Part shown: one piece after another, positions 1 to 64,000 of the stretch | Layout: each line of letters starts with the position of its first letter | How positions within the stretch are numbered: position 1 is the stretch's first letter | DNA from: Protonemura montana | Taxonomy: Eukaryota > Arthropoda > Insecta > Plecoptera > Nemouridae | Length of the DNA: 64,000 bases | Reading direction: 5' to 3' | Assembly (NCBI GenBank): GCA_947568835.1 | Contig: OX387612.1 | Span: forward strand, 2,790,001 to 2,854,000 | Translations under genes and position numbers: made by a program | Notes under the pieces: generated by a model | The model's database searches: none | Told to the model about the DNA's origin: nothing | What the model saw: the letters and a program-made list of their open reading frames with translations, nothing else

Positions 1-674
1 ACCTTGAAGTTTCTAGGAGTCATGTAATCGTTGTCCTGATTTTGGGACCTCTGGGGTTGGGCACCCCAAGCCCCATCCTTATCACCATGTTTGAAGTTGT
101 CTGAAATTGAAAAACCAGTTCAAGTTTTGCTACTGTTGAAACTTTATCTATTGAATCCGTTGTGAGGATCTTATGCAATTTTGCTGCTTTACTTCGCCGA
201 TTTAAATGAAACGCCAACAGACAGCTATCATACTTTGTTAAGTGAACCAGCCAGATGGAAATTGATGGTTTATTGAAGAAATGATAGTTATTTTTAGCTG
301 CAATATCAAACGCTTTGACTTTGGGTGCACAGGAAGTGACATTATCATTTTTAATAATATATCGCTGATAACTTGCGCTGTGACGCATTGAAGCCATGTT
401 CGTCATACTTTTTAAGGGTCCCTAGTTTCTTCCTGACAACCGGAAGCCCATGTTGTGGCTTTCCGCTATTTTTCCCAACCACTCCTGGCAAATTCTGTGC
501 TGCAGCTTCTTTTTCCTGTCCACTTCCTTTTCAAATTCCCAGCCCCAAATGACATTGCTAAAGTGCGTACCCCAAAAGCTGACGCTAGAACCTTGACCAC
601 CGCCAACGAATTTCCGCGGTTGATTTTGTCTGTCATTGAGAAGAACTCTGTTTTTGTCTTTGTCTTGGTCTTAC

Positions 675-2326
675 CTGGGCTTGAACTTCTTACTGCCTCG
701 TTGTCTCTCCCTCCCGCCGTAGAATGTCGGTCCTCTTGGCGATTCTCCACCAACTCCCGGTAAGTCAGATCTGCAAGACAATGACAAAGGCGTTCGATGG
801 AAAACACTCAAAATAATCCGCATACCGCCAGCTTTAGCCAGGTTAACCAACATTGGTCACATTTAAAAATTCAAATAGTCAATGTTCTAGTATCCAATGT
901 GGCTTTTGTTTAATTTTTATTTGTATCCAGTCAATTAACCACTTATCTCAAATTTAGTCGTAGACTTGTAGTTCTTTCCCGTTGATTTAGGTTTCAACTC
1001 GCTTACTCTTACCTCACTCTACTCTTCAATACCAAAACAACATGCATTTCGTTAAGCAAATCGGAATCATATTAACCAAGCGTTTTGATACAGAGTCATG
1101 ATTATAAACGCAGACTTGTAGTCGGCGAACATTTTCTTACCTGTCATCGGCGTGTGGCTTTCATCGCGTGCCCGTCGCCTCTTGATAAGCACCACCACTG
1201 CCAACACAATCGCCAACACAACCACCAAAATCACAACCGAAATCCCAACGAAAATCACCCAACTTCGCTCGTCGTCAAACAAAAAATCAGTGTCACTTAT
1301 ATCGCCGCCGTTATTGCACTTCTCTTGGACACAATCTTCAGTACAGCTCAAGGCTCCTCCGACATCTTCACAATTACCTTCACCGCATCTTTGATGACAT
1401 TCCAGTTCACATCGCTTCTTACAGTCGATCGACAATCGTTTGCAAATCCCCTCCGGAGAACATCTCTCACCTTCTGTTGAACAATCTTGGTCCTTACTAC
1501 ACTTGACCTCGCACGTTCCATTCACCAGAACGTGACCAGTTTTACAGCTTGGTATCATCAACATCGGTACACATGCATTGGTGCCATCGTTCACAAAGCC
1601 AGCATTACAATAGCAAGTGCCATTTTCTGAACATTGACCATTTCCGCAGAAATCATTCGAAGTACACAACTTGCCGCAGTTGCCATACGGCTCAATGATT
1701 TGGTAGTCACGTTTACACACGCATTTTAGGGACGAGTCGCAATGACCGTTTCTGCATTGAGGTTCACAGATTGGTTCGCAAAGCAGGAAGTTTCTTTTGT
1801 TGTTGATGAATCTGTCGTTGCACGTGCACCCTCCTAGGGAGTCGCATGTACCGTGAATGCACCCGTCGTGTGCCCGGCATTTTGTTACGCAATACGCGCT
1901 GTTCTCGGGGAAGTCGATGGCCGGACAGATTTGTTGGCATTGGTAGTGGGCGCGTTGCACGTTTGTGAAACCTCGGCTGCAGATGCAAGCTCCGTGCTGG
2001 TCGCACGTGCCGTTCGTGCATTCTCTGTGGCAGATCTCGACGCAGCCGGGGTCGGCTGTCCCTATTTGTCGCTCAAAGTATCTGGAAATGAATCAGAAGT
2101 TGGTGTTGCAAATCAGTGAAAGGCGAAGCGGCATAAAATTGACACGTGTCAAATATTTCATCTCTGTGGTTTCGTGAACCATCGATTTTTTTTGTTGCCA
2201 AAACCTTTTTTACATTCTCGTCACTTCGGTGACTTACCGTCCACAGGTTAACTTATTAGCAGCAAAGCTGATACCAATAAGTGCAAAGATTATTAAAAGC
2301 AGCATCACCCTCTGACTGGTCGACAT
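675..2326 (-). CDS. EGF-repeat single-pass membrane receptor (partial at 3' end)
   Basis: Three minus-strand exons are supported: 2326-2238, 2081-1141 and 770-675. Exon 1 encodes a signal peptide (MSTSQRVMLLLIIFALIGIS, then FAANK) and ends in phase 2 at GTAAGT. Exon 2 (about 313 residues) is a chain of Cys-rich EGF-like modules of the form CxxxCxxGxCxxxxxCxCxxG[YF]. It ends with a strong membrane segment (WVIFVGISVVILVVVLAIVL), a basic stop (IKRRR) and a phase-1 donor. Exon 3 gives cytoplasmic sequence with LTYREL, which fits the ITIM-like pattern LxYxxL, and ends at another phase-1 GTAAG donor. The last exon was not identified and may lie left of the window. The EGF architecture resembles Nimrod/Draper-type phagocytic receptors, but the first module lacks a clear CCxGY motif, so a ligand cannot be assigned. 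It is divergent to the receptor at 6008-8694. Confidence 0.8.
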
Positions 2327-2429
2327 ATTGGAGGCTCAACGAGTTTAACGATCAACCTCGCTATACTTGCTCGACTACTGTAACTACTACTACTACAGTT
2401 ACTAATGTCCAGTTCGAACTTAAAACTTG

Positions 2430-2562
2430 CCTGGGCAGGGTCCAGGCAAGGCTGGGACACGAGACATGGGACATGAGGGCAGGGTCTAGGCAAGGCTGGG
2501 ACACGAGACATGGGACATGGGGGCAGGATCCAGGCAAGGCTGGGACACGAGACATGAACAAT
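2430..2562. repeat. 44-bp tandem repeat, about 3 copies
   Basis: Three copies of a 44-bp unit containing GGCAAGGCTGGGACACGAGA lie just upstream of the minus-strand receptor start. The same 44-bp motif is part of the larger array at 26216-26892 inside the Ig-receptor gene. Confidence 0.85.
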
Positions 2563-2728
2563 TACTTAATACTGTTTCTTTGAGCTTGGGCTTCCTTTGC
2601 GAATGATAGACTGAAGTTTATATTTGTATGTGAAGTATAATTTTGTATTGTTTTTCTACAGATTGAAATAATTACAAGAAATACAGGTTATGGTTGAAAT
2701 ACTTTTTTTTTTACAAAAAACTTGGGGT

Positions 2729-2899
2729 TTATTTTCTTGGAGTAAGTTTTTTGAACGTCGTCATTTGGTTTGGAAACGTGTCTAGGTCGACGACCTCTTG
2801 GGAGAAGAAGACGGAATCTCTCGCCGCGTTGACGTCTGACAACACAGGAGTAAATGTTTGAGTCTTTTGTCCGGTCGACGAAGTTAAGATGTTGACAGT
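2729..2899 (-). CDS. Possible isolated terminal coding exon
   Basis: The minus strand is open for about 56 codons with plausible composition. It includes DVNAARDSVFFSQEVVDLDT and ends FKKLTPRK-stop. The stop codon overlaps an AATAAA poly(A) signal. The only candidate 3' splice site (GAGAG before ACT) has a weak pyrimidine tract and no upstream exon was found, so this could be a remnant exon or chance. No family recognised. Confidence 0.2.
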   Translation of the reverse strand, partial: TVNILTSSTGQKTQTFTPVLSDVNAARDSVFFSQEVVDLDTFPNQMTTFKKLTPRK

Positions 2900-2949
2900 C
2901 TCTCAAGGCGCTTTACAAAACTGGAGAATCGATGAAAATTCACACAATT

Positions 2950-5137
2950 TCATACCTCCAATCTTCTCCCGAACAGAACTAGTCATGTGTATGATGGTCA
3001 CCCATCCAATACCTGACCTAGCGCAGTGTTGCTTAACTTTGATCCCTCCAACCTCTCTCCCGAACAGAACTGGTCATGTATATGATGGTCACCCATCCAA
3101 TACCTGACTCAGCGCAGTGTTGCTCAACTTTCATCTCTCCAACCTCTCTCCTGAACAGGACTGGTCATGTGTATGATGGTCACCCATCCAATACATGACC
3201 CAGCGCAGTGTTGCTTAACTTTCATCCCTCCAACCTCTCTCCCGAACAGAACTGGTCATGTGTATGATGGTCACCCATCCAATACCTGACTCAGCGCAGT
3301 GTTGCTCAACTTTCATCTCTCCAACCTCTCTCCTGAACAGGACTGGTCATGTGTATGATGGTCACCCATCCAATACCTGACTCAGCGCAGTGTTGCTCAA
3401 CTTTCATCCCTCCAACCTCTCTCCCGAACAGAACTGGTCATGTGTATGATGGTCACCCATCCAATACCTGACCCAGCGCAGTGTTGCTTAACTTTCATCC
3501 CTCCAACCTTTCTCCCGAACAGAACTGGTCATGTGTATGATGATCACCCATCCAATACCTGACTCAGCGCAGTGTTGCTTAACTTTCATCCCTCCAACCT
3601 CTCTCCCGAACAGAACTGGTCATGTGTATGATGGTCACCCATCCAATACCTGACTCAGCGCAGTGTTGCTCAACTTTCATCTCTCCAACCTCTCTCCTGA
3701 ACAGGACTGGTCATGTGTATGATGGTCACCCATCCAATACCTGACTCAGCGCAGTGTTGCTCAACTTTCATCCCTCCAACCTCTCTCCCGAACAGAACTG
3801 GTCATGTGTATGATGGTCACCCATCCAATACCTGACCCAGCGCAGTGTTGCTTAACTTTCATCCCTCCAACCTTTCTCCCGAACAGAACTGGTCATGTGT
3901 ATGATGATCACCCATCCAATACCTGACTCAGCGCAGTGTTGCTCAACTTTCATCCCTCCAACCTCTCTCCCGAACAGAACTGGTCATGTGTATGATGGTC
4001 ACCCATCCAATACCTGACCCAGCGCAGTGTTGCTTAACTTTCATCCCTCCAACCTTTCTCCCGAACAGAACTGGTCATGTGTATGATGATCACCCATCCA
4101 ATACCTGACTCAGCGCAGTGTTGCTTAACTTTCATCCCTCCAACCTCTCTCCCGAACAGAACTGGTCATGTGTATGATGGTCACCCATCCAATACCTGAC
4201 TCAGCGCAGTGTTGCTCAACTTTCATCTCTCCAACCTCTCTCCTGAACAGGACTGGTCATGTGTATGATGGTCACCCATCCAATACCTGACTCAGCGCAG
4301 TGTTGCTCAACTTTCATCTCTCCAACCTCTCTCCCGAACAGAACTGGTCATGTGTATGATGGTCACCCATCCAATACCTGACCCAGCGCAGTTTTGCTTA
4401 ACTTTCATCCCTCCAACCTTTCTCCCGAACAGAACTGGTCATGTGTATGATGATCACCCATCCAATACCTGACTCAGCGCAGTGTTGCTTAACTTTCATC
4501 CGTCTCCAACCTCTCTCCCGAACAGAACCGGTCATGTGTATGATGATCACCCGTCCAATACCTGACTCAGCGCAGTGTTGCTTAACTTCCATCCCTCCAA
4601 CCTCTCTCCCAAACAGAACCGGTCTTGTGTATGATGATCACCCATCCAATACCTGACCCAGCGCAGTGTTGCTTAACTTTCATCCGTCTCCAACCTCTCT
4701 CCCGAACAGAACCGGTCATGTGTATGATGATCACCCATCCAATACCTGACCCAGCGCAGTGTTGCTTAACTTTCATCCCTCCAACCTCTCTCCCGAACAG
4801 AACTGGTCATGTGTATGATGATCACCCATCCAATACCTGACCCAGCGCAGTGTTGCTTAACTTTCATCCCTCCAACCTCTCTCCCGAACAGAACTGGTCA
4901 TGTGTATGATGATCACCCATCCAATACCTGACCCAGCGCAGTGTTGCTTAACTTTCATCCCTCCAACCTCTCTCCCGAACAAAACTGGTCATGTGTATGA
5001 TGATCACCCATCCAATACCTGACTCAGCGCAGTGTTGCTTAACTTTCATCCGTCTCCAACCTCTCTCCCGAACAGAACCGGTCATGTGTATGATGGTCAC
5101 CCATCCAATACCTGACCCAGCGCAGTGTTGCTTAACG
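2950..5137 (-). repeat. 91-bp tandem array made of 5S-rRNA-like SINE heads, about 24 copies
   Basis: Read on the minus strand, each 91-bp unit holds AAGTTAAGCAACACTGCGCT and TATTGGATGGGTGACC, which match the A box and the intermediate-element/C-box region of the 5S rRNA internal promoter. A linker follows (CATACACATGACCAGTTCTG to GGAGGGATGA). The same head and linker occur in the dispersed 5S-derived SINEs at 15442, 42245, 43778 and 58405-58965. Here there is no SINE body and no 5' half of the 5S head. The right edge falls inside the GTTAAGCAAC box and the left edge just before it. A few units differ by a CGT insertion (near 4501, 4684 and 5051). Confidence 0.95.
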
Positions 5138-5299
5138 CCAATGTTCTTATAATGCCTATGCCCATGATGTTTTGCAATAGTTTTGCAATGTTTCAAATGC
5201 CGACTTTAAGGAAATGTATGCGAGAAAATGCTAAAATATCATCAACATTTACCGCATCCTTTGATATGTAAAAAAATTACAAAAAATATCGTCGTCTCG

Positions 5300-5790
5300 A
5301 AAATGTAAAGTGACAAAGTAGATCAGTGCGTGAAGTTTTATCAAGTGAGACGCAACGCTGTGAAGTTAGCTCTGCTTTGTGTGGATCTTCAAACACTTCA
5401 ACTAGGAGGCGAGATTTTGACAAAAACCACACCTAAGTTTCGAATTTCATTTAAGTTTTCTGATTTTACGTGTTCTACGGTTGTGCCTTGGATAGAAGAG
5501 ATTTGCGGACCTAAAACGGGTCGAAAAAGTCGACGTTTCGGTCTTTCTTTGCGCTCTAGCGACCAAACGCATGATTCGATTTGAACCGAATTTTCGGAGC
5601 ACATTTTGTGTTTTCAACTTAAGACTCACTGCATGTTTCAACAAAAATTTTCAAATGCTTTTGAAACTATTCAAAATTTACATTAATGTCCCGATATCGT
5701 GTGATTGTTTTGAAGTTTTACCGCCAAAAGTGTTTGATATATTTTTACCGAACTTTGCAAAGACGTGAAATACATCAAAATTAAAAAGTT
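5300..5790. repeat. Dispersed repeat remnant
   Basis: Positions 5392-5420 (ACTTCAACTAGGAGGCGAGA) recur in inverse orientation at about 18035-18055. The stretch around 5570-5690 (CGGAGCACATTTTGTGTTTT and ATTCAAAATTTACA) resembles 59360-59460. No protein is encoded convincingly. The segment lies between the 5S-like array and the first identified exon of the plus-strand receptor. Confidence 0.45.
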
Positions 5791-6007
5791 GTACATTTTT
5801 TGAGTCCGCGCGTGTTTTCTTTCTATTTTTATTCACAAATGTCCAACAAAATTTTGTAAATTTTGTCTGTTTTTCTTTGATCCATACAACGGATCAGCTT
5901 CACATTTTATCATCGCTAAATATCACTACGCTCATCTTAAAACGCTAATGAAATTGAGCTCGCGAAGCCTTGGTTATGCGCATAAACTTGTTTAATTTCC
6001 TTTCCAG

Positions 6008-8694
6008 TAACATCTCCCGCGATGCCATCGACGGAGTTATGCGCATTGCAAATTCCACATCGCAGGTAAGCAAATTTGCTCTGAATTAAAAAATGTATAT
6101 TACAATTTTTTCTGCGGCACAAAGTTTTTCAATCTCGGCAATGTTTCCAGACCCCGACCCTTCCGACACATGTCTGCTGCAAAGGTTACGTCTTCCGTGA
6201 AAACCCCAAATGCAACGAAAAATGCACGGCCATTTGCATGTCAGGATATTGTCCAGCCAATAAACAAACTGCCGACTGCCATTGCTATGACAACTACAAC
6301 GTAACGGTCCAATCGCAGTGTCAGCCTGTCTGCAAAAATGTTGCAAACTCGACTACGGTCAGTTGCGTGAACGGTCAGTGTGATGCCCAAGGAAACTGCA
6401 ATTGTTTGGCGAAACACTCAAAAGATCCAAGCCAGGGTGACATGTGCGTGCCGAATGATTGTCTAGATTACTGCGTCGACGGCACGTGCAACAGTCACGG
6501 ATGTGTCCCAAGCACGGCACGCGTAGAAACCTGTACCAATGTCACGTGCACGGACAACGATGAATGCAAATGCGAAAAGGACAACTCGGATCAACTTACG
6601 ACAACTAAAGGACACGAGGAGGAAAGTAGCACCTTCGCCTCTGACGACATCGACTGTCCGTCGTTGCCTGGTGCTGCGGAACATCAGAAGGAGTTGTGCT
6701 TGGAAAAATGCCATCGATTCGGATGTTATAATGGTGTGTGCTCTGAGCTTGGAGATTGTACCTGCAATTCTGGCTACGTGAAGGGTGGATCTGGTGAATG
6801 TGTCGAAATCACGTGCCCGACAGAGGAAGCAAACGAATTCTGTCAGCGATATTGTAGTACCAATTGCAAGGAAGGAACTTGCGATGATAAAGGGTCGTGC
6901 AGTTGTGATGCCGGATACCAGAAGATCGATGAGCGCTCATTTGCTTGTAGTCCGACTTGCAAGGTGGCATGCCACGCTGACGAAGAGTGTTCCTCGCCAG
7001 ATATGTGCACTTGCAAGGAAGGTTACGTGAAGTCTCGAGAAAACTGCGTCGCGAAGTGCACGGAATTGTCTTGCACCAATGGGCAATGCCAGAGCGATGG
7101 TTTCTGCAAGTGTCTTAGCGGATACGACCTCGATGCCAACAACGGATGCTCAGCAAGCTGCGCTCAGAAATGTCTGCACGGATTTTGTCGCGCGCCCAAC
7201 GAATGCGGCTGTGATGATGGCTATGAAAAGGACGAGACCAAGATTTGCGTGCCAGTTTGCCGGGAAGGATGTGAGAATGGTAAATGCGTGGCACCGGATG
7301 AATGTGATTGCAATGAAGGGTATCCTGCGTACAAAGGGGAATGCCGGGAAGAATGTCACCAGGATGGATCGTGCTGGTGGAAACAGGTTCTCAGCGACGT
7401 TGGTAAAGGCGTTGTCTTCGGGGTCTGCGCTGCGATTATCGTGGTTATTCTCCTGAAACTAATGAAGAAATGCGTTGCGCTGCTCGTGACTAGTGCAGGT
7501 AAATGGGAACGGATTTACAGGGAAAATATGCATTTCTGTATAAGTCCGCTATTTCGGAACACATGTCCAATGGTGTTGATGAGCAAGTGAAAGATTATTT
7601 TGCGATCAGACATTCATTTAATCTCCAGTAACAACAATTTTTGATGGATGCATTTTTAATTAAGTGAAATCTGATTTAAATTCCAAACGCTTGCAATGCG
7701 CGGGGTATTTTATTAGTATTAACCTCTCAAAAATTGATATACAAACAATAAAACACCACAAAAATAAATTTGCAATACCAACGTAAAAGGGAATATTAAA
7801 TGCTTGATGCATGAAGCTCTAGAATTCAACAAATAATTCTTAAGAGAACGCGGAAAACCTACAATTTTCAATACAGGATTTCACGCCTTAGTCGTTTACC
7901 ATAAATTACTAATAGAGATAAAACTTTATCAAATAAGGAAATTTTTTATTCTAATTTCAGATGTCGACATAGCAATGCCCCTCGAGAATGTGTCCAGCGA
8001 ACAGCCAGAAAAACTCCAGGATGAGTGTCCAGAAGAAAAGAGAGCAGATTCGCAGGTGACCAAGGGGACGTGTCTTTCCTACTCGCGTATGGAAGAGGGT
8101 GGCGTTGCCGACAGTGGTAACCTGGATAACGAGGTAAAGCGGTCAAAAAAGCCGGCTTCGGTATTTTATTCACTTCTAAAGAAAGATAGTTTAGCAGATG
8201 TGAGTGATGGTGGAGAACAGGAGGGAGAGAAGGAAACCGTTGATAAAGGGAAATTAGGAGAGATTCCAGGACCAGCAGGAGGTGAAAAGGGGGATGAGGT
8301 TAATGATAATGATGGTGTAGAACAGGAGGGAGAGAAGGAAATCGTTGATAAAGGGATATTAGAAGAGATTCCAGGACCAGCAGGAGGTGAAAAGGGGGAT
8401 GAGGTTAATGATAATGATGGTGGAGAACAGGAGGGAGAGAAGGAAATCGTTGATAAAGGGATATTAGAAGAGATTCCAGGACCAGCAGGAGGTGAAAAGG
8501 GGGATGAGGATATTGATAATGATGGTGGAGAACAGGAGGGAGAGAAGGAAATCGTTGATAAAGGGAAATTAGGAGAGATTTCGGGGCCAGCAGGAGGTGA
8601 AAAGGGGGATGAGGTTAATGAGAAGGATGATGTTTTTAACGCAGACCAGGAAGGATTTCAGAAGGTTGAGAAGGAAGATGTGCCGTTGGTTTAA
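6008..8694 (+). CDS. NIM/EGF-repeat single-pass membrane receptor with repeat-bearing tail
   Basis: Exons: 6008-6065, 6151-7498 and 7961-8694 (stop TAA at 8692-8694), 712 residues without the missing first (signal-peptide) exon. Exon 6008-6065 starts in phase 2, like exon 2 of the divergent receptor. The large exon begins TPTLPTHVCCKGYVF, where CCxGY is the Nimrod (NIM) hallmark. It continues with about ten EGF-like modules (CxxGxCxxPxxCxCxxGY) and a membrane segment (GVVFGVCAAIIVVILLKLM), and ends in phase 1. The last exon encodes an acidic tail with VFYSLL, an ITIM-like VxYxxL, followed by four 35-residue Glu/Gly-rich repeats. NIM/EGF proteins of this shape act in arthropod phagocytosis and bacterial binding, and that role here is inferred. 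The start codon and promoter are not resolved. No signal peptide is readable in 5140-6000. Confidence 0.82.
7655..7745 (-). mobile_element. tRNA-like SINE, tail fragment
   Basis: This intronic fragment reads GCAAACGCTTGCAATGCGCG-type sequence (here with CCAAACGCTTG), then GGGGTATTTTATTA and CTCAAAAATTGAT. It is the 3' tail of the tRNA-like SINE family in antisense orientation. No tRNA-like part is present. Confidence 0.75.
8206..8625 (+). repeat. Coding minisatellite, 105 bp x 4
   Basis: Four 105-bp (35-codon) units begin at 8206, 8311, 8416 and 8521 in the last exon of the NIM/EGF receptor. The core is EGEKEIVDKG then PGPAGGEKGDEV. The period is a multiple of three, so copy-number change would keep the frame. 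Units differ at only a few positions, which suggests recent expansion. Confidence 0.95.
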
Positions 8695-8914
8695 GTAGAA
8701 TATAGAAAATGAGTCAAATTGAAGGTAATTTTTTTGTAGGTCTATTACTGCTTGCATGTTGTTCTAGCGGTTGTGTTATTTGCGGTTATTACAGTTATTT
8801 TAGTGTACCTACGTACCCAGCGTGACTAAGTACATCCAATATGTGGTTATTTAAAACAAAAACCTGATAAAAACAAATGTTATCAGCAAACTTCATAAAA
8901 TTAAACTTATATAC

Positions 8915-9247
8915 GTCCAGGATAGGTCCTAGGTCCAGGATAGGTCCTAGGTCCAGGATAGGTCCTAGGTCCAGGATAGGTCCTAGGTCCAGGATAGGTC
9001 CTAGGTCCAGGATAGGTCCTAGGTCCAGGATACGTCCTAGGTCCAGGATAGGTCCTAGGTCCAGGATAGGTCCTAGGTCCAGGATAGGTCCTAGGTCCAG
9101 GATAGGTCCTAGGTCCAGGATAGGTTCTAGGTCTATGATAGGTCCTAGGTCCAGGATAGGTCCTAGGTCCAAGATAGGTCCTAGGTCCAAGATAGGTCCT
9201 AGGTCCAGGATAGGTCCTAGGTCCAGGATAGGTTCTAGGTCCAGGAT
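8915..9247. repeat. 18-bp tandem array, about 18 copies
   Basis: Unit AGGTCCTAGGTCCAGGAT, with few variants. It lies about 220 bp past the stop of the NIM/EGF receptor and could be in its 3' UTR. The period is divisible by three, so it gives long but meaningless open frames on both strands. Confidence 0.95.
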
Positions 9248-9577
9248 GTAGGTACTATAATATGGTGCCTATTGTTATGTCTATTTCACTTATAAATATA
9301 AGTTTTGTTCAAGTAATTTTATCAGCGGCACAGGATGTTTTCCAATAGATACTACATGATCACTGTAAGAATGATTTTCAAGCTAAGTTTACTTCAAGAA
9401 ATCAAGCTCAGTTACCAGTTTTTAATCACATTTGTTTTTTAAATTTTATTTGTGTACCTACATTTTTTTTGGAACGTTTGCAGTATGGTAGCGGTGGCAT
9501 GTATAGGTAATTATAGTTGGCAATAAGTAGTTTGTAATAAACAATAAAGAATAAGAAATTGGAAAGATTCCCCATTT

Positions 9578-9668
9578 GGACATCGATTTTTGAGAGGTCA
9601 TTAATGTTCCCAATAATAAAATACCCTGAGCGTTGCAAGCTTTTACAATTGAAATCAGATTCTTCTCG
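9578..9668 (+). mobile_element. tRNA-like SINE, tail fragment
   Basis: Sense-orientation tail: ATCGATTTTTGAGAGG, then AATAATAAAATACCC and GCGTTGCAAGC, as in the longer copies. The surrounding 9250-11470 stretch is AT-rich and I see no gene in it. Confidence 0.7.
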
Positions 9669-11472
9669 TTGGTAGACCAAGTTAATCAATTACGTTGCCT
9701 TACATGAAACTTGAGAGTCGAACGGCTCGTTTATTAATTGAGAAACAATTACGAAGGAATCGCAACGTAGCGAGGTAGATATGTTTGATTGCAAAAGATA
9801 AAAATGAAGACATGCAACGTTGTGGCTTCTGCCCGGCATAGCTTCATATTTATCAAATGCTTTCTCTCACAAAGTGAGACAATTTATAATAAGCAAAAGT
9901 ATTCTTAATTCTAGGCTTAACAATTTTTGATAATAAAACCTAATTTTAATAACACTAACAGATTTAATGTCAGAATATATCATTTTTACCAATATAACAT
10001 AAAAAATATAAATCATTATTATTATTTCTTTAAATGAGTACTTTAATTGTGTACAAGTGCTTACTTTTGGTAAAATATTTCAATGTCTTGATAAATTTAC
10101 CAAAACATTGAAATATTAAATTTAAGGTTAATGTACCTTTTTTTTCAAATGCAGAAAAGTTTCAAGTACCTATGAAGGTATATTACCGATATATTTACAC
10201 AATTACCAACAATTGCTTTGCAATTAATTATATTGTATTGTATCACATTATACCATTGAGCTTTGGTAGCCTAATAAATAACTTACCTGCTTGAAGAAAC
10301 ACCTTTTTTATCAATATCAAAAATCCTAAGAGGTTGTTTTGAGAGTTCTTTTTGTTGTAATCCACTGTTTGCTGCAAAACATTCGTCTCTTCTCAAAGCC
10401 AGGTGAACTTGGGTAAAATTATGTTATTCTGATTTCATAGCAAAAGTCACGGAAATGAACGATTGAAAACCCACAGTAGGTTTTTACTCCCTTGGAAAAC
10501 TTGCCTGTCTTTTATCTCTGAAAAAAGGAAGCGTGGCGACCAGGCGATGTGGCTTCCTCCCATAGATATCAACATATTATTTTCTCTTCCTTCAAAAAGG
10601 CAAGAAACTTGATATTTTCGTATAAATTTTAAATTTATATACGAGTTCAAATTAACTCAATAATCAAATCTGGCTTTGTGAAATCGGAACCAAACTGCTA
10701 TAATAAATTCACTAAACTAGCTGTTGAACTAAACTATCTAAACTAACTAAACTATCTGTTACGGTATGGCTATCAACGATTACTGGTGTCCTTGGTCCTG
10801 GTGTCCCAGGGTTCCCCATATGCAAGGGCTGGGCATTGTAAAATAATACACTTCTTGTATTAAGACCGTCAAGTGCTATTACAACTCGAGTACGTGTCTG
10901 TCCCAATTACAACTGCATCGAGGGCACTTTAGCTGAGTCGAGGAAGAAGATAACGTTACGTAAGCTAAGCATATCGTAAATAAACACAGACAGGAATTTA
11001 GAAGGTAGTTTATTAAATGGTAGATAAATAATTAAATCAGGCCTTTGATCTTTTAATTGGTGCGATTCGGACGATTCTTTTATTATTTTTTTGTACCAAA
11101 ATACATAAATATGTAACATATTTTAACATAACATAAATAAATAATGTATATGCATCTTTCAATAAAGTCAACCTCTTTCTGATAGTCTCTATTCTGGAGC
11201 TTTATTCCAAGTAAATGAGATGACACAATTGTTGATTGTGGTGAAGGAGGGAATTGAGAGAGAGAGAGAGCAACGTCCCTGAGAAGAAAGTTGCCATCGT
11301 GTGGTGCACAAGTCTAATACAAATACAAATTATTAAACAATGACAAAGGCAACTTGCCGAAACATTTAAATTCTCAGGTTTTCTGCTAATTTCTTGACAG
11401 CTGCAGCACTCGACGGTAATTTTCTTTTGCGGTAAGTTGTGCTCCGTCTCTCTTTCCTTCTTTACCACAGCA

Positions 11473-11963
11473 AATACCCAGCCTCTTGGCACGCTATTCA
11501 CAATACCCAGTCTTCTGGCACCCTATTCACAATACCCAGTCTTCTGGCACCCTATTCACAATATCCAGCCTCTTGGCATCCTATACACAATATCCAGCCT
11601 CTTGGCATCCTATTCACAATATCCAGCCTCTTGGCACCCTATTCACAATATCCAGCCTCTTGGCACCCTATTCACAATATCCAGTCTTCTGGCACCCTAT
11701 TCACAATATCCAGTCTCTTAGCACCCTATTCACAATATCCAGCCTCTTGGCATCCAATTCACAATATCCAGCCTCTTGGTAACCTATTCACAATATCCAG
11801 CCTCTTGGCACCCTATTCACAATATCCAGCCTCTAGGCACCCTATTCACAATATCCAGCCACTTGGCACCCTATTCACGATATCCAGCTTCTTGGCCCCC
11901 TATTCACAATATCCAGCCTCTTGGCACCCTATTCACAATATCCAGCCTCTTGGCCCCCTATTC
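11473..11963. repeat. 29-bp tandem array, about 17 copies
   Basis: The unit combines CCAGCCTCTTGGCACCCTAT and TCACAATAT. Variants TCTTCTGG and CATCC are interspersed. It is intergenic, between the NIM/EGF receptor and the ARMC1 homologue. The 29-bp period gives open frames in all three plus frames, which are not genes. Confidence 0.95.
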
Positions 11964-12246
11964 ATATAATGAGATTGTCAATTAGATCAATCAAGGCTTT
12001 TCATCTGGTCTAAGTTAACTGGAACAAAAATTACAGAATAGCGGTCCAGATGGCAACGAGATAAACTTAAAACGTAATCAGTACTGTAAAATGTATTTTA
12101 AAGAAGAAAATAAGACCAGAAAGTAGCCAACTTTTACTAATTAATTCACTGCTTCTAGGATCAACATCTTGTTGATGGTAAATGATGTAAAACACATGAG
12201 TCGCTTTTATATCAACAATTTGAATTCAGAGCAGTGCTGGCCGTGG

Positions 12247-14060
12247 TCACCAATAGAACGAGTCCTGGAACCAGGAGATGATTCCGGTCGCCTTGTTTTT
12301 TATCCTGTCTGTGGCTGTGATAACCGTTCCTCGCGTCTTGATCGGTGAGTCCACGTCGGGAAAATATGACGGCAACTCTTTGCCGCTCAACTCTTTGTCA
12401 GGGAGTCCTGGGTCGTCGTCAAAATCCTGGGTGGAGTCAAAGATAGGTTTCAACGACAAGGAATTGCAATTTGTTTGGAATGTTTTCTAAACAAGGGTCT
12501 TTTCTTGTGAGTCTCACGACTAAGTTTTTAGTGATCTGTTTCAGCTGGTCGATTTATTATTTGAAATCAAAAGATGTTTTTTGTTTCTTAACTATCAGCT
12601 ACCTTGGAAAAACTAGCCGCAAATTTCCTTTCACATTTAAAAATAAATGGGGCAAACACAGTAAAAAAAAGAGAAAAATTACCATACTGGTTTTTAGACG
12701 AATGTCTACTTATCTAACCTTAGCATTAGCTTTTACAAAAACTATTTGATCAATGCTAAGTGAAGAACAACTGAGTTAACTAAGTAAACTTAGTTGCTCT
12801 TCACTTACCATACAAAACCAAGTTAAAAACGTTTTTGTAAAAATTACAATATTTATGAAATCATCATTGACATTATTGCATTCTCTCAACTAATCTACTT
12901 TTCTGAATTACTTTCTAGAATCCATCTATCCAATTCAAGAAGTTTCAGCAATAAAAACATTGGTCGACTCGTTAATGAAGAATTCTTCAGCGCAGTACTG
13001 TAATTGGGATCTCTTTTATGTGTTACGTACCAATATATCTAGGTTACAGGACAGGAGTATGAAATTAAATAATCAGTAAGGTGCAAAGGTGAAGGTAAAT
13101 TAACTTTGATAGGTACCTACCCAGTCAATAGTGTGCGTATGTATTACAGTGGTGCTTATCAAGAGTCTGGCAGTCATCACTGATCGAAGAAGACTCGTAG
13201 AAAAATCTCCTGCCACTTTAACAGTTGCATATTTCTTTGCGATATTGGATGTTACCGAAACAACTCCAGGGACGCTAGCCATTGTGATATGTACTTCCTC
13301 TTTGTTAAACTGCAACAAAACTCATGTTTTTTACAACTTGCCTACATTTCTGATGCACATTTTATTGGGTGATTGTGTAACAATGTATATCTTTACACAA
13401 TCGACCCACCGAGCAGATAAGTACTGGGTGAATGGGCCAACCTTATCAAGTCTGGGAACACGAAAATTTATTTCAGTTTCACCCCAAAGATCCTCATCCT
13501 CTTTGTCTTTAAGCTCAAGATCATCCTTCACAATCATAGTGTAATCTACGTCCTTAAGCTTACGAAGGGACTCTTTGCTGAGGAAATACAAATGCGGTTT
13601 GTCATTCTTCACTTTCCGATACCTGAAACAAAGTAGAGGGTTAGGTTAAGTCAAGAAACTAAAAAGGCTGCAGTGTACAATGTGCACTCACCGATTAAAA
13701 GCCAAAGAAAGGCCACCCTTAACATATTGTTCTTTAGTCAACGTTGGGTGATTTAATCGGTTTTGGAATAAGAGGTAGCATATTTCAAGAGCTTTGACAA
13801 TAATAGTTTCGTGTTGTTCATCCATGAAGAATACCATGGAGTTGATAAAGAATTCATCCTAAAAATAAAATAACGTTTGTAAAGCACGAACTGTCAAAAA
13901 CATATTCCAATTCGATTTAAAATTATACACAACAAAAAATTATAACCTTCATTAGCGTTGGGTGGTTCCATGGATTGAAAACGATATTCCAGCTTTTGGT
14001 TACCCATTCCAACGCTGCTCCGTCTATAAACGAGTTAGCATCCCGTTCCTTAGAGGGCAT
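12247..14060 (-). CDS. ARMC1: ARMC1 homologue (armadillo repeat-containing protein 1)
   Basis: Five minus-strand exons: 14060-13947, 13858-13692, 13622-13346, 13309-13131 (a donor at 13148 is possible) and 12426-12247. The N-terminal part matches the armadillo-like region of ARMC1 (MVFFMDEQHETIIVKALEIC against [20 protein letters not shown] in the human protein, from memory). The middle matches its HMA-like fold (IRNFNKEEV, then ASVPGVVSVTSNIAKKYATV). The C terminus has ELPSYFPDVDSP and ends QDSFYW, against ELPDYLPEDESP and SRSFYW in human. Vertebrate ARMC1 acts in mitochondrial distribution with the MICOS/MIB machinery, and the terminal FYW is a strong family marker. The protein is about 275 residues, close to the usual length. 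The start is the first ATG of exon 1 and fits the human N terminus only loosely. Confidence 0.85.
12685..12848. mobile_element. Foldback MITE, family 1, degenerate copy
   Basis: It starts GGTTTTTAGACGAATGTCTA and contains CTTAGCATTAGCTTTTACAA. The second arm is an inverted copy (TTGCTCTTCACTTACCATAC to GTTTTTGTAAAAA). It belongs to the family best seen at 16842-17150 and 62722-62970 and lies in the last intron of the ARMC1 homologue. Confidence 0.6.
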
Positions 14061-14208
14061 TTTCGATTGCTTATCAATTTAATTACTTATATGTAAAGTA
14101 ATTCAATCCGAACAAGAATTTAACCACATGAGTAACGTGTGCCATCAATGCAATACACTATTGGAACCGGACTTCAACTAGCAGCATATTCACATTGATC
14201 ATGGCGGA

Positions 14209-14218
14209 TATTAAAGTA
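14209..14218 (+). promoter_or_regulatory. YY1-like motif upstream of ARMC1
   Basis: TCATGGCGGA lies about 150 bp upstream of the ARMC1 start codon. ATGGCGG is the core of the YY1 motif frequent in animal promoters. Its ATG also opens a 20-codon plus-strand frame (MADIKVPLKRLHDATVPPIH). Confidence 0.35.
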
Positions 14219-15441
14219 CCCTTGAAGAGGCTACATGACGCCACTGTACCGCCAATTCATTGACCGATTCAGAAACATAATTTTATGGTTATCGAAAAGG
14301 ATCTTTAAGCTTTCTGTACGTCACAAACCACACGCAGAAATTAAAACCACGATACATCCATGTGAATTGTAAAAACCATACGTTGAGATGACAAGAAAAT
14401 TTGGGCCGGCACTTCTAATACAAACTAAATAGGAAGATCATCTTAACATCGATTCTTGGATAGAACTATTCCATTTTCACTTTCCTTTCTCAAATTAAGC
14501 TTTTACGCACTTTCCATGCCAACAAGTGGCAAAACAATAGCTTGTTTTCACATAAGTCCTAGGCCGTTTCGATCCAGGTAAGATCCTTCGAAGCCAGGTA
14601 AGTTATTTGCATATGTAATTACAACATGCAATATGTCAATGATAATCACAGGCATTGTAAATAGTCAATAAATACACTTTTATAGGATAGGATAATATTT
14701 ACACGTGTAACATTAGGCAAAGTTGACATTTACAGACTCGTCGATGGTTTAAAATGTGTGTTGCACTAAAAATATCTCAAGTTCTTTCTTGGACGTGGCT
14801 CTGTAATTTACTAGTCCATCTATTTGTATCTAATTGTCCACAAATCCCGCAGAACTTCACCAGAAACTCGGAAGGAAAAGGTACAGTGAGCTCGGAATGT
14901 CACCCTCATTCGAATCTGAACAAACTAGAGCTCATTTAAATAAATACGGTACTTACAGCTCACACAAAATACTGCTTCAAATATAAAGAGAATGGGGAGT
15001 GGAAGATAAAGAAGTCCTCGGGTTTACCAGCAGCAAAAATACATAAAATAGCTTCGGGGTCTTACATTTTTGTCTTAACTACTACATGATATATATACAA
15101 TGATTCGAATTCAACAGCTTTAGATTGGCACATTTTTATTTAAAACAATAATATATATGATGACAATAATACTGTCTAAATAATATTACTGTCTTGATAA
15201 TTTGACCCCTGTGCAAACCCATCATAATACGAGAAAGGGGAACGACCTGTCACTGCCTAAACACAATCCTAATTTACTGACCAAAGGACCAAGGTATGCT
15301 GGTCGAAAAATTTTTAATGCGTAACCAGATTTTGTAAAGACTACAAGTTTTTAACTCATTTAAATGTACTTTAAAACGATTCATGTTGCAACACTGTTTT
15401 TATTCTACTGACGAGTTTTATCTGATTTGTAAAAACATTAC

Positions 15442-15893
15442 ACCGAACGGTTTGGCGTGTTGGAAACACCGGTTCTCGTTAGATCACCGAAGTTAAGCAA
15501 CACTGCGCTGGGTCAGGTATTGGATGGGTGACCACCATACACATGACCAGTTCTGTTCGGGAGAGAGGTTGGAGGGATGAAAGTTAGTACAGCAACTTCA
15601 TTCGCCTCGCTTATCAACCTCTCGACAGCATGGATTTGTGGAGGAATCCTGCTGTTCGAGTTGTACCGTCCTTCGGAAGGGACGTTAAGCCGGTGGTCCC
15701 CTTGGTGCTTTTCGACAGGAGTAGGGTACGTGCCGGCACCGGGTTTCCCCTCCTGCCATTCTAGACTAGGTTAGGTTCATCATCATCCTCATCATCATCC
15801 ACTCATTCACCGACGCCATTAGACCAGTGCCGCAGGGCCAGTTGTAAAAACAGTGCGTCGTTAAACACCACAAATAATAATAATAATAAAAAC
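15442..15893 (+). mobile_element. 5S-rRNA-derived SINE, complete single-head copy
   Basis: This is the cleanest copy. The 5S-like head (ACCGGTTCTCGTTAGATCAC, then GAAGTTAAGCAAC and TTGGATGGGTGACC) carries the Pol III internal promoter elements. The body contains a UUCG-type hairpin (GTCCTTCGGAAGGGAC) and TAAGCCGGTGGTCCCC. The 3' end is AACAGTGCGTCGTTAAACAC followed by (AAT)n. AAGTTA at 15490 in the head and AAGTTA at 15581 in the body are exactly 91 bp apart, the period of the head arrays. Confidence 0.9.
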
Positions 15894-16841
15894 ATTACAT
15901 TGTGAGTGTCTTCTGTTGTGTTATTTCATATGCTTTTTTATATCTATAAAGAGACTGTTTGACTGTCTTATATCTTCGGATCAAAGGGACAATAAAAAGT
16001 AAATAAATAAATAAAGTCATCAAATACAATTCAAATGCTTTAACAAAATCTTTCATGTTTACAAGCGATGGTTCCGTGAGGTCAGTGGTCATGGCCGATT
16101 ATAATCTGTAATTTGTGGAGATTATAATCAATCGCCCAGCATTTGCTTAACTTTGACGCGCGAAAACCATGAAAAACGAACGTCAGGGCGGGAACATTAT
16201 GCAGGCGAGCGATAAAGTCCTATGACTTGCAAATTAGGTCACATGAATCTCAAAGCATCTGAGGAAATCCTACTCTCCCTTATCTGCTATGATTTTACTT
16301 TGGTTTTATTTACCGCAATATTACATGTTCTCGGCGTAAGGCAAGCTAACCACAAAAAAACGCAACATGAGAGAAGACAAAACAAATTGGACATGAAAAC
16401 TAGAACAACAAATCAATCTAATTCTGGCGACCCTCAACGACAGACAAAGCGACAAAGAAACAACCATTCTACACCAAAACCTAAACAACCTACCTAACCA
16501 ATCAAAACTGAAGCACGAAACAACCTCTAATAAGAACCTACATCGACCAAAACTTGACAGGAAGTCCAATGGACAATGGACTTGTCCCCGAATTTGTCTT
16601 GACTTCTCTCATGTCACACAAATACAATAAGAATTGTTAATATTTCCCGAACTCGAGACGCAAACAGCCTCTGAACTGACGTGACGTTAATCCCCACAAA
16701 GCAAGCAATTTAGAGTAAAGTAAAGCTGAGAGCTAAGTGAAGATAATAATAATAATAATAATTGTTGTTTATTAACACGATTGGCCAAAGCATGAGTGTC
16801 GTCAAAATACAATAATACAATTAACTACAATACACCTACAA

Positions 16842-17150
16842 GAACAACTAAATTTCCCGACGTTTCGTAACTTGTACTAGTTACTTTTTCAAGGGTTAGA
16901 GCAGTGATTATTTCATTTTGATGCATTTAGGAAGCTTGAACTTGGTAATTGTTACAATTTTATGTGGTTCTTTTGTTATCGGAAAATTGTCAGGACTGCT
17001 TTAACCCTTGATAAAGTAACAGGTACAAGTTACGAAACGTCGGGAAATTTAGTTGTTCTTCACTTGGCATTCAAAACCCAGTTCAAATAGTTTTTGTTAA
17101 AACTAGTGCTAAGGATAAATCAAGTAGACATGAGTCTAAAAACCATCATG
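16842..17150. mobile_element. Foldback MITE, family 1
   Basis: The inverted arms share ACTAAATTTCCCGACGTTTC and GTAACTTGTACTAGTTACTT. The right arm continues through TTGGCATTCAAAACCCAGTT to AGTAGACATGAGTCTAAAAA. It has no coding capacity. About ten related copies lie in the window. Confidence 0.8.
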
Positions 17151-17719
17151 TATTTTCAATGATTCCCCCTCATGTTTAAGTTTTACAAGCGCTGCAAAAA
17201 CTCATAAGATTTATTTTCATATAGGTATCCCAATCAAATGGCTTAAGGTCAGCTCATTTTTATATTACAACTAAACATATTATATAATGACAGTAATTTA
17301 ATCACATTGAAATATGATTCTTTGCAACTTTAATATTGTACATAAGGTTGATAATTATTAAAAATGTGCAAATAAAATAAATGACACTGCTAAATAAAAG
17401 CAGACTCTCGTGAGTCCCTGATATAGTCCCGGTTATCACTCCAGGGTGCGGTTCCAGGCTGCAGCTTGTCATTTCATTGACTTAGGTTAGCTGGCAGCGA
17501 TACAAAAGGCAGTGCATGTTAGCGGCACAGGATATTCACAGGATTTTCCTGCCGACAACCTGCATCCTTTTTCCTGCTTGATTCAAAGTTCGACGTTGAT
17601 CGCGAAAACAGATTGAAGATTGCTTCCCAACTGAAATGTTGCGTTTGTGGATATCGTCGCTTGAAACTGAAGACAATTGATTTCTAACTTGTTCAGTTGG
17701 TGAATGTTCGGTGCTTGAA

Positions 17720-20700
17720 ATGTGTGTTCAGTCATTTGGAGCTAATATGCAAGTCATTGCAGTGACAACACTTCTCTACTTTGTTCTTTGCTCGTCTTGG
17801 AGTGAGTGGAATTCAAAACTGTAACAACAAAACTCGTTGTACGACTAACCATGCCGAGCTCTGCTCTTGTGCGGATTTCAAATACATTCTGTCAGCTAGA
17901 GGATCATACGGCGGGCAAAGAGCGGGGAAATTTTTCTTGCTATGAAGAAACAAAAGAGCTGTTAAAAATATTTGAAAAAGTCTAAACCACTAATCCTGCC
18001 ACGAGCCATTATTTAGCTTCTGTTTTCTCAAAATCTCGCCTCCTAGTTGAAGTGTTTGTTTAAACTATTGCCATGACGACTTCCAATCACATGCAGTGAA
18101 ATTCAGATGTTTCTGTGAGCTAGAGATCCAACTTATAGTTGAACATTTTGTTGAAACTGTTGTTATGACGACTTCCAATCACATGCAGTGAAATTCAGAT
18201 GTTTCTGTGAGCTAGAGATTCAACTTATAGTTGAACATTTTGTTGAACCTGTTACCATGACGACTTCCAATCACATGCAGTGAAATTCAGATGTTTCTGT
18301 GAGCTAGAGATCCAACTTATATTTCAACATTTTGTTGAAACTGTTGCCATGACGACTTCCAATCACATGCAGTGAAAGTCAGATGTTTCTGTGAGCTAGA
18401 GATCCAACTTATAGTTGAACATTTTGTTGAAACTGTTGTTATGACGACTTCCAATCACATGCAGTGAAATTCAGATGTTTCTGTGAGCTAGAGATTCAAC
18501 TTATAGTTGAACATTTTGTTGAAACTGTTACCATGACGACTTCCAATCACATGCAGTGAAATTCAGATGTTTCTGTGAGCTAGAGATCCAACTTATATTT
18601 CAACATTTTGTTGAAACTGTTGCCATGACGACTTCCAATCACATGCAGTGAAAGTCAGATGTTTCTGTGAGCTAGAGATCCAACTTATAGTTGAACATTT
18701 TGTTGAAACTGTTGTTATGACGACTTCCAATCACATGCAGTGAAATTCAGATGTTTCTGTGAGCTAGAGATTCAACTTATAGTTCAAAATTTTGTTGAAA
18801 CTGTTGCCATGACGACTTCCAATCACATGCAGTGAAATTCAGATGTTTCTGTGAGCCAGAGATCCAACTTATAGTTGAACATTTTGTTGAAACTGTTGCC
18901 ATGACGACTTCCAATCACATGCAGTGAAATTCAGATGTTTCTGTGAGCTAGAGATCCAACTTATAGTTGAACATTTTGTTGAAAATGTTGCCATGACGAC
19001 TTCCAATCACATGCAGTGAAAGTCAGATGTTTCTGTGAGCCAGAGATCCATCATGAGACTTCACCTAACATCATTTAAAATAATTTTTGTGATTTCCGTG
19101 TTGCAGATGTGACGTGTTTGGAACTGAAAATGACTCCAAAGTATTTACAAAGACCACCTATGAGTGAAGTCCATGCAACTTGCAAGACTGCGTCAAGTGA
19201 AGCGATCTCCAGTTGTCAGTTCCGCATCTGGTACAGTGGGAAGCAGGAGGGAGGAGAAATTGTGAACATTTATGCAGACAGCAAAGAGCCTGTCTCGATA
19301 AAGGATCCCTTTGCTGCCGACAAGTCTTACTTCACTGTCACGCCCGTTTCAACTAGCTTCAAGTCAGGATACTGCAATGTCAAGTTGAACAATGTGAAGG
19401 GTGGACAACTGCTGGTCGGCTGCAAGCTTACCACCGCATCCAATGTCACTGCAGTCAAGACAACTGCACTCTTCTTCACAGGTATTTTGAAAGCAAAAAA
19501 CGTCACGATGCAAACATGCACGTGGTCTAAATGTTTACACGTGTTGAAGCAAGGGGCTGGTCTGGGTTTACTTTGTTTCTTTAGAGACATGGCGAGTTGG
19601 GGTTTATTCTTTATTGTTTATTAGTTTACACAGCGTTTATTGTTCATTGGCCTTCACAAAAAATATCTATTGGGGCAAATTGTTTTTCACTGCGGAGCTT
19701 ATTAAGTCAAAAATGTGTTCCAAAAAGTGACAAACCTAGCTACGTTAAGTATTTTACATTTAAAATTATATTGCCTCACATTTGTCAATTTGTCAATTTT
19801 TATACCATGAGCATGATCATGATGTACCATCATTAATTGATCTCAACCATAATATTTCACTTATTTTTTGTAATACTAAATCTTATCAAACAATTTTATT
19901 ATTAACAACACTATAACCGTCTCAAAAATTGATGCCCAAACGCGGACACGAACCTCGATCTCCATCTATCGCGGGTGTTGCTCTGAACCATTGAGCTATT
20001 TGGACACTGGCTTTTTGAGACGATTTTAGTGTATTTGATGAGAATGACGGATCTCCAAGGAGTAGAACTAAGAGGCTGTGAATACTCACAGTCACTCTGA
20101 TTCTAGCGATGCTATATCACGTCACAACCTGTCAAACTCGAGTAACTCCATTTTGACTTTGGATTCGTTGCTGAATTAAGATGAAATCCTATTTAAATTG
20201 CAAACGCTTGCAATATACGGGATATTTTATTATTATCAACACTATAACCGTCTCAAAAATTGATGCCCAAACCGAAAATTGATGCCCAAAATTTTTGAGA
20301 TGGTTATAGTGTTGTTAATAATAAAATACCCCGCGCATTGCAAGCGTTTGCAATTTAAATAAGAGTTCATCCTAATTTATCAAACAATTATTTCATGACA
20401 AAAATTTTGAAAGGAAATTTTACTTGTTTTATTTCCAGACAAATTCGAAATTAGTCTGCGTAACAACAGCGAAGAAATGCACGTGAAACTCGGCGACGAC
20501 GTGAGCTTTGAGTTGGAGGCTGTTAGCAAATCTAAGTTAAGCAAGTGCACCATGAAGGTGAATGGCTGGTATGTGAATGTCAACACTTCAGATCTTGCGA
20601 CCGCCGAGAACCCAAAGACCGTTGCCGAGCGTTACCAGGCGTGGCTTGCTGGCAACAAGTGTGGATACAAGATTCCACACGTGACCGAATCAGACCAACG

Positions 20701-23700
20701 CACCTTCTTCATCGTCGCGGAAAGAGGGAAATTTGCCAGTGCCAAGACCATCAACATCATCTTGAAGAGTAAGTTCTGTAACACGTGTCACATTTCATAT
20801 CTGCACAAGACGTTACTGGACATCGATAAACTGCACGATGAACGAGTAGAAAACCGAGGAAAATCAGCTGAAACTTTTCCTGTAACTCATCTTTAAATTA
20901 TGGTTTCCAAGACTACGAATTACCTATTTTTCGGATAATCAAGTTAGGTTACTTAAAGGGGTCTTTATCCTTGAATTTTAACTTTAACCATCGACTTGGA
21001 AGATTGAATAATGGCAGTTGGACTATAAAAAAAACTTCTGTGTCCACGGCTGTCCGTGCAGAAATTGCCAAAGTCCGCGTTTTTCGGCTTGGGTGCTTAA
21101 AAAAAAAATCCCATAAGAAATAACCCGTAGTGCTTTTTCGACCCCTAGCACCTAGACAAACCCCTCATCAGATAAAATAATTTGAGCAAAATTCTCGATC
21201 CTTCCTCTGTGTTGAAATAATTTGGCTTTGTGATACGATTATTCATTTAGCTACGGTAAGCGAATTATCGCAGGTATGTAATTAGCATGTTGCGTATTTC
21301 CGTGCAGTGCCGCTCTGAGCGGATAGTGGATAGGGTAGGGAGGGGATAGACTTTTAGTGACTTTGGCCAACGGTGCTCCCTTAGGGAAAGACAGTACTCT
21401 GCAAGAGAATCGTACGCAGCTCGCAGATCGTGCCGTGCGAAAAGTCAGAAATCTTAGATAATTAATTTCAAATTCATATTTTCCGAAAATTATTTTTAAT
21501 ATGTCAATCCAATTCATACTACAGTTAAAAATCTATGGTGCAAATTAATTTTCAAGGGTAATAACCTCTTTAAAACCCACATACTTTCTCAGGTGACAGT
21601 TGAATGTCAAGCTTTACTGGTTCCTGCGTTGTTTCATTCGCGTACAAGTCGGTAGGTTTTGATCCGCAAAGGTCAACATCTACTTTCTTGCTGCAAGAAA
21701 AAATTAAGTCAGCACCCGAATCTTGTTATCAATTTTATCAAATCTGTCAACCAGCTGAAGGGAGAATTTGAAAAAATTCTCAATTTAGCATTATTTTTAA
21801 TTGATTCAAGAACTCTCTTAAATCGATTGGAAAATAAAAAAGTTACCTCAAAAATATCAGCCCGTTGGCGAGTTGAGCGCAAAACAGAAACTCGGTAACT
21901 TTTTTGAGATATTCAGAATTAATTTCTCATAAAACTAACGGTTAATTCAGGAGGAAGCCGCCAGAGAGTGCTGAGTGTACTGAGTGAGAGGGAAAGTAAA
22001 TTGAAACAATTTTCCCAGAGGGAAAGTACAAGCAATGCGCGCTTTATCATTGCACCAACCTGACCAAACTTGTTCCTAATTAGGAACATCGAGAATTCAG
22101 GACCCCTTTTTATGATTATGAACAGTACCTTCTACCCTCCCTGTTTGGGCATCAATTGTTGAGAGATTATTAGTGTTCCTAATAATAAAATATCCCACGC
22201 ATTGCAAGCGTATGCAATTTAAATCACATTTCACAGAATATGTTGCTATTTAATTTTCATACGAGCTATTTCTTTAAATTTCAATGTAAACGTCATCAGT
22301 TACAAGTTACCAACTAAAGCAATGTTTTTGTTCTTCAGGTGACCTTGAGATGGTGCTGAACAAGAAGATGAAGGATTCCAAGGTCGGTGACATCATCACT
22401 GCCACGTGCACCACACGTGTCCGACAGCAGCAGGATCTTGTCTGGACCTGGACGCTGGGGACACAAGCTTACGGTGACAACAAAATCATCCCATACAACA
22501 TCGCGTTCTGGTGGTGGCCTTGGGACACAACTGTCTTCTCGGACTCTAGGAGAATCAAGCTGGCCGAGGGAGATCGTAACAAAAACATCAGCTGCTCGCT
22601 TGGGATGCTGAGTGGCGAAGCAAGATACGACCAGACGACTTCAATGAAACTCAGCTTTCAAGCGCCTCCTGCTGGTAAGTATATTAGTTAAATGTACCGG
22701 CTGTTATAACGTCTTTTTTCTCCACTTACTACTCACCAACATTTAGGTAATACTAATTTTTGGCCGGGCCCATTCTCAAGAGAGTTTCGCAACTTTTTGT
22801 TCGAATTGCCAAATTTTGGAGAGGCTTTTAGCACGAAAAAAATACAAAATTTTGTAAAATCCACAACTTTTTTTGTATCCAAGTAAGCTCCCACTCCAAT
22901 AGACCTGAGAAACCTCCCACTCCAATAGACCTGAGTAAGCTGCCACTCCAATAGACCTGAGTAAGCTCCCACTCCAATAGCCCTGAGTAAGCTGCCACTC
23001 CAATAGACCTGAGTTAGCTCCCACTCCAATAGACCTGAGTAAGCTCCCACTCCAATAGACCCGAGTAAGCTCCCACTCCAAGAGACCCGAGTAAACTCCC
23101 ACTCCAATAGACCCGAGTAAGCTCCCACTCCAATAGACCTGAGTAAGCTCCTACTCCAATAGACCCGAGTAAGCTCCCACTCCAATAGACCCGAGTAAGC
23201 TCCCACTCCAAGAGACCCGAGTAAACTCCCACTCCAATAGACCCGAGTAAGCACCCACTCCAATAGACCTGAGTAAGCTCCTACTCCAATAGACCCGAGT
23301 AAGCTCCCACTCCAATAGACCTTAGTAATCTCCCTCGCCAATATACCTGAGTAAGCTCCCACTCCAATAGACCTGAGTAAGCTCCCACTCCAATAGACCT
23401 AAAAAAACTCCCACTCCAATAGACCTGAGTAAGCTCCCACTCCAATAGACCTGAGTAAGCACCCACTCCAATAGACCTAAGTAAACTCCCACTTCAATAG
23501 ACCTGAGTAAGCTCCCACTCCAATATACCTGAGTAAGCTCCAACTCCAATAGACCTGAGTAAGCTCCCACTCCAATAGACCTGAGTAAGCACCCACTCCA
23601 ATAGACCCGAGTAAGCTCCCACTCCAATATACCTGAGTAAGCTCCGACTCCAATAGACCTGAGTAAGCTCCCACTCCAATAGACCTGAGTAAGCTCCCAC

Positions 23701-26700
23701 TCCAATAGACCTGAGTTAGCTCCCACTCCAATAGACCTGAGTAAGGTCCCACTCCAATAGACCTGATTAAGCTCCCACTCCAATAGACCTGAGTTAGCTC
23801 TAACTCCAATAGACCTAAGTAAGCTCCAACTTTAATAGACCTGAGTAAGCTCCCACTCCAATAGACCTGAGTAAGCTCCCACTCCAATAGACCTGAGTGA
23901 GCACCCACTCCAATAAAGCTGAGTAAGCTCCCACTCCAATAGACCTGAGTAAGCTCTCACTCCAATAGACCTGAGTAAGCTCCCACTCCAATAGACCTGA
24001 GTAAGCTCCAACTCCAATAGACCTGAGTAAGCTCCCACTCCAATACACCTGAGTAAGCTCCCACTCCAATAGATCTGAGTTAGCTCCCGATACAACAGCC
24101 ATTGAGCCAAGTTTACAAGTCCAGTAATTCAGACGCATCTCCTTGGTGACAGACAACCAGATCATCTTAACTTCTGGTTTGTTGCTAAACTGTACGTAGA
24201 AGAACTGATACTGCGTGTGACCCTGACCAATTCCGACTAGTCAAGGATGTCGAGACAGTAGTTGATTAATCTTTTATAACAGGAGAAAAGTCAGACGAGA
24301 TTTTTCTCTTAAAAGAGTAACTGAACATAATAGTTACTAAAATTCAAGAAAAAAATAACTTATCATTGGATCCAAAAACGCGTGACAAATCCTGATTAAT
24401 TTTTTGTGAAGAAAAATTTGAATTAGTTTTGAAAAAGAAAAATATTTTGTATTTTCAGGAAATATGCTGGTTTTAACATATCGTTCAAACTCAATTTAAG
24501 CATATATTTATTTTTCAAAACGCTCCGTAACTTCCATAAAACAGCGATGATTTTGTTGAAATGTTTGGCAACGCATATTTCAAACAGTGAAGGTTTTCAA
24601 GTTTCTCTTTGGTTTGGTTTGTCAGCTCCACTTAATGTTAACCAACCGCACTTCTTTATAACCTGACACTTGACTCAACACTCGAACCACTGAAGATCGT
24701 CTTGAAATTCACAGAACCTCCTGTCACAGCAGCAACTCCAACCAAACCAACAACCAAAGTAACGACGACTAAAGAACCAAACTCTCCGTCATCTTCAGCA
24801 GAAATACCCAAAGTGAATAAGGAGATCCAAACTGTTTCACCTTTGAAAGATGAATTTGCTGGGACTGCTGAAGTGGAAACATCAACCGAAGGTTTCTGTT
24901 TGTAGCATGATTTCTGTTTTTTTTTTGGCATTGTACGACATTTTGTTGTTAGAGTACAATACTGTACATGTCGTTTTGAAAAGCTTTCCTATCATTTATA
25001 TGTTTTTACACGTTTACATTCCAGTTAAACTGAAGACATGGCACCTGTCAATTACACCTGCAGAGTTTGGAACCATAACAAGACGCGAGACACGAACTGT
25101 GCTCTGCAAGGCTGACCTTGGAACGAAACTGACAGAATGCGGCTTCAGTATTGACACAAAAGACAAGGAAAACTACTTCAACATGACCATGGGGTCAGTG
25201 ACTGGAGCGGAGGCTAAACTTGGACTGTTTTCTGTGAAATACCGCGGACTTGGACTGGACAAAGGGGAATGTGGCATCGAACTAAAGCCCACTGACGAAT
25301 ACAACGACGAACCATTCCTCGTTGGCTGCAGAGCGCGCACAGAGCACGGCGGATGGAAGTACAACTACACGCACATTTTAGACAGTAGTAAGTTCTTATT
25401 GGTTTCATAACAAATTGCTAAATAACTAATAATCGAAATATAAAGCTATATGCAAAATAAATTTCAATTACTTAACAACCCCCCCCCCCCCCCCCCAGAT
25501 ATCAGGGAACCACTACAAATCATAACAAACTTATTAAAATCATATTCATTGTTCTTATTATTTCAGCTTGGAACCCCGATAGAATAAAGCTAAAGACGAC
25601 ACCGCGCTTGCCGTTCCTTCTTCCCAGCTCCAGCCTGACCTTGCGATGCGACGCTTATGATGCAAACACTCAACTTAAAAAGTGCAGCTTCACGTTGCCA
25701 GGCGAGAATAAAGTTGACATCGACCAGGACTACCAACCGAGTCCACCTCACAACTTGACGTACGTGGGCAATGGACTGGACAGGGGTCACTGTGGGGTCT
25801 TCATACCCAACATCGACACACTCGACACAATCAACACCAACTCCATCACGTGCGACATCGAGTCTAGATATAAAAAAAAGGCGATTTACTTCACCAAAGA
25901 GATCCGCATCATTGTGACTGGTGAGTCGATAATCGAGTGTTTAAATCCAGCAAATGCATGTTTTATTAGCAGCTTGTATTTTGGCCACCAAAACAAGGAC
26001 TCAGTAAACTTTTGAAGCAGGTTTCGTAAGAGTGTGAGGTACGTGATGATGTACTGTGATATTCAAGAGACTGTTAATTTTGTTCTGAAAACAATTGAAG
26101 CATGTTTTTTTCTCAAAGCACTAAACTAGAATGAAGGGTTTAATATGCTATTTTATGTCATATCATCTTCACAATTAAAACTCCGACATCACTTAAATAA
26201 AGTAAGCTCCACGTTAGGCAGGGTGCGATGGGACAAGGTGGGTTCTTGGCACGCTGCAAGCACAGCCATGGTGTGGTTCATACCCCACGACCTCCAGGCA
26301 AGGCTGGGACACGAGGCATGGGACATGAGGGCAGGGTCCAGGTTAGGCAGGGCGCGATGGGACAGGGTGGGTTCTTGGCACGCTGCAAGCACAGCCATGG
26401 TGTGATTCATACCCCACGACCTCCAGGCAAGGCTGGGACACGAGGCATGGGACATGGGGGCAGGGTCCAGGCAAGGCTGGCACACGAGGCATGGGACATG
26501 GGGCAGGGTTCACGTTAGACAGGGCGCGATAGGACAGGGTAGGTTCTTGGCACACTGCAAGCACAGCCATGGTGTGGTTCATACCCCACGACCACCAGAC
26601 AAGGCTGGGACACGAGACATGGGACATGGGGGCAGGGTCCACGTTATGCAGGGTGCGATGGGACAGGGTGGGTTCTTGGCACGCTGCAAGCACAGCCATG

Positions 26701-29700
26701 GTGTGGTTCATAACTCACGACCTCCAGGCAAGGCTGGGACACGAGGCATGGGACATGATGGCAGGATCTACGTTAGGCAGGGCGCGATGGGACAGGGTGG
26801 GTTCTTGGCACGCTGCAAGCACAGCCATTTTGTGGTTTCTACCCCACGACCTCCAGGCAAGGCTGAGACACTAGACATGGGACATGGGGACAATCAGATA
26901 AATTAACTACACAGCTACACTTTCAATTATTTTTCTTTCAAGTCCCGCCTGTCGGAGGTCCAACACTCTCCGTCTCGCCCTCTACTGACCCGACCAACCT
27001 GACGGTGACCTTCGCATGCGTCGCCCCGCCCAGCCGTCCTCCCGCCTCCATCGCCTGGTACTTGGGAGACAAACCAGTGTCTGCTGGCAAGATCAGCGAG
27101 GAGCCGGTTGACGAATGGAGGTGGTGGAGAGACTCGGAAACAACCACACAGTCTGTTAAGCTGAACCTGACTGACAACGTTGACTTGAAGAGTTTAACTT
27201 GCGTCATGAGTCACATGGGTTTTGACGGCACAAGGAATTCGTCACTAAAATTTGAGAACGGTAAATAATAATAAAAGTAAAAACGTTGCGAGTGCCACCC
27301 GGGCTCCAGTTGTAGTGGAAATCATCCATTTTCTGAGTCCCAGGCGAAGAGTATAGTCTCTCCCATCTTGCTACATCCGGCTTAGAACGGTCAAACGTGG
27401 TTGATATTTGTTGGTCCCTGCAATGCTTTATATGAACTGGGATCCGGTCAGGCTACGCCGTGGTTTGACAGAAGACTTTCTGGTCTTTGGACTTACCATT
27501 GTCTTAACGCAGTGGGCTTGTACTGCGTGACAACACTAAAAAGTAAGGTTATGTTCCTACACCTATTCCTATTCCAGCCGCGCCGGAAGGATACCCAACA
27601 ATCTCTATCACGTCTGGTGTTGTCAAGGCAAACTCTACGGTGATCTTCTCGTGCGTCGCCCCGCCCAGCCATCCTCCCGCCTCTATCACCTGGTACTTGG
27701 GAGACAAACCAGTGTCTGCTGACAAGATCAGCGAGGAGCCGGTTGACCAATGGAGGTGGTGGTGTTTCCGGGTGGAAACAACCACACAGTCTGTCACGTT
27801 GAACCTGATTGACAGCCATGAAGGAAAGAACATAGAATGTGTCATGAATCACGTGGCTTTGGCTAGGAGTAGAATCTCGTCGCTGCCAATAAGCTTTAAG
27901 ATGGGTGAGTGATCATCACGACTGCGTACGTTAAATAAGCTATTTAAAGGTTTAATAAACGTTTAAAAATTAGCAAAATTAGCAAAATACCAGACGCTAA
28001 CTTAGATGGCGTTTTAAAAATCCATTTAAAGAAACAGATATATTGTAAGCTCCCTTTCCAATAGACCTTAGTAAAATCCCACTCCAATCGACCTGAGTAA
28101 GCTCCCACTCCCATAGACCTGAGTAAGCTCCCACTCCAATAGACCTGAGTAAGCTCCCACTCCAATAGACCTGAGTTAGCTTCCACTCCAATAGACCTGA
28201 GTAAGCTCCCACTCCAATAGACCTGAGTAAGCTCCCACTCCAATATACCTGAGTAAGCTCCCACTCCAATAGACCTGAGTAAGCTCCCACTCTAATAGAC
28301 CTGAGTAAGCTCCCACTCCAATAGACCTGAGTAAGCTCCCACTCCAATATACCTGAGTAAGCTCCCACTCCAATAGACCTGAGTAAGCTCCCACTCTAAT
28401 AGACCTGAGTAAGCTCCCACTTCAATAGACCTGAGTAAGCTCCCACTCCAATAGACCTGAGTAAGCTCCCACTCCAATAGACCTGAGTAAGCTCCCACTT
28501 CAATAGACCTGAGTAAGCTCCCACTCCAATATACCTGAGTAAGCTCCCACTCCAATAGACCTGAGTAAGCTCCCACTCTAATAGACCTGAGTAAGCTCCC
28601 ACTCTAATAGACCTGAGTAAGCTCCCACTTCAATAGACCTGAGTAAGCTCCCACTCCAATATACCTGAGTAAGCTCCCACTCCAATAGACCTGAGTAAGC
28701 TCCCACTCTAATAGACCTGAGTAAGCTCCCACTCCAATAGACCTGAGTAAGCTCCCACTCCAATATACCTGAGTAAGCTCCCACTCCAATAGACCTGAGT
28801 AAGCTCCCACTCCAATAGACCTGAGTAAGCTCCCACTCCAATAGACCTGAGTAAGCTCCCACTCCAATAGACCTGAGTAAGCTCCCACTCCAATAGACCT
28901 GAGTAAGCTCCCACTCCAATAGACCTGAGTAAGCTCCCACTCCAATAGACCAGAGTAAGCAGTAAGCACGTACTCCAAAGTTTGTGGTAATTGTCAATTG
29001 CGTTGTCTGAGAGGTTGGTTTTCTTCGGAAAAGATTGAAGTTCATAAAACTATGACCTTTCAGCTTCCGCTGAGGACAGCTCTACCGCCATCTTGATCGG
29101 AGTGCTGTCAGCTGTCTTGATAGTGGTCGGCATCGTCGCAGGGGGCGTCTTCACCTTCGTCAAGAAAAAGGCCTGCTTCAAAAGTGAGTTTTATTAAAAT
29201 ATTTGCTGAGTTACACTTGCATTTTCAGTTTCTTTGTTTATATGATTTATTCCAGAACCTAAACGTTTATCTAAAAAAGTAGATACACTTTGTACTGTTA
29301 ACTGAAAGTAACTTTTTAAACTGGGTTTTAATTGGGTAACTTTCAAGCATATATAATATAAAATTATCTTTGCAAGGCAATGAGGAACCCGTCGAGCAGA
29401 GAGTGGTCCGAGAGTGCGAGTCTTACCTGCAACCGCGGTGCGTTGAAGAGGAACCTGCTGGCGAAGAATCAAGATATCCGCTCTATGAATGTGAGTCAAT
29501 TTAATGTGAACTTGTTTCTTATATCCTAGTTCGTCCTCAATGCAAGGTTGTAAGGTTGACTCAGGACCCTCTGTGTTCCTATGTTGGGATGGTGAAAACA
29601 AGACAAGGTAACATTTGGCAAGGTGGGTCTAAATCTGATAGAAGTAACATTAAGTGTACACGGAAAGTGAGCCAATTGAAAACAAAAATTGTTGACATAA

Positions 29701-32275
29701 ACTTTAATTAAACTCATATTTAAAATTTATTTCCTTTTAGCTTTACAATGTATAATGAGTGGTAAAATGTGTTGATCAACAGGCTGTGTGGCAGGGAATG
29801 CCAGGACAGTGGTAAAGTGTGTTGATCACCAGGCTGTGTGGCAGGGAATGCCAGGACAGGTGTGGTAAAGTGTGTTGATCACCAGGCTGTGTGGCAGGGA
29901 ATGCCAGGACAGGTGTGGTAAAGTGTGTTGATCACCTGGCTGTGTGGCAGGGAATGCCAGGACAGGTGTGGTAAAGTGTGTTGATCACCAGGCTGTGTGG
30001 CAGGGAATGCCAGGACAGGTGTGGTAAAGTGTGTTGATCACCAGGCTGTGTGGCAGGGAAAAAAAGGACAGGTGTGGTAAAGTGTGTTGATCACCAGGCT
30101 GTGTGGCAGGGAATGCCAGGACAGGTGTGGTAAAGTGTGTTGATCACCTGGCTGTGTGGCAGGGAATGCCAGGACAGGTGTGGTAAAGTGTGTTGATCAC
30201 CAGGCTGTGTGGTAGGGAATACCAGGACAGGTGTGGTAAAGTGTGTTGATCACCAGGCTGTGTGGCAGGGAATGCCAGGACAGGTGTGGTAAAGTGTGTT
30301 GATCACCAGGCTGTGTGGTAGGGAATGCCAGGACAGGTGTGGTAAAGTGTGCTGATCACCAGGCTGTGTGGCAGGGAATGCCAGGACAGGTGTGGTAAAG
30401 TGTGTTGATCAACAGGCTGTGTGGCAGGGAATACCAGGACAGGTGTGGTAAAGTGTGTTGATCACCAGGCTGTGTGGTAGGGAATGCCAGGACAGGTGTG
30501 GTAAAGTGTGTTGATCACCAGGCTGTGTGGCAGGGAATGCCAGGACAGGTGTGGTAAAGTGTGTTGATCACCTGGCTGTGTGGTAGGGAATGCCAGGACA
30601 GGTGTGGTAAAGTGTGTTGATCACCAGACTGTGTGGCAGGGAATGCTAGGACAGGTGTGGTAAAGTGTGTTGATCACCAGGCTGTGTGGCTGGGAATGCC
30701 AGGACAGGTGTGGTAAAGTGTGTTGATCACCAGGCTGTGTGGCAGGGAATGCCAGGACAGGTGTGGTAAAGTGTGTTGATCACCAGGCTGTGTGGCAGGG
30801 AATGCCAGGACAGGTGTGGTAAAGTGTGTTGATCACCAGGCTGTGTGGCAGGGAATGCCAGGACAGGTGTGGTAAAGTGTGTTGATCACCAGGCTGTGTG
30901 GCAGGGAATGCCAGGACAGGTGTGGTAAAGTGTGTTGATCACCAGGCTGTGTGGCAGGGAATGCCAGGACAGGTGTGGTAAAGTGTGTTGATCACCAGGC
31001 TGTGTGGCAGGGAATGCCAGGACAGGTGTGGTAAAGTGTGTTGATCACCAGGCTGTGTGGCAGGGAATGCCAGGACAGGTGTGGTAAAGTGTGTTGATCA
31101 CCAGGCTGTGTGGCAGGGAATACCAGGACAGGTGTGGTAAAGTGTGTTGATCACCACGCTGTGTGGCAGGGAATGCCAGGACAGGTGTGGTAAAGTGCGT
31201 TGATCACCTGGCTGTGTGGTAGGGAATGCCAGGACAGGTGTGGTAAAGTGTGTTGATCACCAGGCTGTGTGGCAGGGAATACCAGGACAGGTGTGGTAAA
31301 GTGTGTTGATCACCAGGCTGTGTGGCAGGGAATGCCAGGACAGGTGTGGTAAAGTGTGTTGATCACCAGGCTGTGTGGCAGGGAATGCCAGGACAGGTGT
31401 GGTAAAGTGTGTTGATCACCAGGCTGTGTGGCAGGGAATGCCAGGACAGGTGTGGTAAAGTGTGTTGATCACCAGGTTGTGTGGCAGGGAATGCCAGGAC
31501 AGGTGTGGTAAAGTGTGTTGATCAACAGGCTGTGTGGCAGGGAATGCCAGGACAGGTGTGGTAAAGTGTGTTGATCACCAGGCTGTGTGGCAGGGAATGC
31601 CCGGACAGGTGTGGTAAAGTGTGTTGATCACCAGGCTGTGTGGCAGGGAATGCCAGGACAGGTGTGGTAAAGTGTGTTGATCACCAGGCTGTGTGGTAGG
31701 GAATGCCAGGACAGGTGTGGTAAAGTGTGTTATTACCTGGCTATGTTACAGCTGTAGGAGATGCCAGCACGATCTTGGCTGGTCAGGGCGCTCTACCACT
31801 GTCCCGACAAGAACTTATGAAGAATTTGCAAACTGAAGGTAAGTTGTGCTACGTCACAGCAATGCCCAAGCGTTGGTACAGTAATTTACCTTTTTTCTTT
31901 AAATTGATTTTTATATTTGAGTGTGCCAAATAATTTTCCTTCCCTTTCTTTATCTCGCCAGCTTTCTTTATCTTTTACTTGAACTTATTTCCCAATTCTC
32001 ACCTCTTTTCTTCACATCTTCTTGTACTTTAGAAACCATCTTTGTATATATAAGTATACACTCCTGTTTCAACACAAATATAAATGTAAAATGAGGGTTC
32101 AATGTCTTTATTTCTTATTATTTACCCAAATAACTTAGGGAACTTTATGTAAGGTAAATCAATATGAGATTTATATCTGATCCAATTGATTTGTTTTGTA
32201 GCTTCGCGGAGGGCTCCAGTTGGTCAAGCTGCACCAACGTACCTGGAACTACTGAACGATCAAGAAGACCAATAG
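17720..32275 (+). CDS. Immunoglobulin-superfamily single-pass membrane receptor, 13 exons
   Basis: Exons: 17720-17801, 19107-19481, 20439-20768, 22339-22674, 24715-24891, 25025-25387, 25567-25920, 26943-27260, 27578-27904, 29064-29183, 29377-29490, 31752-31838 and 32202-32275, giving 1018 residues. Every intron is phase 1, the signature of exon-shuffled Ig domains. Exon 1 is a signal peptide (MQVIAVTTLLYFVLCSSW from the second ATG). Exons 2, 3, 4, 6, 7, 8 and 9 each encode one Ig-like domain. Exon 5 is a Thr/Pro-rich stalk with a weaker acceptor and donor. Exons 8 and 9 are C2-type (CVAPPSxPPASIxWYLGD) and near-identical in the middle. Exon 10 is the membrane segment (AILIGVLSAVLIVVGIVAGG). 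The tail ends APTYLELLNDQEDQ, with a YxxL motif. Long introns are filled with minisatellites. A cell-adhesion or immune-recognition role is inferred, and no orthologue is recognised. Confidence 0.85.
18040..19052. repeat. 92-bp tandem array, about 11 copies, intron 1 of Ig receptor
   Basis: The unit contains ATGACGACTTCCAATCACAT, CAGATGTTTCTGTGAGCTAG and CAACTTATAGTTGAACATTT. Variants (GTTAT or GCCAT, ATTC or AGTC) recur in blocks. It ends about 55 bp before the exon 2 acceptor. Confidence 0.95.
19905..20180 (-). mobile_element. tRNA-like SINE, near-complete copy
   Basis: On the minus strand it holds a 5' module (AAAATGGAGTTACTCGAGTT, then GAGTGACTGTGAGTATTCAC), a tRNA-like part with A box (TAGCTCAATGGTTCAGAGCA) and a decayed B box, and a tail (TTTGGGCATCAATTTTTGAG). 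The tRNA-like promoter sits in the middle of the element rather than at its 5' end. Confidence 0.8.
20178..20368. mobile_element. Palindrome of two tRNA-like SINE tails
   Basis: Two tails of about 90 bp face each other. The left reads TTGCAAACGCTTGCAA to TTGATGCCCAAA. The right is its reverse complement (TTTTTGAGATGGTTATAGTG to GCAAGCGTTTGCAATTTAAA). No tRNA-like part is present, so this copy has foldback structure. Confidence 0.8.
20957..21569 (+). mobile_element. MITE with TTAA flanks
   Basis: Both ends are flanked by TTAA (20953-20956 and 21570-21573). The terminal inverted repeats are AGGGGTCTTTATCCTTGAA and, from the other side, AGAGGTTATTACCCTTGAA, 15 of 19 matching. TTAA duplication suits the piggyBac superfamily. 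There is no coding capacity. A second copy lies inverted at 51540-52085. Confidence 0.7.
22138..22235 (+). mobile_element. tRNA-like SINE, tail fragment
   Basis: Sense tail: GTTTGGGCATCAATTGTTGA, AATAATAAAATATCC and GCATTGCAAGCGTATGCAAT, about 100 bp before exon 4 of the Ig receptor. Confidence 0.75.
22885..24088. repeat. 26-bp tandem array, about 46 copies, intron 4 of Ig receptor
   Basis: The unit combines CTCCCACTCCAATAGACCTG and AGTAAG. Units are point-variant. The same unit forms a second array at 28052-28965 in another intron of this gene. Minus-strand open frames repeating every 26 residues are a by-product of the period. Confidence 0.97.
25479..25496 (+). repeat. Homopolymer C run (18 C)
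   Basis: A run of 18 C lies 70 bp upstream of the exon 7 acceptor in the Ig-receptor gene. Its exact length may be affected by sequencing. Confidence 0.9.
26216..26892. repeat. 129-bp tandem array, about 5 copies, intron 7 of Ig receptor
   Basis: The unit contains GGTGGGTTCTTGGCACGCTG, CACAGCCATGGTGTGGTTCA and the 44-bp motif GGCAAGGCTGGGACACGAGG. The 44-bp submotif is doubled near 26426-26500 and also occurs alone at 2430-2562. Confidence 0.93.
28052..28965. repeat. 26-bp tandem array, about 35 copies, intron 9 of Ig receptor
   Basis: Same unit as at 22885-24088 (CTCCCACTCCAATAGACCTG plus AGTAAG). Longer blocks recur with the variants CTCTAATAG, CTTCAATAG and CCAATATACC, which indicates higher-order duplication. 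Confidence 0.97.
29757..31725. repeat. 53-bp tandem array, about 37 copies, intron 11 of Ig receptor
   Basis: The unit combines GTGTGGTAAAGTGTGTTGAT, CACCAGGCTGTGTGGCAGGG and AATGCCAGGACAG. It is highly homogeneous. The right end merges into the 3' splice site of exon 12 through a diverged unit (GTAAAGTGTGTTATTACCTG, GCTATGTTACAG). Confidence 0.97.
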
Positions 32276-32421
32276 TAGCAAGAGGATTGTTTATAGGATA
32301 CGGTCATTTAATTTAGTTTTTAAACATTAACCTCACTTTCATGCGTGATGCAACAGATAAACAAGACGAATATTTATTATAAACTATCAAAATATATTCA
32401 TTTATCATTTATAAATACAAA

Positions 32422-32852
32422 TAGGTCATTCCATGTCAAATAGGACCACCCTATGACCAAGACAGACCTAGAATTTCATGAAATTCGGCACACTTGTTCG
32501 GAATGTTAGTTTTAGTAAAAGTATTTTTTCTTTTTTTTACTTGAAGACTTCAATATTAATGGGGTGTTTTTACCCGGCCCCTACGTACGTGTTACTGTAC
32601 TAAATATACATTATCTAGGTATATATGACATCCAAAGAGTTCCAGGAGAGCTCATCTGAAAGGTTAAGCAATTGTTTACTTGAATATATTATAATATTTA
32701 TCACTTGGTTGACAGCAATTTTACCATAGTAAAAAAGAAAAATCCTACTTATAACAACATTCCGAAGAAGAGTGCGTAATTTCATGAAATTCTGAGTCGG
32801 TCATGGTCAAAATTCATTTCTAGTGGTCCTATTTCACATGGAATGACCCAAA
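32422..32852. mobile_element. MITE with long terminal inverted repeats
   Basis: The left end GGTCATTCCATGTCAAATAG and the reverse complement of the right end GGGTCATTCCATGTGAAATA match, and similarity continues for about 100 bp (GAATTTCATGAAATT, TTCGGAATGTT). It lies just after the Ig-receptor stop and has no coding capacity. Confidence 0.75.
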
Positions 32853-32895
32853 TGATTGCAAAATAAAATAATTTTATATTATTATTATATTTTAA

Positions 32896-33135
32896 GAAAA
32901 TGGAGCATTGACTGACGAATTACTGGCTGACAGAAGATGCTCAGTCCGACTACGGTACCTCTTCAAAGCCTTCTGTGGAGAGCCGGCATTGAAAGAAATC
33001 GCAGAGCGCGTTAAGATAAGAACATTGGCCGGAAGAGGAGACCACAACAGAAAACTGTTTCTGCCCAGGTACTAGACGGACTTGGGCCGTTTGTCATTTA
33101 TTGGCAGAACAATAAGAGACTGGAACAATATCTGT
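32896..33135 (+). mobile_element. LINE 3' end: C-terminal fragment of reverse transcriptase ORF
   Basis: Translation gives RRCSVRLRYLFKAFCGE, HNRKLFLPRY, one stop (TAG at about 33073), then GRTIRDWNNI. This is the typical C-terminal tail of non-LTR retrotransposon reverse transcriptases, whose ORFs often end near RTIRDWNxLP. The protein frame is cut upstream, as expected of a 5'-truncated insertion. The AT-rich sequence to about 33655, ending in an ATTCT-type short repeat, may be its 3' UTR and tail. Confidence 0.65.
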
Positions 33136-33756
33136 ATTTGTATTAATTTTTCTCTTAAAAATATGCATTTGCTGCACTGGGGTAAGGTACGAACATACTA
33201 CATGGAACCATAGGTACATATATTTACAACTATAGTCCATTAACCAACAAATAATGATAATTATCAGTAGACAAACATCTAATATACAATTACAAATATA
33301 GTTACACAAAATATAATTGCTAGGAATAGATATAATTTTATTTGATGTTGTTCCTACAATAAGTTAGTAGGTACTAGGAACTTATTATTAGTTTAGTCTG
33401 CATCCCCAGCAAGAAAATGAGTAAAATCAAATCTGCAAAGGACTTTTAGTTACCTACCACTAGTATTACAAAACTACTTAATCTACTAATAAATTAATTT
33501 AATAGATATATCACGATATGATGTAACTAATGGAAAAATGACCTGTTAACTTTATCTTAACTTCACAATTTATTGCAACCAATGGGAAGAAAAAAATGTG
33601 TTCATTCCATTTTATGTATCATCCAAAAGTTATAAATAAACTCCTATTCTATTCTATATATTGGCATTGATATAATTGTAATATTTTTTTGATATTTTTG
33701 AAAAGTCTAGCGGTGAAGAACACGATTTGTTTTTTAATATTATTGCCACCACTACC

Positions 33757-34035
33757 GTCTCAAAAATGTATGGCAAGCGCTTGTAATGTAAATAAGATTT
33801 CATCAAATTCAACGCAGCCAACGTCAAAATGGAGTTACTCGAGATTGAATAGTTGTGACATGGTATCGCGTCACTAGAATCAGAGCGACTGCGAGTATTC
33901 ACAGCCTCTTGGTGCTACTCCTTGGAGATCAAATCTACTAAAATCCTCTCAACAAATTTTGTGTGCAAGTAGCTCAATTGGTTAGAGCAACATCCACAAC
34001 AGTTGGCGATCGGGGTCTAAGTTTCCAATTGAGAA
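33757..34035 (+). mobile_element. tRNA-like SINE, degraded sense copy
   Basis: The 5' module (CGTCAAAATGGAGTTACTCG, TCACTAGAATCAGAGCGACT) is followed by a tRNA-like A box (TAGCTCAATTGGTTAGAGCA) and a decayed B box (CGGGGTCTAAGTTTCC). Confidence 0.75.
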
Positions 34036-35020
34036 AAAAAACTGCAGTACAGGATCTAGAAAAAAGCAATTGTTCAGTTTTGTAGATTTCCCCCCCAAAT
34101 CACTAAATCGTCGAACCTTTCGAGTCCACAAGTATAAATAAAAGGTGTGCAAATCTTGAAAATAAATGGGCCAAAATAGAACAAAAATTCTTCCCCAAAA
34201 ATTTACCTGTGGGTGTCACGATCTCGACCTAGCAATGCATATCACCAATACCAAGCCCCAAAAATCCCTGAAACTGTACGTAATGAACTCACACACAGGC
34301 GCTCCATTGCAACTAGATACCAGGCCAAGGAAAGCTAATCATCTCAAATTGGCTTTAGAAATAATGCCCATTATTCTGCGTGGTATACGTAGCCTATCAA
34401 AAGCTGCAACTCCATCTCAATTGACAAGGTTAACTCAATTGCCTGTATCACCACCACTTGAATTATAATGATGCTGCCACATTCAATTATGTGTTGGAAT
34501 CCAGCCAAAAAGTGTATGAGATCAGCGTAGGTAGGCAATAAAAACGAAATGCCAACAAGTTGAACACGGGTACAGAGATGGGATAGGACAAGAGTAGGGA
34601 CCACGAATAACGCTAGAAAGAAAAAAACCAATCACAATTCTTTCTTCTGAACTTTAATTTCCCTGCAAATACCACTAAATTATGAAGACACAGAATGAAA
34701 ATTCAAAACACACACACATTTTTAACAAAGCAAAATATAAAAGTGTTAAATCAATCGCTTCTCGTGCTCTGCCCCCGAAACGGTACTCACCGATCAAACT
34801 ACGGACGTACTCGCTAAACAATCAAGTGAAACGGACTACACGACCGCGCTTGAGATTCGCAAACACTACGACGGAAAGTACGCGCTACAGCTAGCGTTCA
34901 GAGAGAGAACGGAATGGTTAGGCGAAACAGACGTTCGGCGAACAACAGATGAGAGCTCGCGGCGCGTGATGCCGGCGAGGTTCTTGGCGGCGTTAGGAAA
35001 TGGGTTAACGTTACGTTTTT
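34036..35020. other. Intergenic stretch without a recognised gene
   Basis: Open frames on both strands around 34166-34630 show no family signature. The GC-richer part 34760-35010 contains a minus-strand GTGAGT (at about 34790) but no matching exon. I see nothing else. Confidence 0.5.
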
Positions 35021-35021
35021 G

Positions 35022-35031
35022 TTTATTTATT
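35022..35031 (-). terminator. Poly(A) signals of cyclophilin gene
   Basis: Two overlapping AATAAA hexamers on the minus strand (35027-35022 and 35031-35026) lie about 80 nt past the cyclophilin stop codon. Confidence 0.7.
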
Positions 35032-35108
35032 TCTGGGTAAGAAGGGAGGCGACGACCGATGTGTGCTTTGAAGTGGGGGAGGGGGGGACAAGAGGATAAA
35101 ACGCCGAT

Positions 35109-38100
35109 TTACAGCTGGCCGCAGTCGACGACGATGATCTTCTTCGAAGTCTTGCCGCTCTGCGAGCCGTACGATTCCAGCTGAAATCAGAAACGCCGTC
35201 AGAATTCCCGTCGGCGACTCGTTTCCGTTCTTCGGATTCCTGCACTGATGCGTCGTTTCCTTCGCGTTCTTAGAATCCACTGCCGTTGCAGAATTTTAAA
35301 ACATACGCACGTTACCACCGCCAGGGCAGTCATAAACAAAGAGCTAAATAATCATTAAATGCCAGAAAGGTTTCATTGCTCAATTGTTGGCCAACTTCTA
35401 CTAAATTATCCTCCAATCACGTTGATTAATTGCTAGCATTCACGAAAAACACTTTTTTAAATCTCAGATTCAATATTATTTCCAGTAATGCAAATAGGGT
35501 GCCACAAGGACGATAACTTAGTAAGTCAAGTTAGTAATATATTACTAGCTAGCTTCAGGTTAGGACCTAGTAAAATAGCTGATACAGCACATTACCACCC
35601 CCATTGAAAAAGGCAGATGGCCACGAGTTAGCCATCTGTAAAAGTGGTTCTAGTTCTGGAAATTCTGCCAGGCATCAGATTGAGTTGTCAATTCAGTTGA
35701 TTTGTAATGTGCCAAAAGGCTCAGATAACAAAAATGATGATTTGTAATGTGCCAAAAGGCTGGGATAACAAATACGTTTATTTGTAATGTGCCAAAGTGC
35801 TGGGATAGCAAGAATACGTTGATTTGTAATGTGCCAAAGTGCTGGGATAACAAGAATACGTTGAGTTGTAATGTGCCAAAGTGCTGGGATAACAAGAATA
35901 TGCTGAATTGTAATGTGCCAAATTGCTGGGATAACAAATATGTTGATTTATACGATCAGGAAAGTAAAAAAGAGGGTACGGAACTAACTAAGCAAGAGTG
36001 GCAGACCGCGATAGTGGATAGCTCTTTGTTAACGTTTCAGCTGTTAGCTTTATCGCAAGTATCCACTATCGCGGCCTGCCACTCAGCGCTTGGTAAGTTC
36101 CGCACTATCGCTTTACTTTCCCAATCAACAAATCGGATGTCAGTTCGGCGACGTACCTTCTTCACGACGTCCATGCCCTCGACGACGGCGCCGAACACGA
36201 CGTGGCGGTTGTCCAGCCAGCTGGTCTTGGCCGTCGTGATGAAAAACTGGCTTCCGTTGGTGTTGGGACCGGCGTTGGCCATCGACATGATTCCAGGACC
36301 GGTGTGCTGGAGACAAAAATATAGGTCACGTTGTCAAATTTAATTTTACTGGAAATACCTTTAAGGACGTGACGTGGTATAGCGTCACTAGAATCAGAGT
36401 GACTGTGAGTATTCACAGCCTCGTGGCGCTACTCCTTGGAGAACTGTCATTCTCATCAAATACACTGAAATCGTCTCAAAAAGCCAGTGTCCAGATAGCT
36501 CAATGGTTCAGAGCAACACCCGCGATGGGTGGAGATCGGGGTTCGAAACCCCGTTTGGGCATCAATTTTTAAGAGGTTAATAGTGTTCTTATAATAAAAT
36601 ACAAGGTTAATCGATCAGCCTCGTTCCATGAAGATTTCTTTGACTGCTTGCGACTCTTGGCACCTAACTGGCAGCAGCATCCAATATGTCAACTACATTC
36701 GATGGATGATTTCGATTTTTTTTTGTATTTTCAATAATTTCAGATCAGACTTATTTTTTATTGTAAATAACTTGAGAGCAAGGCTTTAAAGACATCATTT
36801 TGAAGCATTTGTAACACCTGGCGTATTGTCACGCCTTCAATGATTATCTCAAAGCGTAACTTATTTTATTATCGGCTGTGTTGATCTCTGAACAATCATG
36901 CATTATTTTGCTTCATAACTATCTTCAAATTATGTGATTATCTTTTATTGTTTGAATTATGTCTAATCTACTCTGAACAACCATTTATTTCTACTGTCAT
37001 TAGTTAGTACCGTTGAGTGTAGGTTATAGGTAGAGAAACAACGTCAATGTTAAAGTCTCTGCGTGAAAGATGGCCGCCAAATGACTACCTTACCGACAAA
37101 AATGCAGAGTACCGGAAGTTTCTGTTAAGTAGAGCCACTGTAACATGAAATTTAATTTTGATATTTATCGTAGGTTACTCGCTTATGAATATCGTTACAT
37201 GTATATCAATCGTTGAGGTAAACATTGATGAAGATTTTTTGAGCATGAAAAGTCTCAAAAGCGAGTAACCTACGAGAAATATCGAAATTAAAATTCATAC
37301 GACAGTGGCTCCACTTAACGCGATTGTCCGGTACTCTGCATTTTTGTCGGTAAGGTAGTCATTTTTCACGCAGAGACATTGACATTGAAACTCTACCTAT
37401 AACCTACACTCAACGTTAGTACTGTTAAATTGAAATGTACACCAATATCATAATATATTGACAGGAAAGTGATGCCGTTTCAAGCAATATAAAATATATT
37501 ACGTCCATTCAGTTAGCAGGAAGTGGTAAAATCTGATTACGCCAGAGAGAACTAAAGAACGACCCAACAAATGCATGGCATTAACAATAGGCAGTTTCCA
37601 CCGACATTCCAAACAGGATTATAATACGCATGTGTTTTATGGTTTCCCCCAAAAATAAATCTCTCATAGTAAGATTAAAAATTGCCTGGCCTACACACTT
37701 GGACCTTGACCTTAATTCCTTTAAAGCCAAAATCCCTTAAACCTAGAAAAGTTTTAGACCACCAAGTTTTAATGGAAATAAATCAGCTGGGCAGTTGCCA
37801 AAATAGCATAAAGCAAGTAAAGAAATCGGCGATAAAGTTTTAGATCTGGCATAAAAAAAAGCGTTCACATACATTAAAACCTACAACCCAACGGCTATTC
37901 TGAGATTTTGATTGATCGCTTTCAATTGATACACTTGCATTTGTTCCATTGTCCTTTTTGCCAACAATGGCAGGTCATTGATAAGCGGTCGTCGATACCG
38001 AAATAGTTTCTTAGAATCAGCTAACTGCTATTTAATTGAAGAGGAGAACTGAATGGAGAGCAATGGAACGAAAGAAATCAAAATAGTCTTTTATAAACAA

Positions 38101-39632
38101 ATCCAAGAAGGGATCATTGTTAATTGCATTGCAATTAATACTTGGGAAACCACTTGGTAATTTTCCGTTATAAAAAAATTTTTTTTTCAAATTATTCTAC
38201 ACTAGCCAGGAGGTAATCTATTCTGGAAAAAAAATCCTCAATCACCGAGCAACGCGACAATTCGAAATCGCACCCACCTTAAGCGTGAAGTTCTCGTCCT
38301 CGAACTTGTTTCCGTAGATCGACTTGCCCCCGGTGCCGTTGTGGTTGGTGAAGTCGCCACCCTGGCACATGAAGTTGGGGATGACGCGGTGGAAGGTGGA
38401 TCCCTTGTAGCCGAAACCCTTCTCGCCGGTGCACAGAGCACGGAAGTTCTCCACCGTCTTCGGCACGACATCGTCGCGGAGCTGCCGCACACAAACGCAG
38501 GCGGTTAATCGACGAGGCTTTTGTTAGCTTGGGATCTAGCGGTCGTTTTTAAAAGCCTGAATCATTTAGCTTTTGGCGGGCTTGGGTAGAACGGTTGGTG
38601 GTATTCTAGTAAAGTCCAAGAACAGTCGTCTGTTTAAAATATGGTTCAAACTCACAATAATTAACAGACACTAAAAACTATCAATTTTAATAGGTCAATG
38701 AAAAGAAACGTAGGCAACTTACATTTGTACTGGAAAAAACTACTGTAAAAAAACACAGAAAGGCCATTTTATCTACTATCTACTGAAAAAAAAGTGAAGG
38801 AAACAGATAGTATATAGCAGCATAAGTGGCTTATTCCTTCAAATTAGGATTCAAACAAAACGGATGTCATATACAAAAAAAAAATGGCCATAGATATTAT
38901 CTGCACCTGCCCGAATAGGTCAAGTAATTTGCTGGCCAGTTATGCTAGCTAGCTAGCTAGCATGCATGCAGGTCCCAGGGAATGGCAATTAAGTAATGTT
39001 GACCTTGATAAAAGAAGCGAGAAATATGCTACCCACACCTGCAAGCAGCTATGCAACTGCTCATTAAAGACACACCTATTTACTTTCAGAAAACCATAGA
39101 GTTGGAATGGCATTAAAACTGGGTTCATATCGATAAGCAGATAAGTGGATCGATTTAGCTGGTGAGCCTAGCCCTGACCTGCCGGCCTCGTGGTCAGCCT
39201 AATCCTGCAATGTAACTTATGCTGGCCCCCAGCCAAAGTTCGAAAAATTTCTAAGAAATCTGGCATAAAATTTGCAAATTAATTGCACTGCTGGAAATAA
39301 ACTCCATGCATAAATATCGCGACAAAGCAAAGCCCGATACCGGGGGCCGGGTCGTCCATTCCACGCCAGCGATGCCGCCCAAATCGCGAAGTCATGGATG
39401 TGATAGTTATTTTATGTTTTACCGCACAGGGAGTGTGCAAATAATGACTTACCTCGATCACAATTCTTCCCGCCGGTGCGTTATCGGCGGTCATGTCGAA
39501 GAAAACACGCGGAAAACCCATCTTCTTAGCAAATTCTCGGCGAACGACAAAGCTGAATTGCGGCAAGGTCCGACCCTGAATGGCGAACTTGGAGAAGGAA
39601 CAACTGGGAAGCCGGCGAATTAGGGCCGCCAT
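35109..39632 (-). CDS. Cyclophilin-type peptidyl-prolyl isomerase, probably mitochondrial
   Basis: Four minus-strand exons, all phase 0: 39632-39453, 38481-38278, 36306-36157 and 35180-35109, 201 residues. The first 36 residues ([20 protein letters not shown], then [17 protein letters not shown]) are basic, Ser-rich and free of acidic residues before RREF, as expected of a mitochondrial presequence. The rest is a standard cyclophilin A/D domain. It has [20 protein letters not shown] with the catalytic Arg, FMCQGGDFT with the Phe/Gln pair, [15 protein letters not shown] and [11 protein letters not shown] with the Trp/His of the proline pocket, and it ends [13 protein letters not shown] (cyclophilin D), which regulates the permeability transition pore, is the likely vertebrate counterpart. 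A second in-frame Met at MGFPRVFFD could give a cytosolic form. It shares an upstream region with CCAR1. Introns carry a 42-bp array and several small elements. Confidence 0.95.
35695..35940. repeat. 42-bp tandem array, about 6 copies, cyclophilin intron 3
   Basis: The unit combines GATTTGTAATGTGCCAAAGT and GCTGGGATAACAAGAATACG. Units at the left edge are more diverged. Confidence 0.93.
35950..36128. mobile_element. Foldback element, family 2
   Basis: Inverted arms GTGGCAGACCGCGATAGTGG and CCACTATCGCGGCCTGCCAC, with outer ends GGAAAGTAAAAAAG and CTTTACTTTCCCAATCAACA. Related single arms occur at 44955-45055 and 58965-59105. The right edge is about 30 bp from the donor of cyclophilin exon 3. 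Confidence 0.75.
36362..36605 (+). mobile_element. tRNA-like SINE with intact A and B boxes
   Basis: Sense copy: 5' module GTGACGTGGTATAGCGTCAC, A box TAGCTCAATGGTTCAGAGCA, B box GGGGTTCGAAACCCC, tail TTTGGGCATCAATTTTTAAG. It is the best-preserved split promoter of this family in the window and lies in a cyclophilin intron. Confidence 0.85.
37011..37415. mobile_element. Long-TIR foldback MITE with target duplication
   Basis: Nearly the whole element is an inverted repeat with arms of about 180 bp: left CGTTGAGTGTAGGTTATAGG, right CCTATAACCTACACTCAACG. The flanks are TTAGTAC on both sides (7 bp, or GTTAGTAC if 8), which suits a hAT-like duplication. It lies in intron 2 of the cyclophilin gene. 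Confidence 0.8.
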
Positions 39633-39634
39633 TT
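39624..39634 (-). promoter_or_regulatory. YY1-like motif at the cyclophilin start codon
   Basis: The minus strand reads AAAATGGCGGC, with the ATG being the cyclophilin start. It fits the YY1 consensus AANATGGCGGC, known in mammals to overlap start codons of housekeeping genes. Confidence 0.4.
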
Positions 39635-40357
39635 TGATAAATGACCATGCGGCGTGATATATTTCTGATGTGTTCGTAAAAAAAATTGTAATGCTACTTT
39701 ACAAGTCAAAAAAACTAGGCCCAAGTGTACGTTTCAAGCCTAAGCTTCCAATAATTATATTTAATATACATTTTAAAAATAAGTTAAGAACTATTTTTAT
39801 TAGCGTAATACTTCCTGCCCTTTATTTAACTTATGTTATCCAATTAACCGGTTTTTGTATTTCTATACAGATTCAATGCATCGATAAAATGAAACATAAA
39901 AATTAATTAATATTTGAAACATTCATATTACAAAAAACTAATAAATTGTTCGCAACAAGTTCTTATTTTTATAGGCTTATGACCATCAGCGTAGTTGATA
40001 ATTTAATATTCAAGATGGCGTGTTTGCATTCGGCAAAGTTTTGATGCAAATTTGTACAATTACAAATCGTGCAATCTGTTCGTTCTTGTTTACCCAGGAA
40101 AAGTTTAGAAGTATAGTACACTAATTTCTTTGTTGAACAGAAAGTCGCATAACAACAGCTTTGAACTGGTATGCGGCATAACTCATCAAATTATAACATG
40201 ATTGTCACATTTTCTACAATTCCCATATTGAGAATTTTAATCCCTACTGCACAAACATGCTTATACTTGGCTTCACACCAATCTTAAAACTATCACATCT
40301 TGTACGTAGCTTGTATCCTCTGAGCCGCAATAAAATATGTAAACCAATTGCTTACAG
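39633..40357. promoter_or_regulatory. Divergent promoter region between cyclophilin and CCAR1
   Basis: The two start codons are 743 bp apart on opposite strands. CCAR1 has an AG acceptor at 40357-40358 before its ATG exon, so its non-coding first exon must lie within this interval. A second YY1-like core (AAGATGGCG at 40012-40020) sits in the interval on the plus strand. The remainder is AT-rich with no coding signal. Confidence 0.5.
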
Positions 40358-40375
40358 GCGTATCACGATCCCAAC

Positions 40376-43300
40376 ATGTCCCATTACGGCAATGCTGCGA
40401 AAAACAACCCACCGTGGGTTCGTTCTGCGCAGCAACCGATGCCAACGGGAGTTGCACCACAACACATGCAGACTCAGATGATGAATCAGGCTATGGGACA
40501 GAACGCTATGAATCCAGCTGTCATGGTACAGTACCAACAACAGCAACAACAACAGCAACAGCAGCAACAGCAGCAACAGCAAGTTTACCAACAAATGCAA
40601 CAGCAACAGCCGATGCAGCAGGTAATAATATTGAATCTAGATTAGTACCTCACAGATCTTGAATGGGACTTGCATATGATTTTTTTGCTACATTATGTTT
40701 TTCATTCAACAGACGATGTCCATGTCAGGAATGGGTGGGATGACAGCTGCTATGTCTCCAATGAATCAAGGATTATATCCTCAAGTTGCCACTGTAAGCT
40801 ACCCGACACCTCGAGCTTTAAATCCGTCGGCATTTCAGTCTCCTCAACAGCAGGTGAGCTTCTTTGTTCGTTTTGTTTGAAGAAACTCCAAACGTAACCT
40901 ATAAATGTTAAGTCGTAACATTTTGACTGGCTTTTGAGCAGACAGAATCAAATTGTCAAGGATGTTAGATGGATTGTGGATCGGGTTGAAAAAGTTCTTA
41001 TTTATATCATTTATATTTGGGGAAGTCTTGTTATGTGTTCGGGAGAGAGGTTGGAGGGATGAAAGTTAATACAGCAACTTGATTCGCCTTGCTTATCAAC
41101 CTCTCGACAGCATGGATTTGTGGAGGAATCCTGCTTTTTGAATTGTTCCGTTCTTCGGAAGGGACGTTAAGCCGGTGGTCCCCTTGGTGCTCTTCGACAG
41201 TAGTAGGCTACGTGCTGGCACCGGATTTCCCCTCCTCCCTTCTAGGCTAGGTTAGGTTCATCATCATCCTCTCACTCACGGATGCCATTTGACCAGTGCC
41301 GCATGACCAGATGTCAAAACAGTGCATCGTTAAACACCACAAAATAATAATAGTCTTGTTATGCTTTTAGCGACTGATGAATGTTTTTATTCCAGTTGAC
41401 ACCGCAGCCAGTAACGCCAGTCGCAACGAATCCTTCGTCGAAACAGCGAGTCTTTACCGGAACTGTGACGAAAGTCCACGACAACTTCGGCTTCGTCGAC
41501 GAAGACGTGTTCTTTCAATCCAGGTGAGAGATTTTAGGAACTTTACCTACGGATACTTATTTTTAAATTGGATACCATGAATACCAAAAGGATGTTAGAG
41601 TAGCTTGGGTGTATATTTTATTGTGTAAAATAATGTGTTCTGATAAGTTATACTAACAAGTAATGAAAATATTTGCTGTTTCTCTATCAAAAACCTGGAA
41701 AAAAAATGAAAAAATTCTCTCTGATGGTTTTTAGACTCATGTCTACTTGATTTATCCTTAGCACTAGTTTTTGCTAAAAGAATTCTCTCTTTTCAGCAGT
41801 TTTTTGCTGTATTTACTTAAACCTCAAATTTCTTTTGTTGTACTAGATTGCTTACTTTATGTAATAAATAATTGTTTTATGGACAGAGCTCTGATTCACT
41901 CTTTTTAATTATTTTCATCAATAAAAAAACTCGTTTAGCTTTGTACAAAGTGTCGGAAAAATTCAACTTACAAAACTGGTACGATTCTCAACAAAAAAGA
42001 AAATGTGTAAATCTTGTTATGGGTGGGAAAACCTGGGTGATTTTTCTGAAAGAACGCAGGGGGATAAAGTTAAGAACATGTTAAATCGGTAGGTTAAAGT
42101 TAACAACAGTATGACAAAGAAATTAGCTGATTTTCCTACCCCAAAACGATAGGAAAATATTCACTTCATTTTTTATACAAAGTTACAAACCTCTTCTATC
42201 CAAAGCAAAACCGTAGAACATTTCACATCATAACTTGACTCAGAAATGGAAACACCGGTTCTCATGAGATCACCGAAGTTAAGCAACACTGCGCTGAGTC
42301 AGGTATTGGATGGGTGACCATCATACACATGACCAGTTCTGTTCGGGAGAGAGGTTGGAGGGATGAAAGTTAAGCAACACTGCGCTGAGTCAGGTATTGG
42401 ATGGGTGACCATCATACACATGACCAGTTATGTTCGGGAGAGAGGTTGAAGGGATGAAAGTTTGTACAGCAACTTCACTCGTCTTGCTTATCAACCTCTC
42501 GACAGCATAGATTTGTGGAGGAATCCTGTTGTGCGCGTTGTACCGTCCTTCGGAAGGGACGTTAAGCTGGTGGTCTCCTTGGTGCTCTTCGACAGGAGTA
42601 GGCTACGTGCCGGCTTCGGGTTTCCCCTCCTCCCTTCTAGGCTAGGTTAGGTCCCTCAACATTATCCACTCATTCACTGACACCATTAAACCAGTGCTAC
42701 AAGGCCAGATGTCAAAACAGTGCGTCGTTAAACACCACAAATAATAATAATTGACTCAGAAAACCAGCGTGCAACCAAACTATTGGGGTTTATTTGATCA
42801 ACATCAGGCTTCAACTCGGTTTACACTCAAGATTTAATTTAAATCTCGAGTGTAAACCAAGAACAACAAGAAAATATTGTCACAAATTTTTTTTTTCATG
42901 AATTAAAATCACATTTAAATAAAAATTACAATCTTTTGTTGAGCTTTCAAACCTTTCAAAATAACAAAAAATCCATAACAACCTTTTTTTTTTTAACTAA
43001 GTTTAAGCTTAAAAACTATTTGAAATGGGTTTTGAATGCTAATTAAGAAATAACTAACTTTCCCAACATTTCATAACTTGTACCTGTAACTTCTTCAAGG
43101 GCAAGTTACTTACCCTTGATGAAATAACATACAAGTTACGTAACGTTTTGTTCTTTACTTTGCATTCAAACCCCATTTCAAATAGTTTTTGCCAAAACTA
43201 GTGCTAAGTTTAGACAAAGTAGACATGAGTCTAAAAACAATCATAAATTAAAGCTTGACTTTATTGAAATCAATTATTGAACAAGTATCTAAACCTTAAG

Positions 43301-46300
43301 AAAAACTTTTTGAACTGGGTTTTGAATGCTTAGTAAAGGGATTTCAGAAATGAGAATTTCTGTTAAAGATTTCTCTTTACTTAGCATCCAAAACCCAGTT
43401 AAAACTAGTGCTAAGGATAAATCAAGTAGACGTTAGTCTAAAAACTATCTAAACCTTGTTTCTAAACCCCACCAGCTGCTGCGTGAAGGGTTCCAACCCA
43501 GTGGTGGGCGATCGTGTGCTCGTCGAGGCTTCGTTCAACCCGCAGATGCCGTTCAAGTGGAACGCGACCAGGATCCAGGTGCTGCCGATGGCGGGCGGAC
43601 CTCGTATCTCGAGCAACATGACACCGAAGACACCCGGCGGGTACAACGCAGTACCTCCACCCTGTGAGTCAACATCAACATTTGCTTAACTCTCATTAAC
43701 CGTTCAGTTAAAGGTGGATTATATCTACGTTCGGCTCAACTTAAATATACAAATCTATGGCAAAAGCCCACTCTACCGAACGGTTTGGTGTGTTGAAAAC
43801 ACCGGTTCTCGTTAGATCACCGAAGTTAAGCAACACTGCGCTGGGTCAGGTATTAGATGGGTGACCATCATACACATGACCAGTTCTGTTCGGGAGAGAG
43901 GTTGGAGGGATGAAAGTTAAGCAACACTGCGCTGGGTCAGGTATTGGATGGGTGACCATCATACACATGACCAGTTCTGTTCGGGAGAGAGGTTGGAGGG
44001 ATGAAAGTTAGTACAGCAACTTCACTCGCCTTGCTTATCAACCTCTCGACAGCATGGATTTGTGGAGGAATCCTGTTGTTCGCGTTGTACCGTCCTTCGG
44101 AAGGGACGTTAAGTCGGTGGTCCCCTTGGTCTTTGACAGGAGTAGGCTACGTGCCGGCACCGGGTTTCCCCTCCTCCCTTCTAAGCTAGGTTAGGTTCAT
44201 CATCGTCAACTCATTCACCGACGCCATTAGACCAGTGCCGCATGGCGCGTTGTCAAAACAGTGCGTCGTTAAACAACACAAATAAATAAAAAAAATAACT
44301 CACCGAAACAGCGCAAGCAAACTTTTTAAAACCTGTTTTACGTGGACCCCGCAGCCGACAACTCGAACAACTACTCGAGCAACGGCCGCGGACAGAAACG
44401 CGGTCGCCGCGACGATCGCAAGGATCGACCGGCGCGCGACGAGGACGACGACGCGGATCGCAAGCGTCGCCGCGACGATCGGCAGAAGGAACGCGACGAG
44501 AAGGACAAGGAGAAGACGGCAGCGTCGTCGACGTCGCGCAAGCGGAGCAAGAGTCCGCGGCCGGCGCGGAGGAGGGCGCGCGCGGCGCCGCGGTACATGG
44601 TGCAGATACCGAAGATTGCATTGGATTTGTGAGTACCGCTGAAAAGCATTGCATTTCGTGACGTCATTTTCATGTTACGAACTTTGTGGCTTTAAGAAAA
44701 ACTATTTGAACTGGGTTTTGAATGCAAAGTAAAGAACTACTAAATTTACTAAATTTATAATTTACTTCTAAATATATTAAATTATAGTCTATGATATGTT
44801 ACATTACGTTATGTTGTGGCTACTAAATTATAGTACTGGAAAATTAGTTGTCCTTTACTTAGCATTCAAAACCCAGTTCAAATAGTTTTTCTTAAAACTA
44901 GTGCTAAAGTTACATCAAGTAGACATGAGTCTAAAAACTATCAGAAGTTTGTGGCTATGTTGATTGGGAAAGTTAAGGGGGAGTACAGAACTTATTGAGC
45001 GTGGATAGATCTTTGTTAATGTTTCGGGCTTTTGCCGTTATCACCGGAGAGAGGAGAATTTCTTTTATTTATATTATTTGATTTCTTTCCACAAGATAGA
45101 GCTAAACATGCGAGTTGTGGTATTTTTTAATTTTTTTTTTATTATAAAATTTATTTTCATACTTAGGCATGGTACATGTTCTTATGCAAGTTCTTAGAGT
45201 AATAGCGTTGAGTGTAAATAAAAAAATCGACATCTAGAATCCGGCGTCCCCGACTCCGCCCCCTTTCAACGTCTTGCTCCGCCCCCCCCCGCAGGCCTGA
45301 GGCCGACGTGCTGGAACTCCGTCGCCGCTACGCCAACATGTACGTGCCGTCCGACTTCTTCTGCACCAACTTCCGCTGGGTGGACGCGTTCCCGCCGAAC
45401 AGCCCGTTCTCGCTGGACCGGCCGTGCGCGTTCCACGTTCTGCACAAGGATGTGGAACGGGTCGGCGACGTCGGGGCCTCGAGCGCGTCCGTCGACCCAC
45501 CGGATGCAGACTACCTCTTCTCCGCAAAGGTACATATCTCCACACTCAATTCTGTTATCTTATGTTACCACGGGTATATCATGGCCTAGCATAGGAGGTT
45601 CAATGATAGATTCAATGTTTGGTAGCCATGGAGATGCTGAGATCGCCTGACAGAGCTTCTCAATCCTGCTATCTTATGTTACCACGGGTATATCATGGCC
45701 TAGCATAGGAGGTTCAATGGTAGATTCAATGTTTGGTAGCCATGGAGATGCTGAGATCACCTGACAGAGCTTCTCAATTCTGCTATCTTATGTTACCACG
45801 GGTATATCATGGCTTAGTATAGGAGGTTCAATGGTAGATTCAACGTTTGGTAGCTATGGAGATGCTGAGATCACCTGACAGAGCTTCTCAATTCTGCTAT
45901 CTTATGTTACCACGGGTATATCATGACCTAGCATAGGAGGTTCAATGGTAGATTGAACGTTTGGTAGCCATGGAGATGCTGAGATCGCCTGACAGAGCTT
46001 GTCAATTCTGCTATCTTATGTTACCACGGGTATATCATGGCCTAGCATAGGAGGTTCAATGTTAGATTCAACGTTTGGTAGCCATGGAGATGCTGAGATC
46101 GCCTTACAGAGCTTCTCAATTCTGCTATCTTATGTTACCACGAGTATATCATGGCCTAGCATATGAGGTTCAATGGTAGATGAAGTTGACTGCCCGCCAA
46201 GCCTAACCCCCACTCGATGCCCGCCAAGCCTAACCTCCACCCAATGCCCGCCAGGTGATGCTGATCAGCATGCCCGCCATGGAAGAGGTCTACCGCAAGT

Positions 46301-49300
46301 GCTGCCCGCCCGAGGATCGCGACGAGAAGGAAGGCGAGGCCAAGGACCCCATCCACCCGACTCGGCTCGTCAACTTCTTGGTCGGCCTCCGCGGCAAGAA
46401 CGAGACGATGGCGGTGGGCGGACCGTGGAGCCCGTCGCTGGACGGCGCTGACCCCGAGAAAGATCCGTCGGTGCTGATCAAGACTGCGGTCAGGACGTGC
46501 AAGGCGTTGACTGGCGTTGATCTGTCGCACTGCACTCAGTGGTGAGCGTCGGGGGGTCGTCTTCGGGGTTTTCATCTTTTGGCCAGGGTTTCGTGTTGGT
46601 AATGATTTAGCTTACTGTGGAGTTTGTGGCAAAGATCTACGAAAATGGGTCTTTTAGGGTCAAAATTGGCCTTCATGTGGCAGTAATTGCCGTTTATGGA
46701 GCAAATTGGTACTTTATGGGGCATAGTTTACTGATGAAAAGGTGCACTGATGTTAGTTCTTCATGGTTGTACCACAATTTGAAATCAAATCTACAGTTCG
46801 GGACACTTCCGAGCTGAAACATAGACCTGTGTGCAGAGAGAAAATAGCGGGGTCCAAAAAATAACCTTTCTTTTCGACACACTAGAATCGTTATTAAACG
46901 ATCAAAGTCTATTTATGTAAAGATTCCTTTAAGATTTTTTAAATATGTCACCAGTTCAATCCCTGAAGCTAGCTGGGGTTGTATTTAAAGTGAATTGGCC
47001 TTGTATTAAGACATATATATATCTAGAGAACTGTGGGTTTATATGGAAGCAAGTTATAAAGGGACATTGTACATGTTTAACGAGGCACGATCGAACTGTA
47101 AGCGGAGATTTATTTGGACCCGATCTCAACTTAAAACGCTTTTAGTGGAACGTGGAAAACTCTCAGAACTTGTTCTCACGCTTGCTTCCTTGTTGGTGCA
47201 CTTGCATATTTTCACCTCACCGCTCATTTTTCTCACCTAATCCGCCCGCTACCGCTGGCCGAGTCGCGGATTCAGGTAATCTAGCGGCGATTTTCTCCGA
47301 TCTCGTTATCGAAAGCGGCTGGCCTCGTGCAGAGATAGAGCTCGTACTTATCTCTGGATTTCGTGGCCAGTTTGTTGAGCAGCGGTCGAGGGGGGCTTCG
47401 ATCGAAGGCTGATTCTGACTCGGGCGCACGCGTCATTGCGTTACTGCGGAGGAAATCGCGTTCGATGGAGCGCAACGATGTCGCCAATGCGACGTGGTGA
47501 CTTCCTGATACATTCCAGATAATAAAAGTGTTCACGTTAGTTGAAAACTGAAGTTGGGGTTGAAAAAACTGGTTATGCGACTAAATCGTAATCATTCAGA
47601 TCGATGATTTGTTCAAAATTCAATTTCAGCGGCGGGCATAGCGTGCCAGGCGGCTTATACCACCGATCTCAAAAAACCTTGATACCGGTTGCCATGGTGA
47701 GACTTTGAAGCCGAGGCCGCCATCTTGAGAGTCCCTGATTTTCAGTTTTCTGAAAGAGCCCGCGTTATTTTACGTGTTCTTATTGGTAGTTTTTGTGGTT
47801 TTCTTAGTGATCACCACTCGAATGGCTACAATTGGTTGAAAACATAAAAAAAATTATGCTTAGCATTTAGGATTAGGAATTAGTACCTGCACTAAAATGT
47901 TATAAATATTTTTTTTGACTTTCAACTTTTTTTTAGTAGAGTAATAATAGCAATGAAAAAGTAGGACTTCCTACAGAATTTTATTGGCTATACAATGAGA
48001 TTTATTTTAAGTCTGTGAAACGTTGAGTGCACAAAATTATTATCCAAAACTTTGCAAATGCGTGAAATAGTCCGGTTTTGACTGGAGTTTTCAAGATGCG
48101 AACGGATTGATTTTTTTTTTTTCGTGTTATTAAATGTAAATTACAGGATATTTAGTATTTTCAGCCCAACCTTTCAATTAGTGCGCCTACAGTAATAGTT
48201 TTGAAAAATGCGACATCGCGGTTTTTGTGGCGGCTAGCTCTGGGACTTGAGAGGTCTGGTACATGCGTCATTATTTGCTGAGCGAAGCGAAAACAGACAT
48301 TGGCAACTTTTAACAAAAGCAGGGTTGCTTGCGGCCCATTCTCGTGCATCCAAAGTTCATCTTGAGATTTGTTTCCTGCGTCTGAAATCGGCAGGGTATC
48401 GAACACGACGATGCAGATGGTAAATTGGTAGAGGTTAAGTGGACGAGCGGGGTAACCCGAACTTTGCCTCGTGTAAAAAAGACCAATAAATAAATAAATA
48501 AATAAATAAATGAATGGAAAGGAAGCTAGACTGGAAGAACCAAACCGATTATGTGCTCACTTAAAGAGCCTGTGCCATTTCAAATGTTTTTATCATTGAT
48601 TTTTGGTATTTTTAATAGCTTTAATGGAGAACATTAGTTGTAAACATGATTGAAAAACTTTAAAATTAGCATCGAAATCATGGAGACACCTCCGATTTAG
48701 GGACTCCTACCTCTTGCCAACAATGGATTGCCTGACTTCAATTTAAATCAGCTGGATATCTCCCATGCTCTATCCAGGTTATTTGAGATCAGCTGACTGG
48801 ATCCTATGCTCTATCCAGGTTATTTGAGATCAGCTGACTGGATCCTATGCTCTATCCAGGTTATTTGAGATCAGCTGACTGGATCCTATGCTCTATCCAG
48901 GTTATTTGAGATCAGCTGGCTGGATCCTATGCTCTATCCAGGTTATTTGAGATCAGCTGGCTGGATCCTATGCTCTATCCAGGTTATTTGAGATCAGCTG
49001 ACTGGATCCTATGCTCTATCCAGGTTATTTGAGATCAGCTGGCTGGATCCTATGCTCTATCCAGGTTATTTGATACCAGCTGGCTGAATCCTATGCTCTA
49101 TCCAGGTTATTTGAGATCAGCTGACTGGATCCTATGCTCTATCCAGGTTATTTGAGATCAGCTGGCTGGATCCTGTGCTCAATCCAGGTTATTTGAGATC
49201 AGCTGGCTGGATTCTATGCTCTATCCAGGTTATTTGAGATCAGCTGGCTGGATCCTATGCTCTATCCAGGTTATTTGAGATCAGCTGGCTGGATCCTATG

Positions 49301-52300
49301 CTCTATCCAGGTTATTTGAGATCAGCTGACTGGATCCTATGCTCTATCCAGGTTATTTGAGATCAGCTGGCTGGATCCTATGCTCTATCCAGGTTATTTG
49401 AGATCAGCTGGCTGGATCCTATGCTCTATCCAGGTTATTTGAGATCAGCTGACTGGATCCTATGCTCTATCCAGGTTATTTGAGATCAGCTGACTGGATC
49501 CTATGCTCTATCCAGGTTATTTGAGATCAGCTGGCTGGATCCTATGCTCTATCCAGGTTATTTGAGATCAGCTGGCTGGATCCTATGCTCTATCCAGGTT
49601 ATTTGAGATCAGCTGACTGGATCCTATGCTCTATCCAGGTTATTTGAGATCAGCTGGCTGGATCCTATGCTCTATCCAGGTTATTTGATACCAGCTGGCT
49701 GAATCCTATGCTCTATCCAGGTTATTTGAGATCAGCTGACTGGATCCTATGCTCTATCCAGGTTATTTGAGATCAGCTGGCTGGATCCTGTGCTCAATCC
49801 AGGTTATTTGAGATCAGCTGGCTGGATTCTATGCTCTATCCAGGTTATTTGAGATCAGCTGGCTGGATCCTATGCTCTATCCAGGTTATTTGAGATCAGC
49901 TAGCTGGATCCTATGCTCTATCCAGGTTATTTGAGATCAGCTGACTGGATCCTATGCTCTATCCAGGTTATTTGAGATCAGCTGGCTGGATCCTATGCTC
50001 TATCCAGGTTATTTGAGATCAGCTGGCTGGATCCTATGCTCTATCCAGGTTATTTGAGATCAGCTGACTGGATCCTATGCTCTATCCAGGTTATTTGAGA
50101 TCAGCTGGCTGGATCCTATGCTCTATCCAGGTTATTTGATACCAGCTGGCTGAATCCTATGCTCTATCCAGGTTATTTGAGATCAGCTGACTGGATCCTA
50201 TGCTCTATCCAGGTTATTTGAGATCAGCTGGCTGGATCCTGTGCTCAATCCAGGTTATTTGAGATCAGCTGGCTGGATTCTATGCTCTATCCAGGTTATT
50301 TGAGATCAGCTGGCTGGATCCTATGCTCTATCCAGGTTATTTGAGATCAGCTAGCTGGATCCTATGCTCTATCCAGGTTATTTGAGATCAGCTGGCTGGA
50401 TCCTATGCTCTATCCAGGTTATTTGAGATAAGCTGGCTGGATCCTATGCTCTATCCAGGTTATTTGAGATGAGCTGGCTGGATCCTATGCTCTATCCAGG
50501 TTATTTGAGATGAGCTGGCTGGATCCTATGCTCTATCCAGGTTATTTGAGATAAGCTGGCTGGATCCTATGCTCTATCCAGGTTATTTGAGATCAGCTGG
50601 CTGGATCCTATGCTCTATCCAGGTTATTTGAGATGAGCTGACTGGATCCTATGCTCTATCCAGGTTATTTGAGATCAGCTGGCTGGATCCTATGCTCTAT
50701 CCAGGTTATTTGAGATCAGCTGGCTGGATCCTATGCTCTATCCAGGTTATTTGAGATCAGTGGTAAACCGGCAAGGTTGCGTGAACATAAAGCTACTGCT
50801 TCTCGCCAGTAAACGCCGTCGTCGGCCCGAGTCCGGATCGAGCCTCGTCCGAAACCGTTCCTCCAAGCCCCGCCCACAGTCGCCGTCCGACCACCGCTAA
50901 TGTGCTGCGGTTGCGTTTCCTTCCCGCGCAGGTACCGCTTCTTGGAGCTCTACTACCGTCGCGCTGAGACGACGAGCAAGGGCCGCTCCGTGCCGGCGCG
51001 CGTCGAAACCGTCGTACTCTTTCTCCCAGATGTTTGGAGCTGTGTTCCGCCGCGGCTGGACTTCGACGCGACCCGCGCCGAGTACAAGCGCGCCGCCGAG
51101 AAGAAGGCGAACGGGGAGACGGACGAGCCGGCCGCCGCAGCCGCCGCCGCCAAGGAGGACGACGACGAAAAGGCGCGATAACATAACCTCAGAAAGCTAC
51201 AGATATTTTTAGAATTTTCACGCTCGAGCCGGTTAGATTTCGAAGACGTCGCCGGTAAGATGCGGGTGGAACTGCGGGACGACGTCGCGTGTTTTTTTCA
51301 CGCACGCCCCGATTGGGGGGTTGCTCGGTTGGCTTAGACTTCGGGGGCACTTGCACGGGCGGCGTTAAGGTTTGGGGGATTGTTTTGCGATCTCTTTCGA
51401 CGGGTTCTCGGCGACTCATCGACGGTTTTTCTTTGCAGGAGAAAGACGAGGCCGGCGGGGAGGTGAAGAAGGAGCCGACACACTACGCGGACCTCGATCC
51501 GAAGACGATGAAGGTGAGGATTTTGACGGCCGGTGGATTATTTTTACCATAGATTTGTGACTGTAGTATGAATTGAAATCGACCTATTTAAAAGAATTTT
51601 CTGAAAATATGGAGCTGTGATCTGCGAGCTGAGTACGATTCTCTTGTAGAATACTGTCTTTCCCTGCGGCCGCTCCGTTGGCCAAAGTCACCAAAAGTCT
51701 ATCCCCTCCCTACCCTATCCCCTATCCGCTCAGAGTGGCACTGCACGAAAATACGCAACATGCTAATTACATACCTGCGATAATTCGCTTACTGTAGCTA
51801 CACGAATAATTGTATCATAAAGCCAAATTATTTCAACACAGAGGAAGGATTGAGGACTTTGCTGAAATTATTTGAATTTAATCTGATCAGAGGTTTGTCT
51901 AGGTGCTAAGGGTCGAAAAAGCACCATGGGTTATTTCTTATAGGAGTATTTTTTCTAAGCACCCAAGCCGAAAAACGCGGACTTTGGCAATTTCTGCACG
52001 AACGGCCGTGTACACATGAGTTTTTTTTATAGTCTAAATGTCATTAAATCTTCCAAATCTCAGGTAAAAATTAATTTTGATGGGTCAATGCCCCTTTATT
52101 TCTGTCCCACGATCTGATTCGTGCTTTCTTTCACCTTTCTTCACTCCTGTTAACCTTCTTTCAGGTTGTAGACCACCTGTCCCATAAGACATCCTACCAC
52201 TCCTGGGTACGTACTTCCTTCCAAATATTTCCTCACGCATTGTGCTTGGTTGGCTGCCTTATCAATCCTCCTAACCATCCGAAGCCATTCTAGATGGACA

Positions 52301-55300
52301 GGAGCAGCCAACACAGTGTGTCAAAGTGACAAGGCTAAGCAGTGGCCGGTCCTTGGTGCTGTTGGACAGGAGCAGCCAACACAGTGTGTCAAAGTGACAA
52401 GGCTAAGTGGTGGCCAGTCCTTGGTGCTGTTGGACAGGAGCAGCCAACACAGTGTGTCAAAGTGACGAGGCTAAGCGGTGGCCGGTCCTTGGTGCTGTTG
52501 GACAGGAGCAGCCAACACAGTGTGTCAAAGTGACAAGGCTAAGCAGTGGCCGGTCCTTGGTGCTGTTGGACAGGAGCAGCCAACACAGTGTGTCAAAGTG
52601 ACAAGGCTAAGCGGTGGCCGGTCCTTGGTGCTGTTGGACAGGACCAGCCAAAACAGTGTGTCAAAGAGACAAGGCTAAGCGGTGGCCGGTCCTTGGTGCT
52701 GTTGGACAGGAGCAGCCAACACAGTGTGTCAAAGTGACAAAGCTAAGCGGTGACCGGTCCTTGGTGCTGTTGGACAAGAGCAGCCAACACAGTGTGTCAA
52801 AGGGACAAGGCTAAGCGGTGGCACCTGTTAACATGATTGTCTGCACAGGTGGGAGAACTGCGACAAGAGCTGGCCGCTCGTTCGTTGAACGCCAAGGGGC
52901 TGAAGACGCAGCTCCTAGCGCGACTGACCAAGGTGCTCAAGTCGGAGGCGGCCAAGGAGAATGAGGAAGTGGAGGACGAGGAGGAGGTTAAAACGGACGA
53001 CCCGGAGACGCCGGTCAAACAGGAATCAGAGGAGAAAGACGACGAGAAGACCAAGAAAGATGTGAGTTTGGAACTCTTATAACCTGTAAATTATTTGTGC
53101 CCAAACGGGGATCTCTGCCTGACCAATGCTACGTGGCCCGCTGTCAAAACAGGGCAACGTTAAACTCAAAAAATGAACCAAATGGGTCGGTGTTTCTCAA
53201 TCTTTTGACATCTGCATACCCCTCCTAGAATTTTTATTACAACGAGCACCTCTAGCTAAAGAAAAAAATTGCAGATCGGTCGTTTTATGTGAAATATACA
53301 CAAAAACAAAAATGAACCCTAACTAAATTTGAACATTAAAAACTGTAAGCCATTAAAGATTAAAAAAAACCAACGAATCGATCTGTGCTTTCAGGACGAG
53401 GAGAAGAAGAAGGCGGAGGAGAAGGAACGTCTGATTCGTGAGAAGCGCTACGCGTTGCCTGAAACACCGCACCTCCTGGTGCACCCGTCGCGCACAGCCA
53501 AGGGCGGCAAGTTCGACTGCACGGTCATGTCGCTGTCGTTGCTGCTTGACTACAGGTGGGCAATGCGCGGAGTATTTTATTTTTAGGAACACTAACAACC
53601 TCTCAAATATTGATGTCCAAATGGGGACTGGAACCCCGATCTCCACCTGTCGCGGGTGTTGCTCTAACCAATTGAGCTACTTAGACCCCGATCTCCACCT
53701 GTCGTGGGCGTTGCTCTGACCAATTGAGCTACTTGGACCTCGATCTCCACCTGTTGCAGGTGTTGCTCTAAACCATTGAGCTACTTGGACACCTAATTTG
53801 TTGATAGGATCTTAGTGCATTTGATGAGAATGACTAATTTAAAGGTAAAAGTAAGTTATTATGGACTAGGACTGTCTAAATTTATCAAACCTTGGCACTA
53901 GTTTAAAAATAAAAATGGCTACTAAGTTTTGAATGCACAGTAAGAAATGTAATTTTCCCTATGTTTTGCAACTCATGCCCGTTACTTCATCAAGGGTAAA
54001 AGCATCTGCGACATTTCTTAATTTACAAAAGAATTGAATCGGTAACAAAACGTCTCGGCTATGGTTAGTAAACCCAGTGTAAAAACGTTGCCTCTGTAAC
54101 GACTGCAAAGAATTGGCAACAGAAGGTGGTTTCGGGAGACGATTGGCGGTGACGTTGTTGAACGTACGAGCTTGTTTCAGAACCGAGGACACGAAGGAGC
54201 ACTCGTTCGAAGTGTCGCTGTTTGCCGAGCTGTTTAACGAGATGCTGACGCGAGACTACGGCTTCCGAATCTACCGAGCTTTGCACGCCGCGCCAGAGCC
54301 ACCCAAAGAGGAGGTGCGTAGAACTGGCAACGTCGTTGCAGACCTATCTTTCAACAGATTTCCTGGCCGCATTGTTTTTTATTATTTTAGTAAATTTTAT
54401 TATTATTGCGACCAGGAAAGGTGACGAAAGATTGGTCTGTTTCTTGACATTAGCACTCTCATTACGCTACTTTGTTCTCCATGTAATTCACGTCGCTGAT
54501 TAGCGTAAAAATGTGTTCGTAAGTAGCCTGCAGTTTTTTGACAGGATGGAATAGCGAAATCTCATTAAGATTATTATTTAATTATTATCATTGTGTTCAA
54601 ATACGCATTTAAAATAAAATCTGAGGTATTTTTTCTTTTTATAATCCGATCATAACTTTTCTATTTATATTTGTTTTAAGAATGGCTAAAATATGAATTC
54701 TAGTGGCGGGATTAAAACGGGCTGTGATTAACTACACGTAGTTCTGACGTCATTTTGTTGTATCCTTTGCATTCGCTTCTGTTTCTTGACGTCATACTGA
54801 CGTCAGATTTCACTTCATGTCATAAAAAATGGCGACCCTCGTTTTCGTACGAGATTCAAACGCAAACATTTTAAACAGAGATATTTTATTCAAAATTGGA
54901 TTTAGAAGAAAATAAAAAAAAAAACGTGTTCATTATTTTCTCACAAGAAAAAAAAATAGTTTCAAATTTAAAGAGATTTCCCTATTCTTGCAAAAGGTAA
55001 AATTTCCCCAAAATTTCCTCAGGGTTATAACAAACTTGCTGCAATAAGAAGAAGATTTGGCGCTGGGACATGCACTAAAATCCATTAATATTACACTGAA
55101 TCTTTCATTCAAGCTTGCCGGTCATAGATTTGGTCAGACGAATTCAAATGTAGCAGTTTAATTAGAGAAACAATCAATAAGGTATCTAATTGTAATGCAT
55201 GAGAACTTTTGCCAAACAACATTTCCATTTTTACGTAGAGTTGAGCGCTCGCACATGGAAATGTTATAAATAAAGGAGGTCAGTGCTCTACAACGATTAT

Positions 55301-58300
55301 CACTGTACAAAGTTTGTGTCAAATAAATTTAAAAAATTTAAAAAAATCTGCATGGATCTTTCCTCTCGAGAGAAGAGTTTCCTGGTTTGCAATTATTAAA
55401 ATATCATTGTCTCAAAGCAAATTACCACGTCAGTTAAAATCAAACCTAAACGGCGTTGCTGAAATCGGCCGAGAAGAGAAGGTTTGCAATGGACGGAAGG
55501 AATTCAGCTGGATTCCGTGGTTTTCTCACCGTGCTGTTTTTGATATTACAGCCCGGCTGGGATTGAGAACGATTACATTTCTGTGACTGAATTTCGTTCC
55601 TCTTTTCGCAGCCCAAAAAAGATAAGGAACGAGATAAGAAGGGAGACAAGAAAGATGACAAAGACAAAGATAAGAAGAAGGACGACAAGGAGAAGAAAGA
55701 CGACAAGTCTTCGAGCAAAGAGAAGGAGGAGAAGTCGAAGGTCGAAGAGAAGGAAGACGACGACGAAGACGATGATGATGAAGACGTGAGTTTAATCAGG
55801 TTTTAATCGATGCTTAAACGTGGACTGGAATCTCGATCTCCACCTGTCGCGGTTGTTGCTCTAACCAATTGAGCTACTTGGACCCCGATCTCCGCCTGCC
55901 GCGGGTGTTGCTCTAACCAATTGAGCTACTTGGACCCCGATCTCCACCTGTCGCGGGTGTTGCTCTAACCAATTGAGCTACTTGGACCCCGATCTCCACC
56001 TGTCGCGGGTGTTGCTCTAACCAATTGAGCTACTTGGACCCCGATCTCCACCTGTCGCGGGTGTTGCTCTAACCAATTGAGCTACTTGAACCCCGATCTC
56101 CACCTGTCGCGGGTGTTGCTCTAACCAATTGAGCTACTTGGACCCCGATCTCCACCTGTCGCGGGTGTTGCTCTAACCAATTGAGCTACTTGGACCCCGA
56201 TCTCCACCTGTCGCGGGTGTTGCTCTAACCAATTGAGCTACTTGAACCCCGATCTCCACCTGTCGTGTGTGTTGCTCTAAACAATTGAGCTACTTGAACC
56301 CCGATCTCCACCTGTCGCGGGTGTTGCTCTAACCAATTGAGCTACTTGGACCCCGATCTCCACCTGTCGCGGGTGTTGCTCTAACCAATTGAGCTACTTG
56401 GACCCCAATCTCCACCTGTCGCGGGTGTTGCTCTAACCAATTGAGCTACTTGGACCCCGATCTCCACCTGTTGCGGGTGTTGCTCTAACCAATTGAGCTA
56501 CTTGGACCCCAATCTCCACCTGTCGCGGGTGTTGCTCTAACCAATTGAGCTACTTGGACCCCGCTCTTCACCTGTCGCGGGTGTTGCTCTAACCAATTGA
56601 GCTACTTGAACCCCGATCTCCACCTGTCGCGGGTGTTGCTCTAACCAATTGAGCTACTTGGACCCCGATCTCCACCTGTCGCGGGTGTTGCTCTAACCAA
56701 TTGAGCTACTTGAACCCCGATCTCCACCTGTCGTGTGTGTTGCTCTAAACAATTGAGCTACTTGAACCCCGATCTCCACCTGTCGCGGGTGTTGCTCTAA
56801 CCAATTGAGCTACTTGGACCCCGATCTCCACCTGTCGCGGGTGTTGCTCTAACCAATTGAGCTACTTGGACCCCAATCTCCACCTGTCGCGGGTGTTGCT
56901 CTAACCAATTGAGCTACTTGGACCCCGATCTCCACCTGTTGCGGGTGTTGCTCTAACCAATTGAGCTACTTGGACCCCGATCTCCACCTGTCGCGGGTGT
57001 TGCTCTAACCAATTGAGCTACTTGGACCCCAATCTCCACCTGTCGCGGGTGTTGCTCTAACCAATTGAGCTACTTGGACCCCGATCTCCACCTGTTGCGG
57101 GTGTTGCTCTAACCAATTGAGCTACTTGGACCCCGATCTCCACCTGTCGCGGGTGTTGCTCTAACCAATTGAACTACTTGGACCCCGATCTCCGCCTGTC
57201 GCGGGTGTTGCTCTAACCAATTGAGCTACTTGGACCCCGATCTCCACCTGTCGCGGGTGTTGCTCTAACCAATTGAGCTACTTGGACCCCGATCTCCACC
57301 TGTCGCGGGTGTTACTCTAACCAATTGAGCTACTTGGACCCCGATCTCCGCCTGTCGCGGGTGTTGCTCTAACCAATTGAGCTACTTGGACCCTGATCTC
57401 CACCTATTGTGGGTGTTGCTCTAACCAATTGAACTACTTGGACCCCGATCTCCACCTGTCGCGGGTGTTGCTCTAACCAATTGAGCTACTTGGACCCCGA
57501 TATCCACCTGTCGCAGGTGTTGCTCTAACCAATTGAGCTACTTGGACACTTCATTTGTTGAGACGATTTTAGTGTATTTGATGAGAATGACAGGCCTCCA
57601 AGGAGTAGAACCAAGAGGCTGTGAATACTCACAGTCACTCTGATTCTAGTGACGCTATATCACGTCACAACCTGTCAAACTCGAGTAACTCCAATTTGAT
57701 GTTGGATGTGATTGTTTTTAGACTCATGTCTACTTGATGTAATCTTAGCACTAGTTTTAACAAAAACTATTTCAACTGGGTTTTGAATGCTAAGTGAAGG
57801 GCTACTAAATTTCCCGACGTTTCGTAACATATACTAGTTACTTTATCAAGGGTTAGAGCAGTCCTGACAATTTTCCGATAACAAAAGAACCACACAAAAT
57901 TATAACAATCACCTAGTTCAAGCTTCCTAAATTCATCTAAATAAATTAATAATCAGGGTCAATAACTCAAAAACTTATATATTTTGTATTTTCTGAAATG
58001 TAATACGCATAGTGGAATCAGTGGCCGGGAAGAATCAGATGCTTATATTGGAAAAGCAACTTGAATCCCGATCTATATCTTTATGATCCTTTATAATAAA
58101 ACGACGATGTATGCTCGTGATTTTATCGAATCCACGTTGATTTCTCCGAACTTTTCACACGCTTCTTGTTCGCAGGAGGATGACGACACGAAAAGCACCA
58201 AGTCCAAGGACAAGGAGGACAAGGACAAGAAACGTGACAAGGACAAGAAGAAGAAGGATCGACCCAAGCTGGTGACGGAAGACCCGCACCTGTTGCTGTC

Positions 58301-58404
58301 GTTTGTCTACTTCGACCAATCGCACTGCGGCTACATCTTCGACAAGGACGTCGAGGAGCTGTTGTTCACACTCGGGCTAAATCTGTCGCGGGCGCAGGTA
58401 ATGA

Positions 58405-58441
<37 letters not shown>

Positions 58442-61400
58442 TGTTGTGTTTAACGACGCACTGTTTTGACATCTGGTCATGCGGCACTGGTCTAATGGCG
58501 TCGGTGAATGAGTGGATGATGATGAGGATGATGATGAACCTAACCTAGCCTAGAAGGGAGGAGGGGAAACCCGGTGCCGGCACGTAGCCTACTCGTGTTG
58601 AAGACCAAGGGGACCACCGGCTTAACGTCCCTTCCAAAGGACGGTACAACGCGAACAACAGGATTCCTCCACAAATCCATGCTGTCGAGAGGTTGATAAG
58701 CAAGGCGAGTGAAGTTGCTGTACTAACTTTCATCCCTCCAACCTCTCTCCCGAACAGAACTGGTCATGTGTATGATGGTCACCCATCCAATACCTGACTC
58801 AGCGCAGTGTTGCTTAAATTGTATCCCTCCAACCTCTCTCCCGAACAGAACTGGTCATGTGTATGATGGTCACCCATCCAATACCTGACTCAGCGCAGTG
58901 TTGCTTAACTTCGGTGATCTCACGAGAACTGGTGTTTCCAACAAGGCCAAACCGTTCGGTAGGTAATGATTATAATCGCTGGAGAGAATGGGCACTTCTC
59001 TAATAAAGGCAACAGCCGGAAAGGTAACAAAGAATTTTTACCATCGCGGGCTGCCACTGCCGCTCGGTAAATTATGTAATCTCCTGTTACTTTCCCAATC
59101 AACATATTTGTTAAATATTCTTAACATTATAAATAAAAACAACCATGTTAATATGTTCTAGTTTTAGGCTTAGGGAGGCTTAGCTTAGCTTAGCATAGCA
59201 AAAGGACAGACCCAATGAAACTTTTTAGAAAAAATCCAAAATAGTTTTTGTTTGTTTTGCAAGCTGTTGATCTAATGCTTCAATGACCAAGCTTCAATTT
59301 TACATACCCCAAAAAAAAGACATTTCGAACTTTAGCGGCTAGACGCCTGCTCTAAGATGAACCAAATTTTCAGAGCACATTTGTTGTTTCTTAACTCAGA
59401 CCTGCTGTGTTTTTGAGAAAAATCTGTCAAATAATTTTGGAATTATTCAAAATTTACAGACAATTTTCATGTTTTATTAATTACCTTTTTGGAGTCGATA
59501 ATATACAGACGCATTGTTGTTGAAATTTACTGAATTTTTTTGGCAACGACGAAATTTTTGAGATTTTAGATACTCTTTTTGTAGTTTGATAACCATTTTC
59601 ATGACAAGGTTTTTACAAATTTAAACGGAAATACCGTAAAAAGCATGCGGGGCTCGCCTTTTCAAAGAAAAATACAGGATTAAAGATCGAAACAAGCTCT
59701 GTTCAAATGCATTACAAAGCTTTAAATATGAATAATTTGCTCTCTGAGTACGTGCGCTGTGGCTTTTGTAAATCCACAGCGAGGAATCTTGTTCGTCCGG
59801 TCACGTCGATGTGTTTTTGTTTTCTAGGTTCGTAAGCTCGTGCAGAAAGTGGTGACTCGAGACTCTCTGCACTACCACAAGCTCACCGACAAGCCCCAGG
59901 TCGAGATCAAGGAGGTACAGACACTGGCCTAGCATAGGAGGTTCAATGGTAGATTCAACGTTTGGTAGCCATGGAGATGCTGAGATCGCCTGACAGAGCT
60001 TCTCAATTCTGCTATCTTATGTTACCACGGGTATATCATGGCCTAGCATAGGAGGTTCAATGGTAGATTCAACGTTTGGTAGCCATGGAGATGCTGAGAT
60101 CACCTGACAGAGCTCAATTCTGCTATCTTATGTTACCACGGGTATATCATGGCCTAGCATAGGAGGTACAATGGTAGATTCAACGTTTGGTAGCCATGGA
60201 GATGCTGAGATCGCCTGACAGAGCTTCTCAATTCTGCTATCTTATGTTACCACGGGTATATCATGACCTAGCATAGGAGGTTCAATGGTAGATTCAACGT
60301 TTGGTAGCCATGGAGATGCTGAGACCGCCTGACAGAGCTTCTCAATTCTGCTATCTTATGTTACCACGGGTATATCATGGCCTAGCATAGGAGGTACAAT
60401 GGTAGATTCAACGTTTGGTAGCCATGGAGATGCTGAGATCGCCTGACAGAGCTTCTCAATTCTGCTATCTTATGTTACCACGGGTATATCATGGCCTAGA
60501 ATAGGAGGTTCAATGGTAGATTCAAAGTTTGGTAGCCATGGAGATGTTGAGATCACCTGACAGAGCTTCTCAATTCTGCTATCTTATGTTACCACGGGTA
60601 TATCATAGTCTAGCATAGGAGTTTCAATGGTAGATTCAACGTTTGGTAGCCATGAAGATGCTGTGATCGCCTGACAGAGGTCAATGTTTCTTGCCAGATC
60701 AAGGACAAGGACGCCGCTGAAAAGGAGTCTGCAGACGCCCCCGAGGTTCCGGCTGCTTCCGAGGATGCGGAGAGCCTCGAGAGTCTTGCGTTCGGCAACA
60801 AGCGTCTGCTGCCGGCCTTCAATCTCGCCGGGCCCGCGTCAAAACGAGCTCGGAAGTCACCGGGAGACGGTGACGACGTAGTTTTGCCTGACGGTGAGCG
60901 AAACTTTTTGATCCTCGGCTTCATGATCGTGCTCGACAGAGTTGGCAGTAACGTTTCCTAACTTTTTCCTCAGAATAATTGTTTTGAGTATTTTATTAGT
61001 GACTCCACAAAACTTGAGAATAAAGCCATGCAAACAGATTTGCTTTAGTGAATAACAAAAACTATTTGAAATGGGTTTTGAATGCTAAGTAAAGGACAAC
61101 TAAAATTTAAAGTAAAGGAAATTTTAGTTGTCCTTTACTTAGCATTCAAAACCCATTTCAAATAGTTTTTCTTAAAACTAGTGCTAAGGATAAATCAAGT
61201 CAGTAGATCCTCCTAACAGCGGAGTGGGGAGACACATGAATCACTCAGACTCGCTGTCAGTAGATCCTCCTAACAGTGGAGTGGGGAGACCCATGAATCA
61301 CTCAGACGCGCTGTCAGTAGATCCTCCTAACAGCGGAGTGGGGAGACCCATGAATCGCTCAGACGCGCTGTCAGTAGATCCTCCTTACAGCGGAGTGGGG

Positions 61401-63181
61401 AGACCCATGAATCGCTCAGACGCGCTGTCAGTAGATCCTCCTAACAGCGGAGTGGGGAGACCCATGAATCACTCATACGCGCTGTCAGTAGATCCTCCTA
61501 ACAGCGGAGTGGGGAGACACATGAATCACTCAGACGCGCTGTCAGTAGATCCTCCTAACAGCTGAGTGGAGAGACACATGAATCACTCAGATGCGCTGTC
61601 AGTAGATCCTCCTAACAGCGGAGTGGGGAGACCCATGAATCACTCATACGCGCTGTCAGTAGATCCTCCTAACAGCGGAGTGGGGAGACACATGAATCAC
61701 TCAGACGCGCTGTCAGTAGATCCTCCTAACAGCTGAGTGGAGAGACACATGAATCACTCAGATGCGCTGTCAGTAGATCCTCCTAACAGCGGAGTGGGGA
61801 GGCCCATGAATCGCTCAGACGCGCTGTCAGTAGATCCTCCTAACAGCGAAGTGGGGAGACCCATGAATCACTCAGACGTGCTGTCAGTAGATCCTCCTAA
61901 CAGCGGAGTGAGGAGGCCCATGAATCACTCAGACGCGCTGTCAGTAGATCCTCCTAGCAGCGGAGTGGGGAGACCCATGAATCGGGCTACAGCACTTGTG
62001 TTCTGTTCCAGGGTTTGTTACCTACAAGGGCAGCCTCCTCGACGTGGCCAAGCTGATGGAAGCGTTGAAACGCAGCGAAAAGGCGAGATCGGACACCGAG
62101 GACCAGATGGTTGCAATGCGCGGCGAGCTGGAGGTGGTCAAAGTCGCCGCCGGGAAGTCTGCCGCGTCCGTCAAGGAGCTGACGGCCGAGGTCAAGGACG
62201 TACGAGCGACGCTTTGCTCGACGAACGAGAATCTCGCTGTAATCAGGGTGAGTTGGGACCGCAGTTCGTGTGGTTCGTTAAATCAAGCTGATTTCGAGTG
62301 AAATCTGATTGAAATTGCAAACGCTTGCAATTCGCGGGGTATTTTATTATTAAGATCACAGTTAACCTCTCAATAGTTTATGCCCACGCCCACGATAGTT
62401 GGAGATCGGGGTTCCAGTCCCCGTTTGGGCTTCAATTTTTGAGACCGTTAAAGTGTTCATGCAAATAAAATAAGCTGATGTTACATTTATTTTTTTTTGT
62501 AAGATATCTCAGATGTGTTTTAACTTTGATGAAGGCTTTTTTTTGAAGATCTCGGAGCTTATGAGCTTCAATGGTACAGTGATCTGAAAGATTTTGATAA
62601 ATTTTTGAATTTTTGAGTTTTTTTGAAATAACAGAACGCAAAGGCGGCTTTTCGGTGGATGAAAGGGTCACGAATAAAAAATTTCAAACTGAAACTGTAG
62701 TTGACCATCGGAAGACATTATTATTGTTTTTAGACTCGTGTCTACTTTTTCTAAACTTAGCACTAGTTTTAACAAAAGCTATTTCAACTGGGTTTTAAAT
62801 GCTAAGTGAAGAGCAACTGAATTTCTCGACGTTTCGTAACTTGTACCTGTTTTTTCTTCAAGGACTGCTCTTACCCTTGAAGAAGTAACAGGTACAAGTT
62901 ATGAAACGTTAGGAAATTTAGTTGTCCTTTACTTAGCATTCAAAACCTAGTTTAAATAGTTTTTGTTACAACGGAGGACATTGTTTCCGCAGGCTGACGC
63001 AACCACCTACCTGACGACGTTGCGCGAGGTCAAGGACAAGATATCGAACGTGATCAGCGTGCCGGCCACGAACCACGTCGACGACGCCGACGGAGTCGCT
63101 GGCAAGGCGGAGTCGAGGTGGTCCGAGACAGACTCGGCCGCCACGGTGAAAACCGAGGCCAAGGAGGAGACGGTGGACTGA
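40376..63181 (+). CDS. CCAR1: CCAR1 homologue (cell division cycle and apoptosis regulator 1)
   Basis: Eighteen coding exons: 40376-40621, 40713-40853, 41396-41523, 43476-43663, 44355-44628, 45295-45529, 46255-46541, 50932-51172, 51439-51513, 52849-53061, 53395-53555, 54181-54313, 55612-55785, 58176-58397, 59828-59914, 60698-60893, 62012-62247 and 62993-63181. They give 1141 residues (human about 1150). Order: Q-rich N terminus; S1-like domain (GFVDEDVFFQ, DRVLVEASFNPQMPFKWNA); Arg/Asp-rich linker; DBC1/Nudix-like region (GGPWSPSLDGADPEKDPSVL); SAP domain (LRQELAARSLNAKGLKTQLL); LLVHP and KFDCTVMSLSLLLDYR; Lys/Asp-rich stretch; EF-hand-like FVYFDQSHCGYIFDKDVEEL; C-terminal coiled coil. CCAR1 is a nuclear coactivator linked to Mediator, Wnt/p53 signalling and splicing. 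All junctions are GT-AG except a probable GC donor after exon 8. Introns are filled with arrays and SINEs. Confidence 0.95.
40527..40620 (+). repeat. CAA/CAG tract coding poly-Gln in CCAR1
   Basis: Mixed CAA and CAG codons encode about 17 consecutive Gln (residues about 52-68), then a second Gln-rich segment. Mixed codons are typical of stable Gln tracts. Confidence 0.9.
41037..41350 (+). mobile_element. 5S-derived SINE body without head
   Basis: It begins GTTCGGGAGAGAGGTTGGAG and runs through the UUCG hairpin (TTCTTCGGAAGGGACG) to AACAGTGCATCGTTAAACAC. The 5S-like promoter part is missing, consistent with 5' truncation. Confidence 0.85.
41722..41790. mobile_element. Foldback MITE, family 1, end fragment
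   Basis: GATGGTTTTTAGACTCATGT followed by CTACTTGATTTATCCTTAGC and ACTAGTTTTTGC. One terminal arm only. Confidence 0.7.
42245..42750 (+). mobile_element. 5S-derived SINE with duplicated head
   Basis: AAGTTAAGCAAC occurs at 42276 and 42367, and the body box AAGTTTGTACAGCAAC at 42458, all 91 bp apart. It therefore has two promoter heads, one body and the standard 3' end (GTGCGTCGTTAAACACCACA). Confidence 0.92.
42995..43250. mobile_element. Foldback MITE, family 1
   Basis: Left arm AACTATTTGAAATGGGTTTT; right arm AACCCCATTTCAAATAGTTT, ending AGTAGACATGAGTCTAAAAA. The centre holds the CTTGTACCTGTAACTTCTTC pair. Confidence 0.8.
43300..43450. mobile_element. Foldback MITE, family 1, ending 26 bp from a splice acceptor
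   Basis: Short-loop copy with arms TGAACTGGGTTTTGAATGCT and AGCATCCAAAACCCAGTTAA, ending GTCTAAAAACTATCT. The remaining 25 bp to exon 4 of CCAR1 are the pyrimidine tract and CAG. Confidence 0.8.
43778..44292 (+). mobile_element. 5S-derived SINE with duplicated head
   Basis: ACCGAACGGTTTGGTGTGTT begins the 5S-like head. The head unit is present twice before the body (UUCG hairpin GTCCTTCGGAAGGGAC). The 3' end lies just before exon 5 of CCAR1. Confidence 0.92.
44690..44945. mobile_element. Foldback MITE, family 1
   Basis: Arms AACTATTTGAACTGGGTTTT and AAACCCAGTTCAAATAGTTT, ending AGTAGACATGAGTCTAAAAA. The central part has diverged. Confidence 0.8.
44955..45055. mobile_element. Foldback element, family 2, single arm
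   Basis: TGTTGATTGGGAAAGTTAAG and GATCTTTGTTAATGTTTCGG match parts of the element at 35950-36128. Confidence 0.55.
45541..46180. repeat. 114-bp tandem array, about 5.6 copies, CCAR1 intron 6
   Basis: The unit contains CTATCTTATGTTACCACGGG, CCTAGCATAGGAGGTTCAAT and TTTGGTAGCCATGGAGATGC. The same unit forms the array at 59922-60680 in intron 15 of the same gene. Confidence 0.97.
48160..48515. mobile_element. Possible interspersed-element 3' end with (AAAT)n tail
   Basis: Unique-looking sequence ends in a run of about eight AAAT units (48484-48514), a common retroposon tail. The preceding 250 bp show no SINE promoter. A LINE 3' end is likely but unproven. The rest of this intron (46545-48160) shows nothing recognisable beyond a GC-richer patch at 47250-47520. 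Confidence 0.35.
48770..50762. repeat. 41-bp tandem array, about 48 copies, CCAR1 intron 7
   Basis: The unit combines CTGGATCCTATGCTCTATCC and AGGTTATTTGAGATCAGCTG. Marker variants (TGATACCAGCTGGCTGAATC) at 49071, 49686 and 50137 are spaced 615 and 451 bp apart (15 and 11 units), which shows higher-order block duplication. Confidence 0.97.
51540..52085 (-). mobile_element. Second copy of the TTAA-type MITE, inverted
   Basis: It is the reverse complement of 20957-21569 over most of its length (TATCCCCTCCCTACCCTATC, CATGCTAATTACATACCTGC, AAGCCGAAAAACGCGGACTT). The inner end starts about 25 bp after the donor of CCAR1 exon 9. Its terminal repeats are less clear. Confidence 0.8.
52298..52820. 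repeat. 68-bp tandem array, about 7.7 copies, CCAR1 intron 9
   Basis: The unit contains AGGCTAAGCGGTGGCCGGTC, CTTGGTGCTGTTGGACAGGA and CAACACAGTGTGTCAAAGTG. It ends 28 bp before the SAP-domain exon. Confidence 0.96.
53560..53845 (-). mobile_element. tRNA-like SINE with three head units, at a splice donor
   Basis: Antisense copy whose tail (GCAATGCGCGGAGTATTTTA) begins at intron position +5 after CCAR1 exon 11. The tRNA-like A-box unit is present three times with about 52-bp spacing. Only the unit next to the tail keeps a B-box-like GGGGTTCCAGTCCCC. Confidence 0.85.
53850..54000. mobile_element. Foldback MITE, family 1, degenerate
   Basis: GGACTAGGACTGTCTAAATT, GGCACTAGTTTAAAAATAAA and GTTACTTCATCAAGGGTAAA align to one arm of family 1 with many changes. 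Confidence 0.5.
54314..55611. other. CCAR1 intron 12, no recognised element
   Basis: AT-rich intron of 1.3 kb. I see no tandem array, SINE or open frame of note, unlike most other large introns of this gene. Confidence 0.5.
55815..57715 (-). mobile_element. tRNA-like SINE whose tRNA-like head is amplified into a 52-bp array (about 33 copies)
   Basis: On the minus strand the 5' module (GTGACGTGATATAGCGTCAC, at 57650) leads into units of GGTCCAAGTAGCTCAATTGG, TTAGAGCAACACCCGCGACA and GGTGGAGATCGG, then a decayed tail near 55820. Each unit has the A box. The B box is replaced at every junction by GGTCCAAG, and only the tail-proximal unit could carry a B box. A variant pair at 56261 and 56729 is 468 bp (9 units) apart. 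It lies in CCAR1 intron 13. Confidence 0.95.
57716..57890. mobile_element. Foldback MITE, family 1, one arm
   Basis: It starts TTGTTTTTAGACTCATGTCT and runs through AACTATTTCAACTGGGTTTT to GGTTAGAGCAGTCCTGAC. It directly abuts the tRNA-like SINE. Confidence 0.8.
58405..58965 (-). mobile_element. 5S-derived SINE with duplicated head
   Basis: Antisense copy. The (ATT)n tail starts right after the donor of CCAR1 exon 14. The body (CTTAACGTCCCTTCCAAAGG) is followed by two 91-bp head units and the 5S-like start (GGTGTTTCCAACAAGGCCAA, ACCGTTCGGT). Confidence 0.92.
58966..59105. mobile_element. Foldback element, family 2
   Basis: CATCGCGGGCTGCCACTGCC and TTACTTTCCCAATCAACATA match the right arm of 35950-36128. 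Confidence 0.6.
59280..59500. repeat. Dispersed repeat related to 5540-5700
   Basis: TTTTCAGAGCACATTTGTTG and ATTATTCAAAATTTACAGAC resemble the remnant at 5570-5690. No coding capacity. Confidence 0.4.
59922..60680. repeat. 114-bp tandem array, about 6.6 copies, CCAR1 intron 15
   Basis: Same unit as 45541-46180 (CTATCTTATGTTACCACGGG, CCTAGCATAGGAGGTTCAAT). It fills almost the whole intron between exons 15 and 16. Confidence 0.97.
61045..61200. mobile_element. Foldback MITE, family 1, tight hairpin
   Basis: Arms TATTTGAAATGGGTTTTGAA and TTCAAAACCCATTTCAAATA flank a very short centre (ACTAAAATTTAAAGTAAAGG). Confidence 0.85.
61205..61985. repeat. 57-bp tandem array, about 14 copies, CCAR1 intron 16
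   Basis: The unit contains GTCAGTAGATCCTCCTAACA, GCGGAGTGGGGAGACCCATG and AATCACTCAGACGCGCT. It ends 25 bp before the exon 17 acceptor. The period is 19 codons, so it is open for long stretches, but it lies in an intron. Confidence 0.96.
62300..62470. mobile_element. tRNA-like SINE tails in inverted arrangement
   Basis: An antisense tail (TTGCAAACGCTTGCAATTCG to CTCAATAGTTTATGCCC) is followed directly by a sense B box (GGGGTTCCAGTCCCC) and tail (TTTGGGCTTCAATTTTTGAG). It resembles the palindrome at 20178-20368 and lies in CCAR1 intron 17. Confidence 0.8.
62722..62970. mobile_element. Foldback MITE, family 1, ending 23 bp from a splice acceptor
   Basis: Left arm TTGTTTTTAGACTCGTGTCT; centre pair GTAACTTGTACCTGTTTTTT and AAGTAACAGGTACAAGTTAT; right arm ends AATAGTTTTTGTTACAA. 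Exon 18 of CCAR1 starts at 62993. Confidence 0.85.
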
Positions 63182-63584
63182 ATCGCCCTCCGAACGCAGC
63201 TATCTGTTCACATATGGCTTCAAAACAATTCCTCGATCTGTAATTTTTTTACTTCGCAATTAATTCTGGCTTTTAACGTGCAAAGGCAGCGGAGCTTTGC
63301 GGCTTACGAACGTAGAGTCGCACTGCTTTGCTGTTCCCCACTACGCATATCATTCTGATCACGATTCTGACATGAAATCGATTCTTGTGTCTGCCATTAG
63401 CTTAGTGCGGTTAAGCTACATGAAATAACTTAGTAGTATTTATTAATAATGCAAGCAATTATATTACAGGTTCGCAACGGAGTTTTTATTTTCTATGAAA
63501 TTGGAGCGACTGCTCTGTGTACTAATTTAAAAGTGGTAGTTAACTGTCTTCTGTCAGCTATGTATACCTCAATCGATGTGTAAG

Positions 63585-63590
63585 AATAAA
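63585..63590 (+). terminator. Poly(A) signal of CCAR1
   Basis: AATAAA lies 404 nt past the CCAR1 stop codon. The intervening AT-rich sequence is the presumed 3' UTR. Nothing is recognised from 63600 to 63770. Confidence 0.75.
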
Positions 63591-63774
63591 GAAAATTGTG
63601 AAAACCTAACATGTGTTATTATTTGTTTGTTTTGTTGGTTAATATTTCATTGAGTACCGGAATGGTTTGTTTATTTTGACAGGAACTACAAGTAATTCAT
63701 GAGACAGCCATTTTGTTGGTAAGTTTTTGTGAGTAAATGTTCTTAACTAAGGTTTGTGATTGCTGATTAGGATA

Positions 63775-64000
63775 AAATCTGATTTAAATTGTGAACGCTT
63801 GCAATTTGCAGGGTATTTTATTATTATCAACACTATGACAGTCTCAAAAATTGATGCCCAAACGGGGACTCGAACCCCGATCTCCACCTATCGCGGGTGT
63901 CGCTCTAACCAATTGAGCTACTTGGACCCCGATCTCCACCTGTCACGGGTGTTGCTCTAACCCATTGAGCTACTTGGACCCCGATCTCCACCTGTCGCGG
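63775..64000 (-). mobile_element. tRNA-like SINE with head array, cut by the window edge
   Basis: The antisense tail (GTGAACGCTTGCAATTTGCA to TTGATGCCCAAACGGGG) and an intact B box (GGGGTTCGAGTCCCC on the minus strand) are followed by at least two full 52-bp A-box units and the start of a third. The array continues past the right edge. Confidence 0.9.

Follow-up and report, generated by a model that had tools for sequence, protein, structure and literature searches.

A 91-bp 5S-derived head repeat in Protonemura montana: a probable dispersed SINE-derived satellite at several stages of growth

How does the head of a short interspersed element (SINE) come to stand 24 times in tandem with no body attached? 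The question is raised by a locus of the plecopteran Protonemura montana, in a window comprising the 64,000 nucleotides analysed here (GenBank assembly GCA_947568835.1, contig OX387612.1, positions 2,790,001 to 2,854,000). An array of 24 SINE-head units occupies 2948..5136 on the minus strand, as delimited by TRF, by BLAST units and by block repeats of units. Run on the window, TRF returned a period of 91, 24.0 copies and 95% matches, in agreement with the original prediction of about 24 copies at a 91-bp period. In BLAST searches with the parts of the SINE, the array showed no body and no 5S 5′ half that could be recognised, and no SINE terminus was seen in the flanks read. By its composition, the array is best described as a bare ladder, a SINE-derived satellite (sSat).

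The junction word AAGTTAAGCAAC is exact in 14 of the 24 units, with AAGTTGAGCAAC in 8 others, and the junction is mutated in a two-head copy at 58 kb, so the expectation of an identical junction in each case did not hold. Units 10-13 are identical one by one to units 16-19, as are units 16-17 to 20-21, and the best lag of 6 units lies above all shuffles (0/2000). We favour, at a probability of about 0.65, the reading that this is a dispersed SINE-derived satellite caught at several growth stages.

The SINE and its copies in the window

A single-head 5S-SINE lies at 15442..15893 (+), recognised by Rfam and BLAST and flanked by the target-site duplication (TSD) TAAAAACATTACA at 15430-15442 and 15887-15899. 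Its head matches the Rfam 5S_rRNA model RF00001 at 15442-15562 (+) with 70.1 bits against a gathering score of 38; the same model scores 65.8 bits at 43775 (+) and 54.6 bits at 58959 (-). This score, together with an alignment to the 5S gene of this genome, of which three copies were read, establishes that the head is homologous to 5S rRNA. True 5S rRNA genes lie near a contig start (C11:70-105743) in groups of three (+, +, - as listed), with a repeat of about 9.5 kb at first.

For BLAST, the SINE was split into the 5S 5′ half (48 bp), the 91-bp unit and the body (313 bp). The unit starts at position 49 of the 5S gene, which we take to be the start of the A box, so that each unit would hold the A box and intermediate element, together with the first part of the C box. 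The prediction that every unit keeps these elements, with part of the C box, stands to the extent that these box positions are right. In the single-head copy, the head box AAGTTAAGCAAC (15490..15501, +, 5S position 49 onward) and the body box AAGTTAGTACAGCAAC (15581..15596, +) are exactly 91 bp apart, as had been predicted.

The window holds four further copies. A 5′-truncated SINE at 41036..41352 (+), identified by BLAST, starts at unit position 65 and has a TSD at 41024-41035 and 41352-41363. Three copies carry two heads. The first, at 42247..42751 (+), is truncated in the 5′ part of its head and flanked by TTGACTCAGAAA at 42235-42246 and 42751-42762. The second, at 43775..44298 (+), has units that differ by 1.1% and an Rfam 5S match at 43775-43895; no clear TSD was found for it by the test used here. 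The third, at 58422..58960 (-), has a TSD at 58396-58405 and 58961-58970; its junction box is mutated (ACAATTTAAGCAAC) and the junction reads GGGATACAATTTAAGCAAC. TRF reports two-copy 91-bp repeats at 42276, 43823 and 58732. The predicted 91-bp spacing of the doubled heads was recovered by BLAST, with unit starts at 42276/42367, 43823/43914 and, on the minus strand, 58911/58820. Many 5S-SINE copies end in AAT-type tails.

The order of events could in principle be reversed, the SINE having captured its head from a pre-existing 5S-derived satellite. Arrays without a body exist, as in the window, and would suit this order. The 5S 5′ half, however, is present in SINEs and missing from the 91-bp unit, and single-head copies look older (see below), though they were sampled in other regions. 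A satellite-first origin is thus very unlikely.

Other tandem repeats share the window. A 92-bp array at 18044-19050 (TRF) was not matched by any of the SINE parts in BLAST. Arrays at 48747-50760 (41-bp) and 52295-52822 (68-bp) have units that recur on another contig beside SINE arrays; words of the 41-bp unit occur in loci L055 and L060 and a word of the 68-bp unit in L052/L053, which makes them dispersed minisatellite families. Dispersed arrays are also formed by a 26-bp unit shared by 22882-24088 and 28045-28960 and by a 114-bp unit shared by 45545-46181 and 59925-60679 (TRF).

Junctions across the genome

Across the 258-Mb genome, AAGTTAAGCAAC occurs 29,524 times, against 67 for a reversed control word, and a chance repeat is rejected on this count. 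At 91 bp each, these boxes amount to about 1% of the genome. Exact junctions number 16,704 for unit to unit at 91 bp, 4,459 for head to body and 4,048 for 5′ starts, with 92-bp repeats counted among the last.

Two further junction types occur. The 92-bp type (849 exact, genome-wide) lies outside the AAGTTA box and joins 5S position ~95 to the 5′ end of the SINE (GACCACC followed by GAACGG), with the joint at ACC; the exact SINE 5′ end (ACC) here meets the interior of the C box. The 95-bp type uses the other half of the box: AGCAAC in place of AAGTTA would yield AAGTTAGTACAGCAACACTG, and the 22-letter form was found 7 times, on six contigs. In a de-duplicated sample, 197 unit-unit spacings were 91 bp and 11 were 89, 90 or 93 bp, beside 7 of the 95-bp type, which was specifically searched for, and 16 unit-to-5′-end junctions. 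An exclusive 91-bp rule is rejected by the 92-bp and 95-bp junctions. The original prediction had tied all multi-head copies to a 91-bp period and the AAGTTA junction, naming any other period or junction as counter-evidence, and it is contradicted by these 849 and 7 cases. The AAGTTA box is the joining site of most head copies.

The locus sample covers mostly the first 6.3 Mb of one contig: L001-L069 lie on C1 (0.06-6.3 Mb) and L070-L076 on six contigs. Overlaps were removed first by sequence, leaving 59 elements with a near-complete unit, and then by genome coordinate, which took 108 elements to 74, 58 of them with a near-complete unit, and 253 units; key counts were barely altered between the two procedures. 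L018 and L061 are the two ends of one long array and were counted as two.

Multi-head copies are common. Searches with patterns of 115 letters, allowing 3 mismatches at most, found 538 single heads as against 1,169 first heads in multi-head copies; for exact matches the figures were 10 and 59 (Fisher p 0.0014). Among 54 sampled elements with a body start, counting units longer than 70 bp, 22 had 0-1 head units, 12 had two, 4 had three and 16 had 4-16. The element is thus repeated in part, as seen by TRF and BLAST, and in 32 of these 54 elements the SINE end is attached to at least two units, both of which are features of sSats. Two body starts were found in none of the 74 sampled 5S-family elements. 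The idea that bare arrays start and end exactly at the box is weakened by other flanks: several arrays begin within an eroded or deleted head, or stop elsewhere in the unit.

In the reading that we favour, a first step would have duplicated the promoter segment of a host-5S-derived head (from 5S position 49 through the end of the head and some 20 bp beyond). One such duplication or a few, at the 6-bp box common to head and body, would have produced two-head SINEs. The box and the junctions are observed directly. That the founders were few and were copied often is what we infer from the use of the two box halves (16,704 versus 7), since roughly equal use would perhaps be expected had each junction arisen afresh.

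The same imbalance bears on the proposal that extra heads are gained in place, SINE by SINE, through slippage or unequal recombination between the head and body boxes. Use of the other half at 7 places on 6 contigs suits repeated local events, but the ratio of 16,704 to 7 and the 849 junctions of the 92-bp type do not. LINE enzymes are able to jump templates, and jumping of the reverse transcriptase at insertion offers another route: the cDNA would re-pair with the body box or, for the 92-bp class, the enzyme would jump from the 5′ end of the RNA to a site within it. The 92-bp junction, at which the exact SINE 5′ end (ACC) is joined inside the C box, suits such a jump. Template jumping could also have made the founder junctions, and to that extent it is compatible with the preferred explanation. 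As an account of the whole system we consider it rather doubtful, because it leaves the block repeats of the window array, the body-less arrays and the locus L074 (below) unexplained.

A second, unrelated family in the window also carries repeated heads. A single-head tRNA-derived element at 36489..36561 (+) serves for comparison. TRF finds an element with 3 head units at period 52 (53614..53790, -), an array of 33.0 copies at period 52 (55834..57547, -) and another period-52 array that leaves the window end (63855..64000, -). Ladder growth is thus not confined to the 5S box. Their junction, GGGGT followed by CCAAGTAGC, was counted 6,847 times as an exact 32-letter word, against 672 for the normal head end as a 25-letter word. 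Matches are listed from C1 first, and the 100 junctions among those listed all lie there: 37 fall at 0.5-1.4 Mb, another 13 at 19.0-28.9 Mb and the remaining 50 at 30.7-31.8 Mb, on a contig of 33.1 Mb. A conserved leader beginning GTCATTCTCATCAAAT lies upstream of the tRNA part at 36440, 53840 and 57580, which is unusual for a plain tRNA SINE.

Retrotransposition and growth in place

Insertion by retrotransposition leaves its trace in many copies, in the form of TSDs and repeat tails. The TSD test was applied to copies with a complete body and reached a score of at least 8 in 1.6% of 2,162 mispaired controls. Of 47 complete copies, 22 scored at least 8: 12/20 with 0-1 heads, 6/14 with 2-3 heads and 4/13 with at least 4 heads.

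The direct case for the insertion of a multi-head RNA is a single locus, L011. It consists of a partial unit from position 53, seven complete units and the body, with a perfect 14-bp duplication, AAACACTGGACTCC, on both sides. A one-head RNA cannot give a start in mid-unit followed by further complete units, so L011 would record the insertion of a multi-head RNA. As far as the sequence can tell, at least one multi-head RNA was retrotransposed, barring later gene conversion at this copy, and others suggest the same. L024 is a weaker second case, with a start at unit position 12, eight complete units and a TSD score of 7. For L014, L023 and L070, which start inside or at a unit, the same test found no TSD. 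In the favoured reading, a second step would thus have multi-head SINEs transcribed and retrotransposed as such.

Growth in place is evident at another locus. The last two units of L074 share the private changes G78A and A91C, a combination seen in none of the 248 other units sampled, and they are joined at the alternative (AGCAAC-half) junction. This arrangement clearly points to a duplication that took place at the locus itself, between the box of the head and that of the body. At L061, similarity is graded by the distance between units (0/2000 shuffles), and a significant unit order was found in 2 of the 12 arrays tested, with none in the other 10. A third step would then follow, in which the 91-bp homology permits in-register gain and loss of units by unequal exchange or slippage, as seen at single loci, with the original body box still used occasionally.

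L074 is exactly the event that gain SINE by SINE envisages, and units are slightly closer within loci than between them. Their distances were 0.049 within and 0.054 between loci for SINEs with 2-3 heads (p 0.013, n=14) and 0.049 and 0.053 for those with at least 4 heads (p 0.011, n=16), a difference of only about 10%. Across 21 loci with at least 4 units, the corresponding differences were 4.4% and 5.3%, a weak form of the within-locus uniformity of sSats. The slight closeness fits both inheritance and early in-place duplication after insertion; as it cannot separate the two, it is not used as proof of either.

Unit column 22 gives a similarly divided picture. In SINEs with 2-3 heads, first and last unit agree at this column in 11 of 16 cases (7.2 expected, p 0.056), which leans towards in-place duplication; all five discordant SINEs have A first and G last, and this suggests an inherited A-G pair. 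Among SINEs with at least 4 heads, agreement is found in 10 of 16, just the number expected (10.0), and the six discordant cases split three each way.

By their bodies, single-head copies look older. The 30 multi-head bodies diverge by 4.3% from the consensus, compared with 6.5% for the 20 single-head bodies. The nearest neighbour of a body agrees with its head class in 33 of 50 cases (p 0.023), a modest effect, and no single body column that separates the classes survives correction for 64 tests.

Regional clustering also speaks for local gain: among loci found by the head-to-body pattern, 13/16 at C1 0.27-1.79 Mb are multi-head, against 0/14 at 2.6-6.3 Mb. However, L011 was multi-head at insertion, unless altered later by gene conversion, and together with the 92-bp class it partly refutes the view that all extra heads arose in place; as a general explanation this view is unlikely. 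The originally predicted slippage or recombination between the two boxes thus holds for L074 and for the box as the main joining site, but is not the whole story, given L011, the 92-bp class and the ratio of 16,704 to 7. We read the combined evidence as a mixture, in which a few founder duplications would have been inherited by retrotransposition while local gain and loss continued.

Chromosomal position, function and related satellites

Contig ends are taken here as chromosome ends, and on this basis the repeats show the subtelomeric preference of sSats. The outer 4 Mb of contigs contain 54 of 59 exact multi-head copies and 37 of 61 single-head copies (0-1 mismatch), with 36% expected over 11 contigs; the cut of 4 Mb was chosen after the data were seen. 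The distances of the two classes, compared at 0 mismatch for multi-head and 0-1 mismatch for single-head places, differ with p 0.018 overall and p 0.107 on contigs over 17 Mb. Inner multi-head copies exist, for example at C1:19362995. The fourth stage of the preferred explanation concerns position: ladders are most frequent in the outermost few Mb of contigs, and some, without a SINE body, form bare arrays such as that of the window.

No host function would be required for this course, and each unit would be a potential Pol III promoter by descent. That the array is instead kept for a function, as a TFIIIA decoy or a source of Pol III transcripts, might be argued from the 5S internal promoter region retained in every unit and from the single TTTT on the sense strand across its 24 units. 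TTTT is the stop signal of Pol III. The promoter columns, however, show no greater conservation than the rest of the unit: over 193 units, non-CpG divergence was 2.2% in the promoter and 2.1% elsewhere with column 22 omitted (p 0.93), and 3.0% and 2.1% when it was included (p 0.94). On these figures, conservation of the promoter is rejected as a sign of function, and copy number varies widely by locus. The predicted TFIIIA decoy is left without support, since promoter columns diverge as much as the others, and maintenance for a function is scarcely credible.

Squamate genomes are far larger than the 258 Mb of genome here. The closest published case found is that of the SINE-derived satellites of squamate reptiles (Vassetzky, Kosushkin and Ryskov 2023, PMC10702118). 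As described there, sSats are likewise tandem repeats of part of a SINE, often with the SINE end on one side; they originated separately in several SINE families and prefer subtelomeric positions, longer arrays are more uniform, and unit variants alternate in some loci. The squamate SINEs are tRNA-related, whereas the head here is derived from 5S. The present case differs further in that multi-head copies are common and at least one was probably retrotransposed as such, in the identified junction boxes and in the parallel in a second element. The same source calls the restriction of sSats to squamates uncertain.

Other systems resemble parts of this one. The PcP190 satellite of frogs (PMC11675491 and others) also contains a 5S-rRNA-like region, but its unit is ~190 bp, of which 120 bp are 5S-like; the abstract, whose opening mentions no SINE, links it to the transcribed part of 5S rDNA. 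Cassandra, described as carrying a 5S promoter sequence (PMC10853983), is a mobile element that also occurs in tandem arrays in plants (PMC7215508); it is an LTR element, however, and by the title of that report whole elements stand in tandem, not a SINE head. Duplicated SINE parts are known from Alu dimers, tandem Dip multimers and SINEs with short internal duplications (PMC10702118), and the Alu parts are retrotransposed together. These are fixed dimers, whole multimers or duplications of ~30 nt, in contrast to ladders of 2 to over 20 promoter units. The phrase "SINE-derived satellite" is used once in a 2025 review (PMC12692304). No published 5S-SINE satellite was found in the open-licence literature, which is weak evidence of novelty.

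A wider interpretation can be offered tentatively, and we would not rely on it. Head number may behave as a heritable, replicating trait: multi-promoter SINEs would be the younger and more successful ones, multiplication would be favoured in retrotransposition, and the trait would have arisen in parallel in two unrelated Pol III-headed elements, in which only the head is multiplied.

Accounts of how mobile elements give rise to satellites usually argue back from end points. In this genome, a series from one head to two heads, ladders and bare arrays is present in two unrelated elements. Because junctions identify single events, the shares of retrotransposition and of in-place recombination are measurable.
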